DNA of 64,000 nt from an uncultured bacterium (lineage in GTDB: Bacteria > Bacillota > Clostridia > Lachnospirales > Lachnospiraceae): assembly GCA_947647735.1 (NCBI GenBank), contig CANSLJ010000013.1:1-64000 (forward strand), written 5' to 3'. Positions within the stretch are counted from its first letter, which is position 1; every line of letters starts with the position of its first letter. Below the pieces are notes generated by a model. It did not search any database. It saw nothing but the letters and a program-made list of their open reading frames with translations, and was not told the origin of the DNA. Made by a program: the position numbers and the translations under genes. Shown one piece after another: positions 1 to 64,000 of the stretch.

Positions 1-272
1 TCTGCTGTTACGGGATATCTCCGAAGAACAGCGCCGAGATCGACTGGTCGGATGCTCCCTATAACTGGACACTGCAGTTCCAGCAATTCCCATCCAAGGT
101 TGAGGAGGGAGCGTGTACGGAGCAGATCTATAGTTGGATCAAGGACGGAACGATCGATCTCAAGGATTATATTTCCGACTATTTTGCTTTTGATGACGTG
201 CTGCAGGCTTTTGAGGCACTGGAGAAGAGGCGGATCAGTAAAAAAGGAATTATAGTATTTCGAGATGAATAA
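1..272 (+). CDS. C-terminal end of a zinc-dependent (MDR) alcohol dehydrogenase-like protein, 5' truncated by the window
   Basis: An open frame enters from the left edge and ends at TAA 270-272, giving about 89 C-terminal residues. The tail reads ...DGTIDLKDYISDYFAFDDV followed by LQAFEALEKRR, which resembles the end of medium-chain zinc alcohol/threonine dehydrogenases, where the last helix (DVLQAFEAL) precedes a short final strand (KGIIVF). Catalytic and cofactor motifs lie outside the window, so substrate and metal use cannot be judged. A strong hairpin follows within 50 bases, so this is the last gene of its transcript. Family assignment is by the look of the tail only. Confidence 0.55.
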   Translation, partial: CCYGISPKNSAEIDWSDAPYNWTLQFQQFPSKVEEGACTEQIYSWIKDGTIDLKDYISDYFAFDDVLQAFEALEKRRISKKGIIVFRDE

Positions 273-318
273 ATGGTAATACTGTGAGAAATGCAGAAAG
301 AAATTTATCTGATTGATT

Positions 319-345
319 GAAAGGGGAGGAAAACCTCCCCTTTTA
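319..345 (+). terminator. Rho-independent terminator after the dehydrogenase-like gene
   Basis: The stem AAGGGGAGG / CCTCCCCTT has a four-base AAAA loop and is followed by TT. It lies between the dehydrogenase stop (272) and the convergent end of cysK (357). The stem is near-symmetric, so it may serve both directions. Confidence 0.85.
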
Positions 346-356
346 TCTACGGCTTT

Positions 357-1289
357 TTATTCATTTTCAAATAAAGGGGTAGAGAAGTACCGTTCCGCCG
401 TATCCGGCAGTACCGTTACAACAGTCTTCCCGGGGCCGAGTTTTTTTGCAAGCTGTATCGCTGCGGCAACATTCGTACCGCTGGAGATACCGCAAAGTAT
501 GCCCTCCAGTTTCGCAAGATCCTTAGCGGTCTGCAGGGCTTCTTCGTCTGTAACGATATAAATATCATCATAGATATCCCGGTTCAGGATTTCGGGGATC
601 AGCCCGTCTCCAATGCCCATCTGCAGATGAGTGCCGATGGCGCCGCCGGACAGGATCGCGGCGTGTTCAGGCTCCACAGCCCATATTTCCATCTGGGGAT
701 TTTGGGATTTCAACACTTCACCGATGCCGGTGATGGTTCCGCCGGTTCCGATGCCGGAGCAGAAACCGTCGATGGGTCCCGCAACCTGCTCCAGAATTTC
801 CAGAGCGGTATGGTGTTTGTGGGCTTTCGTATTATTCGGGTTTTCAAACTGCTGCGGGACGTATACCTTTGGGTTTTCCTTTTCCATGCGCAGCGCCATC
901 TGAAGGCATTCTTCGATACAGGCGCCGATGTCTCCCGCGTCGTGGACAAGGATCACTTCCGCGCCGTAATGGCGCACCAGTTTCCGGCGTTCTTCGCTGA
1001 CGGAATCCGGCATGATGATGATAGTGTGGTAGCCTTTCACGGCGCCTACAAGGGCGAGGCCGATGCCCTGGTTGCCGCTGGTGGGCTCCACGATGATGGT
1101 ATCGGGTTTCAGCTTCCCTTCTTTTTCGGCTTTTGCGATCATATTGTAGGCGGTTCTCGTCTTAATGGAGCCGCCCACATTCAGTCCTTCAAATTTCACA
1201 AGGATTTCTGCGCTTTCAGGGGGTGTCATGCGGTTCAGGCGTATGATGGGGGTGTGGCCCAGAGCCTGTAGAATATTGTCATAGATCAT
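357..1289 (-). CDS. cysK: PLP-dependent cysteine synthase (O-acetylserine sulfhydrylase family)
   Basis: A 310-residue protein of normal length for fold-type II PLP enzymes, which make L-cysteine from O-acetylserine and sulfide in the cytoplasm. The PLP lysine is K43 in GGSIKTR. The substrate loop is TSGNQG (70-75) and the phosphate-binding glycine loop is GTGGT (181-185). Two positions differ from textbook CysK: SIKTR in place of SVKDR, and Gln in place of Thr in TSGNTG. This may mark a Clostridia subgroup or a different nucleophile or acceptor, so cysteine synthase is the best call but related beta-substitution enzymes are possible. The gene is monocistronic and converges on the upstream terminator. 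Its ribosome site (GAGGG) lies in the 3' arm of a hairpin at 1300-1317. Confidence 0.85.
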   Translation of the reverse strand: MIYDNILQALGHTPIIRLNRMTPPESAEILVKFEGLNVGGSIKTRTAYNMIAKAEKEGKLKPDTIIVEPTSGNQGIGLALVGAVKGYHTIIIMPDSVSEERRKLVRHYGAEVILVHDAGDIGACIEECLQMALRMEKENPKVYVPQQFENPNNTKAHKHHTALEILEQVAGPIDGFCSGIGTGGTITGIGEVLKSQNPQMEIWAVEPEHAAILSGGAIGTHLQMGIGDGLIPEILNRDIYDDIYIVTDEEALQTAKDLAKLEGILCGISSGTNVAAAIQLAKKLGPGKTVVTVLPDTAERYFSTPLFENE

Positions 1290-1299
1290 GTTTTTGTCT

Positions 1300-1317
1300 G
1301 CCCTCTTTTCGGAGGGC
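1300..1317 (-). promoter_or_regulatory. Hairpin covering the cysK ribosome-binding site
   Basis: On the minus strand GCCCTC and GAGGGC pair around a 6-base loop (CGAAAA). The GAGGG that would be the Shine-Dalgarno is the 3' arm and ends 10 bases before the ATG. The structure could limit cysK translation when closed. No ligand-binding riboswitch or T-box core is visible around it. Confidence 0.5.
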
Positions 1318-1347
1318 GCCTTTCTGTTTTCGCTTTGTCAGTTTTTT

Positions 1348-1376
1348 ATTTTAGCACAGTTGGGGAGGGAGCTCAA
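1348..1376 (-). promoter_or_regulatory. Probable sigma-A promoter of cysK
   Basis: On the minus strand a -35 TTGAGC (1371-1376) is followed after 17 bases by -10 TAAAAT (1348-1353). This gives a leader of about 50 bases that contains the hairpin at 1300-1317. Confidence 0.55.
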
Positions 1377-1432
1377 GAAGTTGATGGGAAGAGAGGGAGA
1401 TTTGAAATGAAAAACTTAGTCGCATAAAAGTG

Positions 1433-1444
1433 GAACATATGTTT
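1433..1444. promoter_or_regulatory. LexA/DinR (SOS) box in front of the uvrB remnant
   Basis: GAACATATGTTT fits the Gram-positive SOS operator core GAAC-N4-GTTY. It lies just upstream of a promoter (TATAAT at 1476-1481) and about 70 bases before a truncated uvrB copy. Intact uvrB at 11773 has its own box at 11632. The box suggests this is the old regulatory region of a uvrB copy now reduced to a stump. Confidence 0.65.
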
Positions 1445-1452
1445 GCTTTCAC

Positions 1453-1481
1453 TGTACATTTTAAAGGCGATATGGTATAAT
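1453..1481 (+). promoter_or_regulatory. Probable sigma-A promoter leading into the uvrB remnant
   Basis: TGTACA (1453-1458), a 17-base spacer, then TATAAT (1476-1481). It lies directly after the SOS box, as expected for a LexA-controlled promoter. Confidence 0.5.
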
Positions 1482-1512
1482 TTCGACAGAAAAATATTTT
1501 TACGATAGAATG

Positions 1513-1717
1513 ATGAATGGGGTTAAAGAGGGAAATCAGTTTCAGACGCTTCTGGGCGTAATCGGTTCCGGTAAGACTTTCACAATGGCGAATGTGATTC
1601 AAGCATTGAATAAGCCGACTCTGGACATTGCGCACAACAAGACACTGGCAGGTCAGCTCTACGAAGAATTCAAGGGAGTTTTTTCCTGAGAATGCGGTGG
1701 AATATTTTGTGTCCTGG
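1513..1717 (+). pseudogene. uvrB: uvrB 5'-region remnant (frameshifted partial copy)
   Basis: Translation from 1513 runs parallel to residues 33-99 of the intact UvrB at 11773. It includes the Walker A region (GVIGSGKT versus GVTGSGKT), [11 protein letters not shown], the [12 protein letters not shown] block and, after a shift, VEYFVSW. DNA identity is high over about 200 bases. An extra base in the run after GAATTCAAG breaks the frame and a stop follows. The first 32 codons and everything beyond residue 99 are missing, so no working helicase can be made. An SOS box and promoter remain upstream. It is either the stump of an ancestral uvrB displaced by the accessory DNA that follows, or a partial duplication. 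Confidence 0.9.
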
Positions 1718-1831
1718 TAGGAGCAGCAGAATTTGATATTATATATAGTATTTAATAGTCTTATGATGTCCATATTTTGTGGATTGTATGGTATAGTATA
1801 TATAAAACTATGAGGATGTTATTGTAGTTAA

Positions 1832-2270
1832 ATGGTGATGTGGACATTTATAGATTATACAGATAAGGAGAAGGACAGTGGCGAGGAAAATTAATATTAT
1901 CTGTCGTTATTATTTGGTAAAAACGTACACAGAAACGGATAAAGAAGCATTTTGTTCGCATGGAATCATATAGCTCTACATATACTGTCACAAAAGATGA
2001 GTGTGCAAAACATGTCGATATTGCAATAGAGAATGATGAATATATTGGGAAAAACAACATATGTGAATTCCTTTTTTGATAAGCCGGTGTGTGTTGGAAC
2101 CGATAAAATTTAAAAAAGATTTTACAAAAGCTGAAAATAAATTTGGTAAAATAGCAATCAAGATTTCGAGTGTTAATGATTTCATCCCAACACAAAATGC
2201 AGCTTATGAAGAAAATGGCGAAATTGCATATGAGACAATAGCAGACGCAATGGTAAACAGTTATTGTTAG
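1832..2270 (+). pseudogene. Decayed unknown gene (frameshifted fragments)
   Basis: Coding-like stretches occur in successive frames. MVMWTFIDYTDKEKDSGEEN starts at ATG 1832 and stops after 20 codons. A second stretch follows (INIICRYYLVKTYTETDKE), then a third (MESYSSTYTVTKDECAKHVD and onward to NICEF). The fragment ending at 2270 contains KKDFTKAENKFGKIAIKIS and NDFIPTQNAAYEENGEIAYE. The simplest reading is one AT-rich ORF broken by several indels. I do not recognise the family. Base composition is clearly more AT-rich than the core genes on both sides. Confidence 0.4.
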
Positions 2271-2280
2271 AAGGTGAAAA

Positions 2281-2613
2281 TGTGAATAAATCTAAAATAA
2301 GAAAAAAGTTTTGGAGAGCTATTCTTATGGTATCCCTACTGTAGCATTGGTTTTATATGTGATGTATATTGTTTTTGGAGTATATGGTTTCTTTATCCCG
2401 GTTGTGATGTCAAAAAGAGATAGTTTTATAGATTATTTTTGGCAACATATAGATCGTGATAGATTTGCGAGAGATGTTCACAAGATAATACTAAGTGGAA
2501 TAATTGTAGTATTAATGAGTGTATTTTTAATGGTATCAGATATTATGAGTAAACAGAGTATGTTTGTTTTGGTGGGTATATTGATTTGGATTTCAGCAAC
2601 GGGTAGCATGTAA
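2281..2613 (+). pseudogene. Frameshifted small membrane protein
   Basis: A GTG at 2281 after AGAAGGTGAAAAT starts MNKSKIRKKFWRAILMVSLL and then meets a stop. One base change of frame joins it smoothly to VALVLYVMYIVFGVYGFF and onward to 2613. Together they make a protein of about 110 residues with three probable membrane segments: residues ~12-40, a central IILSGIIVVLMSVFLMV, and a final FVLVGILIWISATG. A one-base indel near CCCTACTGTAGC is the likely lesion. It has no recognised family and lies in a row of broken genes. Confidence 0.45.
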
Positions 2614-2673
2614 ATGATGTTAATACCAAAGTTGTTTCAAAGTTGATAGGGCACACAAAGGAGATTATCATCC

Positions 2674-2871
2674 TTGGTGTATACGGGGGAGATTCTGCCT
2701 GAAAAACAAGAGGAAAATGAAACAGTGAAATTGAAGAGCATGCTCAAATCAGAACGGATGTTCTGGGATGAGTATATACTTTTTGAAGAAGATGTATTAT
2801 GCTATAACTTATCGAGTTCGAGTAATCTATATAGTGTTTGGCTGAATTATTATGTCGGAAAACAGGTTTAG
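2674..2871 (+). pseudogene. Fragment of an unknown gene
   Basis: A 65-codon open frame with only a TTG start and no good ribosome site. It reads VYTGEILPEKQEENETVKLK and ends in LYSVWLNYYVGKQV. It probably continues the decayed material before it; the stretch 2614-2673 between them also holds short coding-like pieces with stops. No function can be given. Confidence 0.3.
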
Positions 2872-2987
2872 GTGACTTTTATGGAACGGTGGTATAATAA
2901 ATATAAGGCGATTGATTGTAATAAGAATTAGCAGCAGCATAAAGATAAATGAGTATAAAGTTTCTCAAATTGGAAAGGAAGGATATT

Positions 2988-3218
2988 ATGACGATTGCGA
3001 AAGAAAGGACAGTTGATATTATTAGTCGTATGTCTGAAGATAAGGTGTATTATGTATTGCAGCTTCTTGAGGGTATAGAGGGATTAACCGGTAAAAATTC
3101 GGAAATGGATTCTATAAATAAAAGTTCTGGGAGGAAATTTGGTCCATTAGCCGGAGGGCTTGTTTTTATGGCAGACGATTTTGACGAAACACCGGATTGC
3201 TTCAAGGAGTACGTGTGA
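2988..3218 (+). CDS. Antitoxin of a PIN-type toxin-antitoxin pair
   Basis: A 76-residue acidic protein. The ATG at 2988 is chosen over the in-frame 2949 start because GGAAAGGAAGG lies 6-8 bases before it. The N-terminal half (TVDIISRMSEDKVYYVLQLL) resembles the short helical region of DUF2281-like antitoxins. The C-terminal tail (RKFGPLAGGLVFMADDFDET followed by PDCF) is the flexible toxin-binding type. Its TGA overlaps the ATG of the next gene by one base (TGATG), so the two are translationally coupled as usual for VapBC-like operons. The antitoxin is intact although its toxin is truncated. Confidence 0.7.
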   Translation: MTIAKERTVDIISRMSEDKVYYVLQLLEGIEGLTGKNSEMDSINKSSGRKFGPLAGGLVFMADDFDETPDCFKEYV

Positions 3219-3427
3219 TGGGATATATACTGGATACAAATGCACTTATTTTCTATTTATATAATCCAGAGCAATTATCAAAAGCCGCTGTGGATATTGT
3301 GTATAATGAGAGCAATCAGATATATGTAAGTATCGTTTCGCTTTGGGAAATTGCTATAAAATCCAGTATAGGTAAACTGGAAATAAAAAACTCACTAGAG
3401 ATTCCATTATTCCTAAATATAATGTAA
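3218..3427 (+). pseudogene. Truncated PIN-domain toxin (VapC-like)
   Basis: A 69-residue frame beginning MGYILDTNALIFYLYNPEQL, the classic PIN start with the first catalytic aspartate in LDTNALI. It continues with IYVSIVSLWEIAIKSSIGKL, which carries the conserved SLWEIAIK glutamate motif. PIN toxins of this group are about 125-130 residues. This one ends at TAA after SLEIPLFLNIM and lacks the C-terminal half with the remaining acidic metal ligands. No continuation is seen in other frames before the next gene, so a deletion removed it. It is probably inactive. Confidence 0.75.
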
Positions 3428-3464
3428 ATACGGTTTGGCAGTGTTCGTGAAGATAGGAGGAAAA

Positions 3465-3785
3465 ATGACATATCAAGAGGTGGTTGAAAAATTCAGGAGT
3501 CAATTCAAGGATGCGGATGTAAGCAGTATTAAAGGGCACCTTGCTTATCAATTCAATATTATTGGCGATGGTGCCGGTGCGTTTTATGTAGAAGTAAATG
3601 ATGGTAAATTGTCGATTGAGCCATATGAGTATTATGATAGGGATGTGCTGTTCACCTGTAAGGCAGATGTGTTATTTAAGATTATTTCAGGGAAAACAGA
3701 TCCGGTTATTGCATTTACTTTAGGGAAGCTTAAAGTAGAGGGGAGTATTGAAAAGGCTTTGCTGTTGAAAAATATGATTGAGTAG
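3465..3785 (+). CDS. SCP2 sterol-binding domain protein
   Basis: A 106-residue protein consisting of one SCP2-like lipid-binding domain. It opens MTYQEVVEKFRSQFKDADVS and continues GHLAYQFNIIGDGAGAFYVE, DVLFTCKADVLFKIISGKTD and AFTLGKLKVEGSIEKALLLK. The pattern of strands followed by the KVEGSIEKAL helix is typical. The ATG at 3465 is preferred over 3435 because GATAGGAGG lies 6 bases upstream. Such small proteins bind hydrophobic ligands, but their physiological role in Clostridia is unknown to me. A hairpin follows at 3828. It stands alone between the broken toxin and the signalling genes. Confidence 0.75.
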   Translation: MTYQEVVEKFRSQFKDADVSSIKGHLAYQFNIIGDGAGAFYVEVNDGKLSIEPYEYYDRDVLFTCKADVLFKIISGKTDPVIAFTLGKLKVEGSIEKALLLKNMIE

Positions 3786-3827
3786 CTCTGTTATGTTTTG
3801 TATGAAATTGAATGTATAAAATGATTA

Positions 3828-3866
3828 AAAGGGAGTATTCCAAATAAAAGGGATACTCCTTATTTT
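3828..3866 (+). terminator. Terminator after the SCP2-domain gene
   Basis: AAGGGAGTATTCC pairs with GGGATACTCCTT across a short AT-rich loop, with one bulge and a wobble pair. TATTTTT follows. Confidence 0.65.
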
Positions 3867-3986
3867 TGGTATGGAGGGCATGCCTGTATTCAGGGATATG
3901 TAGATTGTGTGCAGGCCTTGTACCATATAGGGCTTCTGAAAAAGAATGAGAGGTTGAAATGGGTAGAGAAGGCAGATGTTCGTTAA
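3867..3986 (+). pseudogene. Coding-like remnant without a start
   Basis: An open frame ending at TAA 3984-3986 reads YGGHACIQGYVDCVQALYHI and then LLKKNERLKWVEKADVR. The composition is protein-like, but the frame has no usable start and begins inside the terminator hairpin. It is probably the C-terminal scrap of a lost gene. No family recognised. Confidence 0.3.
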
Positions 3987-3997
3987 AAGGAGATTTC

Positions 3998-4090
3998 ATG
4001 ACATTTACAGCATTCATAAAGCATTTCACGGCAAAAAAGTTGTTTGAAAGATTCATACAGACTATAATACCTGTTATTTCTATAAAATAA
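3998..4090 (+). CDS. Possible 30-residue cationic peptide upstream of the two-component system
   Basis: A short ORF with a good ribosome site (AAAAGGAG, 5 bases before ATG 3998). It begins MTFTAFIKHFTAKKLFERFI and ends QTIIPVISIK. It is basic and amphipathic, with aromatic and hydrophobic residues spaced along a likely helix and no cysteine. Its place just before an AgrC/AgrA-like pair invites the idea of a signal or lytic peptide. No AgrB-like processing enzyme is nearby and the lack of Cys argues against an AgrD thiolactone precursor. It could equally be the start of a decayed gene. Confidence 0.3.
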   Translation: MTFTAFIKHFTAKKLFERFIQTIIPVISIK

Positions 4091-4135
4091 TCAGGAGACA
4101 CTTATGAAACTGAAAAAGGCAATGATATTAATGGT

Positions 4136-4261
4136 ATGGAAACGTCAAAGCCGAAGATTGCAGAAGATAATGGAACAGATCGCCAGGAAATCGTGGATAT
4201 CGAGGATATTCCGCAGGGAGATCCCATCGCCGGACTTGATGAAGAGGAGGTGGCGAATTGA
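4136..4261 (+). pseudogene. Acidic tail of a lost surface protein, or small ORF before the response regulator
   Basis: The frame from ATG 4136 reads METSKPKIAEDNGTDRQEIV, DIEDIPQGDPIAG and LDEEEVAN, overlapping the TTG start of the response regulator by four bases. Acidic, proline-containing tails of this kind end many Clostridia surface proteins. Another frame starting at ATG 4104 (after CAGGAG) opens MKLKKAMILMV like a signal peptide. A frameshift would join the two, suggesting a collapsed secreted-protein gene. Confidence 0.3.
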
Positions 4262-4962
4262 TCCATATAGCAATCTGTGATGATGAAAAGCATATGTGTG
4301 AGCATATAAGGACTTTGGTTTCTGATTTTTTCCGTAAAAAGAACAGAGAAATATGCTTCCGAACATTTTCAAATGGTGAAGAGCTACTGCACTATGGCGG
4401 GCGGATCGATCTCCTGTTTCTGGATATCCAGATGAAGGGCATGGACGGCATGGAAACAGCCAGGAAACTCCGGGCAGGCCAGTTCCGGGGATTCCTGATC
4501 TTCATCACTGTACTGAAGGAGATGGTATTCGAGTCCTTCGAGGTGCACGCCTACGATTATCTGGTCAAACCAGTGGAAGAAAAACAGTTTGTGAAGACGA
4601 TGGAGCGCCTTTACGCTTCCATGCAAAATGCCTGCGAAGACAGCCTGCTTGTGCAAAAGGGATATGAGGGGCGCATCATCTCCAAAGGTGAGATCGTTTT
4701 CTGTGAGATCATAGACCGTAAAATATATTTGAACCTGGTTTCCGGCGAAGTAGTTGATTATTATGAGCGGATTGAAAATCTGGAAACGAAACTGGATTCC
4801 CGCTTTTTCCGGTGCCACAGGAGCTACCTTATCAATCTTGGGCATTTAAAAGGCTATAAAAATGGAACCGCATATATGGATAATGGCAGGGAGGTTCCCG
4901 TATCAAGGCTGCGGAGCAAAGAGTTTTCCGGCGTTGTTCTACAGTATATGAAAAACCTGTAA
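4258..4962 (+). CDS. LytTR-family response regulator (AgrA-like)
   Basis: A 234-residue regulator with two domains. The receiver (1-120) has acidic pocket D8-D9, phospho-acceptor D56 in LLFLDIQMKGMDG, a conserved Thr in IFITV and Lys in DYLVKP (about 104). The LytTR DNA-binding domain spans about 135-230 (ISKGEIVFCEIIDRKIYL followed later by FFRCHRSYLINLGHLKGY and VPVSRLRSKEF). Start is TTG 4258 with GAAGAGGAGG about 7 bases upstream. It normally binds paired direct repeats upstream of its targets. It lies directly before its sensor kinase and is likely co-transcribed with it. The targets may be the peptide, CPBP and ABC genes downstream, by position only. Confidence 0.9.
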   Translation: MIHIAICDDEKHMCEHIRTLVSDFFRKKNREICFRTFSNGEELLHYGGRIDLLFLDIQMKGMDGMETARKLRAGQFRGFLIFITVLKEMVFESFEVHAYDYLVKPVEEKQFVKTMERLYASMQNACEDSLLVQKGYEGRIISKGEIVFCEIIDRKIYLNLVSGEVVDYYERIENLETKLDSRFFRCHRSYLINLGHLKGYKNGTAYMDNGREVPVSRLRSKEFSGVVLQYMKNL

Positions 4963-5018
4963 GATCGTGGAAGCGTAAAGTGCGGAACAATCCGCAGCAA
5001 CTTAAGTAAAGGTTCCAT

Positions 5019-6401
5019 ATGGGGGCGTATAAAATGACTGCGTATTATGATTTTTTCTATATATACATTATGGACATTGTCGAGACGTCCTTCCAGTTTT
5101 ATTTCCTGATAAAAATCCTGAAAAAGAAGCCATGGCCTCCTTTTTATTTCCTGTTTGCAGTATGTGCAGTGATCATCAATGATTTTCTCCCGATCGGTAC
5201 GATTATGGGATTTATGGCGATTGTCCTTCTGCTTATAGTATGCGGGACTTTTGTCTGTCACGCGGATGTTAAGTCCTCCCTGTTGTATGCGGTTTTGACA
5301 ACGGAAATTATGCTGCTATGCTATGGCATTACACAACAACTGATAAGCCTTGCAGCCCCGTTCCTGCCTGCCGCCTTCCATGATATGACCGGTATTGCCT
5401 TCATGCTGGCCAGTCAGGAGGCGGCGTTTGTGCTGGCCGGCTTCTGCTATTATATGGTGTATCGTTATTTTTCCATGGATGCCCTTTATTCTATGGATGC
5501 CTTTCATCCCCTTTCTACCGCTGCGAAAATGCAGCAGATATTTCTGGTTTTCATTCCTGTCCTGATGATATTTATTATGAGCAGGTACGTTAATACAATG
5601 CAATTTGATTTCCAGTATGTGCTCGAGTCGGATAATAAAGAATATTTTGAGTATCTGTTCAGCCATTGGCAGCTGCTTGCCATGCACCTTCTGGGACTTG
5701 TCAGTCTGTTCTGTATCCTGTTTTTCTTTAAGAAACTACAGCAGAATTTCCGTCTCAGCACGGAATTGTCACTGCTGGAACAGGAGGAACATTCTCTGAA
5801 CCAGTATGTGGAGGAAGCGAAGGCTCGTTATGACAGGACAAAATCGCTCCGCCATGATATCAGGAATCATATCGCGGTGGTAAAAGAACTGTTGCGAAGC
5901 GGGAAACTGGAGGAGGCGGTAAGCTATATGGAAGATCTGGACGATATGGCGGAAAAAATGTCATTCCCCGTAAGCACCAATAACCCGGTAGTGGATATCC
6001 TGGCAGGAAACAAGCTAGGGATTGCCCAAAGCATGGGGATTGATGTGGACTGTTCCCTTCTCCTGCCATATCCCTGCGGCCTTAGGGACATTGATATCTG
6101 CATTGTCCTGTCAAATGCGCTGGATAATGCGATTCAGGCATGTAAGAGTCTGGATGACGGCATCGAAAAGCAGATCCATGTGTCCGGACGTGTCCAGGGT
6201 GATTTTCTTATGCTGGAGACCCGAAACAGCTTCTGTGGGAAGAGTGTGTTCAAAAGGGGGACAGGTTTGTCAAATGTAAAAAAGGTGGCTGAAAAATATG
6301 ACGGCGCTATGAGCATAGAGACACAGGAGAATGTATTCATCCTCCATGTGCTGCTGGTCATTCCACAGCACTCAAATGACAGCTCACAGCAAATGGATTG
6401 A
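5019..6401 (+). CDS. GHKL-domain sensor histidine kinase (AgrC-like)
   Basis: A 460-residue membrane kinase. About six membrane segments fill residues 10-240, followed by a coiled coil around LSLLEQEEHSLNQYVEEAKA. The dimerisation/H-box SLRHDIRNH has the phospho-accepting His near 279. The ATPase part has the N box VLSNALDNAIQAC (about 362-374) and G box GTGLSNVKKVAEKYDG (about 413-428). This is the HPK10-type layout of peptide-sensing kinases paired with LytTR regulators. ATG 5034 (MTAYYDFFY...) is an alternative start with GGGGGCG before it. Its ligand is unknown and no clear AgrB/AgrD is nearby. Confidence 0.9.
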   Translation: MGAYKMTAYYDFFYIYIMDIVETSFQFYFLIKILKKKPWPPFYFLFAVCAVIINDFLPIGTIMGFMAIVLLLIVCGTFVCHADVKSSLLYAVLTTEIMLLCYGITQQLISLAAPFLPAAFHDMTGIAFMLASQEAAFVLAGFCYYMVYRYFSMDALYSMDAFHPLSTAAKMQQIFLVFIPVLMIFIMSRYVNTMQFDFQYVLESDNKEYFEYLFSHWQLLAMHLLGLVSLFCILFFFKKLQQNFRLSTELSLLEQEEHSLNQYVEEAKARYDRTKSLRHDIRNHIAVVKELLRSGKLEEAVSYMEDLDDMAEKMSFPVSTNNPVVDILAGNKLGIAQSMGIDVDCSLLLPYPCGLRDIDICIVLSNALDNAIQACKSLDDGIEKQIHVSGRVQGDFLMLETRNSFCGKSVFKRGTGLSNVKKVAEKYDGAMSIETQENVFILHVLLVIPQHSNDSSQQMD

Positions 6402-6510
6402 CACGTTACTCTCTATATCCGAAAAAAGAAACAGGAGTCGTCTGTAAAGGCGGCTGTAGGACAGCTGTAAAGAAATTGCCTGACAATACAAAAAAGAAGG
6501 AGGAACAATT

Positions 6511-7014
6511 ATGCATACGAAAACGATGGAAGGCCTTGCGGGGGCAAATATAAATATGAAACTGTTGAATACACCATTCCGCGTTTATAAAGAAGCAGAG
6601 CGGAGAGGAGATACAGCCGTCATGGAGCGGGCAATGGGATATGCGGGTGAGTTTGCAGATAAAGCAGAGGATTACCAAAAGATAACTGAAGAAGGAATGA
6701 AGGAGGATGCCAGGGAGGCAAGGGAAAAAGCGAAAGCAGAGCAGGAAAAGGCTATTCAGAAGCGTAAAGAAGAGCGTGAGGAGCAGGAAAAGAGGATAGC
6801 GGAAAGCCGCAAAGGGGATACGGATACAGTCAGCATCAGCGAAAGTGGAAAGGAAGCATCGGATGAAAAATCTGTTTCGGTTCAGACTGGTACAGACAAT
6901 GACATATCGGCAGAGGAAACAGTGGATGCCGGTAAGATGGAGGCAGTAATCTATACGAAAACCGGAGAAACAGCTAAACCGGAATCCAGTTCAAATTTTA
7001 CTATTTCGGTATAG
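6511..7014 (+). CDS. Charged coiled-coil protein of unknown function
   Basis: A 167-residue soluble protein with GAAGGAGG 7-8 bases before the ATG. Residues 1-50 form a conserved-looking head (GLAGANINMKLLNTPFRVYK followed by EAERRGDTAVMERAMGYAGE). Residues 55-105 are a continuous charged helix rich in Lys, Glu, Ala and Arg (AREAREKAKAEQEKAIQKRK), probably a coiled coil. The last 60 residues are Ser/Thr/Glu-rich and disordered. There are no membrane segments or catalytic motifs. From memory this type recurs as a hypothetical protein in Lachnospiraceae, but I cannot name a family. It is the first gene after the two-component system. Confidence 0.75.
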   Translation: MHTKTMEGLAGANINMKLLNTPFRVYKEAERRGDTAVMERAMGYAGEFADKAEDYQKITEEGMKEDAREAREKAKAEQEKAIQKRKEEREEQEKRIAESRKGDTDTVSISESGKEASDEKSVSVQTGTDNDISAEETVDAGKMEAVIYTKTGETAKPESSSNFTISV

Positions 7015-7175
7015 AAGGGATTAAAAATACCAGGGAAAAGATGAACCGGCAGCAGGAAGGGAATATTATATGAGTAACTGCAGAAAAGAAGAGCTATGAC
7101 AGAATCTATTAAAAAGTTTATTCCAATTTTTGTAGGATTTCGTTTTCATAAGGTTGATATCAGGAGGAACATGAC

Positions 7176-7412
7176 GTGGACTTATGGGAAAAATTCGGGA
7201 TGGGTGAAGGGATTGCCGGACTGTGGCAGGAACTGGGCATTAGCGCGGAAACGGCAATTGTTGTTTTGGCTGCGCTGTATTTTGTAATTAAATGGGCGGT
7301 AAAAAACGGAATCATAGAAGCCTGTAAAAAAATAGAGGAAAAGAAATTACAGGATAAATTAAAGGCAGAAATCAGTGAAACAGAGTCGGGAAGTGCCCCG
7401 GAGAAAAACTGA
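7176..7412 (+). CDS. Small single-span membrane protein
   Basis: 78 residues starting at GTG 7176, with CAGGAGG 9 bases upstream. An N-terminal region (MDLWEKFGMGEGIAGLWQEL) precedes one membrane segment (TAIVVLAALYFVIKWAV). A charged cytoplasmic tail follows (IIEACKKIEEKKLQDKLKAE), then an acidic end. The ALYFVIKWAVKNGI pattern recalls small uncharacterised Lachnospiraceae membrane proteins, perhaps the DUF6019 group, but I cannot confirm this. It could be an immunity or accessory peptide of the regulated cassette. Confidence 0.65.
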   Translation: MDLWEKFGMGEGIAGLWQELGISAETAIVVLAALYFVIKWAVKNGIIEACKKIEEKKLQDKLKAEISETESGSAPEKN

Positions 7413-7456
7413 AGAATATAAAAAGGCGGAAAACCAGAATTTTCAGGGCAAATACT

Positions 7457-8317
7457 ATGAAAAATATTGAAAAAAAGAGGCCGGTATTAAGCTGTGTAAT
7501 ACTGTTTACGATATGCAGCTTAGCCAGAATAATAGAATATTTTTGGGTAAAGACGGATGAAACAATCATTGCGGAAAATTTTCTGCACAAAGCTTTTGGA
7601 ATTGTTGTTTTGGCGATTGTCCTTCATTCTCGCGGCAATACTTGGAAAAGCATTGGATTTATAAAGGGTAAAACAGTATCTGATATTCTGAAAGGTTTTC
7701 TGTTAGGAGGGTGCTGCTTCTTTGCTGCCTATTCTATGGAATGCCTGATGCTTTACCAAACCAATCAGAATGTATCGTTAGACTTTTATATAAGTGGATT
7801 TACACTAAATGGAGAAGCGATAAGGCATGATGGTTCTCTTTTCCTGCTTTTATGTATTGTACTGAACATCGTAAATGTATGGATGGAGGAGGGTGTCTTT
7901 CGCGGCTTATTTATGAAAATTCTTGCTGAAAAGCTATCCTTTATCCGTGCCGTACTTCTTATCGCTTTTTTATTTGGAATCTGGCACCTGGTTATGCCGC
8001 TTCGAGATTATGTGCAGGGGAATATATCGTTTGTGGGTGCCCTGATCATGGGGATTGGTTATATTGTATTGGCTGGGATTATGAGTGCAAAATGGTCGCT
8101 CCTATATAAAATGACAGGGGCATTGTGGATGGGACTTGGCGACCACTTGTTTAATAATATTATCGTAACGAATCTGCTTCATGTGATTTCTAATGGTGAA
8201 GCGGATCGTATGCAGATTATACGAATTATGATTGGCCAGATGTTATCTTTTGCTATTATCACGATATGGTATAGGAAAATATGGAAGAATGCCAGATATG
8301 GAGAAGTTGAAGATTGA
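7457..8317 (+). CDS. CPBP-family intramembrane metalloprotease (Abi/CAAX protease-like)
   Basis: A 286-residue polytopic protein with about seven membrane segments. The three CPBP motifs are present: EExxxR as E144-E145...R149 in MEEGVFRG, a first His in FGIWHL (H177), and a second His in GDHLFNN (H230). These form the metal site of the glutamic/metallo intramembrane proteases, which also include bacteriocin self-immunity proteins (PlnI/SkkI types). Between a LytTR two-component system and an ABC exporter, a role in peptide maturation or immunity is likely by context. The substrate is unknown. Confidence 0.9.
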   Translation: MKNIEKKRPVLSCVILFTICSLARIIEYFWVKTDETIIAENFLHKAFGIVVLAIVLHSRGNTWKSIGFIKGKTVSDILKGFLLGGCCFFAAYSMECLMLYQTNQNVSLDFYISGFTLNGEAIRHDGSLFLLLCIVLNIVNVWMEEGVFRGLFMKILAEKLSFIRAVLLIAFLFGIWHLVMPLRDYVQGNISFVGALIMGIGYIVLAGIMSAKWSLLYKMTGALWMGLGDHLFNNIIVTNLLHVISNGEADRMQIIRIMIGQMLSFAIITIWYRKIWKNARYGEVED

Positions 8318-8388
8318 TATGAAAGAACTCAGCAATTTTCTCAGAAAATAACAGCAACGAAAATCGGGAATTATGGAGGGAATGGAGT

Positions 8389-9051
8389 ATGTCGCTGGGA
8401 TTGCAGAGAGGAATGGACTTGTTTGATCGGATAAACACACGTATGCTTATATCACCATTTATTGCAGGTGTTGCTTTGGGGATAACTGCGAAATTTGCGG
8501 ATGGGCGTGAAATCCTGTACTATTTCCCGATACTTGCTGATATCATGGGACGGTTCGGCATATGGGTCTGGGTAGCGGCCCTGATAGCGATTCGCTCCAG
8601 GACACCTTTACTTGCAGCGGCCCGTTCCCCGGCGTTTTTTGCCGGAATGCTGATTGCATATTATGGATATACGGTTTTATTTTTGGGATTTTTTCCGAAA
8701 TCGCAGATGATTTTGTGGGGAACGGCCGCTATGGTCACTCCGTTTTGCGGTTTCCTGATATGGCATGTACATAAAAGGAAGCATTACGCCAGTTGGATTG
8801 CTTCACTGCCTTTTGCTCTGTTTTTTACGGAATGGTATTTAACGGTTTTCAGGGAATGGTATCTTACGGTGGAAGATAAGCTGTTATTATTGATTGTTTA
8901 TATAGGAATGACTTTTTCGCTATTGGCAGCGGTTCCGGCGAAAAAAAGGTTATTTGGGCTGCTTTATGGAGTATTCCTGTCAATGCTGTTGATATGGCTG
9001 GTACAGGCAGGTATCATAGTGAACTTATATGAGCAAATGCTGAATGTATAG
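8389..9051 (+). CDS. Polytopic membrane protein of unknown function
   Basis: A 220-residue protein with about seven hydrophobic segments: ISPFIAGVALGITA, FGIWVWVAALIAI, SPAFFAGMLIAYYGYTVLFL, MILWGTAAMVTPFCGFLIWH and others. A short internal tandem repeat, EWYLTV-FR-EWYLTV (near residues 147-160), comes from a 24-base duplication. There is no catalytic motif. GTAAMVTPFCGFLIWHV and the neighbouring ABC genes suggest a partner of the exporter or immunity function. A clear ribosome site (GGAGGGAATGG) precedes the ATG. Confidence 0.7.
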   Translation: MSLGLQRGMDLFDRINTRMLISPFIAGVALGITAKFADGREILYYFPILADIMGRFGIWVWVAALIAIRSRTPLLAAARSPAFFAGMLIAYYGYTVLFLGFFPKSQMILWGTAAMVTPFCGFLIWHVHKRKHYASWIASLPFALFFTEWYLTVFREWYLTVEDKLLLLIVYIGMTFSLLAAVPAKKRLFGLLYGVFLSMLLIWLVQAGIIVNLYEQMLNV

Positions 9052-9086
9052 TTTTGTTTCAAATATAAGGAGGGGAGGAAAAGAGA

Positions 9087-9263
9087 ATGCGTCATATTTA
9101 TATTCGTGGAATCATTGGACTGATTTGGCTGATTGCGGCTATTGTATGCGGGGGATCCGGAAATTTCCCGATGGCGGGCCTTTATCTGGTTTTAGCAGGG
9201 GTATTTCTATATTCCGCATATGCGGCATGGAAAAAGGAAAAGAACGGCAAAGGGGGCAGGTAA
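9087..9263 (+). CDS. 58-residue two-span membrane protein
   Basis: ATG 9087 follows AAGGAGGGGAGG. The protein has two membrane segments (IIGLIWLIAAIVCGG and MAGLYLVLAGVFLYSAYAAW) and a basic tail (KKEKNGKGGR). Its stop at 9261-9263 is one base before the ATG of the ABC ATPase, so it belongs to the same transcription unit. Its function is unknown; small proteins of this shape often accompany two-component ABC exporters. Confidence 0.7.
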   Translation: MRHIYIRGIIGLIWLIAAIVCGGSGNFPMAGLYLVLAGVFLYSAYAAWKKEKNGKGGR

Positions 9264-9264
9264 C

Positions 9265-9972
9265 ATGGAAGAAGTGCTCCTGACTGTGAAAAATCTGGAC
9301 GCATGGTACAATAAGGAGAAAATGGTACTTTCGGATTTTTCCTTTGAACTGACCGAACGTGAAGCGGCAGGATTGATCAGGTTAAACGGAGCCGGAAAAA
9401 CTACATTTCTAAAGGTGCTTTCCGGTCTGCACCCTGCTTTCCGTTCAGATGGTATCTGTTTTTGCGGTTCCCCCGTGGATTTCAGGAAACAGGATTTTAA
9501 GCTGTGCCGCTATACGGTGTTTGCCGAGGACAATTCATTTTCGTATTTTACGTTCCGGGAATACATGGCCTATGTATGCAACGCTTATGGGAAGGTGGTT
9601 CCGGACGTGTCAGAGTTGATACGGGGGTTTCATTTTGAAGAGTATGCGGATACCCTGTTGCGGGAGCTGTCAACCGGGAACCGGAAAAAAGCGTTTCTGA
9701 TCACGGCGTTTGCCCTGAAACCCAGACTGCTTCTCCTGGATGAGCCGGTGAATGGGCTGGATTTCCAGAGTACAGAATATCTGTATCAGCAGATTGCCGG
9801 ATACAAGGAGCATGGGACCGTTCTGTTTTCCTCCCACATCCTGGAGAGTATCACACTGACTTCTGACCGGGTATTTGTTCTGGAGGATGGGAAAATCCGG
9901 CAGACATTTGAGCACGGTCAGATTAATGCCGCAGACATCCGGGAGGCTTTGCATGATGAAAATGACAGGTAA
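9265..9972 (+). CDS. ABC transporter ATP-binding protein with an altered Walker A
   Basis: A 235-residue ATPase of the two-gene exporter type. The P-loop reads RLNGAGKTT (39-47), where the first residue of GxxGxGK(S/T) is Arg39 instead of Gly/Ala. Lys45 and Thr46 are present. The signature is weak but recognisable (LSTGNRKK). Walker B is LLLLDEPVNGLD, and the H-loop is FSSHI. It probably powers the membrane partner that overlaps it. Substrates of this class include bacteriocins and antibiotics. The Arg could weaken nucleotide binding or be tolerated. Confidence 0.88.
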   Translation: MEEVLLTVKNLDAWYNKEKMVLSDFSFELTEREAAGLIRLNGAGKTTFLKVLSGLHPAFRSDGICFCGSPVDFRKQDFKLCRYTVFAEDNSFSYFTFREYMAYVCNAYGKVVPDVSELIRGFHFEEYADTLLRELSTGNRKKAFLITAFALKPRLLLLDEPVNGLDFQSTEYLYQQIAGYKEHGTVLFSSHILESITLTSDRVFVLEDGKIRQTFEHGQINAADIREALHDENDR

Positions 9973-11170
9973 AGCCTTCGCCAAAAAGCTGTTTGGAGCA
10001 AAATATGAGCGCCTGCCCCGGACGCTTTTGATTTACATAATTGTATTTTGGGGGCTGTATATCGCAGGCTGTCAGGTGCAGATTGCGTCCCCTGTCCGGG
10101 TTCTGATGGTAAGCGCCTTTACGGCCGGCGTGATGTGGCAGGCTCTTTCTTCCAAAGATAATGCGGAGGAACTTAAGGCTATGCTGATGCTGCCTTTCCG
10201 GCATCGGGAATTTGTTTTCTCCTATGTAGCCGCGCTGGGAGCTTATGCGATCCTTACAAAGACAGGGCTGCTTCTGGCAGTTTTGCTGGCCGTTTCGGAA
10301 TGGAAGGCGATAGAAATCATCGGAATTGTGATCTGTATGCTTCATGCTGTCCTTATGGCGGCTGCTGTTTATTCTCTGAGAAAATACTGGTATGCGGATG
10401 TTCTCTGGACTGCTATCGTGGTGGCTGCCATTCTTCTTTGCGGAAGCAGGACATGGATAAATCTGCTGCTGCCTGCAAATGGGATGTTTGCCGTTCTGTT
10501 CCTGTGGAGGGCAGACGGATATGCTTTTTATCAGTGGGAGAGTAAGAGAAGTTATGCTGCCAGGCAGAAGAAAAGGGCTTCTTTATGGCGGTATTTTTTC
10601 CGATATCTCACTTGCCGCAAAAATTACCTGCTCAATATTGCTGTGATGTGGTGTGTTGCTCTTGTAATACCTTATTTTCTGAAAGAAATAGCCGGACTGT
10701 CCGTTGTCCCGATTGGCTTTGCGGTGTTATCTTTGAATACGCCCATCTGTATCCTGCTGTCCTGTGACCGTGATCTGGAGCAGGCGGTCCGCTTTCTGCC
10801 CGGACAAAAACGGCGTTTTTGCATTCCGTATTGCCTGTTCATTTTCTTGTGTAACATGATGGCAGATGCGATATTTCTCATAAGCTGGCAGACACAAAAC
10901 GGCGGGGTCACTGTCTTTATGGCTTGTGGGGCAGTTTTCTTTGCTATGCAGAGTGCGGTGCTGTCTGTGCTGCTGGAGTGGTTTTATCCCATCCGGGACT
11001 GGAAGATTGAAAGCGACCTGTGGCACCATCCGCGGAAATATGTGGTTCCGGCGGTAATGCTGCTGCTTGCGGGAATTGCTGCTTGGCCGGTGCTGCTGTA
11101 TATCCTATTGATTCTGTTGGCAATGGAAATTACAACCCTGCTTTTTGTATGTTGGAGGCATCCGAAGTGA
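9953..11170 (+). CDS. ABC exporter membrane subunit
   Basis: 405 residues starting at ATG 9953, which overlaps the ATPase gene by 20 bases and has GGGAGG 6 bases upstream. It has about ten hydrophobic segments in two halves, separated by a basic loop (KRSYAARQKKRASLWRYFFR). The layout resembles ABC-2-type permeases that pair with a single ATPase. There is no extracellular protease or peptidase domain. Overlap and coupling with 9265-9972 make it the transport partner. The substrate is unknown; a role in peptide export or self-protection is plausible from context. Confidence 0.8.
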   Translation: MMKMTGKAFAKKLFGAKYERLPRTLLIYIIVFWGLYIAGCQVQIASPVRVLMVSAFTAGVMWQALSSKDNAEELKAMLMLPFRHREFVFSYVAALGAYAILTKTGLLLAVLLAVSEWKAIEIIGIVICMLHAVLMAAAVYSLRKYWYADVLWTAIVVAAILLCGSRTWINLLLPANGMFAVLFLWRADGYAFYQWESKRSYAARQKKRASLWRYFFRYLTCRKNYLLNIAVMWCVALVIPYFLKEIAGLSVVPIGFAVLSLNTPICILLSCDRDLEQAVRFLPGQKRRFCIPYCLFIFLCNMMADAIFLISWQTQNGGVTVFMACGAVFFAMQSAVLSVLLEWFYPIRDWKIESDLWHHPRKYVVPAVMLLLAGIAAWPVLLYILLILLAMEITTLLFVCWRHPK

Positions 11171-11314
11171 TGGATAAAAAAAGATTGAAAACAGATAGTA
11201 TGCTTTTAAGGGGAAAGAGCAGAACCGTGTCAATGTTGTGCCGATGGTGTGCCAATTTTTATTTTATAAAAAAGAACCGGGCAGGTCTGGGAAAAATGAA
11301 TACAGCATGTTTTT

Positions 11315-11458
11315 ATGGAAAAAAGAGAAATGCTGATGCACAGGAAGCAGATCACGGAGGACCTGAAAAAAATATTCTTTTACACTGGAATTATCTTCTC
11401 CTTCACATATGTAACGGCAGGACTTCCCTATATCAATCGAATTTATCAAGTAATATAA
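11315..11458 (+). CDS. Possible 47-residue membrane peptide
   Basis: MEKREMLMHRKQITEDLKKI followed by a membrane segment (FFYTGIIFSFTYVTAGLPYI) and NRIYQVI. The composition is convincing, but the only upstream ribosome-like site is weak. It may be the end of a decayed gene running from 11170, where another frame is open. It closes the ABC/CPBP cassette. Confidence 0.35.
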   Translation: MEKREMLMHRKQITEDLKKIFFYTGIIFSFTYVTAGLPYINRIYQVI

Positions 11459-11772
11459 AGGGCTGTCCTTCTTTAATTATATTTTTTGCAATATCTTTAC
11501 ATATTTCAGTTCTCGATATCAACACGCTGTTCAAAAGTTAAATGTTTCTGATTGTCTTTATTATTCACAACTAGAATTTAAAAATTCATTTAAGTATAAA
11601 AACAAGGATTTTATTCAGAACGATAGAGGAAGAACAAAAGTTCGATTTCGTATCTATACAAATTTAATGATTTGTGATAAGATAAAAAAGTTCTTTCAGT
11701 GGTGTTTTGTCTGTATGGAATTACAGAGGTACGCTGAGAAACAAAAACAGCAGATCAGAGGTGAACGTTTAA
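11459..11772. other. AT-rich intergenic region before uvrB
   Basis: I see no gene here. It holds the uvrB SOS box (11632-11643) and presumably the uvrB promoter downstream of it, among several AT-rich candidates (for example around TATCTATACAAATTTAAT) none of which stands out. Confidence 0.6.
11632..11643. promoter_or_regulatory. LexA/DinR (SOS) box of uvrBA
   Basis: GAACAAAAGTTC is a perfect GAAC-N4-GTTC palindrome core, 130 bases upstream of the uvrB start. LexA control of uvrBA is standard in Firmicutes. Confidence 0.75.
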
Positions 11773-13785
11773 GTGCAAAATTTTTCTGCGAAAAATGAAC
11801 AAGAAATATTCAAACTTCATTCAGAATACCAGCCCACCGGCGACCAGCCGCAGGCAATAGAGGCTTTGGTGAATGGCTTTAAGAAAGGTAATCAGTTCCA
11901 GACTTTACTGGGGGTTACGGGATCAGGAAAAACCTTCACAATGGCGAATGTGATTCAGGCATTGAATAAGCCGACTCTGGTCATTGCGCACAACAAGACA
12001 CTGGCAGGCCAGCTCTACGGAGAATTCAAGGAGTTTTTCCCTGAGAACGCAGTGGAATATTTTGTCTCCTACTACGATTATTACCAGCCGGAGGCCTACG
12101 TACCGTCCACAGACACCTATATCGCAAAAGACTCCGCCATCAATGATGAAATCGACAAACTGCGGCTGTCCGCCACGGCTTCTCTTTCTGAGAGGCGGGA
12201 TGTGATCGTGGTGGCCAGCGTGTCCTGCATTTACGGCCTGGGAAGCCCGGATGAGTATCAGGAGCTGATCGTGTCTCTGCGGCCGGGGCAGCAGAAGGAC
12301 AGGGATGAGGTACTGAAAGAACTGATCGCGATACAGTATAACAGAAACGATATGGATGTGGAGCGGGGAACGTTCCGGGTGCGGGGCGATACGATAGAAG
12401 TTTACCCGGCGCAGGGCGGGGAGCATCTGATCCGGATTGAGTTTTTCGGGGACGAGATAGACCGGATCATGGAAGTGGATCCGCTGACAGGAGCACCCCA
12501 TGCGGAATTGAGCCATATCTCCATCTTCCCGGCATCCCATTACGTGGTCGCTCAGGAAAAGATCAATGCAGCCTGTGATAACATTGAGAAGGAACTGGAG
12601 AACCAGATCCGGTTTTTTAAGGGCGAGGACAAGCTGCTGGAGGCACAGAGGATTTCTGAAAGGACAAATTTTGATATTGAGATGCTGCGTGAAACCGGCT
12701 TCTGTTCCGGCATTGAGAACTATTCCAGACATCTGAACGGGCTGGAGGCGGGGGCAACGCCTTTTACCCTGATGGATTACTTCAAGGATGATTTCCTAAT
12801 CATTATAGATGAGTCCCATATGACGGTACCTCAGATCGGGGCGATGTTCACGGGCGACCGTTCCCGGAAAACAACGCTGGTGGAGTACGGATTCCGGCTG
12901 CCGTCGGCGCTGGATAACAGGCCGCTCAATTTTTCGGAATTTGAGTCCCATATTGACCAGATGATGTTTGTATCTGCGACGCCTTCCAAATATGAGGCGG
13001 AGCATGAACTGCTGCGGACGGAACAGATCATCCGGCCCACCGGCCTGCTGGATCCGGAGGTATCAGTGCGTCCGGTGGAAGGACAGATCGATGATCTGAT
13101 CTCCGAGATTAATAAAGAAACAGAGAAGAAAAACAAGGTGCTGGTGACAACGCTGACAAAGCGGATGGCGGAGGATCTGACAGAATATATGAAGGATGTG
13201 GGAATCCGTGTGAAGTATCTCCACTCCGACGTGGATACACTGGAGAGAGCAGAGATCATCAGAGATATGCGCCTGGACGTCTTTGATGTACTGGTGGGTA
13301 TCAATCTGCTCAGAGAAGGTTTGGATATTCCGGAGATTTCCCTTGTGGCGATACTGGATGCGGACAAGGAGGGTTTTCTGCGTTCGGAGACCTCTCTGAT
13401 CCAGACCATCGGGCGTGCTGCCAGAAATGCGGACGGGCATGTGATCATGTACGCGGATGTGATAACGGATTCCATGAGAGCTGCGCTGGAGGAGACAGAA
13501 AGGCGTCGAAGCCTGCAGCAGGCCTATAATGAGGAACATGGCATCACGCCGCAGACGATACGAAAGGCAGTCAGGGATCTGATCAGTATTTCCAAAACGG
13601 TGGCGAAGGAAGAAGTGCGGTTTGAGAAAGATCCGGAGTCCATGGATCTGAAGGAACTGGAAAAACTGATCGCGGAAGTGCAGAAGAAGATGAAGAAGGC
13701 GGCAGCGGACCTGGATTTCGAGACAGCAGCCGAACTGCGTGATAAGATGCTGGAGCTGAAGAAAATATTGAATGAGAGGGAGTAG
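11773..13785 (+). CDS. uvrB: Excinuclease ABC subunit B
   Basis: A 670-residue, full-length UvrB, the damage-verifying helicase-like subunit of nucleotide excision repair that receives damaged DNA from UvrA and recruits UvrC. Walker A is GVTGSGKT (47-54). The damage-sensing beta-hairpin region is [12 protein letters not shown] (about 100-111). The helicase motifs include IDESH and, near the C-terminus of the core, QTIGRAARN. The UVR domain that binds UvrC closes the protein ([20 protein letters not shown]). Start is GTG 11773 with AGAGGTGAA 10 bases upstream. uvrA follows after 76 bases. The gene is probably SOS-induced through the box at 11632. A degraded partial copy lies 10 kb upstream. 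Confidence 0.98.
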
Positions 13786-13861
13786 CGCAGGAGGATGATT
13801 CGGAGCAAAATAAACAGGAACAGGGTTTCGGAGCATATTTTTTGAGCTGATGGGAGAGAAA

Positions 13862-16720
13862 ATGGACGAGAATATAAAAATACGTCCCAGAGAGTATATA
13901 AAGATCAGGGGCGCAAGTGAACATAATTTAAAAGATATCGATGTGGATGTGCCGCGAAATGAGTTTGTGGTGCTGACAGGGCTGTCAGGTTCCGGAAAAT
14001 CTTCTCTGGCTTTTGATACGATCTATGCGGAGGGGCAGCGCCGATATATGGAATCTTTGTCTTCCTACGCGAGGCAGTTTCTGGGGCAGATGGAGAAGCC
14101 CAATGTGGAAAAGATAGAGGGGCTTTCCCCGGCGATATCCATAGACCAGAAATCCACCAACAGGAATCCGCGCTCCACTGTGGGAACGGTGACGGAGATC
14201 TATGATTATTTCAGACTGTTATACGCAAGGATCGGTATCCCCCACTGCCCGAAATGCGGCAGGGAGATTCATAAGACTACCGTGGATGAGATGGTGGATT
14301 ACATTTTGAATATGGAAACAGGAACCAGGATCCAGCTTCTTGCGCCGGTGGTGAGAGGCAGGAAGGGCGAGCATGTAAAGGTGTTAGAGCGCGCACGCAG
14401 AAGCGGTTATGTGCGTGTACGTGTGGACGGAAACCTGTACGATCTGTCGGAGGAGATCAAGCTGGAGAAAAACATCAAACATTCCATCGAGATTGTAGTT
14501 GACAGGCTTGTCATAAAAGAGGGAATTGAGAGAAGGCTGACAGATTCCCTGGAGAATGTGCTGGAGCTGGCGAATGGACTGGCGATCGTGGACATTATCG
14601 ACGGGGAGAGCCTGACCTTCAGTCAGAGTTTTGCCTGTCCGGATTGTGAGATCAGCATCACGGAGATCGAGCCGAGAAGTTTTTCCTTTAACAATCCTTT
14701 TGGCGCCTGCCCGGATTGTTTCGGACTTGGTTATAAAATGGAGTTTGACGCAAGGCTGATGATCCCGGATGAATCGCTGAGCCTGAACGGCGGGGCAATT
14801 CAGGTGATGGGGTGGCAGTCCAGCAAGGATAAGGGCAGTTTTACCCATGCCCTGCTGGAGGCGCTGGCAAATGAGTATGATTTCAGTCTGGACACGCCCT
14901 GGAGGGAACTTCCTCCCGGGATCAGGGACATGCTGGTTTCCGGCACCGGGGGGAAAGAAGTAAAGGTACATTATAAAGGGCAGCGCGGAGAAGGCATTTA
15001 TCCGGTGGCTTTTTCAGGGCTTATCAAAAATGTGGAACAGCGTTATCGGGAGACCTATTCGGAGACTGCGAAGGCGGAATATGAAGAATTCATGCGGGTG
15101 ACGCCCTGTAAGCTCTGTGGCGGCAGGCGGCTGAAACGGGAATCTCTGGCGGTCACGGTGGACGATAAAAATATTTATGAACTGACAGCAATGTCACTTG
15201 GGAATCTTCACGCTTTTCTACAGGAAATGAAGCTGACAAAACAGCAGGAACTGATCGGAAAGCAGATATTAAAGGAGATTCGTGCAAGAGTAGGATTTCT
15301 GATCGATGTAGGGCTCAACTATCTGTCTCTGGCAAGGGCAACGGCTACCCTCTCCGGCGGGGAGGCGCAGCGGATCAGGCTTGCCACCCAGATCGGCTCC
15401 GGGCTGGTGGGCGTCTGCTATATTCTGGACGAGCCCAGCATCGGCCTGCATCAGAGGGACAATGACAAGCTGATAAAGACGTTAAAGAACTTAAAGGACA
15501 TGGGAAATACGCTGCTAGTGGTCGAACACGACGAAGATACCATGTGGGCGGCAGACCATATCATTGACATCGGCCCGGGCGCCGGCTCCCACGGCGGACA
15601 GGTGATCGCCCAGGGAACGGCGGAGGAGATCTGCCGGGTGGAAGAATCCATCACAGGGCAGTACCTGAGCGGGAAACTGAAGATACCGGTGCCGGCTGAG
15701 CGAAAAGTGCCGACAGGGTTTTTGACCGTAAAGGGAGCAAGGGAAAACAATCTGAAAAATATAGATGTGGAGATCCCGCTGGGAGTTATGACCTGTGTGA
15801 CAGGCGTGTCAGGTTCGGGGAAGAGTTCCCTGGTCAATGAAATATTATATAAACATCTGGCAAAGAGCCTGAACAGGGCAAGGACGATCGCCGGCGACCA
15901 TGACGATATCCTGGGATTGGAGCAGCTTGACAAGGTGATCAGCATCGATCAGTCTCCTATCGGGCGGACACCCCGTTCCAATCCGGCCACCTATACCGGT
16001 GTATTTGATATGATCCGGGATCTTTTTGCGGCAACGCCGGATGCCAAGGCAAAGGGCTATAAAAAGGGAAGGTTCAGCTTTAATGTGAAGGGCGGGCGCT
16101 GTGAAGCCTGCTCGGGAGACGGCATTTTAAAGATAGAGATGCATTTCCTGCCGGATGTCTATGTGCCCTGTGAAGTCTGCGGCGGAAAACGGTATAACAG
16201 GGAAACGCTGGATGTGAAGTACAAAGGCAAAAGTATTTTCGATGTGTTGGACATGACGGTGGAGGAGGCGCTTGGATTTTTTGAAAATGTGCCCAGTATC
16301 CGCAGGAAGATAGAGACATTGTATGATGTGGGACTTTCCTATATCAAACTGGGACAGCCGTCCACGGAGCTGTCCGGCGGGGAGGCGCAGCGGGTGAAGC
16401 TTGCCACGGAGCTCTCCAGAAAAAGCACGGGACGGACCATTTATATTCTGGATGAGCCGACCACGGGGCTGCACTTTGCGGATGTGCACAAGCTGGTTGA
16501 AATTCTGCACAGGCTGACAGAAGGTGGAAATACGGTGGTGGTGATCGAGCATAACTTGGATGTTATTAAAACAGCGGATTATATTATTGATATCGGTCCA
16601 GAGGGGGGAGATGGCGGCGGCCGGATCGTTGCCCTTGGGACACCGGAAGAAGTGGCAAAAAACCCCAAATCTTATACAGGGAAGTATATAAGGAAAATGT
16701 TGGATAAAAGTAAAAGATAA
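13862..16720 (+). CDS. uvrA: Excinuclease ABC subunit A
   Basis: 952 residues from ATG 13862 (GGGAG 5 bases upstream; ATG 13850 is an alternative). It is the dimeric ABC-type ATPase that first scans DNA for lesions. Both nucleotide-binding domains are complete: Walker [10 protein letters not shown] near residue 40 and GVSGSGKSS near 650, signatures [12 protein letters not shown] and [12 protein letters not shown], and Walker [11 protein letters not shown] and [10 protein letters not shown]. Zinc-binding CxxC pairs are present ([14 protein letters not shown] with [16 protein letters not shown] with CEVCGGKR). It is co-oriented with uvrB and probably in one operon. Confidence 0.98.
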
Positions 16721-16837
16721 TTATTAAAATTTATGAAGAATCTGTAAATTTGCTTGTATTTAGAGGCTGGATTTGGTATGCTGAAAAAAACTATTGTTAT
16801 GTTAATCAGACTATCATTTCTGAATGGGAGGTTTTTT

Positions 16838-17947
16838 ATGAGATTTAAGAAAGTAATGGCAGTGGCAATGGCTGCAGTGATGTCGTTGTGTGTATTTGCA
16901 GCTCCGGCATCAGGACTGCCGGTAGAGGCAGCTCCAGACTGGTCAACAAACTGGAATGATGTCAGAGTTTATACGGCTAATTTTTCCAAAAGTGTTCCCA
17001 ATGTAAACATACAGACACCGCAGACAACTGTGAAATTGTATGCTGGAATGACCTGGGAGGAACTGGAAAACAACATCGGTGTAAGGTTAAATGTGAGCGA
17101 TAGCGAGTGCGGTGTTCAGGCGATGAATGCTTTTAACATGTTGGCGGGTTCTATGCGCGCGAGTGTAGTAAAAGTTCTGGATATGGATATGGAGCTGTAT
17201 ACAAAAGAAGGCTGGACGGAAGATGTTGTGGGTATGACAAGTCCAATCAGAGTAGGAATCACACTTCCCAAGGGCAGTGATCTGACGAAAGACTATGCTG
17301 TGATCAGCGTGAAGGAAGGCGGCGGAATGGAGATACTGGGAGATCTCGATCCAGAACCGACCACATTGACAGTGGATAGTAGTTATTTTGATACATTTGC
17401 AATTATTGCGGCACCGGCAGGAACTTTTAATGCATATAGAGTTGCCAGCCCTCGGGCATTGGATCAGATATGGATTTCGACTTATGCCAAAGATATCGTC
17501 AGTACAGTTAGTTCAGAGTCAAGAGGATATCAGATGTATGATATAGGGACAGCTTCAGATGCGGCAACAGTGAGGGCAGCTGTAGGTGATCAGATCGTTT
17601 CTCTGGAGGTATCAGCGTCGGAGCCTGGTCCATATTCTATGGGACCTCTGCGGTATGCAGCGTGGGGAATTGGCGCAAAGGGTATCTCTTGTTATGAAAT
17701 TGAGTTGAAAAACGGAAAGCGAGAGCGGGTTACTCAGACGAATCAGAAGATTCTTGTTACAATGACAATACCGTTTAATTTCCCGGCATATGCGGATTAT
17801 GCGGTAGCAGTATTAAATGCGGATGGAACCGTGAGTATTATGAAGGATATGGATATAAATGACAGTACAATAACAATCGCTACAGATCAGTTCAGAAGTT
17901 ATGCGATTATGTGGGCACCGAAAGGAGCATTTGCCTTACTGCCATAA
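16838..17947 (+). CDS. Secreted protein with repeated beta-sandwich-like modules
   Basis: 369 residues. ATG 16838 is chosen because GGGAGG lies 6 bases upstream and a signal peptide follows at once (MRFKKVMAVAMAAVMSLCVF, then AAPASGLPVEAAP). The mature part has two similar halves of about 150 residues. Each has a segment rich in Val, Thr and Asp that begins with a WEELENNIGVRLNVS- or AAVGDQIVSLEVS-like strand pair. Each then has IRVGITLPKGSDLTKDYAVI or ILVTMTIPFNFPAYADYAVA, and ends with SSYFDTFAIIAAP or DQFRSYAIMWAP. No catalytic residues or anchor are seen. It is probably an extracellular or wall-bound module of unknown role. A strong terminator follows. Confidence 0.7.
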   Translation: MRFKKVMAVAMAAVMSLCVFAAPASGLPVEAAPDWSTNWNDVRVYTANFSKSVPNVNIQTPQTTVKLYAGMTWEELENNIGVRLNVSDSECGVQAMNAFNMLAGSMRASVVKVLDMDMELYTKEGWTEDVVGMTSPIRVGITLPKGSDLTKDYAVISVKEGGGMEILGDLDPEPTTLTVDSSYFDTFAIIAAPAGTFNAYRVASPRALDQIWISTYAKDIVSTVSSESRGYQMYDIGTASDAATVRAAVGDQIVSLEVSASEPGPYSMGPLRYAAWGIGAKGISCYEIELKNGKRERVTQTNQKILVTMTIPFNFPAYADYAVAVLNADGTVSIMKDMDINDSTITIATDQFRSYAIMWAPKGAFALLP

Positions 17948-18017
17948 AGAAAATCTGCAATTTCAGGAAGGTGTATTGCAGGAAAAGATAAGTAAAAAAT
18001 GCTATTTATAAAAAGGC

Positions 18018-18063
18018 AGGGACGCGAAATAAGAGATTTGTCTTGTTTTGCGTCCCTTTTTTG
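18018..18063 (+). terminator. Terminator after the secreted protein gene
   Basis: AGGGACGCGAAA pairs with TTTTGCGTCCCT around a 16-base loop, followed by TTTTTT. Confidence 0.9.
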
Positions 18064-18084
18064 TAAAAAGTTTATAAAATGTCT

Positions 18085-18112
18085 TTGAAAATCTTTTCAT
18101 GTGGTTTATAAT
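18085..18112 (+). promoter_or_regulatory. Sigma-A promoter of the mbl-flagellar block
   Basis: TTGAAA (18085-18090), a 16-base spacer, then TATAAT (18107-18112). The leader to the mbl start would be about 125 bases. Confidence 0.65.
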
Positions 18113-18242
18113 GGCTTTGTATGTTTAAGATTGTGCCAGTTTATGTTTAAATATGTGCTAAGTGGAAAAATTAGAAGTAGGGAATAACGCTTGACGGGTG
18201 CGATAAGGATAGAGAGAAACCATGGAAAGGGGCTAAGTTAGG

Positions 18243-19235
<993 letters not shown>

Positions 19236-19280
19236 AAAGAGCATATCGAACAGGAAGACATAAGGAAGGTATAGTGACGT

Positions 19281-20060
19281 ATGGTAAAAGGATTATATAC
19301 AGCGTATACCGGGATGCGGAATGAGCAGAAGAGAATGGATATTCTGACGAATAATCTGGCGAACTCCGATACCACGGGCTTTAAAAAAGAAGGGGTGACA
19401 AATCAGGCGTTTAATGACCTGCTTGCCTATCGGATCAAGGATTCCACCATGCCCGGTGTAGATGCAAAAAAGCTTGGCACGATGAATCCGGGTGTGAAGA
19501 TCGGTGAAGTATATACGGATTATACGCAGGGGCCTATGAAGGTTACGGATAATACCTTTGATGTCGCGCTGGCAGGAGAAGGTTTCTTCACGATCGACTT
19601 TACGAACAAAGCGGGCGAGAGCTTTACACTCTATACAAGAGACGGTAACTTCAACATGACAAAGGAAGGCTATCTTGTGACACAGGATGGCGATTTCGTG
19701 GTGGGGACGAACGGACAGCATATACAGCTTTCGACCACCGCGGCAGAAACAAAGATCGACAGAGGCGGACGGATCTATCAGGACGGGACGCTGCGGGCAC
19801 AGATGCAGATCACGGATTTTGAAAATTACGACTATCTGGAAAAATTCGGTGAGAACCTGTATCAGCCGGTGGAGGGAGCGACGGAGCGGGAGGCATCCGC
19901 ACAGACCTATCAGGGATATCTGGAGGCGGCAAATGTGCAGACCGTGTATGAGATGGTACAGATGATCGCCGTGACCAGAGCCTATGAGACGAACCAGAAG
20001 GTGATCCAGGCCCATAATGATACACTGCAGATCGCGGCAAATCAGCTCGGCAAGATATAA
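19281..20060 (+). CDS. flhO: Flagellar hook-basal body protein (FlhO/FlgF-like)
   Basis: A 259-residue rod/hook-family protein. The N-terminal motif GLYTAYTGMRNEQKRMDILT, then NNLANSDTTGFKKE, is the standard coiled-coil rod signature. The C-terminal motif (VQTVYEMVQMIAVTRAYETN) ends in KVIQAHNDTLQIAANQLGKI. Together these form the helical D0 of the axial proteins. It is exported by the flagellar type III apparatus. It follows mbl after 45 bases and is followed by a second paralogue, matching mbl-flhO-flhP of Bacillus. Confidence 0.88.
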   Translation: MVKGLYTAYTGMRNEQKRMDILTNNLANSDTTGFKKEGVTNQAFNDLLAYRIKDSTMPGVDAKKLGTMNPGVKIGEVYTDYTQGPMKVTDNTFDVALAGEGFFTIDFTNKAGESFTLYTRDGNFNMTKEGYLVTQDGDFVVGTNGQHIQLSTTAAETKIDRGGRIYQDGTLRAQMQITDFENYDYLEKFGENLYQPVEGATEREASAQTYQGYLEAANVQTVYEMVQMIAVTRAYETNQKVIQAHNDTLQIAANQLGKI

Positions 20061-20087
20061 AATAGTGAGCTTTGCCCTTATTAGGGT

Positions 20088-20114
20088 TAAGAACATGGGA
20101 TTTTAAGCCGATAT
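20088..20114 (+). promoter_or_regulatory. Candidate sigma-D (flagellar) promoter
   Basis: TAAG (20088-20091), a 15-base spacer, then GCCGATAT (20107-20114). This closely matches the Firmicute sigma-D consensus TAAA-N15-GCCGATAT, and it sits in the 137-base gap before the second rod gene. Confidence 0.5.
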
Positions 20115-20197
20115 GTACGTAGAGAGAAAATGGCATGTAAAACGGCAGGGCTTTCACAGGACGGCTTTGCATGGAATAAGTGCAGGAGGAATACGAA

Positions 20198-21016
20198 ATG
20201 GTACGAAGCTTATGGTCTGCGGCGACCGGCATGATCGCGCAGCAGACGAATGTTGATACGATCGCAAACAATCTGGCAAATGTCAATACCACCGGTTACA
20301 AGACGCAGATGAATCAGTTCAAAACCCTGTTGTATCAGGATATTCAGGCGAAGACGACTTCCGGCAACGGTGAGACAAAGCCTACAGGTGCGCAGGTCGG
20401 CCTCGGCGTGCGGAACGCGGCGATCACCAGTATATTTAAACAGGGTAATCTGCTGGAATCCACGAGTGATACCGACTTCGCGATCGAGGGTGAAGGCTTC
20501 TTTGCGGTAAGAGGTGAGGACGGCGAGACCTACTATACAAGGAACGGACATTTCATCTGGGCGATCAACAGCGGCGGCGGTGTGACGCTGACGAACTCCG
20601 AAGGTATGAAGGTGTTGAACTCCAGAGGGCAGACGATCGAACTGGGAAATAATTATATCACAAACCGGATCACGATCAGCCAGGACGGGCAGATCTGTTA
20701 TCCGAATGCAAACGGAAACCCGACTCCCATCGGCGTTTCTATCGGCGCATGGCAGTTTAATAACCCGACCGGCCTGACAAAAGAGGGAGACAGCTTATAT
20801 GCGGTTTCGGATGCCAGCGGTCCGGCGATCAATGAGTCGACGAACAATCAGGTGCAGAAGAGCCGGTTTTTGCAGGGATATCTGGAAAACTCCAATGTGC
20901 AGGTTGTGGATGAGATGGTAAACCTGATCGTGGCACAGAGAGCTTACGAGTTGAATTCCAAGGCTATTACAGCTTCTGATCAGATGATGCAGCAGGCGAA
21001 CCAGCTCAGACAGTAA
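20198..21016 (+). CDS. flhP: Flagellar hook-basal body protein (FlhP/FlgG-like)
   Basis: 272 residues from ATG 20198, which has AGGAGG 9 bases upstream (ATG 20180 is too early). It is the distal-rod type. It starts MVRSLWSAATGMIAQQTNVD followed by TIANNLANVNTTGYK. The middle motif is FAIEGEGFFAVR. The end is LENSNVQVVDEMVNLIVAQR, then AYELNSKAITASDQMMQQAN. It is a paralogue of the preceding gene. Gene order supports flhP; FlgG is the alternative name. Confidence 0.88.
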   Translation: MVRSLWSAATGMIAQQTNVDTIANNLANVNTTGYKTQMNQFKTLLYQDIQAKTTSGNGETKPTGAQVGLGVRNAAITSIFKQGNLLESTSDTDFAIEGEGFFAVRGEDGETYYTRNGHFIWAINSGGGVTLTNSEGMKVLNSRGQTIELGNNYITNRITISQDGQICYPNANGNPTPIGVSIGAWQFNNPTGLTKEGDSLYAVSDASGPAINESTNNQVQKSRFLQGYLENSNVQVVDEMVNLIVAQRAYELNSKAITASDQMMQQANQLRQ

Positions 21017-21100
21017 TGCGGTGAAAATATAAAAGATTTTCCGGGACAGTAAAGGATGCCTGATGAAAAGATCCGGGTTTCAGGCACAGGAGGAACAGCT

Positions 21101-21472
21101 ATGGATATCGGTGGATTAAGTACAGACTATCAAAACTATATGACGCAGTCTGCGGCGGCATCGGCTAAAATGGATCAGATCCAGAATAAGGATTATGCGA
21201 ATGCGACCGATGAGGAACTGATGGATGCCTGCAAGCAGTTTGAAGAATATTTTGTGGAAATGACATTAAAGGAAGTGTTTAAGACCGTGGATATGTTTGG
21301 GATGAGCGAGAGCACCTCAAATGCCATGTCCACAAGCAAGGATTTTATGAAAGATGCCATGGTGCAGAAATTTGCGGAGAAGATCACGGAGGAATCCGGC
21401 CTGGGACTGGCACAGCAGCTTTATGAATCCATGAAACGCAATACGATCGACGTGTCTGAACTGCCGGAGTGA
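21101..21472 (+). CDS. Rod-binding protein (FlgJ N-terminal domain type)
   Basis: 123 residues from ATG 21101 (AGGAGG 7 bases upstream). It matches the rod-binding domain of FlgJ: the helix LMDACKQFEEYFVEMTLKEV, then SKDFMKDAMVQKFAEKITEE and SGLGLAQQLYESM. There is no peptidoglycan hydrolase domain, as is usual in Firmicutes. It probably caps and helps assemble the rod. It is the last gene of the mbl-flagellar block. Confidence 0.85.
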   Translation: MDIGGLSTDYQNYMTQSAAASAKMDQIQNKDYANATDEELMDACKQFEEYFVEMTLKEVFKTVDMFGMSESTSNAMSTSKDFMKDAMVQKFAEKITEESGLGLAQQLYESMKRNTIDVSELPE

Positions 21473-21549
21473 GAAAGCAAAGCGGCAGGGACAGCGGAAA
21501 ATATTACAACAGCGCTGAACGGACATAATATATTGTAAAAGAAGAAATA

Positions 21550-21578
21550 ACAGCCGGGTATTTTGGATGCCCGGCTGT
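21550..21578 (+). terminator. Stem-loop after the flagellar block
   Basis: ACAGCCGGG and CCCGGCTGT form a perfect 9-bp stem with an 11-base loop. No long T run follows, so it may be a weak terminator or a processing stem. The next gene starts 8 bases later. Confidence 0.55.
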
Positions 21579-21585
21579 CTGAGTA

Positions 21586-23841
21586 ATGAGGAAAAGTAAT
21601 AAAGTGGCGATACAAAAACAGGAAAACAGAAAATATATTTATATACTGATCCTGCTGCTTGCGGGAGCGGCGGCATTTTTTGTCCGCTGGGCGGGGATCG
21701 AGCATATCACGGCGGATTTTGAAACCTGCCTTATGCCCTGGTCGGAGTCGATGAAGGCGGGACAGGGGCCGGGGATCCTGCTCGATTATGACGGGGATTA
21801 TAATATGCCGTATATCACCGTGCTGTGGCTGCTCAATTATCTGCCCGGAAGAACGATCGTTAAGATCAAACTGTTTTCCGTCCTGTTTGAATATCTCGGC
21901 GCGGTTGCCGCCGGACTGATCGTGGCTCATTTTGCGGAGGAGGAAAAGAAGGAACTTTGGTTTACGGTTTCCTGTATCGCAGTATTATTCTATCCTTCGG
22001 CGATCCTCAACGGCGCATGGTGGAGCCAGTGTGATTTTATCTATGTGGCATTTTTGCTTTTTATGATCCGTGCTCTTCTGAAAGAGCATTACGGTACGGC
22101 AATGATCCTGCTGGGGTGCGCCTTTTCTTTTAAACTGCAGGCGGTATTGATCCTGCCTGTTCTTCTGATCTTCTGGTGGAAAAGAAGGAGCTTTTCCGCG
22201 GCATATTTTCTGCTTGTGCCGGTGATGATGGAAGTGCTCTGTATTCCGGCGATTCTGGGCGGCTATTCTGTTTTTATCCCGTTTTCGGTTTATACAAGAC
22301 AGCTTGGGCGCTATCCGTATATGTATGTATTTTATCCGAATTTCTGGGCCTTGTTCAGGGAGGCGCCCTACTACATTTTTTCCAATGTGGCAATCTTGAG
22401 TATCCTTGCGGGGCTCGGCGTTTTTGCGGTGGCTGTGATCCGGAAAAAAACGGAGATCACAGGGGAGCAGTGGATAGAGTTTGCGGTGTGGACAACCTTT
22501 TTTATGATGTGCTTTCTGCCCTGTATGCATGAGCGTTACGGGATGCTGATGGAGGTTCTTGCCATCATCTATGCTTTTTTGAACCGGAGGACATGGTGGA
22601 ACGCGGTGATCATTGGAGCCGGGAGCTGCATCGCCTATCTGCAGGTGACTTTCGGGCAGGACATTCTGGCGGATCAATGGATCGCGGCGGCTTATCTGCT
22701 GTCCCTTGGCTTTTTTACCTGGCAGATGATAAAGAACTGGAACCGGACAGAAGCGGAAACGACAGAGAAGTCGGGAAAAGCGGAAGAGACAGGATTGACG
22801 GGAGCAAAAGCGGGAAAGGTGCGTCAGAAAGAAAACGGACGCATCCTGCGGAAGGGAGTCTCTGCTCTTGAAAATACGGTGATGGATTTTGTGAACTGGT
22901 ATATCCCGGTGCTGGCTTTTATCCTGCTGACCGTTCTGGCGGTGGTGGTCAGAAAACCGATGATAGAGTGTATCAGCGCGGACTATCTGCCGAATCTGAT
23001 CGAGATAGAAGGGAATTATCATACGCCGCTGTACATGCTTCTTATGCAGGTTTTGAGCGGTATCAATAGCAGTGTCCTGCCGGATAAGACACTATTCTTT
23101 CTGGTAAAGCTGCTCTGCATGGCGGCGGATATTTTTGCGGCAGCTATGATGGCTGTATGTATCTATGACTGCGGGGGAAAAGATGCGGGAGGATGTGACC
23201 GGAAACTTTCGGCGGTCATCGTATACGGAGCGATGCTCTTTTTGCCGATGGTGCTGCTCAATTCCCCGTTCTGGGCGCACCTGGACAGCATTTCCATCGG
23301 GCTTTTGGGAGGCGCCTGGCTGTTGTACAGACGAAAAAAAGATATTTTTGCAGGTATTCTGGCGGGGCTGGCGTGCGCCCTTCTGGCACATTACGCGGTG
23401 GTATTGTCGGTGGTGATATGTGTTTTCCAGTTTATGTCAGGAAAAGGGAAAAAAGCGCTGATGGAACAGAAGCGAATGAACAGTTTCAGCAGTATCTGCG
23501 CGGTGGTGATGGTGCTTGTCAGCATGACGGGGCTGCTGCTGGGATATAGTGTTTTGAGATGTATCTATAAACTGCTGTGTTTCTGGATGCATCCGGAAAC
23601 CTGGATGCTGTATCCGGTTCTGGTGCTTGTACTGCTGCTGTGCTTTTATGACAGGAGATGGATGCCGGTGTGGGTGCTTCTGGAAGTGGCGGCCATTTTG
23701 GACTGGGGGGAATTTTTGTATGAACTGCCGGTTCTGCCTCATGCGGCCTATGCGGTGCTTTATGTGGCGGCGCTCATCTGGGCGGCAGGAAATATCGTGA
23801 CAGGCTGGCTGAAGCAGGTGAAAGGAAAATCTGTTAAATGA
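21586..23841 (+). CDS. Large polytopic membrane protein, GT-C glycosyltransferase-like, internally duplicated
   Basis: 751 residues with about 20 membrane segments. The first half looks like a GT-C (mannosyltransferase-type) enzyme. An acidic loop after the first span contains ADFETCLMPW. A GAWWSQCDFIYVAFLLFMIR segment and GCAFSFKLQAVLILPVLL follow. After a hydrophilic linker (about 385-425), the second half repeats the plan. It has ADYLPNLIEIEGNYHTPLYM, NSPFWAHLDSISIGLLGGAW and AGILAGLACALLAHYAVVLS. The enzymes of this fold take sugar from polyprenyl-phosphate carriers. The first half keeps the acidic loop, while the second has lost much of it. The acceptor is unknown. The next gene overlaps by 4 bases (ATGA). 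Confidence 0.65.
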   Translation: MRKSNKVAIQKQENRKYIYILILLLAGAAAFFVRWAGIEHITADFETCLMPWSESMKAGQGPGILLDYDGDYNMPYITVLWLLNYLPGRTIVKIKLFSVLFEYLGAVAAGLIVAHFAEEEKKELWFTVSCIAVLFYPSAILNGAWWSQCDFIYVAFLLFMIRALLKEHYGTAMILLGCAFSFKLQAVLILPVLLIFWWKRRSFSAAYFLLVPVMMEVLCIPAILGGYSVFIPFSVYTRQLGRYPYMYVFYPNFWALFREAPYYIFSNVAILSILAGLGVFAVAVIRKKTEITGEQWIEFAVWTTFFMMCFLPCMHERYGMLMEVLAIIYAFLNRRTWWNAVIIGAGSCIAYLQVTFGQDILADQWIAAAYLLSLGFFTWQMIKNWNRTEAETTEKSGKAEETGLTGAKAGKVRQKENGRILRKGVSALENTVMDFVNWYIPVLAFILLTVLAVVVRKPMIECISADYLPNLIEIEGNYHTPLYMLLMQVLSGINSSVLPDKTLFFLVKLLCMAADIFAAAMMAVCIYDCGGKDAGGCDRKLSAVIVYGAMLFLPMVLLNSPFWAHLDSISIGLLGGAWLLYRRKKDIFAGILAGLACALLAHYAVVLSVVICVFQFMSGKGKKALMEQKRMNSFSSICAVVMVLVSMTGLLLGYSVLRCIYKLLCFWMHPETWMLYPVLVLVLLLCFYDRRWMPVWVLLEVAAILDWGEFLYELPVLPHAAYAVLYVAALIWAAGNIVTGWLKQVKGKSVK

Positions 23842-25574
23842 AAAGGAAATATCGGGGGCTGTTGCTATTGCTGGTCGCATTAGTGGCAGTTAAAATGATC
23901 TTTGTGGGCAGCAATACGGATGAAGGCTATGGTATTGAGCTGGCATGGCGTCTTGCCCGCGGCGACAAAATGCTTCTGGAACTCTGGGAACCACACCAGA
24001 CTTCTGCCATATTTGGTGCGGTTTTAGTAAAACTTTTCCGGGTATTCAGCGGCGGCTCGAATACGGGCATCGTGCTGTATATGCATGTCTGCGGGATCGT
24101 CTTTCAATTTATGACAGCTTATTTTTTATACAGGGTGTTAAAGCGTATCCTGCAGCCGGAGATGGAAAGTTTTGCTTTTCTGTGCGGCTGTGTCTATGCG
24201 CTTTGCTGGCCGAAGGGTGTCATTGCGCCGGAATATTCCAATCTGCAGAACTGGTTTATGACCTGCAGTGCGCTGTGCTTTATTTTGTTTATGCATGATA
24301 CCGCGGAGGAAACGGATCGAGATACAAAAGGAATAAAAAATCTGCGGTTTCTGCTGCTCTCCGGTACCTTCTTGTCCGGAGCGGTGCTTTCCTATCCGTC
24401 CATGGCCATCCTGTATCCGGTGATGATCATATTATTGTGCTGCGGTATCAGGAAAAAACGTATGCAGGCTGTCTGGGCGCTGACGCTGCCCTGCGTGCTG
24501 TCCGCGGCGGTATTTACAGGATACCTTTTGAGTTATATGGGTCCGGAGCAGATCGCCGGAGGGATTTCCTATGTGCTCAGCGACGGAGCCCACACGGCGG
24601 GGCCGCTGTCTGAGATCGGGGAGATATGCCGTCAGACACTGCAGTTTGTTTTGCGCAGCGGGATCTGCTATGGAACAGCGTACGCGGGAACCCTTTTTTG
24701 GAAAAAGAGATCGTTCAGAGAGGCAGACAGGAGGCAGATCCGGATGGCTGCCGGCCTGACGGCGCTCATTGCGGCTTTTATCTGGCAGGCGGGTATCTGG
24801 CTGTTGAAGGATGAGTTTGTAAATCAGCCTCAGACAGAGTTGTTTTATCTCTGTGTTCTGGCTGTCGTGCTGTTTTGTCATTCCGGAAGGGAAAAAGAGG
24901 ACAGACTGCTGTTTTGTCTTGTCATTTTTTCCATAACGGGACTTTTGGCGGCAATACTATTGTCAAATTTTATGTTAAAAGAACTGGTGGGCTACCTAAG
25001 CCTGGGAGCTATCGGCGGCGCCGGGATATTATGCCGGAGAGGGAGGATGATCTTCCGGAAGGCGGAAGAGGAAAAGCTGTGGGAAAAACTGGCACTGACG
25101 GTGATGAGCCTGTGGGTGCTCACGTTGTCCTTCGGGCGGGTATGGGTGACTTCCCAGGGGGGAGAGCTGCATACAACACCGCTTGAAGTAAGGAATATTC
25201 AGAGGAGCGGTCCCGGTGTCGGGATTTTTACCAACTATATGACGGGACATCGATATAATACGATCGCCGGGGAGTGGCAGGGACTGGTACAGGACGGGGA
25301 ATCCCTGCTGTATGTGGGACCGAGCAGCTTTTACTATATGTTTGGAGATGTGGTCGTCAGCGCGCCCAATACGATCAGTACACCGATCTATGATGAGATG
25401 ATCCTGGATTATTGGGAGATGCATCCGGAGAGATATCCGGATGTGGTATTTGTGGAAAGCTGTTACGGGGAACTGATGTATGATGCGGATGAGTTCATTA
25501 TGAAATGGCTGGATACGGAATATAAGGCGTCGTCAGTGACAGATCTGGAATATATACGGGTGTATAGAAAATAA
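23838..25574 (+). CDS. Polytopic membrane protein, GT-C glycosyltransferase-like
   Basis: 578 residues, with ATG overlapping the preceding stop (ATGA), so translation is coupled. After a first membrane segment comes GSNTDEGYGIELAWRLARGD, an acidic first loop typical of GT-C enzymes, and WEPHQTSAIFGAVLVKLF. About eleven segments follow. A soluble C-terminal domain (about 455-578) has NIQRSGPGVGIFTNYMTGHR and WQGLVQDGESLLYVGPSSFY. The two genes form a pair, probably acting on one extracellular glycan. I cannot name the sugar. Confidence 0.6.
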   Translation: MKRKYRGLLLLLVALVAVKMIFVGSNTDEGYGIELAWRLARGDKMLLELWEPHQTSAIFGAVLVKLFRVFSGGSNTGIVLYMHVCGIVFQFMTAYFLYRVLKRILQPEMESFAFLCGCVYALCWPKGVIAPEYSNLQNWFMTCSALCFILFMHDTAEETDRDTKGIKNLRFLLLSGTFLSGAVLSYPSMAILYPVMIILLCCGIRKKRMQAVWALTLPCVLSAAVFTGYLLSYMGPEQIAGGISYVLSDGAHTAGPLSEIGEICRQTLQFVLRSGICYGTAYAGTLFWKKRSFREADRRQIRMAAGLTALIAAFIWQAGIWLLKDEFVNQPQTELFYLCVLAVVLFCHSGREKEDRLLFCLVIFSITGLLAAILLSNFMLKELVGYLSLGAIGGAGILCRRGRMIFRKAEEEKLWEKLALTVMSLWVLTLSFGRVWVTSQGGELHTTPLEVRNIQRSGPGVGIFTNYMTGHRYNTIAGEWQGLVQDGESLLYVGPSSFYYMFGDVVVSAPNTISTPIYDEMILDYWEMHPERYPDVVFVESCYGELMYDADEFIMKWLDTEYKASSVTDLEYIRVYRK

Positions 25575-25608
25575 ACAATCATATGGCGCGAGAGGAACGA
25601 AAAATAAT

Positions 25609-27876
25609 TTGGAAACGGTCAAAGGTTTTGTCGAGCATATTATTTATCGAAATGAATCAAACGGATATACGGTACTGGAACTCATGACAGAGGGGGAAGA
25701 GATCACCTGTGTGGGGATGTTCCGCGGCGTGGATGAGGGTGAAAACCTGGAGGTGCGGGGCAGTTATACGGAACATGCGCTGTATGGCAGACAGTTTAAG
25801 GCGGATGCTTTTCGTGTGACACAGCCGGAGGATCTTGTCAGTATGGAGCGCTATCTGGGTTCCGGCGCGGTGAAGGGCGTGGGGGTTGCACTGGCGTCCC
25901 GGATCGTGAAGATGTTCGGGGCGGATACATTCCGCATTATGGAGGAGGAACCGGAGCGCCTTGCCGAAGTAAAAGGAATATCCGAGAGGATCGCCAGAGA
26001 GATCGGCATGCAGATGGAGGAGAAGAAGGAACTGCGGGATGCCATGCTCTTTTTGCAGAAATACGGCATTTCCGGGGCGCTGGCAGCGAAGATCTATGAT
26101 ACTTACGGTATGGGGCTTTACAGTGTCCTGCAGGAGAATCCCTACAGGCTGGCGGAGGATATCAGCGGCGTGGGATTTAAAAAAGCGGACGAGATCGCGG
26201 CGAGAACGGGAATCCGCGTGGATTCGGAATACAGGATACGGAGCGGCCTGCTGTATACATTGCAGGCGGCATCAGGGGAGGGGCATTCCTATCTTCCGGA
26301 GGGGAAACTGCTGGTGAAGGCGGCAGAGCTGCTGGGTGTGCCGAGGGAAGCGCTGGATGGACAGCTTGAGAATCTGGCGATGGATAAGAAGGTCGTTCTG
26401 AAAAAGACGGAGGCAGAAAGACTGGTGTATATCTCTTCGTTTTACTACGCGGAGATGAACTGTGCGCGAATGCTGATCGATCTGGATCAGGCTCTTGAGG
26501 CAGACGGCGGGATGCCGCCGGCGGAAGAGAATGTTCAGATAAAAAAGATCCGGGCGCTGGAGAGGATGCAGGGGATCGAACTGGACGAACTGCAGAGGCA
26601 GGCGGTGCTGGAGAGTATCCGGCACGGCGTGTTGATATTATCCGGAGGGCCGGGCACCGGAAAGACAACAACGATCAATACGATGATACGGTATTTTGAG
26701 CAGGAGGGGCTGGATATCCTGCTGGCTGCGCCTACGGGGAGGGCGGCAAAGAGGATGACGGAAGCCACCGGGTATGAAGCAAAAACAATACACCGCCTGC
26801 TGGAGCTGAACGGGAGCACCCTGGAGGATCATTCCGGGCGTGGAGCGAAGTTTGAGAAAAATGCGGAGAATCCTCTGGAGGCGGATGTGCTCATCGTGGA
26901 TGAGATGTCCATGGTGGATCTGTTTTTGCTGCAGTCGCTGCTGAAGGCGGTGCTGCAGGGGACAAGGCTGATACTGGTGGGAGATATGGACCAGCTTCCC
27001 AGCGTGGGGCCGGGACAGGTGCTCCATGATCTGATAGGGAGCGATGCCTTCCCGACGGTGGTTCTGAGAAAGATCTTCCGCCAGGCGGGGGAGAGCGACA
27101 TTATCGTCAACGCGCACCGGATAAACGAGGGCAAGAGCATTTCGCTGGATAATAAAAGCAGAGATTTCTTTTTTCTGGAAAGAAATGACGTTAATGTCAT
27201 ATATAAGCATATCGTACAGCTTGTGCAGGATATGCTGCCGCGCTATGTGCAGGCGTCTCCGATGGATATTCAGGTGCTGACACCAATGAAGAAGGGCAGC
27301 CTGGGGGTGGAGGTGTTAAACCGGATACTGCAGCAGTATTTAAACCCGCCGGCGGCAGATAAAAAAGAATACAGTACCGGCTCGGATGATCTGTTCCGGG
27401 GGGGTGATAAAGTGATGCAGATCAAAAATAATTATCAGTTGGAGTGGGAGGTTGTATCCAAATATAATATCGTGATCGATAAAGGGATCGGAATTTTTAA
27501 CGGAGATACGGGGATCATCCGGGAGATCAATGATTTTGCGTCCACGCTGGTCGTGGAATTTGACGAGCACAGGCGCGTGACCTATCCTTTTGCGGCACTG
27601 GAAGAACTGGAACTGGCTTATGCGGTGACGATACATAAATCCCAGGGATCTGAATATCCGGCGGTGGTGATACCGGTTCTGTCGGGACCGAAGCTGCTTT
27701 TTAACAGGAATCTCCTGTATACGGCTGTGACAAGGGCGAAAAACTGTGTCACGATACTGGGATCTTCCCGGATGCTGCAGGAGATGATCGGTAATGCGGG
27801 GGAGCAGGGGAGGTTTACGTCGCTGGATAAGAGGATTATGGAGATTATGGAGGTTGAGAGGGCCAAGTCAGGGTAA
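25609..27876 (+). CDS. recD2: ATP-dependent RecD2-type DNA helicase
   Basis: 755 residues, TTG start. The RecD2-specific N-terminal region contains helix-hairpin-helix repeats (GSGAVKGVGVALASRIVKMF and AEDISGVGFKKADEIA). The SF1 helicase core follows: Walker A GGPGTGKTT (about 345-353), motif Ia/Ib LAAPTGRAAKRM, motif II VDEMSMVD, motif III LVGDMDQLPSVGPG, and motif VI YTAVTRAKN. RecD2 is a 5'-3' helicase acting in repair without RecBC. The last codons (AKSG-stop) lie in the left arm of a 160-bp inverted repeat, so the C-terminus was probably set by insertion of that element. Confidence 0.95.
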   Translation: METVKGFVEHIIYRNESNGYTVLELMTEGEEITCVGMFRGVDEGENLEVRGSYTEHALYGRQFKADAFRVTQPEDLVSMERYLGSGAVKGVGVALASRIVKMFGADTFRIMEEEPERLAEVKGISERIAREIGMQMEEKKELRDAMLFLQKYGISGALAAKIYDTYGMGLYSVLQENPYRLAEDISGVGFKKADEIAARTGIRVDSEYRIRSGLLYTLQAASGEGHSYLPEGKLLVKAAELLGVPREALDGQLENLAMDKKVVLKKTEAERLVYISSFYYAEMNCARMLIDLDQALEADGGMPPAEENVQIKKIRALERMQGIELDELQRQAVLESIRHGVLILSGGPGTGKTTTINTMIRYFEQEGLDILLAAPTGRAAKRMTEATGYEAKTIHRLLELNGSTLEDHSGRGAKFEKNAENPLEADVLIVDEMSMVDLFLLQSLLKAVLQGTRLILVGDMDQLPSVGPGQVLHDLIGSDAFPTVVLRKIFRQAGESDIIVNAHRINEGKSISLDNKSRDFFFLERNDVNVIYKHIVQLVQDMLPRYVQASPMDIQVLTPMKKGSLGVEVLNRILQQYLNPPAADKKEYSTGSDDLFRGGDKVMQIKNNYQLEWEVVSKYNIVIDKGIGIFNGDTGIIREINDFASTLVVEFDEHRRVTYPFAALEELELAYAVTIHKSQGSEYPAVVIPVLSGPKLLFNRNLLYTAVTRAKNCVTILGSSRMLQEMIGNAGEQGRFTSLDKRIMEIMEVERAKSG

Positions 27877-28020
27877 CACCGGGTATATATCCCCTCGGTG
27901 CCACGCTTTCGCTCTGCGAAAAACGCAGCGGACACTAAGCTCGTGTGGGACCTCGCTAAGTGCCGGCGTTTTTCGAAGGGCGCCTCGGGGATATATACCC
28001 GGTGTTACCCTGACTGGGCC
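27861..28020. repeat. 160-bp imperfect palindromic element overlapping the end of recD2
   Basis: The outer arms 27861-27894 and 27987-28020 are 34-base inverted repeats with one mismatch (core AGTCAGGGTAACACCGGG followed by TATATATCCCC). Inside, GCGAAAAACGC and GCGTTTTTCG pair again, and an imperfect CACTAAGC / GCTAAGTG pair lies near the centre. The whole can fold into one long hairpin or cruciform. The left arm supplies the recD2 stop codon. It has no ORF of its own and is too small to encode a transposase. A MITE- or REP-like element is the best reading. Confidence 0.85.
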
Positions 28021-28095
28021 CGCGGAAGTTATCGAAACGGCATATAGTAATATAATAGATATATTGCATCTTGTCCGGAGAGGGAAAGGTGTTTT

Positions 28096-28839
28096 GTGAG
28101 AGGAAAAAGTAAATATTGGAGAGAGGTTGAAAAGGTCTGGGAGAGAGGGTTGGATGTGGTGTTCCCGGCGAGGTGTCCGGTCTGTGACAGGGCGGTGGCG
28201 CCGGGGGAGCTTATCTGTCCGGGGTGTAAGGGGGAATTTGAGGTTGTAAAGGAGCCCAGGTGTCTGAAGTGCGGGAAGCATATCGGGGATGAGAGGGAGG
28301 AGTACTGTAAAGGGTGCCGGATGACAGTTCACAAGTTTGAGAAGGGGCGGGGAGTGTTTGCCTATCAGAGCGTGGCGGGATCGATGTACCGGTTTAAGTA
28401 TGCGGGGAGGAGGGAGTATGCCCGCTATTACGGGGAGCAGATCGTGAAAAAGTTGGGAACGGCGATAGAGAGATGGAAACCGGATGCGCTTGTGCCGGTG
28501 CCTGTTCACGCGGCGAGGAGGCGGGAGCGGGGATATAATCAGGCGGAGGCGCTTGCGAGAGAAGTGGGGAAGAGAATGGGGATTCCGGTGGAGAGCCGGT
28601 TGATAAAACGGGTAAAGAAAACATTGCCGCAAAAGCTTCTGGATGACAGAGAGCGCCAAAATAATTTGAAAAAGGCTTTTAAAATAGATAGAAATGATGT
28701 AAAATTAAAGACAGTTATCATAATTGACGATATATATACAACAGGCAGCACGATAGATGCCTGTGCCGCGATATTGAAAAGAGCAGGAGTAGAGAAAGTA
28801 TATTTTGTTACTGTGGCTGTGGGAAGGGAACTTGCATAG
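28096..28839 (+). CDS. comF: ComF-family protein (zinc finger plus phosphoribosyltransferase fold)
   Basis: 247 residues, GTG start. N-terminal zinc ribbon cysteines are CPVC...CPGC and CLKC...CKGC (about 27-75). The phosphoribosyltransferase domain has the ARRRERGYNQAEALAREV segment and the PRPP loop VIIIDDIYTTGSTIDAC (about 210-225). ComF/ComFC supports handling of single-stranded DNA in natural transformation and related processes. As in Bacillus, the next gene is the flagellar-operon protein YvyF. A ComFA helicase is not adjacent. The region immediately upstream holds the palindromic element rather than an obvious promoter. Confidence 0.9.
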   Translation: MRGKSKYWREVEKVWERGLDVVFPARCPVCDRAVAPGELICPGCKGEFEVVKEPRCLKCGKHIGDEREEYCKGCRMTVHKFEKGRGVFAYQSVAGSMYRFKYAGRREYARYYGEQIVKKLGTAIERWKPDALVPVPVHAARRRERGYNQAEALAREVGKRMGIPVESRLIKRVKKTLPQKLLDDRERQNNLKKAFKIDRNDVKLKTVIIIDDIYTTGSTIDACAAILKRAGVEKVYFVTVAVGRELA

Positions 28840-28911
28840 CCGCAGGATTGAAAAACAGCAGATGCCCTTGCGGAAGGGGAGATGCGGAAGAATAACAGGA
28901 GGCGAAGGGTA

Positions 28912-29316
28912 ATGAACGTCAGAAATTGCAGAAAATGCGGAAAATTATTTAATTATGTAGCGGGTCCGCCGGTCTGCCCGGCGTGCAGGGACGCTCTGGA
29001 GAAAAAATTTCAGGAAGTAAAAAAATATGTGCAGGATAATAAGGGCGTTACGATTCACGATGTGGCTGAGAACTGCGAGGTGGAAGCCCAGCAGGTACGC
29101 CAGTGGGTTCGTGAAGAACGGCTGGAGTTCAGCGGTGAGGGCGTAACGGGAATTTCCTGTGAGAAGTGCGGAAAAGCTATTTCTACAGGGAGATTCTGCG
29201 ATAAATGTAAAGCGGAGATGACGAACAATTTGAACAGCGCATTACCGAAGCAGAAAAAGGAGGCGCCGAAACAGAAAAAAGATCCGAAGGATAATCCGAA
29301 GATGCGTTTCCTTTGA
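28912..29316 (+). CDS. yvyF: Flagellar operon protein, YvyF/TIGR03826 type
   Basis: 134 residues from ATG 28912 (ATAACAGGAGG with the start 10-12 bases on). There are two zinc-binding CxxC pairs at the N-terminus (CRKCGKLF...CPACRDAL) and two near the middle (CEKCGKAI...CDKCKAEM). Between them lies a MerR-like helix-turn-helix (GVTIHDVAENCEVEAQQVRQ followed by WVREERL). The tail is Lys/Pro-rich. In Bacillus the order is comFC-yvyF-flgM-flgN. Here FlgM, FlgN and FlgK do not follow, so the flagellar operon has been broken at this point. Confidence 0.85.
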   Translation: MNVRNCRKCGKLFNYVAGPPVCPACRDALEKKFQEVKKYVQDNKGVTIHDVAENCEVEAQQVRQWVREERLEFSGEGVTGISCEKCGKAISTGRFCDKCKAEMTNNLNSALPKQKKEAPKQKKDPKDNPKMRFL

Positions 29317-29357
29317 TAAAAGCGTGATCTTTGCGTATTATGAAAGGGGAATCGGAT

Positions 29358-29750
29358 ATGATCCATGAGGAAAGAGTGATCCTGATGACAAAGCTGCAGG
29401 CTTACGAGGATGGTGAGGGGAAAAAGGATATTGCCACTTCAAATTATTTCAGGGGCGATTATCTTGGCTCGCAGATGCTGAAGAGCGTTATCACCATGAC
29501 GATAGCGGCCGCTGTTTTTTATGCGGGTTATATTTTTTACAATCTGGAAAGTTTTATGAAGGATCTGTATCAGATAGACTGGATCGAGTATGCCAAAATG
29601 CTGCTTACCCGTTATCTGATACTTGTGATAGGGTATGCGCTGATCACCTATCTGGTGTATGCGTACCGTTATGCGAAGGCAAAAAAGAATCTTAAAAAAT
29701 ATTATGGCGGACTAAAGGCTCTGAATGCCATGTACCATGACGAGCCCTGA
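29358..29750 (+). CDS. Small two-span membrane protein of unknown function
   Basis: 130 residues from ATG 29358 (GAAAGGGGA 8 bases upstream). A soluble N-terminal 40 residues (MIHEERVILMTKLQAYEDGE) are followed by two membrane segments (SVITMTIAAAVFYAGYIFYN and YLILVIGYALITYLVYAY) and a basic tail (AKAKKNLKKYYGGLKALNAM). No family recognised. It forms a close pair with the following membrane protein (12-base gap) and lies ahead of cdaA. Confidence 0.75.
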   Translation: MIHEERVILMTKLQAYEDGEGKKDIATSNYFRGDYLGSQMLKSVITMTIAAAVFYAGYIFYNLESFMKDLYQIDWIEYAKMLLTRYLILVIGYALITYLVYAYRYAKAKKNLKKYYGGLKALNAMYHDEP

Positions 29751-29761
29751 AAGGATATCCA

Positions 29762-30709
29762 ATGACGCAGTTATTGTTAGCAAAAGAAACCCTGAAGACT
29801 TTTGTCGGAAGGTATGAAGTATATTTAAAACCGTTAGGTAAATTTTTACTGGCGCTGCTTGCGCTCGTTATGATCAATATTTCCACCGGTTACATGGAGC
29901 GGCTGAACAGTATGTCTATCGTACTGATCCTTGCGCTGATGTGTTCCTTTTTACCATTGAATTTTATCATTATATGTTCTGCGGCTTTTATTATTCTGCA
30001 TTTGTATGCATTATCGATGGAATGTGCGCTGGTAGCGCTGATCCTGTTTTTGATCCTTGCGCTGGTGTATTTCAGATTTGCGCCGAAGGATGCGGTGATC
30101 GTGCTCCTGCTGCCCATGTGTTTTTATCTGAAGATACCTTATGTGATCCCTGTCTGTGCGGGACTTCTTGCGACGCCCGTGTCAGCGGTGGCGGTAGCCT
30201 GCGGCGTGGTCGTTTACTATATGGTAAGCTATGTGTCGGGAAATGTGTCGGGGCTCAGCGCGCTTGAGGCGGAGGATATGTCAGGGCGGTTCCGGTATGT
30301 TGTGGACGGTTTTCTGAAAAACAAGACGATGCTCGTTGTGATGGCGGCATTTGCGCTGACCGTCATTATCGTGTACCTGATCCGCAGGCTTTCCATAGAT
30401 CACTGCTGGACGATAGCTATTATAGCCGGAACGATAGCTCAGATGGTAGTGCTGCTGCTGGGGGCTCTTGTGATGGATGCGGATGTGTCAACAATAGGCA
30501 TTATTCTCGGAAGTCTTGTCAGTGCGGGGATAGCCATGATCGTGGAATTTGTGATGTTCCAGATGGATTACAGCAGAACGGAAAACGTACAGTTTGAAGA
30601 TGACGAATATTATTATTATGTGAAGGCAGTTCCGAAAGTGATCCTCTCCAAACCGGAGAAGACGGTAAAGAAGATCAATACCCAGAGGAAAAAGAAAAAA
30701 AGCCATTAA
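29762..30709 (+). CDS. Polytopic membrane protein upstream of cdaA
   Basis: 315 residues with about nine membrane segments and a charged C-terminal tail (FEDDEYYYYVKAVPKVILSK then KKINTQRKKKKSH). No transporter or enzyme motifs are recognised. Its conserved-looking partnership with the preceding small membrane protein and its position just before the c-di-AMP synthase operon suggest a membrane role linked to that pathway. This is by position only. Confidence 0.7.
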   Translation: MTQLLLAKETLKTFVGRYEVYLKPLGKFLLALLALVMINISTGYMERLNSMSIVLILALMCSFLPLNFIIICSAAFIILHLYALSMECALVALILFLILALVYFRFAPKDAVIVLLLPMCFYLKIPYVIPVCAGLLATPVSAVAVACGVVVYYMVSYVSGNVSGLSALEAEDMSGRFRYVVDGFLKNKTMLVVMAAFALTVIIVYLIRRLSIDHCWTIAIIAGTIAQMVVLLLGALVMDADVSTIGIILGSLVSAGIAMIVEFVMFQMDYSRTENVQFEDDEYYYYVKAVPKVILSKPEKTVKKINTQRKKKKSH

Positions 30710-30793
30710 AATCAGCACCAAAGTGCTTTTTCAAACTTTCTTCCCCTGAATCGCATCATAATGTAGGAAAGGCAGGAAGGGAAGAACAAGGCA

Positions 30794-31672
30794 ATGCATG
30801 AATTTTCGGCTACAGTCAGCAGATATATGGAGAATCTTTATATACCCTCGTTAAATGCTGTCACCAAGACAGACATCGTGGAGATCATCATCATAACGTT
30901 TATGATCTACGCAATGCTTGTCTGGGTGAAGGAGACCAGGGCCTGGGCGCTCCTTCGGGGAGTGCTGGTTATCGTCGCGTTTCTTTTGGTTGCGTTTTTT
31001 ACGGAGATGACCACGATCCTGTGGATAGCGGAGCGGTTTATCTCCCTGGCGGTCATCGCTATGGTAGTTATTTTGCAGCCGGAACTCAGGAAGGCGCTGG
31101 AGAATCTGGGGCAGAAAAATATTCTGGCGAACCTGTTTTCGCTTGATATGCTGAAGGCGCCCGTGAGCGCCAGATTTTCCGACAGGACGATCAATGAGAT
31201 CGTAAAAGCCTGTGTGGAAATGGGCAAGGTAAAGACGGGGGCTCTGATCGTGGTGGAACACAAGCAGCCGCTGACGGATTATGAGAGAACCGGTATCGAT
31301 GTGGATGCTCTGGTATCCAATCAGCTCCTCATCAATATTTTTGAACATAACACACCGTTGCATGACGGTGCTATTATTGTGCGCGGCGACAGGATCGTAT
31401 CTGCCACCTGTTATCTTCCGCTTTCGGATAACATGCTGCTCAGCAAAGAACTGGGAACCAGGCACAGAGCCGGCGTGGGCATTTCGGAAGTGACGGATTC
31501 CATGACCGTTATTGTTTCGGAGGAGACGGGAAAGATCAGCGTGGCATACGGCGGCAGGCTTCACAGGGGATTGACGGCAGATGAACTGCGCGAGTACCTT
31601 TCTGAGATTCAGGATAAAGTGGTGGAGGACAAAAAACGCATTATCTGGAAAGGAAGGGCGAAAAATGAATAA
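30794..31672 (+). CDS. cdaA: Diadenylate cyclase CdaA
   Basis: 292 residues. There are three N-terminal membrane segments (about 25-90), then the DAC domain that makes c-di-AMP from two ATP. Catalytic motifs are DGAIIV (about 196-201) and RHRAG (about 226-230), followed by VTDSMTVIVSEETGKISVAY. It overlaps the next gene by 8 bases. The cdaA-cdaR-glmM order is the standard Firmicute c-di-AMP locus, where CdaR and GlmM modulate the cyclase. c-di-AMP controls potassium and osmotic balance and wall stability. Confidence 0.95.
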   Translation: MHEFSATVSRYMENLYIPSLNAVTKTDIVEIIIITFMIYAMLVWVKETRAWALLRGVLVIVAFLLVAFFTEMTTILWIAERFISLAVIAMVVILQPELRKALENLGQKNILANLFSLDMLKAPVSARFSDRTINEIVKACVEMGKVKTGALIVVEHKQPLTDYERTGIDVDALVSNQLLINIFEHNTPLHDGAIIVRGDRIVSATCYLPLSDNMLLSKELGTRHRAGVGISEVTDSMTVIVSEETGKISVAYGGRLHRGLTADELREYLSEIQDKVVEDKKRIIWKGRAKNE

Positions 31673-32993
31673 AAAAGAGAAAGTAAAATGGTCCAAGAGG
31701 CTGACAAGAAATCTTGGACTGAAGATCGTTTCCTTCCTGCTTGCCATGGGACTCTGGTTACTGGTTGTGAATATTGATGACCCGGTGGTGAGGTGGACTT
31801 ATCTGGATGTGCCTGTGACGATAAAGAATGCTGATGTGATCACGAACCAGGGGATGATTTACGAAGTTCTTGACGGTACGGATGTGATTCCCCGGGTGAC
31901 AGTCTATGCGCCCCGTTCCGTGGGGGAAAGCATTAATAAATCAGATATTGTGGCAACGGCGGACATGAATACGCTGAACAGCCTGAATATTCTGCAGGTG
32001 GAATTTTCCGTCCCGAGAATGGGCAATAAGATCAGTGATATCAGAGGCAGCGCGGACAGCGTGAAGGTCAGCATTGAAAATAAAAAGAATATCCAGCTGG
32101 TGCTGGAGACCAATGTGACAGGAGATGCACCGGAGGGGTATGTGGTCGGAAATGTAACGACGGATCAGAACCTTGTCAGAGTGGCCGGTGCGGAGTCTAT
32201 CGTGAGCAGGGTGGATTCTGCGGTCATTAATATAGATATGAACACGTTGTCTGAGTTTACCAGCGATATCACGACCAGTGTGCCTGTACGCCTCTATGAC
32301 GCGGAAGGAAACGAGGTGGAGGGCAGTACGCTGACAAAGAATCCAGAGAATGTAATGATCACGATTGAGATCCTGTCGACAAAGGATGTACCGCTTCGGT
32401 TTGAGGTGGAGGGAGAAGCCGCGGAGGGCTACGGCCTGACAGGCGTGGTGACGAGCGATGTGCAGACGGTACGGATCGCGGGCAGACGATCTGCCCTGAA
32501 TAATGTGAATGAGATCGTGATCCCGCCGGAGGCGTTTGATGTGTCGGAGATCAGTGAGGATCTGACAACGGAGGTCGATATATGTGATTATCTTCCGGAA
32601 AATGTGATGATGGCAGATAAGAGCAGCAGTAAGCCGGTAGGCGTCACAGTGGGAGTGGAGCGTGAAACGACAACGGAATACAGTCTGCAGGCGGAAGATG
32701 TCAGGTTGAGCAATGTACCTGAAGGGTTGGAGTGCAGCCTGGAGGGGCTGGATGAGGAATATACCGTATCCATTACCGGTATCCGGTCCGTCATGGGTAA
32801 TGTCAACGAAAGAAACCTGGAGGCATCGCTGGATGTGGCTGCGTGGATGCGTGAGCAGGGGCTGAGAGAACTGATGCCGGGAAGGTATCTGGTAACGCTG
32901 CAGTATAATAATCCGGAATACACGGAACTCGATGCGCCGGTCACGGCTACCATGATCGTATCGGAAGTAACAGAGGGTGATACGGAAGAATAG
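31665..32993 (+). CDS. cdaR: YbbR-domain regulator of CdaA (CdaR)
   Basis: 442 residues from ATG 31665, inside the end of cdaA. One N-terminal membrane anchor (NLGLKIVSFLLAMGLWLLVV) is followed by about four extracellular YbbR repeats. Each carries strands of the type VTVYAPRSVGESIN, VRVAGAESIVSRVDSAVINI or VRIAGRRSALNNVNEIVIPP. An acidic tail ends the protein. CdaR binds CdaA at the membrane and tunes its activity. It is intact and of usual length. Confidence 0.93.
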   Translation: MNKKEKVKWSKRLTRNLGLKIVSFLLAMGLWLLVVNIDDPVVRWTYLDVPVTIKNADVITNQGMIYEVLDGTDVIPRVTVYAPRSVGESINKSDIVATADMNTLNSLNILQVEFSVPRMGNKISDIRGSADSVKVSIENKKNIQLVLETNVTGDAPEGYVVGNVTTDQNLVRVAGAESIVSRVDSAVINIDMNTLSEFTSDITTSVPVRLYDAEGNEVEGSTLTKNPENVMITIEILSTKDVPLRFEVEGEAAEGYGLTGVVTSDVQTVRIAGRRSALNNVNEIVIPPEAFDVSEISEDLTTEVDICDYLPENVMMADKSSSKPVGVTVGVERETTTEYSLQAEDVRLSNVPEGLECSLEGLDEEYTVSITGIRSVMGNVNERNLEASLDVAAWMREQGLRELMPGRYLVTLQYNNPEYTELDAPVTATMIVSEVTEGDTEE

Positions 32994-33040
32994 AATATTC
33001 AAGGATGAAAACTTTTGAATATAGAAAGGTGCTGTAAGAG

Positions 33041-34390
33041 ATGGGAAGATTATTTGGAACAGATGGTGTGAGAGGTGTGGCAAACGAGGAGCTGACACCG
33101 CTTCTTGCAATGCAGCTCGGGCAGGCGGGCGCTTATGTACTGACAAAGGAGACGGAGCATAAACCGACGATCATGGTAGGCTGTGATACAAGGATCTCCG
33201 GCGATATGCTGGCGAATGCGCTGATGGCAGGCGCCTGTTCGGTGGGGGCAAACTGTGTTTATGTGGGCGTGATCCCGACGCCGGCAGTGGCATATCTGAC
33301 AAGAAAGTATAAGGTGGATGCGGGCGTTGTGATCTCGGCATCCCATAATCCGGTGGAGTTTAACGGCATTAAATTCTTTAACGGAAGGGGATATAAGCTG
33401 CCGGACGAGTTGGAAGATGAGATTGAGGAAGTGATCCGTAATGGCATGACAGGGATCAAATTTCCGATCGGCCCCGGTGTGGGTAAGATAAAATACCGCA
33501 CTGATGCCAGGGAGGAATATATAAACCATGCGATACAGTCAGTCGGTGTGGATCTGACAGGGATGAAGATCGTTGTGGACTGTGCGGAAGGCGCATCATT
33601 CTATACTTCGGTGGAGGCGCTCCGGGAGCTTGGGGCCAATGTAGTGCCTATCCATAATATGCCGGACGGTACAAATATCAACGCAAACTGCGGTTCTACC
33701 CATATGGGGGAATTGAAGGCGCGTGTGGTGTACGAAAAAGCAAATCTGGGACTGGCATTTGACGGAGATGCCGACAGGATGCTGGCGGTGGATGAAAATG
33801 GCAAAATCGTGGAGGGCGATGAGATCATGGCGATCATCGGTAACCACATGAAGAGCCAGGGGAAATTGAAGCAGGATACGATCGTGGTGACAGTGATGTC
33901 CAATCTCGGTTTTACACTGATGGCAAAAGAGAACGGCATTCATATGGAGACGACCAAAGTCGGTGACAGATATGTGCTGGAACGGATGCGGGAGATTCAT
34001 GCCAGCCTGGGCGGTGAGCAGTCAGGGCATATTATCTTTCTGGATGAAAACACAACCGGTGACGGATTGCTCAGTGCGCTGCATTTACTGCAGGTGATGG
34101 TGGAGACCGGAAAACCCCTGTCGGAACTGGCGTCAGTGATGCAGGTACTGCCTCAGGCTCTGGTGAATGCAAAGGTGGCAAACCATAAGAAAGAGCATTA
34201 TATGGAGTATCCGGAAATTTCTTCCGCAATTGCAAAACTGGAGGAGAAGTTTGCGGGAGAAGGCAGAGTGCTGATCAGGCCCAGCGGGACGGAGCCGCTC
34301 GTGCGGGTGATGATCGAGGGGAAGGATCAGGAGCAGATCAACAGAGAGGCGGCAAAGCTGGCCAATCTGATCCAAGATATCATGTTTTGA
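33041..34390 (+). CDS. glmM: Phosphoglucosamine mutase
   Basis: 449 residues. It converts glucosamine-6-phosphate to glucosamine-1-phosphate for UDP-GlcNAc and wall synthesis. The active phosphoserine is S101 in SASHNP. The metal loop is DGDADR (about 241-246), the sugar-binding loop GGEQSGH, and the C-terminal phosphate loop RPSGTEPLVRVM. The start MGRLFGTDGVRG is diagnostic. An 8-bp inverted repeat (ATATTCAA/TTGAATAT, 32995-33022) lies in the gap after cdaR. GlmM inhibits CdaA in other Firmicutes. Confidence 0.97.
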   Translation: MGRLFGTDGVRGVANEELTPLLAMQLGQAGAYVLTKETEHKPTIMVGCDTRISGDMLANALMAGACSVGANCVYVGVIPTPAVAYLTRKYKVDAGVVISASHNPVEFNGIKFFNGRGYKLPDELEDEIEEVIRNGMTGIKFPIGPGVGKIKYRTDAREEYINHAIQSVGVDLTGMKIVVDCAEGASFYTSVEALRELGANVVPIHNMPDGTNINANCGSTHMGELKARVVYEKANLGLAFDGDADRMLAVDENGKIVEGDEIMAIIGNHMKSQGKLKQDTIVVTVMSNLGFTLMAKENGIHMETTKVGDRYVLERMREIHASLGGEQSGHIIFLDENTTGDGLLSALHLLQVMVETGKPLSELASVMQVLPQALVNAKVANHKKEHYMEYPEISSAIAKLEEKFAGEGRVLIRPSGTEPLVRVMIEGKDQEQINREAAKLANLIQDIMF

Positions 34391-34399
34391 TATTTTGTC

Positions 34400-34428
34400 T
34401 TGTTCGAATGGGGTTTAGATGGTATAAT
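34400..34428 (+). promoter_or_regulatory. Sigma-A promoter of the HPr gene
   Basis: TTGTTC (34400-34405), a 17-base spacer, then TATAAT (34423-34428), just after glmM. Confidence 0.7.
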
Positions 34429-34514
34429 CAAAAGTAGTTTCAGAGGGATTTATACTGCGGGAGGCATGGAGAAGGATGGCTTTTGCAGAAAAAATAGATT
34501 GGGAGGTAAGTTAT

Positions 34515-34778
34515 ATGGTAAGCCAGAAGGTAGTTATTAAAAACCCGACAGGGCTGCATCTAAGACCGGCAGGCATCCTATGCAAGGAGGCAATGCAATT
34601 CAAATCTTTAATAACTTTTACATTTCGTGAGAATACGGCAAATGCAAAAAGTGTACTTAGTGTGCTTGGCGCATGTGTAAAATGTGGTGATGAAATTGTT
34701 ATGACCTGCGAGGGCGAAGATGAGGAAGAGGCATTGAAAGCGCTGATCGGAGCCATCGAAAGCGGCCTTGGAGAGTAG
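34515..34778 (+). CDS. ptsH: Phosphocarrier protein HPr
   Basis: 87 residues from ATG 34515 (GGGAGG 9 bases upstream). The phospho-histidine H15 sits in PTGLHLRPAG and the regulatory Ser46 in NAKSVLSVLG, so it can take phosphate from enzyme I and be a target of HPr kinase. The presence of His15 separates it from Crh. It is single-standing with its own promoter and terminator, and enzyme I is not adjacent. The Leu after His (HLRPA rather than HARPA) is a known variant in HPr-family proteins. Confidence 0.92.
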   Translation: MVSQKVVIKNPTGLHLRPAGILCKEAMQFKSLITFTFRENTANAKSVLSVLGACVKCGDEIVMTCEGEDEEEALKALIGAIESGLGE

Positions 34779-34804
34779 CAGAGCCACATAGAGCAGTAGA
34801 TTTA

Positions 34805-34832
34805 AGCCCGTGTATCTTACATGGGCTTTTTT
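34805..34832 (+). terminator. Terminator of the HPr gene
   Basis: AGCCCGTGTA pairs with TACATGGGCT (one wobble) with a short loop, followed by TTTTTT. Confidence 0.85.
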
Positions 34833-34846
34833 GCAGGAGGTAAAAA

Positions 34847-36526
34847 ATGTTAAATTACAAGCGTTATCAAAAAAATCCGGTGGTGGATTATCCGGAGAGA
34901 AAATGGCCGAACCGTGAGATCGAGAAGGCGCCGGTCTGGTGTTCCGTGGATCTGAGGGACGGTAATCAGGCGCTGATCGATCCGATGATCGTATCGGAGA
35001 AGATCGAGATGTTTCAGTATCTGGTGAAAATGGGCTTTAAGGAGATTGAGATCGGTTTTCCGGCGGCGAGCCAGATCGAGTATGACTTTTTGAGGCAGCT
35101 TGTGGACAGGAAACTGATCCCGGACGATGTGCTGGTGCAGGTTTTGACACAGTGCCGTGAGGAGCTGATAGACCGCACCTTTGAGTCGATACAGGGCTGT
35201 AAGCAGGCGGTGGTCCATATTTATAATTCCACGTCCACCCTGCAGCGGGATGTGGTGTTCGGCATGGACAGGGAGCAGATCATAGAGATCGCGGTGAACG
35301 GCACGAAGATGGTGAAAGAACGGGCGGAAAAGTTCCCCGGAAAGATTGTATTAGAATATTCGCCGGAGAGTTTTACCGGGACGGAGCTGGATTTTGCGCT
35401 GGAGATCTGTACGGCGGTGCAGGAAGCCTGGGGACCGACAAAGGAAGATCCGATGATCATTAATCTGCCTTCGACTGTGGAGATGACGACACCGAATGTT
35501 TTTGCGGACCGGATCGAGTGGATGAACACTCATTTTAAGAACAGGGAGAGCATTATTCTCAGCGTACATCCTCATAATGACAGAGGAACCGGTGTGGCAA
35601 GCGCGGAACTGGCGATGCTGGCAGGTGCGGATCGTGTGGAGGGAACGCTGTTTGGCAACGGGGAGCGCACCGGCAATGTGGATATTATGAATATTGCCTA
35701 TAATATGTTTTCTCAGGGCATTGACCCGAAGCTGGAGATCGAACATATCAATGAGATCATAGAACTCTATGAACGCTGCTGTAAGATACCGATCCATCCC
35801 CGTCATCCTTATGCGGGCAAACTGGTATTTACCGCCTTTTCCGGTTCCCATCAGGATGCTATCAACAAGGGCGTAAAAGCGATGAAGGACAGAGGGAGTG
35901 AGATCTGGCAGGTGCCGTATCTGCCTATCGACCCTGCGGATATCGGGCGTGAGTATGAGCCTATCGTGCGCATTAATTCCCAGTCCGGCAAGGGCGGTGT
36001 TGCCTTTGTGATGGATACTTATTTCGGATTCAAGATTCCGAAGGGGATGCAGAGGGAGTTTGCCGATGTGATTCAGAAAATTTCCGAAAAGCAGGGCGAG
36101 GTTTCCCCGGATCAGGTTATGGAGAATTTCCGCGAGGAATATCTGAACAAGAAGGAACCCCTTCATTTCCGAAAACTGCGTGTGGATGATCTGAGCGATA
36201 CGATCGACAGTGAGTTTGATACCCATGTGAGAGTGGTTTACACGGATCATGGCGCAGAGCACAGCTTTGAGGCCGTGGGCAACGGTCCTATCGATGCGGT
36301 GAGAAGGGGGCTTGCGGAGCAGCTCAATGTGAGTATCAAGGTGCTGGATTATGAGGAGCATGCGCTGCAGAGCGGTTCCAATTCTCAGGCGGCGGCTTAT
36401 ATCCACCTGCTGGATGGCGAGACTGGACATGTGACTTACGGCGTAGGGGTAAGCTCGAATATTACAAGGGCTTCCATCCGGGCTATCTTTTCGGCTATGA
36501 ACAGGCTGGGGCTGGGAGAGAAATAA
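34847..36526 (+). CDS. leuA: 2-isopropylmalate synthase
   Basis: 559 residues, the longer LeuA type. It condenses acetyl-CoA and 2-oxoisovalerate in leucine synthesis. The HMGL-like barrel starts with VDLRDGNQALIDPM (metal and substrate site) and contains LSVHPHNDRGTGVASAELAM and GTLFGNGERTGNVD. The C-terminal regulatory LeuA dimer domain holds the leucine site (about 430-559). The gene has a strong ribosome site (GCAGGAGG) directly after the HPr terminator. Within this short gap I see no T-box leader, so how it is transcribed is unclear; it may depend on read-through. Confidence 0.96.
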   Translation: MLNYKRYQKNPVVDYPERKWPNREIEKAPVWCSVDLRDGNQALIDPMIVSEKIEMFQYLVKMGFKEIEIGFPAASQIEYDFLRQLVDRKLIPDDVLVQVLTQCREELIDRTFESIQGCKQAVVHIYNSTSTLQRDVVFGMDREQIIEIAVNGTKMVKERAEKFPGKIVLEYSPESFTGTELDFALEICTAVQEAWGPTKEDPMIINLPSTVEMTTPNVFADRIEWMNTHFKNRESIILSVHPHNDRGTGVASAELAMLAGADRVEGTLFGNGERTGNVDIMNIAYNMFSQGIDPKLEIEHINEIIELYERCCKIPIHPRHPYAGKLVFTAFSGSHQDAINKGVKAMKDRGSEIWQVPYLPIDPADIGREYEPIVRINSQSGKGGVAFVMDTYFGFKIPKGMQREFADVIQKISEKQGEVSPDQVMENFREEYLNKKEPLHFRKLRVDDLSDTIDSEFDTHVRVVYTDHGAEHSFEAVGNGPIDAVRRGLAEQLNVSIKVLDYEEHALQSGSNSQAAAYIHLLDGETGHVTYGVGVSSNITRASIRAIFSAMNRLGLGEK

Positions 36527-36537
36527 AAACGGGATAC

Positions 36538-36573
36538 AAAAAAGCTGAGCGGAAATTTTCACTCAGCTTTTTT
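36538..36573. terminator. Bidirectional terminator between leuA and the DUF3048 gene
   Basis: AAAAAAGCTGAG pairs with CTCAGCTTTTTT around a 12-base loop. The A and T runs serve both converging genes. Confidence 0.92.
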
Positions 36574-36593
36574 AAATTGCGAACTTGTTCGCC

Positions 36594-37751
36594 TTATTCA
36601 AAGATCGGTTTCGTACCGGACTGTGCGACAGCGATGTATGTCTTACCTGTATTCAGAACGATTTCTTTTCCGTCCATATCATAATATTTGGTAGGCGCAT
36701 AATCGGAAGTCTTTGTCCATGTGATCGGGATCATTTTACCCTTTGTACAGAAGTAACCGGGCTTTCCGCTGTCGATCATAGTGAAGTCCTGATAATCCTT
36801 ATCATCCAGCTTCTTGCAGTCAGTCATCTGTACGATCACATTTGTGAAGGTAAGCTGTTCTCCTGTAAGCTGGTCGATCTGTTTGTTTTTATGCAGCGTC
36901 TTGTAATAAACGCCTTCTTCCTCGTTGTATTCCAGGGATGTCAATGTCACAGGGAACACGCCGCTTAAATCAATGTTTACAGCTCTTTTTGCGTCACTGT
37001 AGTCTTCCAGTGTGTTAGGGTTGGAAGCGTTGGTGAAAGTAAAGTGTTCGGGAACCCAGTACTGGCTTCTGTGATCTTTATCATATTTCTGTTTTTCAAT
37101 AGCGCTGGTCAGCTTCTCGCCGGATGTATAGGCATTATGCGGCGCTTTTTTATCATTAGACCGGAAAAATGCTTCGGAACCGGGAGCGACGTTTGTGTTA
37201 CCTGTATGTGTGCCTGTGATGTTGTTTACATCAGGACGGGTAACCCAGTTGTCAGCGTAGTAGGGGCCGCCGAAATGTACGATAATGGAATCCCATTCAA
37301 GCCCTACAGGAACATAGTAGTGACGGACGCTTCGAACGTTGCCGATCTTTTCCATATCCTGCCATCCTTCGATGATCGCCATCTGACGGGAGATGCTACC
37401 TTCCTCCATGATCTCATATAAAACGCCGGCGCTGCCGATCCCGTACTGGGGCTGAGCAGCTGTATCGGTGGGCATCATAACGGATATCGGCCTGGAATTG
37501 GCAACTTCCTCTTTCACCCACTGATTGGTCAGGGAACTTCTTACGTATCCTTCGCCAGGAGCTTCTTCATCATCAACGAAAACCTCTTCCTCGGGTTCGG
37601 AAACCTCTTCCTCTTCCGCACCCGGAAGATCTTCCGCTTCTACCGTGATATCCTGAATTTCCGTAGATGCCTCCTCATCTTCTTTTCCGCAGCCGGATAA
37701 GCAAAGTGCGGCAGTAAGCGCTGCAATCAGAAGAATATTATGTCTCTTCAT
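36594..37751 (-). CDS. DUF3048-family lipoprotein (YerB-like)
   Basis: 385 residues. The start at 37751 is chosen because GAGAGG lies about 10 bases upstream and a lipoprotein signal follows directly: MKRHNILLIAALTAALCLSG then the lipid-modified Cys. An acidic linker (SEPEEEVFVDDEEAPGEG) leads to the DUF3048 region (RPISVMMPTDTAAQPQYGIG; EIMEEGSISRQMAIIEG; SVRHYYVPVGLEWDSIIVHF). It continues to the C-terminal DUF3048 domain with TWTKTSDYAPTKYYDMDG. The family is secreted and wall-associated, with little known biochemistry. Its own promoter (extended -10) lies at 37842. Confidence 0.88.
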   Translation of the reverse strand: MKRHNILLIAALTAALCLSGCGKEDEEASTEIQDITVEAEDLPGAEEEEVSEPEEEVFVDDEEAPGEGYVRSSLTNQWVKEEVANSRPISVMMPTDTAAQPQYGIGSAGVLYEIMEEGSISRQMAIIEGWQDMEKIGNVRSVRHYYVPVGLEWDSIIVHFGGPYYADNWVTRPDVNNITGTHTGNTNVAPGSEAFFRSNDKKAPHNAYTSGEKLTSAIEKQKYDKDHRSQYWVPEHFTFTNASNPNTLEDYSDAKRAVNIDLSGVFPVTLTSLEYNEEEGVYYKTLHKNKQIDQLTGEQLTFTNVIVQMTDCKKLDDKDYQDFTMIDSGKPGYFCTKGKMIPITWTKTSDYAPTKYYDMDGKEIVLNTGKTYIAVAQSGTKPIFE

Positions 37752-37841
37752 TACAATAGTACCTCTCTTCCATGTTTGATTTGGTGAACCGGCAGGATAA
37801 ACAGACACCTGTCTGTAAAAGTCTGTCTTCCTCCTGTGGTT

Positions 37842-37847
37842 AATTAT
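37842..37847 (-). promoter_or_regulatory. -10 element of the DUF3048 lipoprotein promoter
   Basis: On the minus strand TGTGCTATAAT is a perfect -10 with an upstream TG (extended -10). The -35 region is poor (TGACTG at a 16-base spacing). Confidence 0.6.
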
Positions 37848-37967
37848 AGCACAGTTCTGTATTTCAGTCATCAGAAAGTATTACAAATTCTTTTATTTTA
37901 TTACATTTTTAATAACTGATAGACATTTCCTGTATCTATTTATCAGATGCGTATAAAATAAAAAGGT

Positions 37968-39734
37968 TTACAATGAAAATGCATAAACCAGATATTTCCC
38001 CCCGTTGGAAACTGTAAAAACATCCTCCAAATATGCGGAAACTTCCAGCCGTTCTTCTAAATAGTCAATTACCATGCCGGACTGCATTTCCATATCGGAA
38101 GATGTAATAAGGTATATGGAATCGCAGGCTGAAAAATAATTTTTTTCATACTGATAGAGAACCGGGGCACCGGAATACCAGCAGCCTGTGATAACACCGT
38201 TTCTCGGTCCATAAATTTTTGTTTCAAAAGCGCTGCCGCGATAATAGATCAAAGTGCTGGCATCAATAAAGTAGTGTTTTTCAGGATGATTGTTGCAATA
38301 GGAAATCATATCCTGTATGCCCTGAAAATAGATGGATTCTGTGGCATTTTTTGCGGAAACATGTAAATATTGACTTTTTAATGTTTTTAGGCCAAAAGGC
38401 AGAAGCATTAAAACAAGTAAGACTGGAAGCTGGTGTTTTATAATATAAGTAATACCTGTTTTTTGATCCGGCATGATATTTAGCCGGCTGTTTTTTGGAA
38501 TCTGTGTATTATCGTCTTCATCATTTTTTGAGATAGCCAGGAAAAAAAGACATAGCAGGAAAATAATCTCGCTTAAATATAGTGGAACCATAACCCTGGG
38601 CGGAACCCTGCCTTCATAAAGCAAAAAGAGCCAAAGCGCGCTTCGGCTAAGGAGAAGTCCGGCCAATGGGAAAAGAAGACAAAAAACTTTTTTGAAAACG
38701 ATATAAATGAGAAGGATTGTCCAGGATGCCAGTAGCAGCAAATTCAGGTTCCAGTATTCATGGGTGGTATAACTGTGTAAGAATTGCCTGAAAATCAGGG
38801 GGAGAGAAGGAGATACATTTTGAGCATGAGCAACTTCTGCAATTTCCAGAAGGCAGTCACCTGAAAGATTTTCTTCTATCATGGCATACTGGAGAAAAGC
38901 ATTATATTGTTTTTCTGTGACATTGTATTTTTGAAGGATAAGCTGTACATCGGCATAGTTTGGAATGGCAGCGTAATCGGTGATTTCTGTGACGGCGTCG
39001 TTAACCTTTTTGTATTCTTTCCAGCCGGGGGTGGAATGGAAGATAGAATAGCTGCATTTTCCGATGATTAGGATGGAAGATAAAATAGCAATAGCGTAAA
39101 ATAGGGGGCGGTATTTTGCAGATAATTTTTTGGGGGAGCGTGGTTTACATAACGGAAAAGAAAAAAGAGGGTTACACAAACCACAGAGCACTAAAAAGCC
39201 CATAGGTTGAATCATGAGCATAGCATTGCTGCGCAGCAGGAAGGATAAAAATTCCAGTGTAAAAAATAGGATGCAGCGAGATTTTTCCTGAGGGTATAAC
39301 AAAAAACAAAGGTAGCCGGTTATTGCGAGAAGAGCGGCAGTGGAAGTATATTGGATGCTGGCGATAACGTAAAGACCAGCAGCATATAGAAGAGCAACTA
39401 TTGCCAAAGCAATAAGAATATTTTTTTGGTTTTTGCAACGCGAGAGAAAAGCATCTGCTGTAAAAAAACAACATAAAAATTGGAACAACACAAGCATGCC
39501 GCCATACCATGGGATAGCGGTGCTTATGCGGTAAAGCGATGAAAGAAGAAAGCCCAGTATATAGTCTATATAGTAAGTATGGGCTTCCGGAAAGCCAGTC
39601 ATGGAACCGGAAAAAATTTCTGTTATGATGCGGTCGTCGTTGGTTTCGAAAAAGATGCCTGTACAGCGGTATATAAGAAAAATCCAGATGGCCGATATCA
39701 TAAAGGCGAGGGGGATGCGGTATTTTTTGATCAT
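37968..39734 (-). CDS. Polytopic membrane protein, possible GT-C-type transferase
   Basis: 588 residues with about eleven membrane segments. The first extracellular loop has the acidic motif FFETNDDRIITEIFSGSMTG, a position where GT-C enzymes keep their catalytic acid. The C-terminal soluble part (about 470-588) includes QGIQDMISYCNNHPEKHYFI and FETKIYGPRNGVITGCWYSG. It is more AT-rich than leuA and codes on the opposite strand to the surface locus to the right. Its link to surface glycan synthesis is inference. Confidence 0.6.
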   Translation of the reverse strand: MIKKYRIPLAFMISAIWIFLIYRCTGIFFETNDDRIITEIFSGSMTGFPEAHTYYIDYILGFLLSSLYRISTAIPWYGGMLVLFQFLCCFFTADAFLSRCKNQKNILIALAIVALLYAAGLYVIASIQYTSTAALLAITGYLCFLLYPQEKSRCILFFTLEFLSFLLRSNAMLMIQPMGFLVLCGLCNPLFSFPLCKPRSPKKLSAKYRPLFYAIAILSSILIIGKCSYSIFHSTPGWKEYKKVNDAVTEITDYAAIPNYADVQLILQKYNVTEKQYNAFLQYAMIEENLSGDCLLEIAEVAHAQNVSPSLPLIFRQFLHSYTTHEYWNLNLLLLASWTILLIYIVFKKVFCLLFPLAGLLLSRSALWLFLLYEGRVPPRVMVPLYLSEIIFLLCLFFLAISKNDEDDNTQIPKNSRLNIMPDQKTGITYIIKHQLPVLLVLMLLPFGLKTLKSQYLHVSAKNATESIYFQGIQDMISYCNNHPEKHYFIDASTLIYYRGSAFETKIYGPRNGVITGCWYSGAPVLYQYEKNYFSACDSIYLITSSDMEMQSGMVIDYLEERLEVSAYLEDVFTVSNGGKYLVYAFSL

Positions 39735-40128
39735 AGAAATCTATGCCTTTCTATATTTTGTAAGTGTAATCTGTATTGTGTATTATTATTTTATTCATGA
39801 TAGCATAATGGCTTTGAATTGTATAGGAAGGTTATCAAAAGTTTTCTGGTAAAGTACGCAATCAAGGGAAGTTAATATGTTATAGTGTGTTCATTAGAAA
39901 GTGAATTGTGATGATGAAATGAACATAAAAAATAATCAGGAAATTGACGGATGCTGTTTTTTGTAATATTATGGTAAATATTAGAGTAATATATTTGTTT
40001 CACTTGATAGAAATAATATAAAAATTGAAACATTTGTAAGAGGACTATAGGCATTTGGTGTTAAAACAGTTACAGGTGTCTCAGATTTCACTTTTGTAAC
40101 TATACATAGAAATAGAGAGGAGAAAGGT
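39735..40128. other. Divergent intergenic region with a 7-bp inverted repeat
   Basis: This AT-rich region must carry the promoters of the minus-strand membrane protein and of the surface locus starting at 40129. I cannot fix either with confidence. AGTTACA (40068-40074) and TGTAACT (40095-40101) form an inverted repeat just ahead of the HTH-containing first gene and could be its operator. Confidence 0.45.
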
Positions 40129-41022
40129 GTGAATAAATTGACAAGAAAACAATTTGATGTGTTGGAGGTGCTGGCACTCAGCCAGGATGCTCTTACACAA
40201 CGTCAGTTGGAAGAAAAAACAGGACATTCCCTGGGGACGATCAATCGTGTTATGAAGGAAATAGCAGATATGGGTTATGCTGCTGATGGGCGGATCACAA
40301 ACGAAGGCCTTAATGCGCTTGAGCCATATCGTGCAAAACGGGCAATTTTTATTGCGGCAGGGTTTGGTTCTAGGCTTGTGCCGATTACTTTTAATACTCC
40401 TAAACCCCTTGTTCGTGTGCATGGAAAGCGGATTATTGACGGTTTGCTGGATGCCTGTCTGGAAGCGGGGATTACGGAAATCTATATTGTCCGTGGATAT
40501 CTTGCGGAGCAGTTCGATCAGCTTCTCTATAAGTATCCGATGATTCGGTTTCTGGAGAATCCGGTATATAACGAGTCAAATAATATATCTTCTTCCATGT
40601 GTGCCCGCTATATGTTGAGTAATGCGTATGTTTTTGAGGCGGATCTTTTGATCGCAAATCCGAAGATTATTAAGAAGTATCATTATACCTCGGATTTTTT
40701 GGGTATCAAAAAAGATCGAACGGATGACTGGTGTTTCGAAGTGAAGGACGGTATTATTACGGAAGAAAAGATTGGAGGTCTTAACTGTTGGCAGATGGTT
40801 GGTATTTCATACTGGAATGAGGAGGATGGCCATAAACTTTCCAATGACATTAAGGAAATATATGAGCAGCCAGGAGGCAGAGAGCGCTATTGGGAACAGG
40901 TGCCTCTCGTGTTTTGTAAAGATCGTTATAAGGTTGAGGTGCTGGAATGCTATGAAGAAGATATCGTGGAGATCGATACTTTTAGAGAGCTTAAAGCAAT
41001 AGATAAAATATATAATGTCTAA
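40129..41022 (+). CDS. HTH domain fused to a LicC/PntC-like CTP:phospho(no)-alcohol cytidylyltransferase
   Basis: 297 residues, GTG start after GAGAGGAGAAAGG. Residues 1-68 are a MarR-like winged helix (LTRKQFDVLEVLALSQDALT; QLEEKTGHSLGTINRVMKEI). Residues 70-297 are a nucleotidyltransferase: the P-loop AAGFGSRLVPITFNTPKPLV, then GITEIYIVRGYLAEQFDQL and NNISSSMCARY, as in LicC (CTP:phosphocholine) and PntC (CTP:2-aminoethylphosphonate). The acidic metal site is FEADLLI. Fusion to an HTH suggests the enzyme also regulates its operon. With an AEP-type transporter behind it, the substrate is probably imported AEP or choline phosphate. No PEP mutase or choline kinase is in the window. Confidence 0.8.
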   Translation: MNKLTRKQFDVLEVLALSQDALTQRQLEEKTGHSLGTINRVMKEIADMGYAADGRITNEGLNALEPYRAKRAIFIAAGFGSRLVPITFNTPKPLVRVHGKRIIDGLLDACLEAGITEIYIVRGYLAEQFDQLLYKYPMIRFLENPVYNESNNISSSMCARYMLSNAYVFEADLLIANPKIIKKYHYTSDFLGIKKDRTDDWCFEVKDGIITEEKIGGLNCWQMVGISYWNEEDGHKLSNDIKEIYEQPGGRERYWEQVPLVFCKDRYKVEVLECYEEDIVEIDTFRELKAIDKIYNV

Positions 41023-41040
41023 ATGAAGGAGGAAAAAAGA

Positions 41041-42027
41041 ATGAATAAAAAATATGCGATTACAGTATGTGCAGGGATAATGGCGTTTGGGCTTCTGACA
41101 GGTTGTGGCAGCAAAAATAAAGAAAGTACAGATATTGTCATTTGGACCAGCGGAGAAGACTATAGAAATGAGTATTATCTTGCGGAATGTCAGGAAAAAT
41201 TTCCAGATTATAATATCTCTTTGGAATACATGAACAGCAGCAGTATTGCGGCAAAGGTTATGGAAGAGGGAGATAATTGTTCTGCAGATATTATTCTCTC
41301 GGAAGAGTATGGTTATCTATATAAGTGTGAGGACTATCTTGTTGAACTTACAGATTTCGATTTTTCAGTTTTTTTGGATGAGATGGTTCCGGAAAGTCAC
41401 AAGTTTACTCCAGAATTGAAAAATGGAGGCTGCATTATTATCAATAAGAGCGTGCTGGAAAGCAAGGGGGCGCCGATTCCAACTTGCTATGAGGATTTGT
41501 TAGATCCTGTTTATAAAGATCTGATCTCGATGCCGAATCCTGCCTCGTCTGGTACAGGGTATATGTTTCTGCGTCAGCTTACCAATGAGTGGGGAGAGGA
41601 CGAGGCGTTTGCATATTTTGATCAGCTGTCCGAAAATGTTCTTCAGTATACCTCATCCGGTTCGGGACCGGTGAATGCGCTTATTCAGGGAGAAGTCGGG
41701 ATCGGCTTGGGTATGACTTCGCAGGCGGTTGTGGAGATCAACCAGGGCGTAGATTTGGATATTGTGTTTTTTGAGGAGGGTGCACCCTACAGTGTGTATG
41801 GAAATGCGGTGCTTGCAAACAGTGCGGATCGCGAATGTGTGATGGAGGTATTCAACTATTTATCAACAGATCTTTGCAAAGGTAATAATGAGAAATTTTT
41901 CCCAGAGCAGATATTTAAGGATTTTATTCCTGAGGCAAAAGGTTTTCCAACGGGCGTTCAGTATGGTGATATGTCAAATGATACTGTCAGTGAGAAAGAG
42001 AGGCTGCTTGGAAAATGGATACATTAA
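41041..42027 (+). CDS. ABC transporter substrate-binding lipoprotein (2-aminoethylphosphonate/Fe-type)
   Basis: 328 residues from ATG 41041 (GAAGGAGG about 8 bases upstream). The lipoprotein signal is MNKKYAITVCAGIMAFGLLT then GCG. The mature part follows the type 1 extracellular binding fold: DIVIWTSGEDYRNEYYLAEC, ADIILSEEYGYLYKCEDYLV, ISMPNPASSGTGYMFLRQLT and LIQGEVGIGLGMTSQAVVEI. This matches the group that includes AEP- and ferric-iron-binding proteins. The stop overlaps the ATPase gene by 13 bases. Confidence 0.85.
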   Translation: MNKKYAITVCAGIMAFGLLTGCGSKNKESTDIVIWTSGEDYRNEYYLAECQEKFPDYNISLEYMNSSSIAAKVMEEGDNCSADIILSEEYGYLYKCEDYLVELTDFDFSVFLDEMVPESHKFTPELKNGGCIIINKSVLESKGAPIPTCYEDLLDPVYKDLISMPNPASSGTGYMFLRQLTNEWGEDEAFAYFDQLSENVLQYTSSGSGPVNALIQGEVGIGLGMTSQAVVEINQGVDLDIVFFEEGAPYSVYGNAVLANSADRECVMEVFNYLSTDLCKGNNEKFFPEQIFKDFIPEAKGFPTGVQYGDMSNDTVSEKERLLGKWIH

Positions 42028-42794
42028 ATAAGCTGGATATCATCGGAGTGTCAAAGGGATATCAGAAGAATGATGTACTCAAAGAAATCAGCTTTGAAGT
42101 AAAAAACGGGGAATTTCTTTCTATTCTCGGACCGTCTGGTTGCGGGAAGACAACCCTTCTGAGAATTTTGATTGGACTTTTGGAATTGGATACGGGACGT
42201 ATTTTGAAAGATGGGGTTGATATTACTCATACATCTGCAGACCAGAGAGGAATGGGTATAGTTTTTCAGAATTATGCTTTGTTTGAAAATATGACTGTCT
42301 TTAAAAATGTGGAATATGCACTAAAATTTCACAAAGAAACGAAGGGCAATGCAAAAGCGATAGCAGAGGAGATGATAGAGATAGTCGGGTTGAAAGACCA
42401 TATGCAAAAAAAGCCTGGTGACCTTTCCGGAGGGCAGCAACAGAGGGTAGCCATTGCGAGAACGCTGGCGTTAAAGCCGGATATCATATTGTTGGATGAG
42501 CCGATGTCTGCGCTGGATGTTGCAACACGGCTGACAATGCGAGATGAATTGAAAAAATTGCAGGTATCTTTTGGGACGACGATGATCTATGTAACACATG
42601 ATCAGGAGGAAGCGTTTGCGCTTTCTGACAGAGTGATGATTATGGATCAGGGAGAGATAAGCCAGCTTGCAACACCAGAAGAAATCTGTTCTCATCCTGC
42701 GAATGATTATGTTCAGACATTTGTGTTAGATAATTTACAGGAAAAGGTTGATTCGTTGGCAAAGTTTGTTTATAGAAAGAACAGAGAGTCATGA
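42015..42794 (+). CDS. ABC transporter ATP-binding protein
   Basis: 259 residues. Walker A is GPSGCGKTT (about 38-46), Q-loop VFQNYALFENMTV, signature LSGGQQQRVAIARTLALKPD, Walker B IILLDEPMSALD and H-loop VTHDQEEAFALSDR. This is the importer subgroup used for AEP, polyamines and iron. It overlaps the binding protein (13 bases) and the permease (ATGA). Confidence 0.93.
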   Translation: MDTLNKLDIIGVSKGYQKNDVLKEISFEVKNGEFLSILGPSGCGKTTLLRILIGLLELDTGRILKDGVDITHTSADQRGMGIVFQNYALFENMTVFKNVEYALKFHKETKGNAKAIAEEMIEIVGLKDHMQKKPGDLSGGQQQRVAIARTLALKPDIILLDEPMSALDVATRLTMRDELKKLQVSFGTTMIYVTHDQEEAFALSDRVMIMDQGEISQLATPEEICSHPANDYVQTFVLDNLQEKVDSLAKFVYRKNRES

Positions 42795-44371
42795 GAAGAA
42801 AAAATAAGACTAGGATTATTGTTCATGTATTGATTACAGTGTTTTTTGCTGTCAGTGTGATAGCTCCCATCTTATCCATGTTGCGGCGGATTACGCCGGA
42901 TGGATTCAGGGCGGTGATTTACTCTGCCCAGTTTGGGGAAGCTGTTGTGAATTCGTTGACAACGGCATTGACGGCGACCATTATATCATTGATACTGGCA
43001 CTGCTTGCCGCCTTCTGCATAGAGCGTACTTCCCTGAAAGGTAAAGTTATTTTTAATATGTTTTTTGTAATTCCTATGCTAATTCCGTCTATTTCCCATG
43101 CATTTGGGCTTGTGGCGTTGTTTGGAGCAAACGGGCTGCTTACCCGATTTCTGGGGATAGATGGTGGCATATATGGCTTTTGGGGAATTGTTGCCGGTTC
43201 AGTGATGTACTCTTTTCCGGTGGCATTTCTTATGTTTAAGAGTATTCTTCAATATGAGGACGGTATGGCCTATAGGGCGGCGGGAATTCTTGGAATTCCA
43301 GCATTTTGGCAGTTCACTGGCATTACGTTTCCTTATCTGAAAAAAACAATGATTTCCGCTTTTTTTGCTATTTTTACAATGATCATTACAGACTATGGTG
43401 TTCCGCTCATGATTGGCGGCAAGATAATAACATTGTCAACATTGATGTATAGTAAAGCGGTGGCAATGCTGGATTATGATGCTGGAAGTGTGATTGGAGC
43501 ATTTTTGCTTATTCCGGCGGTCATTGCATTTCTGGTAGATATGATGAATTCGGAGAGTGCACACAGCGGATTTGTCAACGAGCAGGTTGAGGAGAAAAAG
43601 GGGGAGGGAGTCCGGCTGTTGGCTGCTGTTTTGTGCATTTTGCTTTCAGCCTGCATTTTGCTGCCTATACTGTCTTTTTGTATTATGGTTTTTGAGACAA
43701 AATATCCCGTGGACATGACATTCACGCTTCACCATATTGAAAAGACGATGAACCGAGGGGCGGGAAAATATCTCCTGAACTCTGTGATGTATTCTGCTCT
43801 GGCAGCATGCATGGGTACCGGGCTGGCGTTTTTATGTGCTTATCTGACTGCAAGAATAAATGGAGTGTTCAGTAGAGGGCTTCACCTGATCTCTGTGACA
43901 TCCATGGCGATACCAGGTATCGTGCTTGGTCTATCTTATGTGATTTTTTTTAGCAAAATGCCGATTTACGGTACAATTCTGATTATCGTTCTCGCCAATT
44001 CTATTCATTTTTTCGCATCACCGTATTTGATGATGTACAATACATTGGGAAAGGTGAACATGAATTTGGAGGCGGTAGGAAAAACACTGGGAATAAAAAA
44101 GGTACACATTGTTGTAGATGTGATTGTTCCAAAGGTAAAATATACATTGTATGAGATGTTCGCATATTTTTTCGTAAATTCAATGATGACGATTTCGGCG
44201 GTATCTTTTTTGGCACCTCCTTCACCAAAGCCGATAGCATTGATGATCAATCAATTTGAGGCGCAGCTGCTGATGGAAAGCGCGGCGTTTGTATCGCTGC
44301 TGATCTTGCTTATTAATTTTATATTGAAAGGCTTTATAGCTGTAATTAAGTTTAGGGCAATGAAAAAATAG
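42791..44371 (+). CDS. ABC transporter permease with two fused membrane domains
   Basis: 526 residues with about twelve membrane segments and two BPD-type permease domains in one chain. The coupling helices are in the region GMAYRAAGILGIPAFWQFTG (first half) and MNLEAVGKTLGIKKVHIVVD (second half), each with the EAA-loop glycine. The single-chain, double-domain arrangement is typical of iron and AEP importers. It pairs with the ATPase and the lipoprotein before it. Confidence 0.92.
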   Translation: MRRKNKTRIIVHVLITVFFAVSVIAPILSMLRRITPDGFRAVIYSAQFGEAVVNSLTTALTATIISLILALLAAFCIERTSLKGKVIFNMFFVIPMLIPSISHAFGLVALFGANGLLTRFLGIDGGIYGFWGIVAGSVMYSFPVAFLMFKSILQYEDGMAYRAAGILGIPAFWQFTGITFPYLKKTMISAFFAIFTMIITDYGVPLMIGGKIITLSTLMYSKAVAMLDYDAGSVIGAFLLIPAVIAFLVDMMNSESAHSGFVNEQVEEKKGEGVRLLAAVLCILLSACILLPILSFCIMVFETKYPVDMTFTLHHIEKTMNRGAGKYLLNSVMYSALAACMGTGLAFLCAYLTARINGVFSRGLHLISVTSMAIPGIVLGLSYVIFFSKMPIYGTILIIVLANSIHFFASPYLMMYNTLGKVNMNLEAVGKTLGIKKVHIVVDVIVPKVKYTLYEMFAYFFVNSMMTISAVSFLAPPSPKPIALMINQFEAQLLMESAAFVSLLILLINFILKGFIAVIKFRAMKK

Positions 44372-44436
44372 TTGCGGTTTTTCTGTAATGATTATAGAAT
44401 ATATGTGGCAAAGTCAGAACAAAAGAGGTGTCAATA

Positions 44437-45681
44437 ATGAATATATTACTATATATCGATCCAGGAACCGGAAGTATGCTCTTTGCGATACTGATTGGAA
44501 TTATCGGGACATTAAACTATCTGTTGAAGAATGGACTTGTAAAATTGCGCTTTATATTGAGCAGCGGGAAAAAGGTGGAGACCAATACGGATAAACTGCC
44601 GTTTGTGATTTTTTCAGATGATAAAAGGTATTGGAATATATTTGAACCGATCTGTAGAGAGCTTGATAAAAGAGGGGTGGATGTGGTCTATATGACAGCA
44701 TCTCCGGATGATCCGGCTATTCAAAATGCTTATGAACATATAAAGGGAGAATTTATAGGGAAAGGTAACAAAGCTTTTGCTAGAATGAATTTTTTGAATG
44801 CCGGGATTGTGTTTTCTACAACACCGGGGCTTGATGTGTATCAGTGGAAACGTTCTAAGGATGTTCAATATTATATACACATACAGCATGGAGCAAATGA
44901 TATTACTGGTTATCATATGTTTGGGGTAGATTATTATGATGCGATAATGCTGTCAGGAGAATATCAGGTACAGGAAGTAAGGGAACTTGAAAAACTTCGG
45001 GGGCTTCCGGAGAAGGATTTGGTGAAGGTAGGAATTCCCTATATGGACGAGATGGCAAATAGATTACAGATGACGCCAAAGAAAGATACAGAGGGGCGTA
45101 CAGTACTGCTTGCACCATCTTGGGGCAAGAGCTCGATTTTTCAAAAATACGGGGGTAGGATTATAGAGGTACTTTTAAAAACAGGGTACCATATTATTGT
45201 TCGCCCGCATCCCCAATCATTTGTTTCTGAAAAAGAGACAATGGAAAAGATTATGCAAGAGTACCCGGCATCGGACCAGCTTGAATGGAATCAGGATAAT
45301 GATAATTTTGAGGTGTTAAAACGGACTGATATTTTAGTATCGGATTTTTCTGGAATCATTTTTGACTTTTCTCTTGTATATGACAAACCTGTCATATATG
45401 CTGATACAGACTTTGATACTAGTCCTTATGATGCTTGGTGGTTAGATATGCCGTATTGGACATTGACAGCATTGCCACGAGTAGGCCAGAAACTGACGAT
45501 GGATAATCTGGACAGGCTGAAAGAAATGATAGATGAATGTATTCAAAACCCCAAATATGCACAAGGACGTCGAGAAGTAAGGGAGGAGACTTGGGAACAT
45601 AAAGGAGAGGGCGCAAAGCGGGCTGTAGATTACCTGTTGAATAAATATAAAGAATTGACCGAGACGGAGGAGGTAAAATAG
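44437..45681 (+). CDS. CDP-glycerol:glycerophosphotransferase-like (TagF/TagB family) enzyme
   Basis: 414 residues. ATG 44437 is preferred over GTG 44428 because AAAGAGG lies 9 bases before it. The N-terminus has the YIDPGTGSML motif and one membrane segment (AILIGIIGTLNYLL). The catalytic part has the motif IHIQHGANDITGYHMFGVDY (the His-Gly of TagF), VLLAPSWGKSSIFQKYG, HIIVRPHPQSF, and LVSDFSGIIFDFSLVYDKPV ending in IYAD. These enzymes move an alcohol phosphate from a CDP-alcohol onto a glycan or polymer. Next to a CMP-activating enzyme and AEP importer it is a good candidate for the transferase of that group. Confidence 0.82.
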   Translation: MNILLYIDPGTGSMLFAILIGIIGTLNYLLKNGLVKLRFILSSGKKVETNTDKLPFVIFSDDKRYWNIFEPICRELDKRGVDVVYMTASPDDPAIQNAYEHIKGEFIGKGNKAFARMNFLNAGIVFSTTPGLDVYQWKRSKDVQYYIHIQHGANDITGYHMFGVDYYDAIMLSGEYQVQEVRELEKLRGLPEKDLVKVGIPYMDEMANRLQMTPKKDTEGRTVLLAPSWGKSSIFQKYGGRIIEVLLKTGYHIIVRPHPQSFVSEKETMEKIMQEYPASDQLEWNQDNDNFEVLKRTDILVSDFSGIIFDFSLVYDKPVIYADTDFDTSPYDAWWLDMPYWTLTALPRVGQKLTMDNLDRLKEMIDECIQNPKYAQGRREVREETWEHKGEGAKRAVDYLLNKYKELTETEEVK

Positions 45682-45682
45682 A

Positions 45683-48445
45683 ATGTCTTTTGGAGAGATT
45701 TTAGATGCGTTATTACTGAAACCGTTGCAGTTGATATTTGAAGTGGTTTATGTCATGGCAGACAATGTGATCGACAATCCGGGGCTATCGATTATTGTGT
45801 TGAGTCTGTTCATGAACTTTTTGGTTCTTCCGTTATATATGCGTGCAGATGCGATACAGGAAGAAGAGCATGCGATAGAGAAGAAACTTCAAAAAGGCGT
45901 GGATCATATAAAAAGGACGTTCAGCGGCGATGAGCGGATGATGATATTGCAGACTTATTACAGGCAGAATCATTATAAACCTGTATATGTTCTGCGTAGT
46001 GCAGTTTCGTTATTTTTGCAGATTCCGTTTTTTATTGCTGCCTATCGTTTTCTTTCCGGCTTGCAGCTTTTAAACGGGGTATCTTTCGGGCCGATTGCGA
46101 ATCTTGGCAGTCCAGATGGGATGTTGGTATTTAGTGGAATTTCTATCAATTTATTGCCAGTTATTATGACGGCGGTAAATTTGGTGTCCTGCGTAGTATT
46201 TACGAAAGGTAGTCCATTGAAGTCAAAAATACAATTGTATGCCATGGCGCTCTTTTTTTTGGTGTTTTTGTATAGTTCTCCGTCAGGACTTGTTTTTTAT
46301 TGGACGTTAAACAATGTATTTTCCCTTATAAAAACTATTTTTTATAAATTAAAAAATCCAAGAAAAGTACTAAATGCGATTTCTTCTGGCGTAGGAGTGT
46401 TGGTAGCAATTTATGGATTTTTCTTTTATCAAACACCTACTCTAAGAAAAATGGTGTTTTTTGCATGTGCTGGAATATTATTACAGTTTCCAATTGTATA
46501 TGAAGTGGTGAGGAGAAAAATAAAATGGAAAAGGAGGCAGGGGGGAGAAAATAAGAAATTGTTTTTGGCTGGGGCATTGTTTCTGGCTGTTTTAACAGGG
46601 GCGGTAATTCCTTCTGCGGTAATTAAGGCATCACCGCAGGAATTTATAGATGTTACACTTTTTTATAATCCCTTATGGTTTATTGTACATTCTTTTTGCC
46701 GGGCAATAGGAACATTTGTAATTTGGACAGGGGTATTTTATTTTTTGGCAAGACCTTCTGTGAGAGTATATTTTGACAAAGGTGTATGGCTCATCTCCGG
46801 AGTGTTTGCGGCGGATTATATGTTTTTTGGAAAGGAATTGGGGCTTCTTACAAACCAATTAAAATATGAGGATAAACTGGAATTTGCATTAAAAGAACAG
46901 CTAAAGAATGTTGTGGTAGTTATAGCAGTATTGATACTGTTTTATCTGATTTATCAATATTGGAACAAATTGGCATCGGAAATACTGGTGATAGGGGTAT
47001 TAGCTCTTTCTTGTATGACGATTCTTAACATAACAAATATTAATACTTCTGTGAACAGAGTGAAAGAGAGGGATCTGGAAAAATATATGACGACCCCTCA
47101 ATTTACCTTAAGTAAAAGTGGGAAAAATGTAATAGTATTAATGCTGGATCGAGCAATAGGCGAATATATTCCTTATCTATTTCAGGAAAAACCGGAGTTG
47201 GAAGCACAATTTTCAGGTTTTACTTACTATGCGAATGCAGTATCTTTTGGGCTATATACTAATTTGGGGACGGCACCGCTTTTTGGCGGTTATGAATATA
47301 CTCCGGTCGAAATGAATAAAAGAGATGAAGAATTATTGGTCGATAAACAGAATGAGGCATTGAAAGTCATGCCGGTATTATTTGATCAGAATGATTATCA
47401 AGTGATGGTCTGTGATCCGCCATATGCAGGATACCAGTGGATTCCGGATTTATCAATTTATGATGAATATCCGGGGATTGAGAGTTACATATTAAAAAAT
47501 AAATTTACAGATGATTCAATCAAAGGGCAATGGATGCAGGAAGATAAGAGAAATTTTTTCTGTTATGGTATTTTAAAGGCTGCACCACTTTGTTTTCAGA
47601 AGACAATATATGATTACGGAAGGTATAATCAGGCAAATAATGATGTCGAGACGATAGATACAAAACAGGTGAGGCCGGATATGTACACTTCGGTTGGAGT
47701 GAGTAATACTTTTATGGATAGGTATAACGCTTTATGCGCTCTACCGGATATGACGGACGCTGTAGATGAGAATGTTAATACATTTTTAATGATGGTAAAT
47801 GAGACGACTCATGAACCGATGCTGTTGCAGGAACCAGACTATGTACCGGCAATGGAAGTGGATAATACAGAGTATGAAAGAGACCATCAGGACAGGTATA
47901 CTATAAATGGTCATACATTGAGAATGACAACAGATGTGCATGCTATTTATTACCAGTCAACCATGGCAACAATGCTTAAGTTGGGCGATTGGTTTGACTA
48001 TATGCGGGAAAATGGTATTTATGATAATACAAGAATTATTCTGGTATCGGATCATGGTAGGAGCAGTTTGTATGAAGGGGATGAAGCGAGACTAGGGGAG
48101 ACAGATATATCATCATTTTATCCTTTGTTGATGGTGAAAGATTTTGATAGTAAAGAATTTGTGACATCAGAAGAATTTATGACAAATGGAGATGTGCCGA
48201 CACTTGCGATGAAAGACATCATAGAAGACCCAGTTAATCCGTTTACCGGGAAAGCGATAAATTCTGATGAGAAAACGGCGCATAAACAGTATGTCAGTTC
48301 TTCATGGGAATGGGATATAGAAATTAATAATGGGACAACTTATCTCCCTTCTAAATGGTACTCGGTGCACGATGATATGCGTGAAGTGGATAATTGGGAA
48401 TTGATATCTGAGGAAGAGGTGATACTTCCTCCCATGGAAGAGTAA
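45683..48445 (+). CDS. YidC/Oxa1-type membrane domain fused to an LtaS/alkaline-phosphatase-superfamily domain (copy 1)
   Basis: 920 residues. Residues 20-225 are a YidC/Oxa1-like five-helix domain: GLSIIVLSLFMNFLVLPLYM, the coiled-coil loop EEEHAIEKKLQKGVDHIKRT, SAVSLFLQIPFFIAAYRFLS, and SSPSGLVFYWTLNNVFSLIK. The groove arginine expected before LxLPL is Asn45. Six further membrane segments fill about 235-445. Residues 480-900 form a sulfatase/phosphotransferase domain: metal Asp489 in VLMLDR, a likely nucleophile Thr in GLYTNLGTAPLFGG (T526 or T530), VNETTHEP with His710, and LVSDHG with D790-H791. It probably transfers or hydrolyses a phospho-group on an exported polymer. It starts one base after the preceding stop and has a paralogue at 49429. 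Confidence 0.85.
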   Translation: MSFGEILDALLLKPLQLIFEVVYVMADNVIDNPGLSIIVLSLFMNFLVLPLYMRADAIQEEEHAIEKKLQKGVDHIKRTFSGDERMMILQTYYRQNHYKPVYVLRSAVSLFLQIPFFIAAYRFLSGLQLLNGVSFGPIANLGSPDGMLVFSGISINLLPVIMTAVNLVSCVVFTKGSPLKSKIQLYAMALFFLVFLYSSPSGLVFYWTLNNVFSLIKTIFYKLKNPRKVLNAISSGVGVLVAIYGFFFYQTPTLRKMVFFACAGILLQFPIVYEVVRRKIKWKRRQGGENKKLFLAGALFLAVLTGAVIPSAVIKASPQEFIDVTLFYNPLWFIVHSFCRAIGTFVIWTGVFYFLARPSVRVYFDKGVWLISGVFAADYMFFGKELGLLTNQLKYEDKLEFALKEQLKNVVVVIAVLILFYLIYQYWNKLASEILVIGVLALSCMTILNITNINTSVNRVKERDLEKYMTTPQFTLSKSGKNVIVLMLDRAIGEYIPYLFQEKPELEAQFSGFTYYANAVSFGLYTNLGTAPLFGGYEYTPVEMNKRDEELLVDKQNEALKVMPVLFDQNDYQVMVCDPPYAGYQWIPDLSIYDEYPGIESYILKNKFTDDSIKGQWMQEDKRNFFCYGILKAAPLCFQKTIYDYGRYNQANNDVETIDTKQVRPDMYTSVGVSNTFMDRYNALCALPDMTDAVDENVNTFLMMVNETTHEPMLLQEPDYVPAMEVDNTEYERDHQDRYTINGHTLRMTTDVHAIYYQSTMATMLKLGDWFDYMRENGIYDNTRIILVSDHGRSSLYEGDEARLGETDISSFYPLLMVKDFDSKEFVTSEEFMTNGDVPTLAMKDIIEDPVNPFTGKAINSDEKTAHKQYVSSSWEWDIEINNGTTYLPSKWYSVHDDMREVDNWELISEEEVILPPMEE

Positions 48446-48536
48446 TATAATAATTATAGTTACAAAATTCTATAATAGACTATGATATGATGGGGCATGG
48501 TATTGTGCGGTAAGAAAGGAATAGGAGAAAAATAGA

Positions 48537-49403
48537 ATGAAGAAAATTATGATAACTGGTTGCAATGGACAATTAGGTAGGGCATTGAATCAATTGTACG
48601 AAAAAGAATCTAATATTACGATCATTAATACAGATGTATTTCAGGGAGAGGGTATTAAGTCGCTGGATATTACAGATGTAAACGCAGTGGTTTCTTTCGT
48701 TAGAGAAATTAAGCCAGATGCTATTATTAATTGTGCAGCACATACCAATGTAGATAAATGTGAGACAGATATAGATAATGCCTATAAAATTAATGCTATA
48801 GGTCCGCGAAATTTGAGTATAGCGGCAACGGAAACAGGGGCAAGGTTGATGCATGTTTCTACGGATTATGTTTTCCAAGGGACAGAAGATAGAGCATTGA
48901 CGGAGTTTGATGCGGTAGGGCCGACCAGCATGTACGGAAAGACAAAGTTGGCGGGAGAAAATTTTGTGCGTGATTTCGGAGATAAGTATTTTATTGTAAG
49001 AACGGCATGGCTTTACGGGGATGGTAAGAACTTTGTGAAGACGATGCTAAGGTTGGCGGAGACGCATATGGAAGTAGGTGTTGTAAAGGATCAATATGGA
49101 ACGCCCACTAGTGCGCTGGAACTGGCTAAGGCGATCAAGTATTTGCTGCCAACAGAAAATTATGGGCTGTTTCATGGAACCTGTGAGGGGAGCTGCAGCT
49201 GGGCTGACTTTGCATCAGAAATTTTTTGGCTGGCAGGAAAAAATACAAAAGTAAATTACATTACGACAGAGGAATTTGGTTCGTTAACGAGGCGCCCTGC
49301 CTATTCTATATTGGATAATTATATGCTTAGGCTGACTACAGACTTTGCTTTTGCGCCTTGGCAGGATGCGATTGCAGAGTATATGAAAACAGTAAGTGTC
49401 TGA
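48537..49403 (+). CDS. rmlD: dTDP-4-dehydrorhamnose reductase-like SDR enzyme
   Basis: 288 residues. The Rossmann motif is ITGCNGQLGRAL and the catalytic pair YxxxK lies in SMYGKTKLAGE (Tyr and Lys) with the Ser/Thr before it in VSTDYVFQG. Substrate-loop features include GVVKDQYGTPTSALELA. RmlD makes dTDP-L-rhamnose, but RmlA, RmlB and RmlC are not in the window. Length is normal. It lies between the two YidC-phosphotransferase genes and is probably in one transcript with them. Confidence 0.85.
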   Translation: MKKIMITGCNGQLGRALNQLYEKESNITIINTDVFQGEGIKSLDITDVNAVVSFVREIKPDAIINCAAHTNVDKCETDIDNAYKINAIGPRNLSIAATETGARLMHVSTDYVFQGTEDRALTEFDAVGPTSMYGKTKLAGENFVRDFGDKYFIVRTAWLYGDGKNFVKTMLRLAETHMEVGVVKDQYGTPTSALELAKAIKYLLPTENYGLFHGTCEGSCSWADFASEIFWLAGKNTKVNYITTEEFGSLTRRPAYSILDNYMLRLTTDFAFAPWQDAIAEYMKTVSV

Positions 49404-49428
49404 ACTGAAGTAAAAACGGAGAAAAGGA

Positions 49429-52173
49429 ATGTCTTTTTTTGAGATATTAGATGCATTATTACTAAAACCGCTATATTTGCTGTTTGAAATAGTCTATGTG
49501 GTGGCAAACAGAGTAGTGGGTAATGCGGGATTATCAATCATTATATTGAGTCTGTTTATGAATTTTCTGGTACTTCCGCTCTATATGCGAGCAGATGCAG
49601 TACAGGAAGAAGAGCATGCTGTGGAAAAAAAACTCCAAAAAGGAGTGGATCATATTAAAAAGACATTCAGTGGTGATGAGCGAATGATGCTGCTGCAGAC
49701 GTATTACAGGCAGAATAACTATAAGCCGGCATATGTCTTGCGCGGTGCAGTTTCGCTGTTTTTGCAGATACCATTTTTTATTGCTGCATATCGGTTCCTT
49801 TCTGGCTTGCAGATGTTAAATGGTGTTGCATTTGGACCGATCACGGATCTCGGAAAACAGGATGGAATGTTAGTTGTTGGCGAAATATCCATCAATGTAT
49901 TGCCGATTATCATGACTGTTGTGAATATTGTGTCCTGCGTGATTTTTACAAAGGGAAGTCCTCTGAAATCGAAAGTACAGTTGTATGTGATGGCATTATT
50001 CTTTCTAGTGTTTTTATACACCTCTCCGGCAGGCCTTGTCTTTTATTGGACATTGAATAATATGTTTTCGTTGGTGAAGACGATCTTCTATAAATTGAAG
50101 AATCCAAGGAAAGTATTGGGAGGGATTTTTTCAGCAACGGGGCTTCTGTTGATAATTTATGGTTTCTTTTTTTGCCATGCAGTCACGGCGAAGAGGATGG
50201 TATTCTTTGCGGTGATGGGGTTATTGATGCAGATACCGTTGGTTTATTATGTATTTAGCGGACATATAAAATGGCGAGTGAGGTCTGAGAACTCAAATGC
50301 TAGGATGTTCTGGGGGAGCGGAGTTTTTTTGACCGTTTTGTTGGGAGCTGTGATACCATCTACTGTTATAAAATCATCTCCATTAGAGTTTGTAGATATT
50401 ACTTATTTTTATCATCCACTGTGGTTTGTTGTCAGTTCTTTTTGCATGGCGTTAGGAATATTTGTAATTTGGGCAGGCATCTTTTATTTTTTTGCAAAAC
50501 CTACGATAAGAGAATACTTTGATATAGCAATGTGGGTATTTTCTGGCATTGCAATAGTGAATTATATGTTCTTTGGTAAGGATCTGGGGATATTAAGTCC
50601 TCAGTTAAAATATGAGAAGGACTTAAATTTGATAGGGACAGATCAGATCTGGAATATGATTGTAGTAATAATCGTTATGGTGGTGCTTTATATTGTTTAT
50701 AAGAGATGGGAAAAATTGTCTACAGAGGTGATGCTTACCGGTGTGCTGGCATTATGTTGTATGGCGTCGGTTAATATTATTGGAATCAATACTTCTGTAA
50801 AAAGTATTAAAGAACAGGTAACAGAAGAAATTCCAAGACTTACATTGAGCAAAACAGGTAAAAATGTGATCGTGTTTATGCTCGACAGGGCCATGGGAGA
50901 ATATGTTCCTTATTTCATTCAAGAAAAACCAGAATTAAAGGAGATGTTCTCAGGATTTACATATTATCCCAATACGATATCTTTTGGGTCTAATACTAAT
51001 ATAGCAACACCAGCTCTTTTTGGGGGATATGAATATACTCCGGTGGAGATAGATAAAAGAAGCGAAGAATCTTTGGAATCTAAGCAGAATGAAGCGTTAA
51101 GGGTAATGCCAGTGCTGTTTGATCAAAATGGATATAAAGTAGTTGTTTGCGATCCGCCGTATGCAGGCTACCAGTGGATACCGGATTTGACTATTTATGA
51201 TGAATATCCTGATATAGAAAGTTATATAACAAACGGGAAGTTTACAGAACTGTCTGCAAGGAAATCGAAAATAGAAAATAACAATAGAAATTTTATCTGT
51301 TACAGTATGTTTAAGACAGCGCCTCTCTGCGTGCAAGAAATTATATATGACAGGGGACAGTATAATCAGACGAGCACAGTAGAGGAAGTGGATTATTCAG
51401 GACAGATGATACCTGATCTGTTCAGTGCGACCGGATTAGATGCAGAATTTATGCAGGCATATAATGTATTGGAAAATCTTCCATATATTACGGAGATAGT
51501 GGGAGATAATAAAAATAATTTTCTAATGCTTGAAAATGATACAACACATAAAATCATGATGCTTCAGGAGCCAGAGTATGTTCCCCAAATGATAGTTAAT
51601 AATGTGGAGTATGAGAATTGTTCCAGGGATAGATTTGTCCTTGATGGCCGTGAGCTGAAAATGGACGATTATTTGCAGGTGACTCATTATCAGATAAATA
51701 TGGCATCTCTATTGCGCTTAGGAGAGTGGTTTGACTATATGCGGGCGAATGATGTTTATGATAATACAAGAATTATTCTGGTAGCTGATCATGGTTATAG
51801 TTTGGAACATTGGGAAGATTTCTATTTGGAAGATGGTGAGGACATATCAGCTTATTACCCGTTGCTTATGGTAAAAGACTTTGACTGTAAAGAATTTGAA
51901 ATATCCGAAGAGTTTATGACAAATGGAGATGTGCCGACACTCGCAATAAAGGATATTATAGAAGAACCGATTAATCCCTTCACAGGGAGAAAGATAGATG
52001 CTAGTGAAAAAACGGCACATAAGCAATATGTTTTTTCTTCAGATGAGTGGATGATAGATATTAATAACGGAAATACGTTTATTCCAGGAGATTGGTTTGC
52101 TGTGCATAATGATATGCGAGATCCAAATAACTGGAAATTGGTGACGGAAGATGCAATACTTCCAGCATATTAG
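49429..52173 (+). CDS. YidC/Oxa1-type membrane domain fused to an LtaS/alkaline-phosphatase-superfamily domain (copy 2)
   Basis: 914 residues, aligning end to end with the protein at 45683. The YidC-like part is very similar (GLSIIILSLFMNFLVLPLYM, SAVSLFLQ read here as GAVSLFLQ, and TSPAGLVFYWTLNNMFSLVK). It has the same Asn in the arginine position. The phosphotransferase part keeps VFMLDRAMGEYVP, the NTNIATPALFGG nucleophile loop, NDTTHKIM and LVADHG. Differences concentrate in the middle membrane segments (about 240-460), and the loop after ADHG is rearranged. Two copies around rmlD suggest a duplicated cassette with divided substrate roles. Confidence 0.85.
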   Translation: MSFFEILDALLLKPLYLLFEIVYVVANRVVGNAGLSIIILSLFMNFLVLPLYMRADAVQEEEHAVEKKLQKGVDHIKKTFSGDERMMLLQTYYRQNNYKPAYVLRGAVSLFLQIPFFIAAYRFLSGLQMLNGVAFGPITDLGKQDGMLVVGEISINVLPIIMTVVNIVSCVIFTKGSPLKSKVQLYVMALFFLVFLYTSPAGLVFYWTLNNMFSLVKTIFYKLKNPRKVLGGIFSATGLLLIIYGFFFCHAVTAKRMVFFAVMGLLMQIPLVYYVFSGHIKWRVRSENSNARMFWGSGVFLTVLLGAVIPSTVIKSSPLEFVDITYFYHPLWFVVSSFCMALGIFVIWAGIFYFFAKPTIREYFDIAMWVFSGIAIVNYMFFGKDLGILSPQLKYEKDLNLIGTDQIWNMIVVIIVMVVLYIVYKRWEKLSTEVMLTGVLALCCMASVNIIGINTSVKSIKEQVTEEIPRLTLSKTGKNVIVFMLDRAMGEYVPYFIQEKPELKEMFSGFTYYPNTISFGSNTNIATPALFGGYEYTPVEIDKRSEESLESKQNEALRVMPVLFDQNGYKVVVCDPPYAGYQWIPDLTIYDEYPDIESYITNGKFTELSARKSKIENNNRNFICYSMFKTAPLCVQEIIYDRGQYNQTSTVEEVDYSGQMIPDLFSATGLDAEFMQAYNVLENLPYITEIVGDNKNNFLMLENDTTHKIMMLQEPEYVPQMIVNNVEYENCSRDRFVLDGRELKMDDYLQVTHYQINMASLLRLGEWFDYMRANDVYDNTRIILVADHGYSLEHWEDFYLEDGEDISAYYPLLMVKDFDCKEFEISEEFMTNGDVPTLAIKDIIEEPINPFTGRKIDASEKTAHKQYVFSSDEWMIDINNGNTFIPGDWFAVHNDMRDPNNWKLVTEDAILPAY

Positions 52174-52250
52174 GGGTGATTTATAAATTATAGAAAAGTT
52201 ATACCATATATGATGGAACATAGAGTGTGAAGACAGAAATGGAGAGTCGC

Positions 52251-55200
52251 ATGAACGTAAGTTACAGTAAAATAAAACCCTTATTTTTGCAACAAAGCTA
52301 TATCGATGCTTGGGAAGACTACAGGAGAGCACTCCGAAAGCGTTCTTTTCCTTGCTGGGATGTGATTGTACTGACGGCGTCCAACGAAGATCAGGCAGCG
52401 GCCTATCGGAAGGAAATTGAATACAGGCTGCAAAACAGTCTTTTGCCGGGAAAAACGAAATATGTGGTGCTTTCCGATCCAGATGGAAAACGGGTGGGTT
52501 CCGGAGGAGCTACACTAAATGTATTAAAATATCTGGCGGAGGCAGAGGGCGGCAGAGATGCGTTTCGTAAGAAAATACTGGTAATCCATTCCGGTGGGGA
52601 TTCGAAGAGAGTGCCCCAATACAGTGTCTGTGGAAAGTTGTTTTCACCGGTGCCGAGGGAGTTGCCTAATGGCAGGGCGTCCACTCTGTTTGATGAGTTT
52701 ATGGTTGCAACAGCAGGGATTCCGGCAAGGATGCAGAGTGGTATGTTGGTGATGTCCGGTGATGTGTTGTTGTTATTTAATGTGCTTCAGATTGACTTGC
52801 AGTATCAGGGGGCGGCGGCGATTTCCATTAAGGAACCTGTTTCAATCGGGAAAGAGCATGGCGTGTTTTTGAATGATGGACGGGGCATGGTAAAGCGATT
52901 TCTGCATAAACAGTCGGAAGAGCAGCTACAGGCTCTGGGAGCTGTGAATGAACAGGGTATGGTAGATTTGGATACCGGTGCAGTAATGTTGGACACAGAA
53001 TTGCTTCTCGCCTTGTTTTCTCTGATTGCTGTGAAAGATAAAGTGGAGGATAAAAAGTTCGAGACGTTTGTCAATGAACGGGCAAGAATCAGCTTTTATG
53101 GCGACTTTTTATATCCGCTGGCGAAGGACGCCACATTGGAAGAATATTATCTGGAAGCGCCGGAGGGCAGCTTTTGTGAGGAGTTAGAGAGCTGCAGGAG
53201 AAAAATCTGGGAAGTGCTTCATACATTTCAGATGAAGGTGATCTGTCTCTCTCCGGCGGAGTTTATTCATTTTGGAACGACCAGAGAATTGTTGAAACTG
53301 GTGACCAGAGAGGTGGAGAATTATGAATTCCTAAATTGGAAAAAACAAGTTTGTACAAACAGGATAGAACAAAGGCATTATGCCGCACATAATAGTTTGA
53401 TTTCTAAAAAGGCTGATATCGGGGAAGGGTGCTATATAGAGGATTGTGATATTGGAAGTCAGGTCTGTGTGGGGGAGGACAGTGTTTTATCGGGGCTTTG
53501 TCTGGAAAAAGGACAGATTCCTTCTGAGGTGGTGTTGCATGCTCTGAGGTTAAAGGATGGCAGATATACAGTCAGAATTTATGGCATAGAGGATAATCCG
53601 AAGGGAACGCTTGAGCAGAATACGACGTTTATATACGGAAGACTTAGGGATATGCTTTCCTATTATGGAATTTTGCCAGAACAGATCTGGGGTGGGCAGG
53701 AGCCCTATCTTTGGTTTGCAAAGCTTTATCCTGTTTGTGACAGCATGGAGGAAGCGGTGCAGGCTTCCTTGCAACTTGTAAAGATATCAGAACAGAAGGA
53801 GCCTTCTCCAGCGGTGGCAAATTGGCTCTCCATGGAACGGATCAGCCTTTATGAATCTTTTGTGCAGGCGGACGTGAGAGCGATTTTGCCCTGGAAGACC
53901 AGATTGGAGGATTTAGTGCTGGCTGCCCGCTTTATAGAAAAACTGGAGCAGGGAGTTTCTTATGATGAGGCTTTGCAGGTATTTGGACAGGTGGGGATTG
54001 ACCAGGAAAAGTTTGACTTGTTGATGGAGAAGGCTGGCGGAAGTGAGCTTCTGCTAAAAATGAGGATATATTATGCAATTTCCCGTTATATGCGAGAGGG
54101 AAATATTGTTTTTGCGGGAGATACCAGCTATGATGTATTGGAGCGGCTTTGTTTTGACTGCCTTGGGAAAGCTGTTTATGACAACAGCAGAAAGTATATT
54201 CAGGACAATAAAAATTATCGGCTTCAGAAAGAGCATGTGGCAGTACAACTTCCGGTCAGGGTGAACTGGGGAGGCGGCTGGACGGATACACCACCATATT
54301 GTAATGAAAATGGCGGCGTGGTACTGAATGCCGCCCTGAAATTAAATGGGATTTTGCCGATTCAAGTGGAAGTGCGGAGACTGGAAACATTACAGGTGGA
54401 ATTTGCCAGTGAGGATATCGGCGTAAAAGGTGTCTGCAAGACGGTGGAGGAGATAAGAGATTGCCATAATCCGTTCGATTTTTTTGCGCTTCATAAGGCG
54501 GCACTGATTTCCTGTGGCATTGTGCCTTTAGCAGGGACAGAAACTTTGCAGGAAATCCTGCGAAGGCTGGGCGGCGGTATCTATTTATCCACGAAGGTGG
54601 TGGGAGTTCCCAAGGGTTCCGGATTAGGGACGAGCAGTATTCTATCTGGAGCTTGTGTGAAAGCTCTGCATGAATTTTTAGGGCTTTCTTGCAGCGATGG
54701 AGCACTTTATGATATCGTGCTCTGTATGGAGCAAATGATGAGTACAGGCGGTGGCTGGCAGGATCAGGTAGGCGGCCTGACAAATGGCATTAAATATATT
54801 ACTACAAAATCCGGTATCGATCAGAAGATTCAAGTGGAGCAGGTTGTTGTGCCGGAAAAAGCAAAAAAGGAATTGCAGGAGCGGTTCGTGCTAATCTATA
54901 CTGGACAGAGAAGACTTGCGAGAAACTTGTTGCGAGAAGTGGTAGGTAATTATATCGGTGGACGAAAAGAGTCAGTGGATGCTCTTTCGGCCATGAAGGT
55001 GACAGCAGTTAGAATGCGCTGGGCATTGGAAGAGGGAAATATAGACGAACTGGCAAGGCTCTTTAATGAGCATTGGGCGCTGTCCAAACAATTGGATATG
55101 GGGGCTACCAACACCTGTATTGACCAGATATTCTTATCCTGTGAGGACTTGATTGATGGACGGTTTATCGCAGGAGCTGGCGGCGGCGGCTTTTTACAGG

Positions 55201-55301
55201 CCATATTAAAAAAGGGTGTGACAAAACGGCAGCTCTCAGATCGGCTTCATGAGGTATTTCAGGATAATGGGGTGGATGTCTGGGAGAGTGAGTTTGTGTA
55301 A
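52251..55301 (+). CDS. fkp: Bifunctional fucokinase / L-fucose-1-phosphate guanylyltransferase (Fkp type)
   Basis: 1016 residues from ATG 52251, preceded by GGAGAG. The N-terminal pyrophosphorylase half has LSDPDGKRVGSGGATLNVLK (about 66-85), DSKRVPQYSVCGKLFSPVPR and MLVMSGDVLLLF. The C-terminal GHMP kinase half has the ATP loop VPKGSGLGTSSILSGACVKA (about 785-804), VNWGGGWTDTPPYCNENGGV, and AGAGGGGFLQAI. In Bacteroides Fkp makes GDP-fucose from exogenous L-fucose for surface glycans. Here the same reaction would feed the surface locus. No fucosyltransferase is recognised in the window. A related heptose-type substrate is possible. Confidence 0.85.
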   Translation: MNVSYSKIKPLFLQQSYIDAWEDYRRALRKRSFPCWDVIVLTASNEDQAAAYRKEIEYRLQNSLLPGKTKYVVLSDPDGKRVGSGGATLNVLKYLAEAEGGRDAFRKKILVIHSGGDSKRVPQYSVCGKLFSPVPRELPNGRASTLFDEFMVATAGIPARMQSGMLVMSGDVLLLFNVLQIDLQYQGAAAISIKEPVSIGKEHGVFLNDGRGMVKRFLHKQSEEQLQALGAVNEQGMVDLDTGAVMLDTELLLALFSLIAVKDKVEDKKFETFVNERARISFYGDFLYPLAKDATLEEYYLEAPEGSFCEELESCRRKIWEVLHTFQMKVICLSPAEFIHFGTTRELLKLVTREVENYEFLNWKKQVCTNRIEQRHYAAHNSLISKKADIGEGCYIEDCDIGSQVCVGEDSVLSGLCLEKGQIPSEVVLHALRLKDGRYTVRIYGIEDNPKGTLEQNTTFIYGRLRDMLSYYGILPEQIWGGQEPYLWFAKLYPVCDSMEEAVQASLQLVKISEQKEPSPAVANWLSMERISLYESFVQADVRAILPWKTRLEDLVLAARFIEKLEQGVSYDEALQVFGQVGIDQEKFDLLMEKAGGSELLLKMRIYYAISRYMREGNIVFAGDTSYDVLERLCFDCLGKAVYDNSRKYIQDNKNYRLQKEHVAVQLPVRVNWGGGWTDTPPYCNENGGVVLNAALKLNGILPIQVEVRRLETLQVEFASEDIGVKGVCKTVEEIRDCHNPFDFFALHKAALISCGIVPLAGTETLQEILRRLGGGIYLSTKVVGVPKGSGLGTSSILSGACVKALHEFLGLSCSDGALYDIVLCMEQMMSTGGGWQDQVGGLTNGIKYITTKSGIDQKIQVEQVVVPEKAKKELQERFVLIYTGQRRLARNLLREVVGNYIGGRKESVDALSAMKVTAVRMRWALEEGNIDELARLFNEHWALSKQLDMGATNTCIDQIFLSCEDLIDGRFIAGAGGGGFLQAILKKGVTKRQLSDRLHEVFQDNGVDVWESEFV

Positions 55302-55307
55302 GAAAAC

Positions 55308-56945
55308 ATGGAAAAAGAGAAAACAGGCGTGGAAAGAATGAAGCAGATAATTTGTATGAATAAAGAGAAGAGGGGCGTGGCCGGAGCTGCGCTCTTTCTT
55401 GCGCTTGTGCCGGGAATTTGTGCTTTTTTGTACTGTTTTCTGAGAGGACAAAGCTTTTCACAGATCTATTTACCGGCTTCACCCTGGAATGATGAGCTGT
55501 TTTACTATAAGCTGACGGAAAATGTACTTGCCTGTGGTTATCCGCAGGGATATTTTGGGTTTAATGAGAGCCATGGTCTGTATCTTTCCTTTGCGGCGTG
55601 GAGTCCAGTGCTTTTATTGTTCTGGGTAATATGGGGGTTTTTCTTTGGGTGGAATTTGTTGTCTCCGATGGTCTGCAATTTAGTTCTGTTGTCAATAGCT
55701 ATGTTGTTTTTTGGCATTCTTGTAAAGCCGGATAAAAGACAGAGCGTACTGATCGGTGTTTTGTACGGGACATTTTTGCCGGTGACAAGATTTGCACTTT
55801 CCTGTATTCCGGAGGCAGAATTGTTTGCGCTGTTTATTTTATTCTTGGGATTAGCGATAAGCTGTCAGAGAGTATATAAGGACTGGATGGTCGGTGTGAT
55901 GTTTGGGCTTGTGATGCTGATGACATGGATGCGTCCATATTTAATCTTGCTGTTTTTGACGCCAGCGGTATTATTGTTTCGGCGGAAGGGAAGGAGATCG
56001 CTTATTCTGACAGGTGGGATATCGGCAGTTACGGTGGTTGTTTACATTGCAATCAATCACTTTTTTAGTGCACCTTACCTGACGGATCTTTTTTATACGG
56101 AGTGGATCACAGTATATTTTGAGCAGGGTGTTTTTGCGGGATTACGCTATACAATCTGGAAGTTATGCACTTCTTTAGCTTCTGTGGCAAAGATGATGTG
56201 GGAAAATCTGACAGTGAAGAATGGGCTGATTTCAGCGGCGGGATTATATTATTTCATTTTTCTGATTTTATTTGCTATTCTATTTGTGAAAATGATCTAT
56301 AGATTTTTGAGTAAAAAGTGGGAAGGCTTTTTATTGGAAGGGCAGATGATTCTTTGCATGGCTGGCTTTTTCGTGGCGGATCTTTTGATGTATCGGCTGC
56401 AGGAGGGGGGACGGCATACGCTGGTTTATATTGTCGGGTGCCTGTTTTTCCTGCCCCTTGTAAATGGAATGTTCGATGTATTCAAAATTTTTAAGGGAAA
56501 AAAAATGCCGATATTATTGTCGGGCGGGATGATAGTAATGTTTTTTGTTCTCTTTATATGTCGTGGAAATATTCCGTATGAGTTTGCAGTGCCTTTTGGA
56601 AGCGGAGAGTACAGAGAAGATCTGGCGAATATGGAAGAACAGCTCTTGGAAAATATGGAACTTTCAAAGGAGGCTCCAACATATGACAATACTGTCATAT
56701 GGGCTGCGTGGGACAGCGTAAACGGAGAAACAAGGACAGTAGATTTCGGGGCATATTATGCGGTGCCTAAGGGATTCGGGATTAATCTCTGTGATGGCGG
56801 CTATATGGATGTGAATTTGGAAAAACTGCAGAGCAGATATATTGGCGTTATCCCGGGCGGCGATTTTGAGAAGCGCTGTCAGGAGGCAGGGGGACAGATA
56901 GCTGGCAGCTGCAGCAGGCTTGTTATTTATGATATGCGTCCTTAA
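55308..56945 (+). CDS. GT-C-like membrane glycosyltransferase (copy A)
   Basis: 545 residues with about eleven membrane segments. The first extracellular loop SPWNDELFYYKLTENVLACG carries the acidic ND(E) motif typical of GT-C catalysts. It is followed by GYPQGYFGFNESHG and SFAAWSPVLLLFWVIWGFFF. The C-terminal 90 residues form a soluble domain (GSGEYREDLANMEEQLLENM and VIWAAWDSVNGETRTVDFGA). It is a paralogue of the gene at 58011. ATG 55338 is an alternative start with GGCGTGGAAAG before it. It probably takes a sugar from a polyprenyl-phosphate donor made by the GtrB-like enzyme between the two. Confidence 0.7.
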   Translation: MEKEKTGVERMKQIICMNKEKRGVAGAALFLALVPGICAFLYCFLRGQSFSQIYLPASPWNDELFYYKLTENVLACGYPQGYFGFNESHGLYLSFAAWSPVLLLFWVIWGFFFGWNLLSPMVCNLVLLSIAMLFFGILVKPDKRQSVLIGVLYGTFLPVTRFALSCIPEAELFALFILFLGLAISCQRVYKDWMVGVMFGLVMLMTWMRPYLILLFLTPAVLLFRRKGRRSLILTGGISAVTVVVYIAINHFFSAPYLTDLFYTEWITVYFEQGVFAGLRYTIWKLCTSLASVAKMMWENLTVKNGLISAAGLYYFIFLILFAILFVKMIYRFLSKKWEGFLLEGQMILCMAGFFVADLLMYRLQEGGRHTLVYIVGCLFFLPLVNGMFDVFKIFKGKKMPILLSGGMIVMFFVLFICRGNIPYEFAVPFGSGEYREDLANMEEQLLENMELSKEAPTYDNTVIWAAWDSVNGETRTVDFGAYYAVPKGFGINLCDGGYMDVNLEKLQSRYIGVIPGGDFEKRCQEAGGQIAGSCSRLVIYDMRP

Positions 56946-57007
56946 GTTTATGACAAAATAGATTACATGATTTTTGTTACGTTTATCCGGGTGTATGCTT
57001 CATACAC

Positions 57008-57036
57008 TTGCAAGAAATCGGGAAAAGCCTTATACT
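57008..57036 (+). promoter_or_regulatory. Sigma-A promoter for the GtrB-like gene
   Basis: TTGCAA (57008-57013), a 17-base spacer, then TATACT (57031-57036), in the 129-base gap before 57075. Confidence 0.7.
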
Positions 57037-57074
57037 GGAAAATAACCTGACGTCCATAATATTGGAGGAACCCC

Positions 57075-58004
57075 ATGAAGTTATTGAGTGTGATCGTGCC
57101 CTGTTACAACGAGGAAGAGACAGTCGTTGATTTTTATACAGAATTTATAAAAAACAAATCCTTTTTCATGGAGAAAGAACTGGATTATGAGATCATCTAT
57201 GTAGATGACGGTTCTAAAGACAGAACTGTGGAAGAAATCAAAAAACTCCATAAAATGGACGAGCGTGTACACATGGTTTCCTTTTCGCGGAACTTTGGGA
57301 AAGAGGCCGCTATGTATGCTGGTTTTGAGCATGCAAGCGGAGATTACGTGGTGACGATGGATGTAGACCTGCAGGATCCACCCTCTTTATTGCCAGAGAT
57401 GTTTTCCTTTTTGGAGGAAGGTTATGATTCTGTGGCTACAAGGCGGGTGAGCAGAAAAGGAGAGCCGCCAATACGTTCCTTTTTTGCAAGAATGTTTTAT
57501 CGTCTGATGAAGAAAATATCCAAAACGGAAATAGTGGATGGGGCGAGAGATTATCGTTTGATGACGAGGCAGATGGTAGATGCGATTTTATCTGTAAAAG
57601 AGTACAATCGTTTTACGAAAGGTATTTACGGCTGGGTAGGTTTTCGGACAAAATGGATTGAATTTGAGAATGTGGAACGTCAGAAAGGGGAGACTAAGTG
57701 GTCTTTCTGGAAGTTATTTGCGTATTCTCTGGAGGGGATTATGGCATTCTCTACTGCGCCGCTTGCGTTTGCTTCTATTTTGGGTATTTTGTTCTGTGTA
57801 TTAGCGTTTTTGATGATTTTGGTGATTATTGTAAAAACATTGGTCTTTGGAGATCCGACTTCAGGCTGGCCTTCCATGATCTGTATTTTGTGCCTGATCA
57901 GCGGCGTGCAGCTTTTCTGTATGGGCATTATTGGACAGTATCTTTCCAAGGCTTACATGGAAGTGAAGGGGAGGCCAATTTATATTTGCAAAGAAGAACT
58001 TTAA
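57075..58004 (+). CDS. GtrB-like polyprenyl-phosphate glycosyltransferase (GT2)
   Basis: 309 residues. The GT2 domain starts LSVIVPCYNEEETVVDFY and has the DDG donor site (IIYVDDGSKDRTVEEI) and the DxD motif MDVDLQDPPSLLP. Two C-terminal membrane segments follow (LAFASILGILFCVLAFLMIL and CLISGVQLFCMGIIGQYLSK). Such enzymes load a sugar on undecaprenyl phosphate for use outside by a GT-C partner. It sits between two GT-C-like paralogues, 6 bases before the second, and has its own promoter at 57008. Confidence 0.92.
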   Translation: MKLLSVIVPCYNEEETVVDFYTEFIKNKSFFMEKELDYEIIYVDDGSKDRTVEEIKKLHKMDERVHMVSFSRNFGKEAAMYAGFEHASGDYVVTMDVDLQDPPSLLPEMFSFLEEGYDSVATRRVSRKGEPPIRSFFARMFYRLMKKISKTEIVDGARDYRLMTRQMVDAILSVKEYNRFTKGIYGWVGFRTKWIEFENVERQKGETKWSFWKLFAYSLEGIMAFSTAPLAFASILGILFCVLAFLMILVIIVKTLVFGDPTSGWPSMICILCLISGVQLFCMGIIGQYLSKAYMEVKGRPIYICKEEL

Positions 58005-58010
58005 CAGTTT

Positions 58011-59657
58011 ATGGATGAACATTCTATGAAGAAAAAATTATCATTTATTTTTCCTGCCATCTTTATCTTACTTCCGGTATTGCTTTTTGGTGTGATAACT
58101 CTGGTACAATGCGGAAGAAGCGGAGATGGCTTATTTTTGCCTATGCCGATGTGGAATGATGAGGCGGCCTATTATGAATTGATAAAGACATGGCTGGCAA
58201 CAGGGATGCCGAAAGGATACTGGGGATTTGAGGGAGGCCATGCTATTTGGGGAACAGGCGGCGCCTGGAGCCCGGCTATTTTGTTTCCCTATGCGGTTTG
58301 GGGGGAGATGTTTGGTTGGGGTTATAGTTCGGTGGCGGTTGCCAATGTTGCCTTTTTGTGCATTGCAAATGCGCTGGTGTTGCTTTTATGTAAACCGGAT
58401 CAAAAGGGAATGTGGTATCTTATTTTGCTGGAGGTGTTTTCCGGGCATGTTTTATTATACTTGAATACGATTATGTCAGAAATATTGCGGTATGCGTTGG
58501 CGATGGTGCTTGCGGCGATGCTTTACAGGTTGTTGTTCATGGAAGAGACGAAGAAAGATTGGATTTTTCGATATGCTGTCGTTCCCATTTATATTATTGT
58601 TGTGACACAGATTTATATTTTTTTTGCATTTGCAGTACCAGTTTATATATTTGCTGTGCTGAAAAAGAAAAAATGGTATGTTAAGGCTATGGTCTCTTTT
58701 CTTGCTATGGCGATAGAGGCTGGAGGCAGTTATTATCTATTACATTTGATCTCCAGTAATTACAATATTTATAAAGCAGAGATTTTGCTGGAGGCATTGA
58801 AGAACAAAGATGTTTTTGGGGCGGTCAGAACGTTTTTATGGATGGTAAAGGTGGGACTGATAGATCTGTGGAACTGTTTTTTATCTTACGCAGGATATGG
58901 TATGTTTCGGTGGTTTGTAACACTGCTGGCAGTGATGGGATGTCTGCCGTTGCTTATGCTGTGTAAAGATGGCATTAAGTATTTGAGAAATAAGGAGAAC
59001 GATAAACAGACAATATTCTGGAATCATGACAGGCAAGTGTTCCTGGCGATACCTTATAGTGTTGGATTATTTGTGTTTATGTATATTACGGTATACTCTC
59101 TGGAAGCTTTTACTTTTTACCGGGGGGTCGGGATTGTGATTTTATTTTCTCTGGTGCTGGCTTTGGGGATGGAAAAGAGAAGGCGGAGTTATCTGCTTTT
59201 GGGCTTGTATGCAGTTGGAGTTATCTTTGTGCCGAAAAACCAGAAAGATTTCAATGGGGAGAGGTATGTCAGCGCAGAGACAAGGGAAGAGTGGGAGGAA
59301 TTGGGAGAAGAACTGGAAAAGGCAATACCAATATTGAAGGAAGGGGACGAGGTAAAAGCGTCAGAAAAAGAAGGTATCCGTTGGGCAAATACTGCCGTTT
59401 TATACAGTATGGAGCCAAAGCTGATCTGTGCTATGCCGGCGGGGCTGGGCGTGAACTTTGCCATGTACTCGAATGAGATTGTGGAAGAAGCAGGTTATCT
59501 GATTTTTTCTCTGGAGGATAAAGAAAATCTACGGCCAGATTGGTTGGAGCAGTCTCACCAGGAACTTTATGATAAGTATGGTGAGATCTTGGAGAGTGAT
59601 TATTTTATTCAGTATATGGATAATGAGTATATCGTGTATAGAAAGAGGAGCTATTAA
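58011..59657 (+). CDS. GT-C-like membrane glycosyltransferase (copy B)
   Basis: 548 residues, same plan as the protein at 55308. The loop PMWNDEAAYYELIKTWLATG, then MPKGYWGFEGGHAIWGTGG and AWSPAILFPYAVWGEMFGWG, aligns with copy A. It has about eleven membrane segments and a soluble C-terminal end (EWEELGEELEKAIPILKEGD and MYSNEIVEEAGYLIFSLEDK). The ribosome site is weak (ATG 58011, or ATG 58026), but the gene follows the GtrB-like stop by 6 bases. The pair probably uses the same lipid-linked sugar for different acceptors. Confidence 0.7.
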   Translation: MDEHSMKKKLSFIFPAIFILLPVLLFGVITLVQCGRSGDGLFLPMPMWNDEAAYYELIKTWLATGMPKGYWGFEGGHAIWGTGGAWSPAILFPYAVWGEMFGWGYSSVAVANVAFLCIANALVLLLCKPDQKGMWYLILLEVFSGHVLLYLNTIMSEILRYALAMVLAAMLYRLLFMEETKKDWIFRYAVVPIYIIVVTQIYIFFAFAVPVYIFAVLKKKKWYVKAMVSFLAMAIEAGGSYYLLHLISSNYNIYKAEILLEALKNKDVFGAVRTFLWMVKVGLIDLWNCFLSYAGYGMFRWFVTLLAVMGCLPLLMLCKDGIKYLRNKENDKQTIFWNHDRQVFLAIPYSVGLFVFMYITVYSLEAFTFYRGVGIVILFSLVLALGMEKRRRSYLLLGLYAVGVIFVPKNQKDFNGERYVSAETREEWEELGEELEKAIPILKEGDEVKASEKEGIRWANTAVLYSMEPKLICAMPAGLGVNFAMYSNEIVEEAGYLIFSLEDKENLRPDWLEQSHQELYDKYGEILESDYFIQYMDNEYIVYRKRSY

Positions 59658-59696
59658 TTCTAGTATATGCGCATCTATTATTTATCACGATGTAAG

Positions 59697-61346
59697 CTAT
59701 AGACCTAAAAAATAGGTATCCAAAAAGGCCATACGTTCCCTGACAAACTGTGTAGTCTCTGTCAGGTCAGTAGAATTTCCACTGTCAGGACAGATGGCGG
59801 TATCTCTGGCAAGGGCTCCGCTCTCTACTAAAAGATTCATGTTCTCTTCCATAATGGAAATAATATGGTCATCGGATAAGATACCCGCTCTGTAGTTTAG
59901 GTATCGCGCAACCAGAAGGTCATGAGCACCATTGATGTTTTCGTCAAAAAGTTGCTGAATACAAGATTCTGCATAAATAATGGTAGGATCGTTATTGAAT
60001 TCAACATAAAGTTTTTCTGGTTCTTGAGCCCAGACTTCACCGAAGGTATAGTTTAAGTCCCAGGGCAGAATGTAGGTAATATATCTGCCATCAGGCTGAC
60101 GACGGGACACCATATATGTGTTCTTGGATTGATTGTCGGCAGCGGAGGTGGCCTGTATGAAAATATAGAAATCAGCAATATTTCTTAAGTCTAACAGACT
60201 GGCATAGGCATAAGCATTGGGTGTCCAGTAGGCATAGGTCAGGTATTCCTGCAAAGGCATCCAACCGGCAAGGGTTTTTTCGGGTTCCTTGGGGTAACGC
60301 AGCCGCACAGGGTATGCCACCGTAAAATTATTATCAAGAGAGTACTGGAAACTGCTGGGGGAGGGATTCCCGAATTCAACAAGTTTGTAAAGGGAGTCTC
60401 CATCCTTTAGGTGGAGAGTATCTTCGTCGATGGGGGAAAGGACACCACATAATCCATTATATCTGCCGTCCAAAATAACCTCACAGTAGGTCATTTCGGC
60501 ACTGTATTCCATAAAATCAGCTTCGGATGCTTTTGCGATTTCATTCCAGAGCGTGAGGGATGTTATATCCCTGATCTTGCTGCTATCGTTAAACATGGTG
60601 ATCAGTTTCCATTTTGCGTTTACCCCTATGTCAAAAAGATATTGTTCGTTTTTAGTACCATCGGCTTCTAATAGTTTGATGGAATAGTTTTTCTTTCTGC
60701 CATAGGAGGTAGAGCTGGCACCACGCTCATGAAAAGTAACCGGACTAAATACAGTCTGGTATTTTTTTGTTTTCGGATTTGCGTTGAAGATGACAATAGC
60801 GCCATAATATCTTGTCTGGGATTCAAAATAATATCCGTCGGGTTCCAGATCAGGATCGTAAATGGGCTCTTCGGCGTAGGCGGAAGTCATACTGATCAAA
60901 GGAAGCCCTGTGATAACAAGAGACAAAGGCTGAGAGGCATCTCCAATTCTGGCACAAAGCGTAAAAGTATGTCCGCTGCTGATAGCGGTAGATTTATCGA
61001 AAAGAAGCGGATCTTCCAAAAAATAAAGTTCCCCTTCGGGGGTGCTGAGAGAAAGCGCGCCTTGCCAGTCATCGATGTTCATATTCTGGGATAGATAATA
61101 GGTTTGAGTGTCTCCAACATAGGGGAGTGGGTAACCGTTAAAAAGTAGGGTAATACCCTGTGACTGAAACAGATCAGCTTTTGGAGGAGCAGAGATGAAT
61201 AATGCTTCAGCCTCCTGGGAGGATATAATGTCTGTGGATAGAATTTTTTTTGATTCAATATAATGGAAATAAAACAAGACAATCAAAAAAACGATTGTCA
61301 ACGGAAGGAAAAGATGCTTTGATAATAGTTTGGCTCGGTCAGACAT
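59697..61346 (-). CDS. CotH-family kinase-like protein with a membrane anchor
   Basis: 549 residues. One N-terminal membrane anchor (LFLPLTIVFLIVLFYFHYIE) is followed by an extracellular beta-rich part (about 45-165) and a CotH kinase fold. The substrate/ATP elements are FHERGASSTSYGRKKNYSIK, the MFNDSSKIRDITSLTLWNEI helix, CEVILDGRYNGLCGVLSPID, and ILPWDLNYTFGEVW with the metal Asp of the DWDL-type motif. CotH proteins phosphorylate spore-coat or secreted proteins. Outside the membrane it may modify a surface protein. It is read against the direction of the surrounding surface genes. Confidence 0.85.
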   Translation of the reverse strand: MSDRAKLLSKHLFLPLTIVFLIVLFYFHYIESKKILSTDIISSQEAEALFISAPPKADLFQSQGITLLFNGYPLPYVGDTQTYYLSQNMNIDDWQGALSLSTPEGELYFLEDPLLFDKSTAISSGHTFTLCARIGDASQPLSLVITGLPLISMTSAYAEEPIYDPDLEPDGYYFESQTRYYGAIVIFNANPKTKKYQTVFSPVTFHERGASSTSYGRKKNYSIKLLEADGTKNEQYLFDIGVNAKWKLITMFNDSSKIRDITSLTLWNEIAKASEADFMEYSAEMTYCEVILDGRYNGLCGVLSPIDEDTLHLKDGDSLYKLVEFGNPSPSSFQYSLDNNFTVAYPVRLRYPKEPEKTLAGWMPLQEYLTYAYWTPNAYAYASLLDLRNIADFYIFIQATSAADNQSKNTYMVSRRQPDGRYITYILPWDLNYTFGEVWAQEPEKLYVEFNNDPTIIYAESCIQQLFDENINGAHDLLVARYLNYRAGILSDDHIISIMEENMNLLVESGALARDTAICPDSGNSTDLTETTQFVRERMAFLDTYFLGL

Positions 61347-61404
61347 AAAAACTCCTGCACATGTATTGTGAAATAATTATAGTACATATGCATTTTTCTT
61401 AATG

Positions 61405-61444
61405 TATCCCGGGTACCGTCTATACTTATAGGTACTCCGGGATG
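61405..61444. repeat. Inverted repeat between the CotH-like and Spo0A-like genes
   Basis: TCCCGGGTACC and GGTACTCCGGGA form an imperfect stem around a 13-base AT-rich loop. Neither side is followed by a clear T run, so a terminator role for the minus-strand Spo0A-like gene is uncertain. Confidence 0.5.
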
Positions 61445-61458
61445 ATATTTGATTCAAT

Positions 61459-61836
61459 TTATAAATCTCTCAGATCAAGTCTTATTTTGTCAGCAATTCT
61501 TGCAATATATTCACTGTTGGTGGGGCGGCCCTTGCCTGTCCCTACAGAGTAGCCGAATAGTTCCTCGAAAGTATCGATATTACCTCTTGTCCAAGATACC
61601 TCAATAGCATTCCGGATGGCGCGTTCTACTTTCTGGTCGGTGGTTTTAAATCTTTTAGCGACTGTTGGATATAAGAGTTTGGTGACGCTGCTGACAGCCT
61701 CCATATCCTTCCCGGAGAGGATGATAGCCTCCCTTAAGTAATGATACCCTTTTAGGTGTGCTGGAATACCCATATCCAGCATGATTCTGGTAACATAGCG
61801 TTCCAGATCAACCTCATTCATGTTTGCGATATCCAT
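61459..61836 (-). CDS. Stand-alone Spo0A C-terminal DNA-binding domain protein
   Basis: 125 residues that match only the effector domain of Spo0A: MGIPAHLKGYHYLREAI, then VTKLLYPTVAKRFKTTDQKV, ERAIRNAIEVSWTRGNI and PTNSEYIARIADKIRL. The HTH and its scaffold helices are complete. The receiver domain and its phospho-Asp are absent and no other frame encodes one upstream. Without a receiver it would bind DNA constitutively or depend on concentration, perhaps at 0A-box-like sites. The upstream region contains TGTCGCG (61931-61937), one or two bases off the 0A box TGTCGAA. The target genes may be the surface locus, by position only. Confidence 0.9.
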   Translation of the reverse strand: MDIANMNEVDLERYVTRIMLDMGIPAHLKGYHYLREAIILSGKDMEAVSSVTKLLYPTVAKRFKTTDQKVERAIRNAIEVSWTRGNIDTFEELFGYSVGTGKGRPTNSEYIARIADKIRLDLRDL

Positions 61837-62106
61837 TATTCAAATTCCCCTTTCAAATTATGGCATATAGTTAATAGGTTCTGCATTTTCTGTAAGAAAA
61901 TGTTTTCTGTTAGCAATATATTATAATATTTGTCGCGATTTGAAAAGTGTTAGTTATCGCATTTTTTCATTTTGAAGGAGAAAAATGGGAATAATTTGGA
62001 ATATAAGGTGACGAATGAAAAGTTCTGTGGTAATATAATAGTGGTTTTTTCTGGGAAATTTTTGGGAATATATTAAAAAGTATATTTGGAAGAATGAGAG
62101 TCGAGG

Positions 62107-62907
62107 ATGATGTCTGCTTCTTTTGCTAAGGAAGATGGACTGGTGAGTATTATTGTGCCGGTTCATAATGCGGAAAATTTTATTATAGAGACGATAGACT
62201 GTGTCAGGGAGCAGTCTTATAAGGATTGGGAGCTTTTGTTGATTGAAGATGGCTCTACGGACCATACTATGGATGTGATGAGTACTTATCTGGAGGAACT
62301 TCAGGACGAGAGAGTTAAGCTTGTAAAAAGGGAGATAAGATCGCCGGAGGAGAAGAGCTTTGGGGCGGCGAGAGCACGGAATCTGGGACTTTCTCTTGCA
62401 CGAGGCCGATATATTGCTTATCTGGATGCGGATGACCGTTGGGCAGTGGACAAGTTGGAAAAGGAACTGGCCTTTTTACAGGAGAAGCAGGCCGGGTTTG
62501 TGTTTACCGGGTATGAGTTTGGAGATGAAAATGCCAATGGGACTGGAAAGGTGGTACAGGTTCCGGAGACTATAAGCTATAAGCAGGCGCTTGCCAATAC
62601 AACAATTTTTACATCTACGGTTATGCTGGATACAGAAAAGGTAGATAGAAGCTTGATGGAGATGCCTTATATTAAGAGTGAGGATACAGCCAGCTGGTGG
62701 CGGATATTGAAAGCCGGGGTTACGGCTTATGGGTTGGATGAGAATTTAGTGGTTTACAGGAGGGCAGGGAAGACCTTGTCTTCCAATAAACTGGAGGCGA
62801 TCAGGCGTATCTGGAATTTATATCGACAGGCTGCTGAGCTCTCAGTTTTTGCAAGTGTCTGTCATTTCATACCATGGGCGTATCGGGCGGTAAAGCGCAG
62901 GGTATAG
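62107..62907 (+). CDS. GT2 glycosyltransferase
   Basis: 266 residues. The GT-A fold has VSIIVPVHNAENFIIETIDC, the donor motif LLIEDGSTDHTM, ARARNLGLSLARGRYIAYLD and the DxD-type DADDRW. There is no membrane segment. The short C-terminus carries WNLYRQAAELSVFASVCHFI and ends KRRV, likely membrane-associated. It assembles a repeat-unit sugar on the lipid carrier. ATG 62107 and 62110 are equally possible starts. It is followed by the initiating sugar transferase. Confidence 0.9.
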   Translation: MMSASFAKEDGLVSIIVPVHNAENFIIETIDCVREQSYKDWELLLIEDGSTDHTMDVMSTYLEELQDERVKLVKREIRSPEEKSFGAARARNLGLSLARGRYIAYLDADDRWAVDKLEKELAFLQEKQAGFVFTGYEFGDENANGTGKVVQVPETISYKQALANTTIFTSTVMLDTEKVDRSLMEMPYIKSEDTASWWRILKAGVTAYGLDENLVVYRRAGKTLSSNKLEAIRRIWNLYRQAAELSVFASVCHFIPWAYRAVKRRV

Positions 62908-63012
62908 GAAAACTTTTCCTGAAAATAAAACATCTAAGATATATGGGTGATAGAATGACAAGTAGTGTTGTCTTAGTAAATATAGAGCGTATAGAATGTG
63001 AAGGAACATGTG

Positions 63013-64000
63013 ATGCAGGAAAAAGAGTCATTTAAGAGAATTGTGCGATTGTCTCTTTCAGGGATATGTCTGCTGGGGCAAGTCGTGATATATGTTCATT
63101 TTTTGTATGAGTTTTATTTTGAGCCGATCAAACAAAATCTTCAGTTTTTTGAAAAGGGGGAGGCACTGTTTATTGCAATCTACCTGGTTCTTATTTTCTT
63201 TTTTTCCAGTATGTATGGGGGAATGAGGATTGGCTATTTAAAAAACGGGGAAGTGATTTTTTCGCAGATATTTGCGACGTTATTGGCGGATGTGATAACA
63301 TATGGACAGATTTCCATTATGATCACGGCGCTTTATCCGGCGCAGATTTTCCTGTACATGGTAGTGATGCAGATTGCCTGGTCTGTTTTGTGGATCAATA
63401 TTGCAAACTTTATCTATCAGCATATTTTCTCACCGAGGCAGATGCTGTTGATCCATGGGGACAGGCCCTATGATGATATTGTGGCAAAATTTGGCAGTAG
63501 AAAGGATAAGTACGATATTTGCAAATGTATCAGTTATAGGGTTGGTTATGATGACATTTTTATGGAGATTCTGGAACCTTATGATGCAATTGTAATTTGG
63601 GACATTCCGGTGGATGTGCGAAATAAGATTCTAAAGTTTTGCTATGGACATTCCATCAGAGTATATATTATGCCTAAAATAACGGATGTTATATTAAAGG
63701 GAGCCGAGCAGCTCAGCCTTTTTGATACGCCGATTTTGTTTACCAGAGAATATAAAATGACGATTGACCAACGTTTTGTGAAGAGGCTGATTGACATCGT
63801 ATGTTCCTTGATTCTTATTATAGTAACGTTTCCGCTGATGATTTTGACGGCGCTGGCGGTAAAGATTTATGATGGGGGGCCGATTTTATATAAACAGGTT
63901 CGCTGTACAATCGGCGGAAAAGAGTTTCGGATTATGAAGTTTCGCAGTATGAGTGTGGATGCGGAAAAAGACGGAAAGGCAAGGCTGGCATCGAAAAATG
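63013..64000 (+). CDS. Polyprenyl-phosphate sugar-1-phosphate transferase (initiating glycosyltransferase), 3' truncated by the window
   Basis: ATG 63013 follows AAGGAACATGTG. The visible 329 residues show four or five N-terminal membrane segments, then a Rossmann-like middle domain (MLLIHGDRPYDDIVAKFG). The start of the bacterial sugar transferase domain follows: QRFVKRLIDIVCSLILIIVT, FPLMILTALAVKIYDGGPIL and YKQVRCTIGGKEFRIMKFRS with MSVDAEKDGKA. These enzymes put the first sugar on undecaprenyl phosphate. The remainder, with the catalytic C-terminus, is beyond position 64000. Confidence 0.9.
   Translation, partial: MQEKESFKRIVRLSLSGICLLGQVVIYVHFLYEFYFEPIKQNLQFFEKGEALFIAIYLVLIFFFSSMYGGMRIGYLKNGEVIFSQIFATLLADVITYGQISIMITALYPAQIFLYMVVMQIAWSVLWINIANFIYQHIFSPRQMLLIHGDRPYDDIVAKFGSRKDKYDICKCISYRVGYDDIFMEILEPYDAIVIWDIPVDVRNKILKFCYGHSIRVYIMPKITDVILKGAEQLSLFDTPILFTREYKMTIDQRFVKRLIDIVCSLILIIVTFPLMILTALAVKIYDGGPILYKQVRCTIGGKEFRIMKFRSMSVDAEKDGKARLASKN

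Follow-up and report, generated by a model that had tools for sequence, protein, structure and literature searches.

Several described systems share parts with the locus examined here. LtaS, LtaP and GacH combine membrane segments with an extracytoplasmic alkaline-phosphatase domain that has a Thr nucleophile and metal ligands, and the donor substrates of transferases in the alkaline-phosphatase superfamily, LtaS among them, are bound to lipids. PptA, EptA and MCR belong to the same superfamily and, to our knowledge, have not been described as fused to YidC. The polymerases TagF, TarL and Cps3D have a GT-B fold and form part of the CDP-glycerol phosphotransferase family. In the GtrA/GtrB/GT-C systems, a glycan is decorated by an inner-face donor synthase, a flippase and an outer-face transferase acting together.

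The window, that is, the whole 64,000-nucleotide stretch of Lachnospiraceae DNA that was analysed, carries two genes in which a YidC/Oxa1 domain is joined to an LtaS-like part. These fusions have the architecture of LtaS, LtaP and GacH; unlike in those systems, a YidC module and a TagF-like enzyme are fused to it or co-encoded with it, and CDP-alkanolamine genes are often adjacent. With PptA, EptA and MCR they share the superfamily and probably the type of group moved outside the cell. PMC10434233 reports no evidence that Lic-1 and PptA coexist in one species; here, LicC-type genes and a PptA/LtaS-like enzyme occur in shared loci. As in Lic-1 (LicA, LicB, LicC, LicD), choline kinase, EamA-type transporter and LicC-type genes adjoin the system, but the enzymes are a TagF-like protein and a YidC-LtaS pair, and the only LicD match in the genome of the window lies on another contig, not in the fusion operon. 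The TagF-like enzyme has the fold and family of TagF, TarL and Cps3D, and differs from them in its small, single-domain make-up, to which either a hydrophobic segment of its own or a YidC module is added. The three-component logic matches that of GtrA/GtrB/GT-C, although the families are unrelated, the group is a phosphate group rather than a sugar, and the putative flippase is fused to one enzyme or the other. Finally, the module belongs to the Pfam family of the YidC/SpoIIIJ insertases, from which it differs by being fused, by forming a separate clade and by its own invariant residues. A literature search, mostly outside subscription journals, found no title or abstract opening on YidC-LtaS or YidC-TagF fusions; the single parts are known, and the titles and abstract openings searched contained neither their combination nor the two interchangeable fusions. 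The S. pyogenes qim operon was dropped as a relative because a search of the text available for it found no YidC, sulfatase, TagF or LtaS.

The features of the locus in the window are as follows.

40129..41022, + strand: winged helix with a LicC/PntC-type cytidylyltransferase (LicC 1jyk, E 3.3e-25; PntC 6pd1, E 1.4e-9; residues E170 and E256)
41023..42027, + strand: substrate-binding protein of an ABC importer, PhnS2-like (161 bits, below the cut-off of 393)
42015..42794, + strand: ATPase of the ABC importer, PhnT2-like (314 bits, below the cut-off of 458)
42791..44371, + strand: permease of the ABC importer, PhnU2-like (323 bits, below the cut-off of 593)
44428..45681, + strand: TagF-like phosphotransferase with one N-terminal hydrophobic segment and the motif YIDPGTGSML
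45683..48445, + strand: fusion A, 920 aa, YidC domain plus LtaS-like membrane and catalytic part
45683..46366, + strand: YidC/Oxa1 domain of fusion A, residues 1-228 (Pfam PF02096 at 34-221, E 2.7e-21)
46553..47092, + strand: LtaS-type transmembrane segments of fusion A, residues about 291-470 (hydrophobicity profile)
47117..48427, + strand: extracytoplasmic alkaline-phosphatase-superfamily domain of fusion A, residues about 479-915 (D489, T526, H710, D790, H791)
48537..49403, + strand: rmlD, dTDP-4-dehydrorhamnose reductase, between fusions A and B (TIGR01214 above cut-off)
49429..52173, + strand: fusion B, a paralogue of 914 aa with 63% identity to fusion A
52227..55301, + strand: fucokinase/fucose-1-phosphate guanylyltransferase-like protein, locus context
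55308..59657, + strand: PgfS-like glycosyltransferase between two related membrane proteins, locus context

The first-pass annotation had reported two paralogous fusions with continuous frames beside a cytidylyltransferase, a TagF-like enzyme and an importer of the 2-aminoethylphosphonate (AEP) type. Both fusions are intact genes at the sizes listed and the three neighbours are present, the importer being assigned from PhnS2, PhnT2 and PhnU2 scores well below their cut-offs, so that AEP is only its putative substrate. Fusion A starts one base after the end of the TagF-like gene. Downstream, the two membrane proteins flanking the PgfS-like glycosyltransferase (55308-59657) have no Pfam match, and this stretch could be a sugar decoration set of the three-component glycan type, with one donor synthase and two transferases. 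A CotH family protein (59697-61346) closes the locus. An Rfam scan of the window returned nothing at gathering scores.

Both domains that the first-pass annotation had recognized in the fusions were recovered. The Pfam family 60KD_IMP (PF02096) scored 76.7 and 82.2 bits in the two copies, above its cut-off of 35; TIGR03592 scored 79.3 and 82.9, below its cut-off of 84.3, so the fusions are not filed under that NCBIfam subfamily. The C-terminal domain has the alkaline phosphatase superfamily fold, and the match lists of a structure search with the predicted fusion model (Foldseek/VIA) were filled by this catalytic domain. Matches to PbgA/YejM begin at residue 289 of fusion A. Across 100 fusion ORFs, D489 and T526 were kept in all, and H710, D790 and H791 in 98, the other two having a gap; by motif, we take these residues to be the metal ligands and Thr nucleophile of LtaS/EptA-type enzymes, and the catalytic site looks active as judged from this conservation. 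The TagF-like protein scored above the cut-off of PF04464 and has the GT-B fold. An alignment of this family covered the window protein and 43 of 72 TagF-like ORFs.

In a family sample of 397 Lachnospiraceae genomes, the host family, the first fusion matched 19; the match in one of these (G097) was an ordinary YidC, which leaves fusions in 18 genomes, with several copies in some. At a strict cut, the cognate TagF-like protein was found in 17 of the 18 fusion genomes versus one of the other 379 (Fisher 1e-27, without correction for kinship), and in G004 the TagF-like gene and the fusion lie on different contigs. A phylum-wide sample of 398 genomes contained three matches, namely the genome of the window itself, a second genome of its family and one from a different family. 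When 84,980 species genomes were scanned, at least 442 relatives were obtained, from which at least 79 loci were kept. Judged by record titles, the loci listed come mostly from Clostridia, many of them from gut or rumen samples, together with one Solobacterium and the diderm Schwartzia succinivorans (in the latter, locus L054, the TagF-like gene lies several kilobases from the fusion on one contig). The YidC-LtaS fusion was found in 77 of the 79 loci listed, also as tandem arrays, and the TagF-like protein in 71. For the 62 TagF-fusion pairs spaced between -60 and 200 bases apart, the median spacing is 1 base. One TagF-like gene accompanies up to seven fusion ORFs; in L092, a single TagF-like gene is surrounded by seven ORFs of the YidC-LtaS family, of which two, at 817 and 579 aa, are short. 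The search for the domain pair and its neighbours suggested by the first-pass annotation thus yielded a fusion in 18 of 397 host-family genomes, usually with the TagF-like gene adjacent. That an ordinary insertase was joined to the transferase by accident would agree with the sequence family taken by itself, but the recurrence across the loci listed, the tandem arrays and the co-occurrence with the same partner make this hardly credible.

A PF02096 search in the 18 fusion genomes and four others revealed a second arrangement: G022 has a 660-codon frame with YidC and TagF-like parts. We refer to YidC-LtaS fusions as class 1 and to YidC-TagF fusions as class 2. Two class 2 proteins tested in Pfam scored above cut-off for both 60KD_IMP (107.6 and 120.5 bits) and Glyphos_transf (43.2 and 29.7 bits). 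Class 2 fusions occur in 20 of the 397 host-family genomes, a count that includes two (G216 and G251) split at contig ends. A class-wide sample of 291 genomes added three carriers, one of which belongs to a different family. Among 18 class 2 loci examined, from 17 of the 20 genomes, 11 have a standalone LtaS-like gene near the fusion and one more has a weak match. A profile of these 11 genes and one hybrid had S. aureus LtaS as its first PDB match (E 8e-11) and aligned in hhalign to residues 292-914 of fusion A with a probability of 99.8. The hybrid, L196, is the fusion of G052, in which a class 1 YidC is joined to a class 2 LtaS-like part. Class 1, class 2 and hybrid fusions together indicate that the YidC module is found on either the TagF-like or the LtaS-like enzyme. 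In known YidCs the C-terminus is cytoplasmic, which agrees with a TagF domain inside the cell for class 2 and, for class 1, with additional membrane segments that lead outward. One standalone LtaS-like protein (L181:5784-8051) begins with a YIDP-type hydrophobic segment like those at the N-termini of class 1 TagF-like proteins.

Attachment to either enzyme would also fit a YidC module that serves as a scaffold for dimerisation or as an inert anchor in the membrane and does no more than unite the two enzymes. The LtaS-like part already has membrane segments of its own, which argues against a need for an anchor, and the class 1 TagF-like protein has a short hydrophobic segment of its own, which can be read in favour of a scaffold. 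The YidC domain is moreover the best conserved part of the fusion, with a mean majority fraction of 0.75 versus 0.62 for the catalytic domain and 36 of 228 columns invariant among 73 class 1 sequences (the two window proteins and 71 of 92 full-length fusion ORFs). An anchor or scaffold role is therefore improbable in our judgement.

The groove of the YidC domain bears on whether it still acts as an insertase. In fusion A, the groove positions are N45, N166 and W207. At the position of the groove Arg, fusion ORFs have Asn in 94 of 100 cases, Ser in one and a gap in five, with N45 in both window copies, while class 2 YidCs have Lys in 18 of 18. Elsewhere in the phylum, YidCs from 30 genomes carry Lys (20), Arg (9) or Gln (1) there. 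For the host family, the housekeeping YidCs of 17 among 21 loci (L001 and L118-L137) were aligned; at this position they show Tyr (10), Asn (3), Lys (3) or Arg (1), so that 13 of 17 have Tyr or Asn, and all 17 have Trp opposite it. A positive groove residue is called strictly conserved across all homologues in PMC8920935. The first-pass annotation had noted that Asn replaces Arg in both copies, which holds, and had concluded that the domain is unlikely to be an ordinary insertase; this step fails, since a positive residue is likewise missing from 13 of the 17 aligned housekeeping YidCs in the host family. The Arg-to-Asn change was accordingly ruled out as proof of a non-insertase, and with Tyr and Asn common in housekeeping YidCs, a groove with Asn and Trp is no mark of a non-insertase in this lineage.

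Other positions do set class 1 apart. M162, N166 and N210 are invariant among the 73 class 1 sequences; in 35 class 2 and housekeeping YidCs, M162 occurs in none, and N166 and N210 once each. A careful tree was built from 12 class 1 and two hybrid or divergent fusions, 12 of 18 class 2 proteins, 12 of 17 housekeeping YidCs and 30 other YidCs. Class 2 grouped with the host-family housekeeping YidCs (support 98/85.8), and a clade of class 1 plus class 2 was not rejected by the AU test with this tree (p 0.39) or with an earlier quick tree (p 0.82). Two independent YidC recruitments, one per class, were therefore set aside as a conclusion, and a single origin is compatible with these tests.

The module could also be a dedicated insertase or chaperone, which folds the membrane part of its own protein or presents the transferase with acceptors in the form of membrane proteins or lipoproteins, much as PptA acts on pilin. 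It has kept clear YidC family membership, and three of 17 host-family housekeeping YidCs likewise have Asn at the position of residue 45. Against this, the class 2 module sits on the TagF-like enzyme rather than on the transferase, class 1 is distinguished by its invariant residues, and 17 of the 18 fusion genomes also have an ordinary YidC, one per genome (the exception, G052, is an 84% complete assembly). We give this explanation only a small chance.

The neighbouring genes concern the group that is transferred. LicC-type genes were found in 30 of 61 listed class 1 loci of at least 12 kb, in 14 of 18 class 2 loci and in none of 19 housekeeping yidC regions, a lenient control because class 1 neighbours were the source of the profiles and housekeeping rather than surface-glycan loci served as controls (18 of the 19 control regions have an rpmH-like motif); LicC genes might simply be common in surface-glycan loci. 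Near the remaining 31 long class 1 loci listed and four of the class 2 loci, no LicC-type gene was found. Class 1 surroundings also contain choline kinases, EamA-type transporters, a BCCT transporter, winged-helix-LicC-kinase fusions and LicC plus CobD-like fusions. Across loci, the YidC, TagF and LtaS parts are constant and the supply genes vary. Locus L034, for example, is syntenic with the window (TagF-like protein 84%, fusion 69% and rmlD 91% identical; the CotH gene is also kept) and has one fusion instead of two; in place of the LicC-like gene and the AEP-type ABC importer of the window, it carries a BCCT transporter, LicC and a LicC-choline kinase fusion.

Two kinds of composite supply protein were seen. 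A protein in L083 (16517-18292) and nine clustered relatives unite a winged helix, a LicC-type cytidylyltransferase and a choline/ethanolamine kinase, with the domains checked for L083 and L193. Elsewhere, a LicC-type domain fused to a CobD-like PLP enzyme adjoins the system (L107:6930-8732 and relatives; L178, L179 and L182), and its product may be CDP-ethanolamine or CDP-aminopropanol. A CDP-serine/CDP-ethanolamine route for these fusions was put aside, as the literature search found no supporting paper.

For the window itself, Glu170 of the cytidylyltransferase aligns with PntC Glu104, where LicC has Asp, and Glu256 presumably occupies the position of LicC Asp192. PMC6697681 ties such Glu residues to the primary amine of AEP. 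No choline kinase match was found in the genome of the window, an 86.6% complete assembly. LicD is found elsewhere in 13 of the 18 fusion genomes, including that of the window, where an AEP-type cluster with LicD and PEP mutase lies on contig C11 of G000 (L251, about 6600-19200); this cluster also holds genes that were named by eye as decarboxylase-like, class V transaminase-like and LicC-like. The two Glu residues, the lack of a choline kinase match and the separate cluster of PEP mutase and LicD make AEP or phosphoethanolamine the more probable group to be transferred in the window.

We consider it probable that these genes form one alkanolamine-decoration pathway. In the arrangement that we favour, and to which we give about an even chance, a surface glycan would be decorated in three parts: loading inside, transfer across the membrane by YidC and discharge outside. 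An importer or a kinase, depending on the locus, together with the LicC/PntC-type enzyme would supply a CMP- or CDP-activated alkanolamine. At the cytoplasmic face, the TagF-like enzyme would move the phospho- or phosphono-alkanolamine from this form onto a membrane lipid, and the YidC module would bring the loaded lipid to the outer leaflet. Outside, the LtaS-like part, with its Thr nucleophile and metal site, would pass the group to the glycan, and the freed lipid would go back. A single TagF-like enzyme could supply more than one fusion, and the acceptor may differ from fusion to fusion. Gene and domain composition, co-occurrence, the swapped fusion partners and the conserved catalytic residues are observed directly, whereas the reactions, the lipid carrier, the flipping and the acceptor are inferred.

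The chance that the YidC module carries and flips the lipid falls, in our estimate, a little short of even. Somewhat more tentatively still, we suggest that it is a dedicated flippase derived from the Oxa1/YidC fold, standing between a cytoplasmic TagF-like loader and an extracytoplasmic LtaS-like transferase, with the fusions marking its place. The idea in the first-pass annotation of a conduit serving the phosphotransferase is thereby retained as the best-supported reading, strengthened by the YidC-TagF fusions of the second locus class, though transport itself is only inferred. According to PMC10491306, YidC and other insertases scramble lipids in vitro. Four points count against the pathway: many loci lack supply genes nearby, among them about half of the long class 1 loci; a clear LtaS-like neighbour is missing from seven of the 18 class 2 loci (the locus with the weak match included); TagF relatives normally act on polymers; and 13 of the 18 fusion genomes also carry LicD, a known CDP-choline transferase.

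The next best reading after the three-part pathway assigns two decorations to one polymer. The TagF-like enzyme would add a phospho-alkanolamine inside, as LicD does, the LtaS-like part would add glycerol phosphate from phosphatidylglycerol outside, as GacH does, and YidC would merely assist assembly. This draws on rmlD and the other sugar genes in the locus, on the use of phosphatidylglycerol by LtaS, and on GacH, which modifies a rhamnose polysaccharide and for which abstracts mention glycerol phosphate. Unrelated decorations would not require that the TagF-like protein and the fusion be gained and lost together, nor that YidC be fused to either enzyme, and as the neighbours point to alkanolamines, glycerol phosphate is kept only as a rival; we give two decorations roughly one chance in four.

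The three-part pathway has consequences for known biology. PptA, of the same superfamily, is required for phosphocholine on pilin, and its donor route remains to be identified, according to PMC10434233; with CDP-alkanolamine genes and a PptA/LtaS-like enzyme in one locus, the present system bears on that donor. A YidC built into an apparently lipid-dependent decoration pathway also offers a natural test case for lipid scrambling by insertases in cells, and the pathway, if true, would give the insertase fold a physiological role in lipid transport. It would likewise be a third route to surface decoration of the phosphocholine type, besides LicD and PptA. Many carriers among the matches listed are gut or rumen bacteria, in which phosphocholine-type surface groups could affect recognition by the host.
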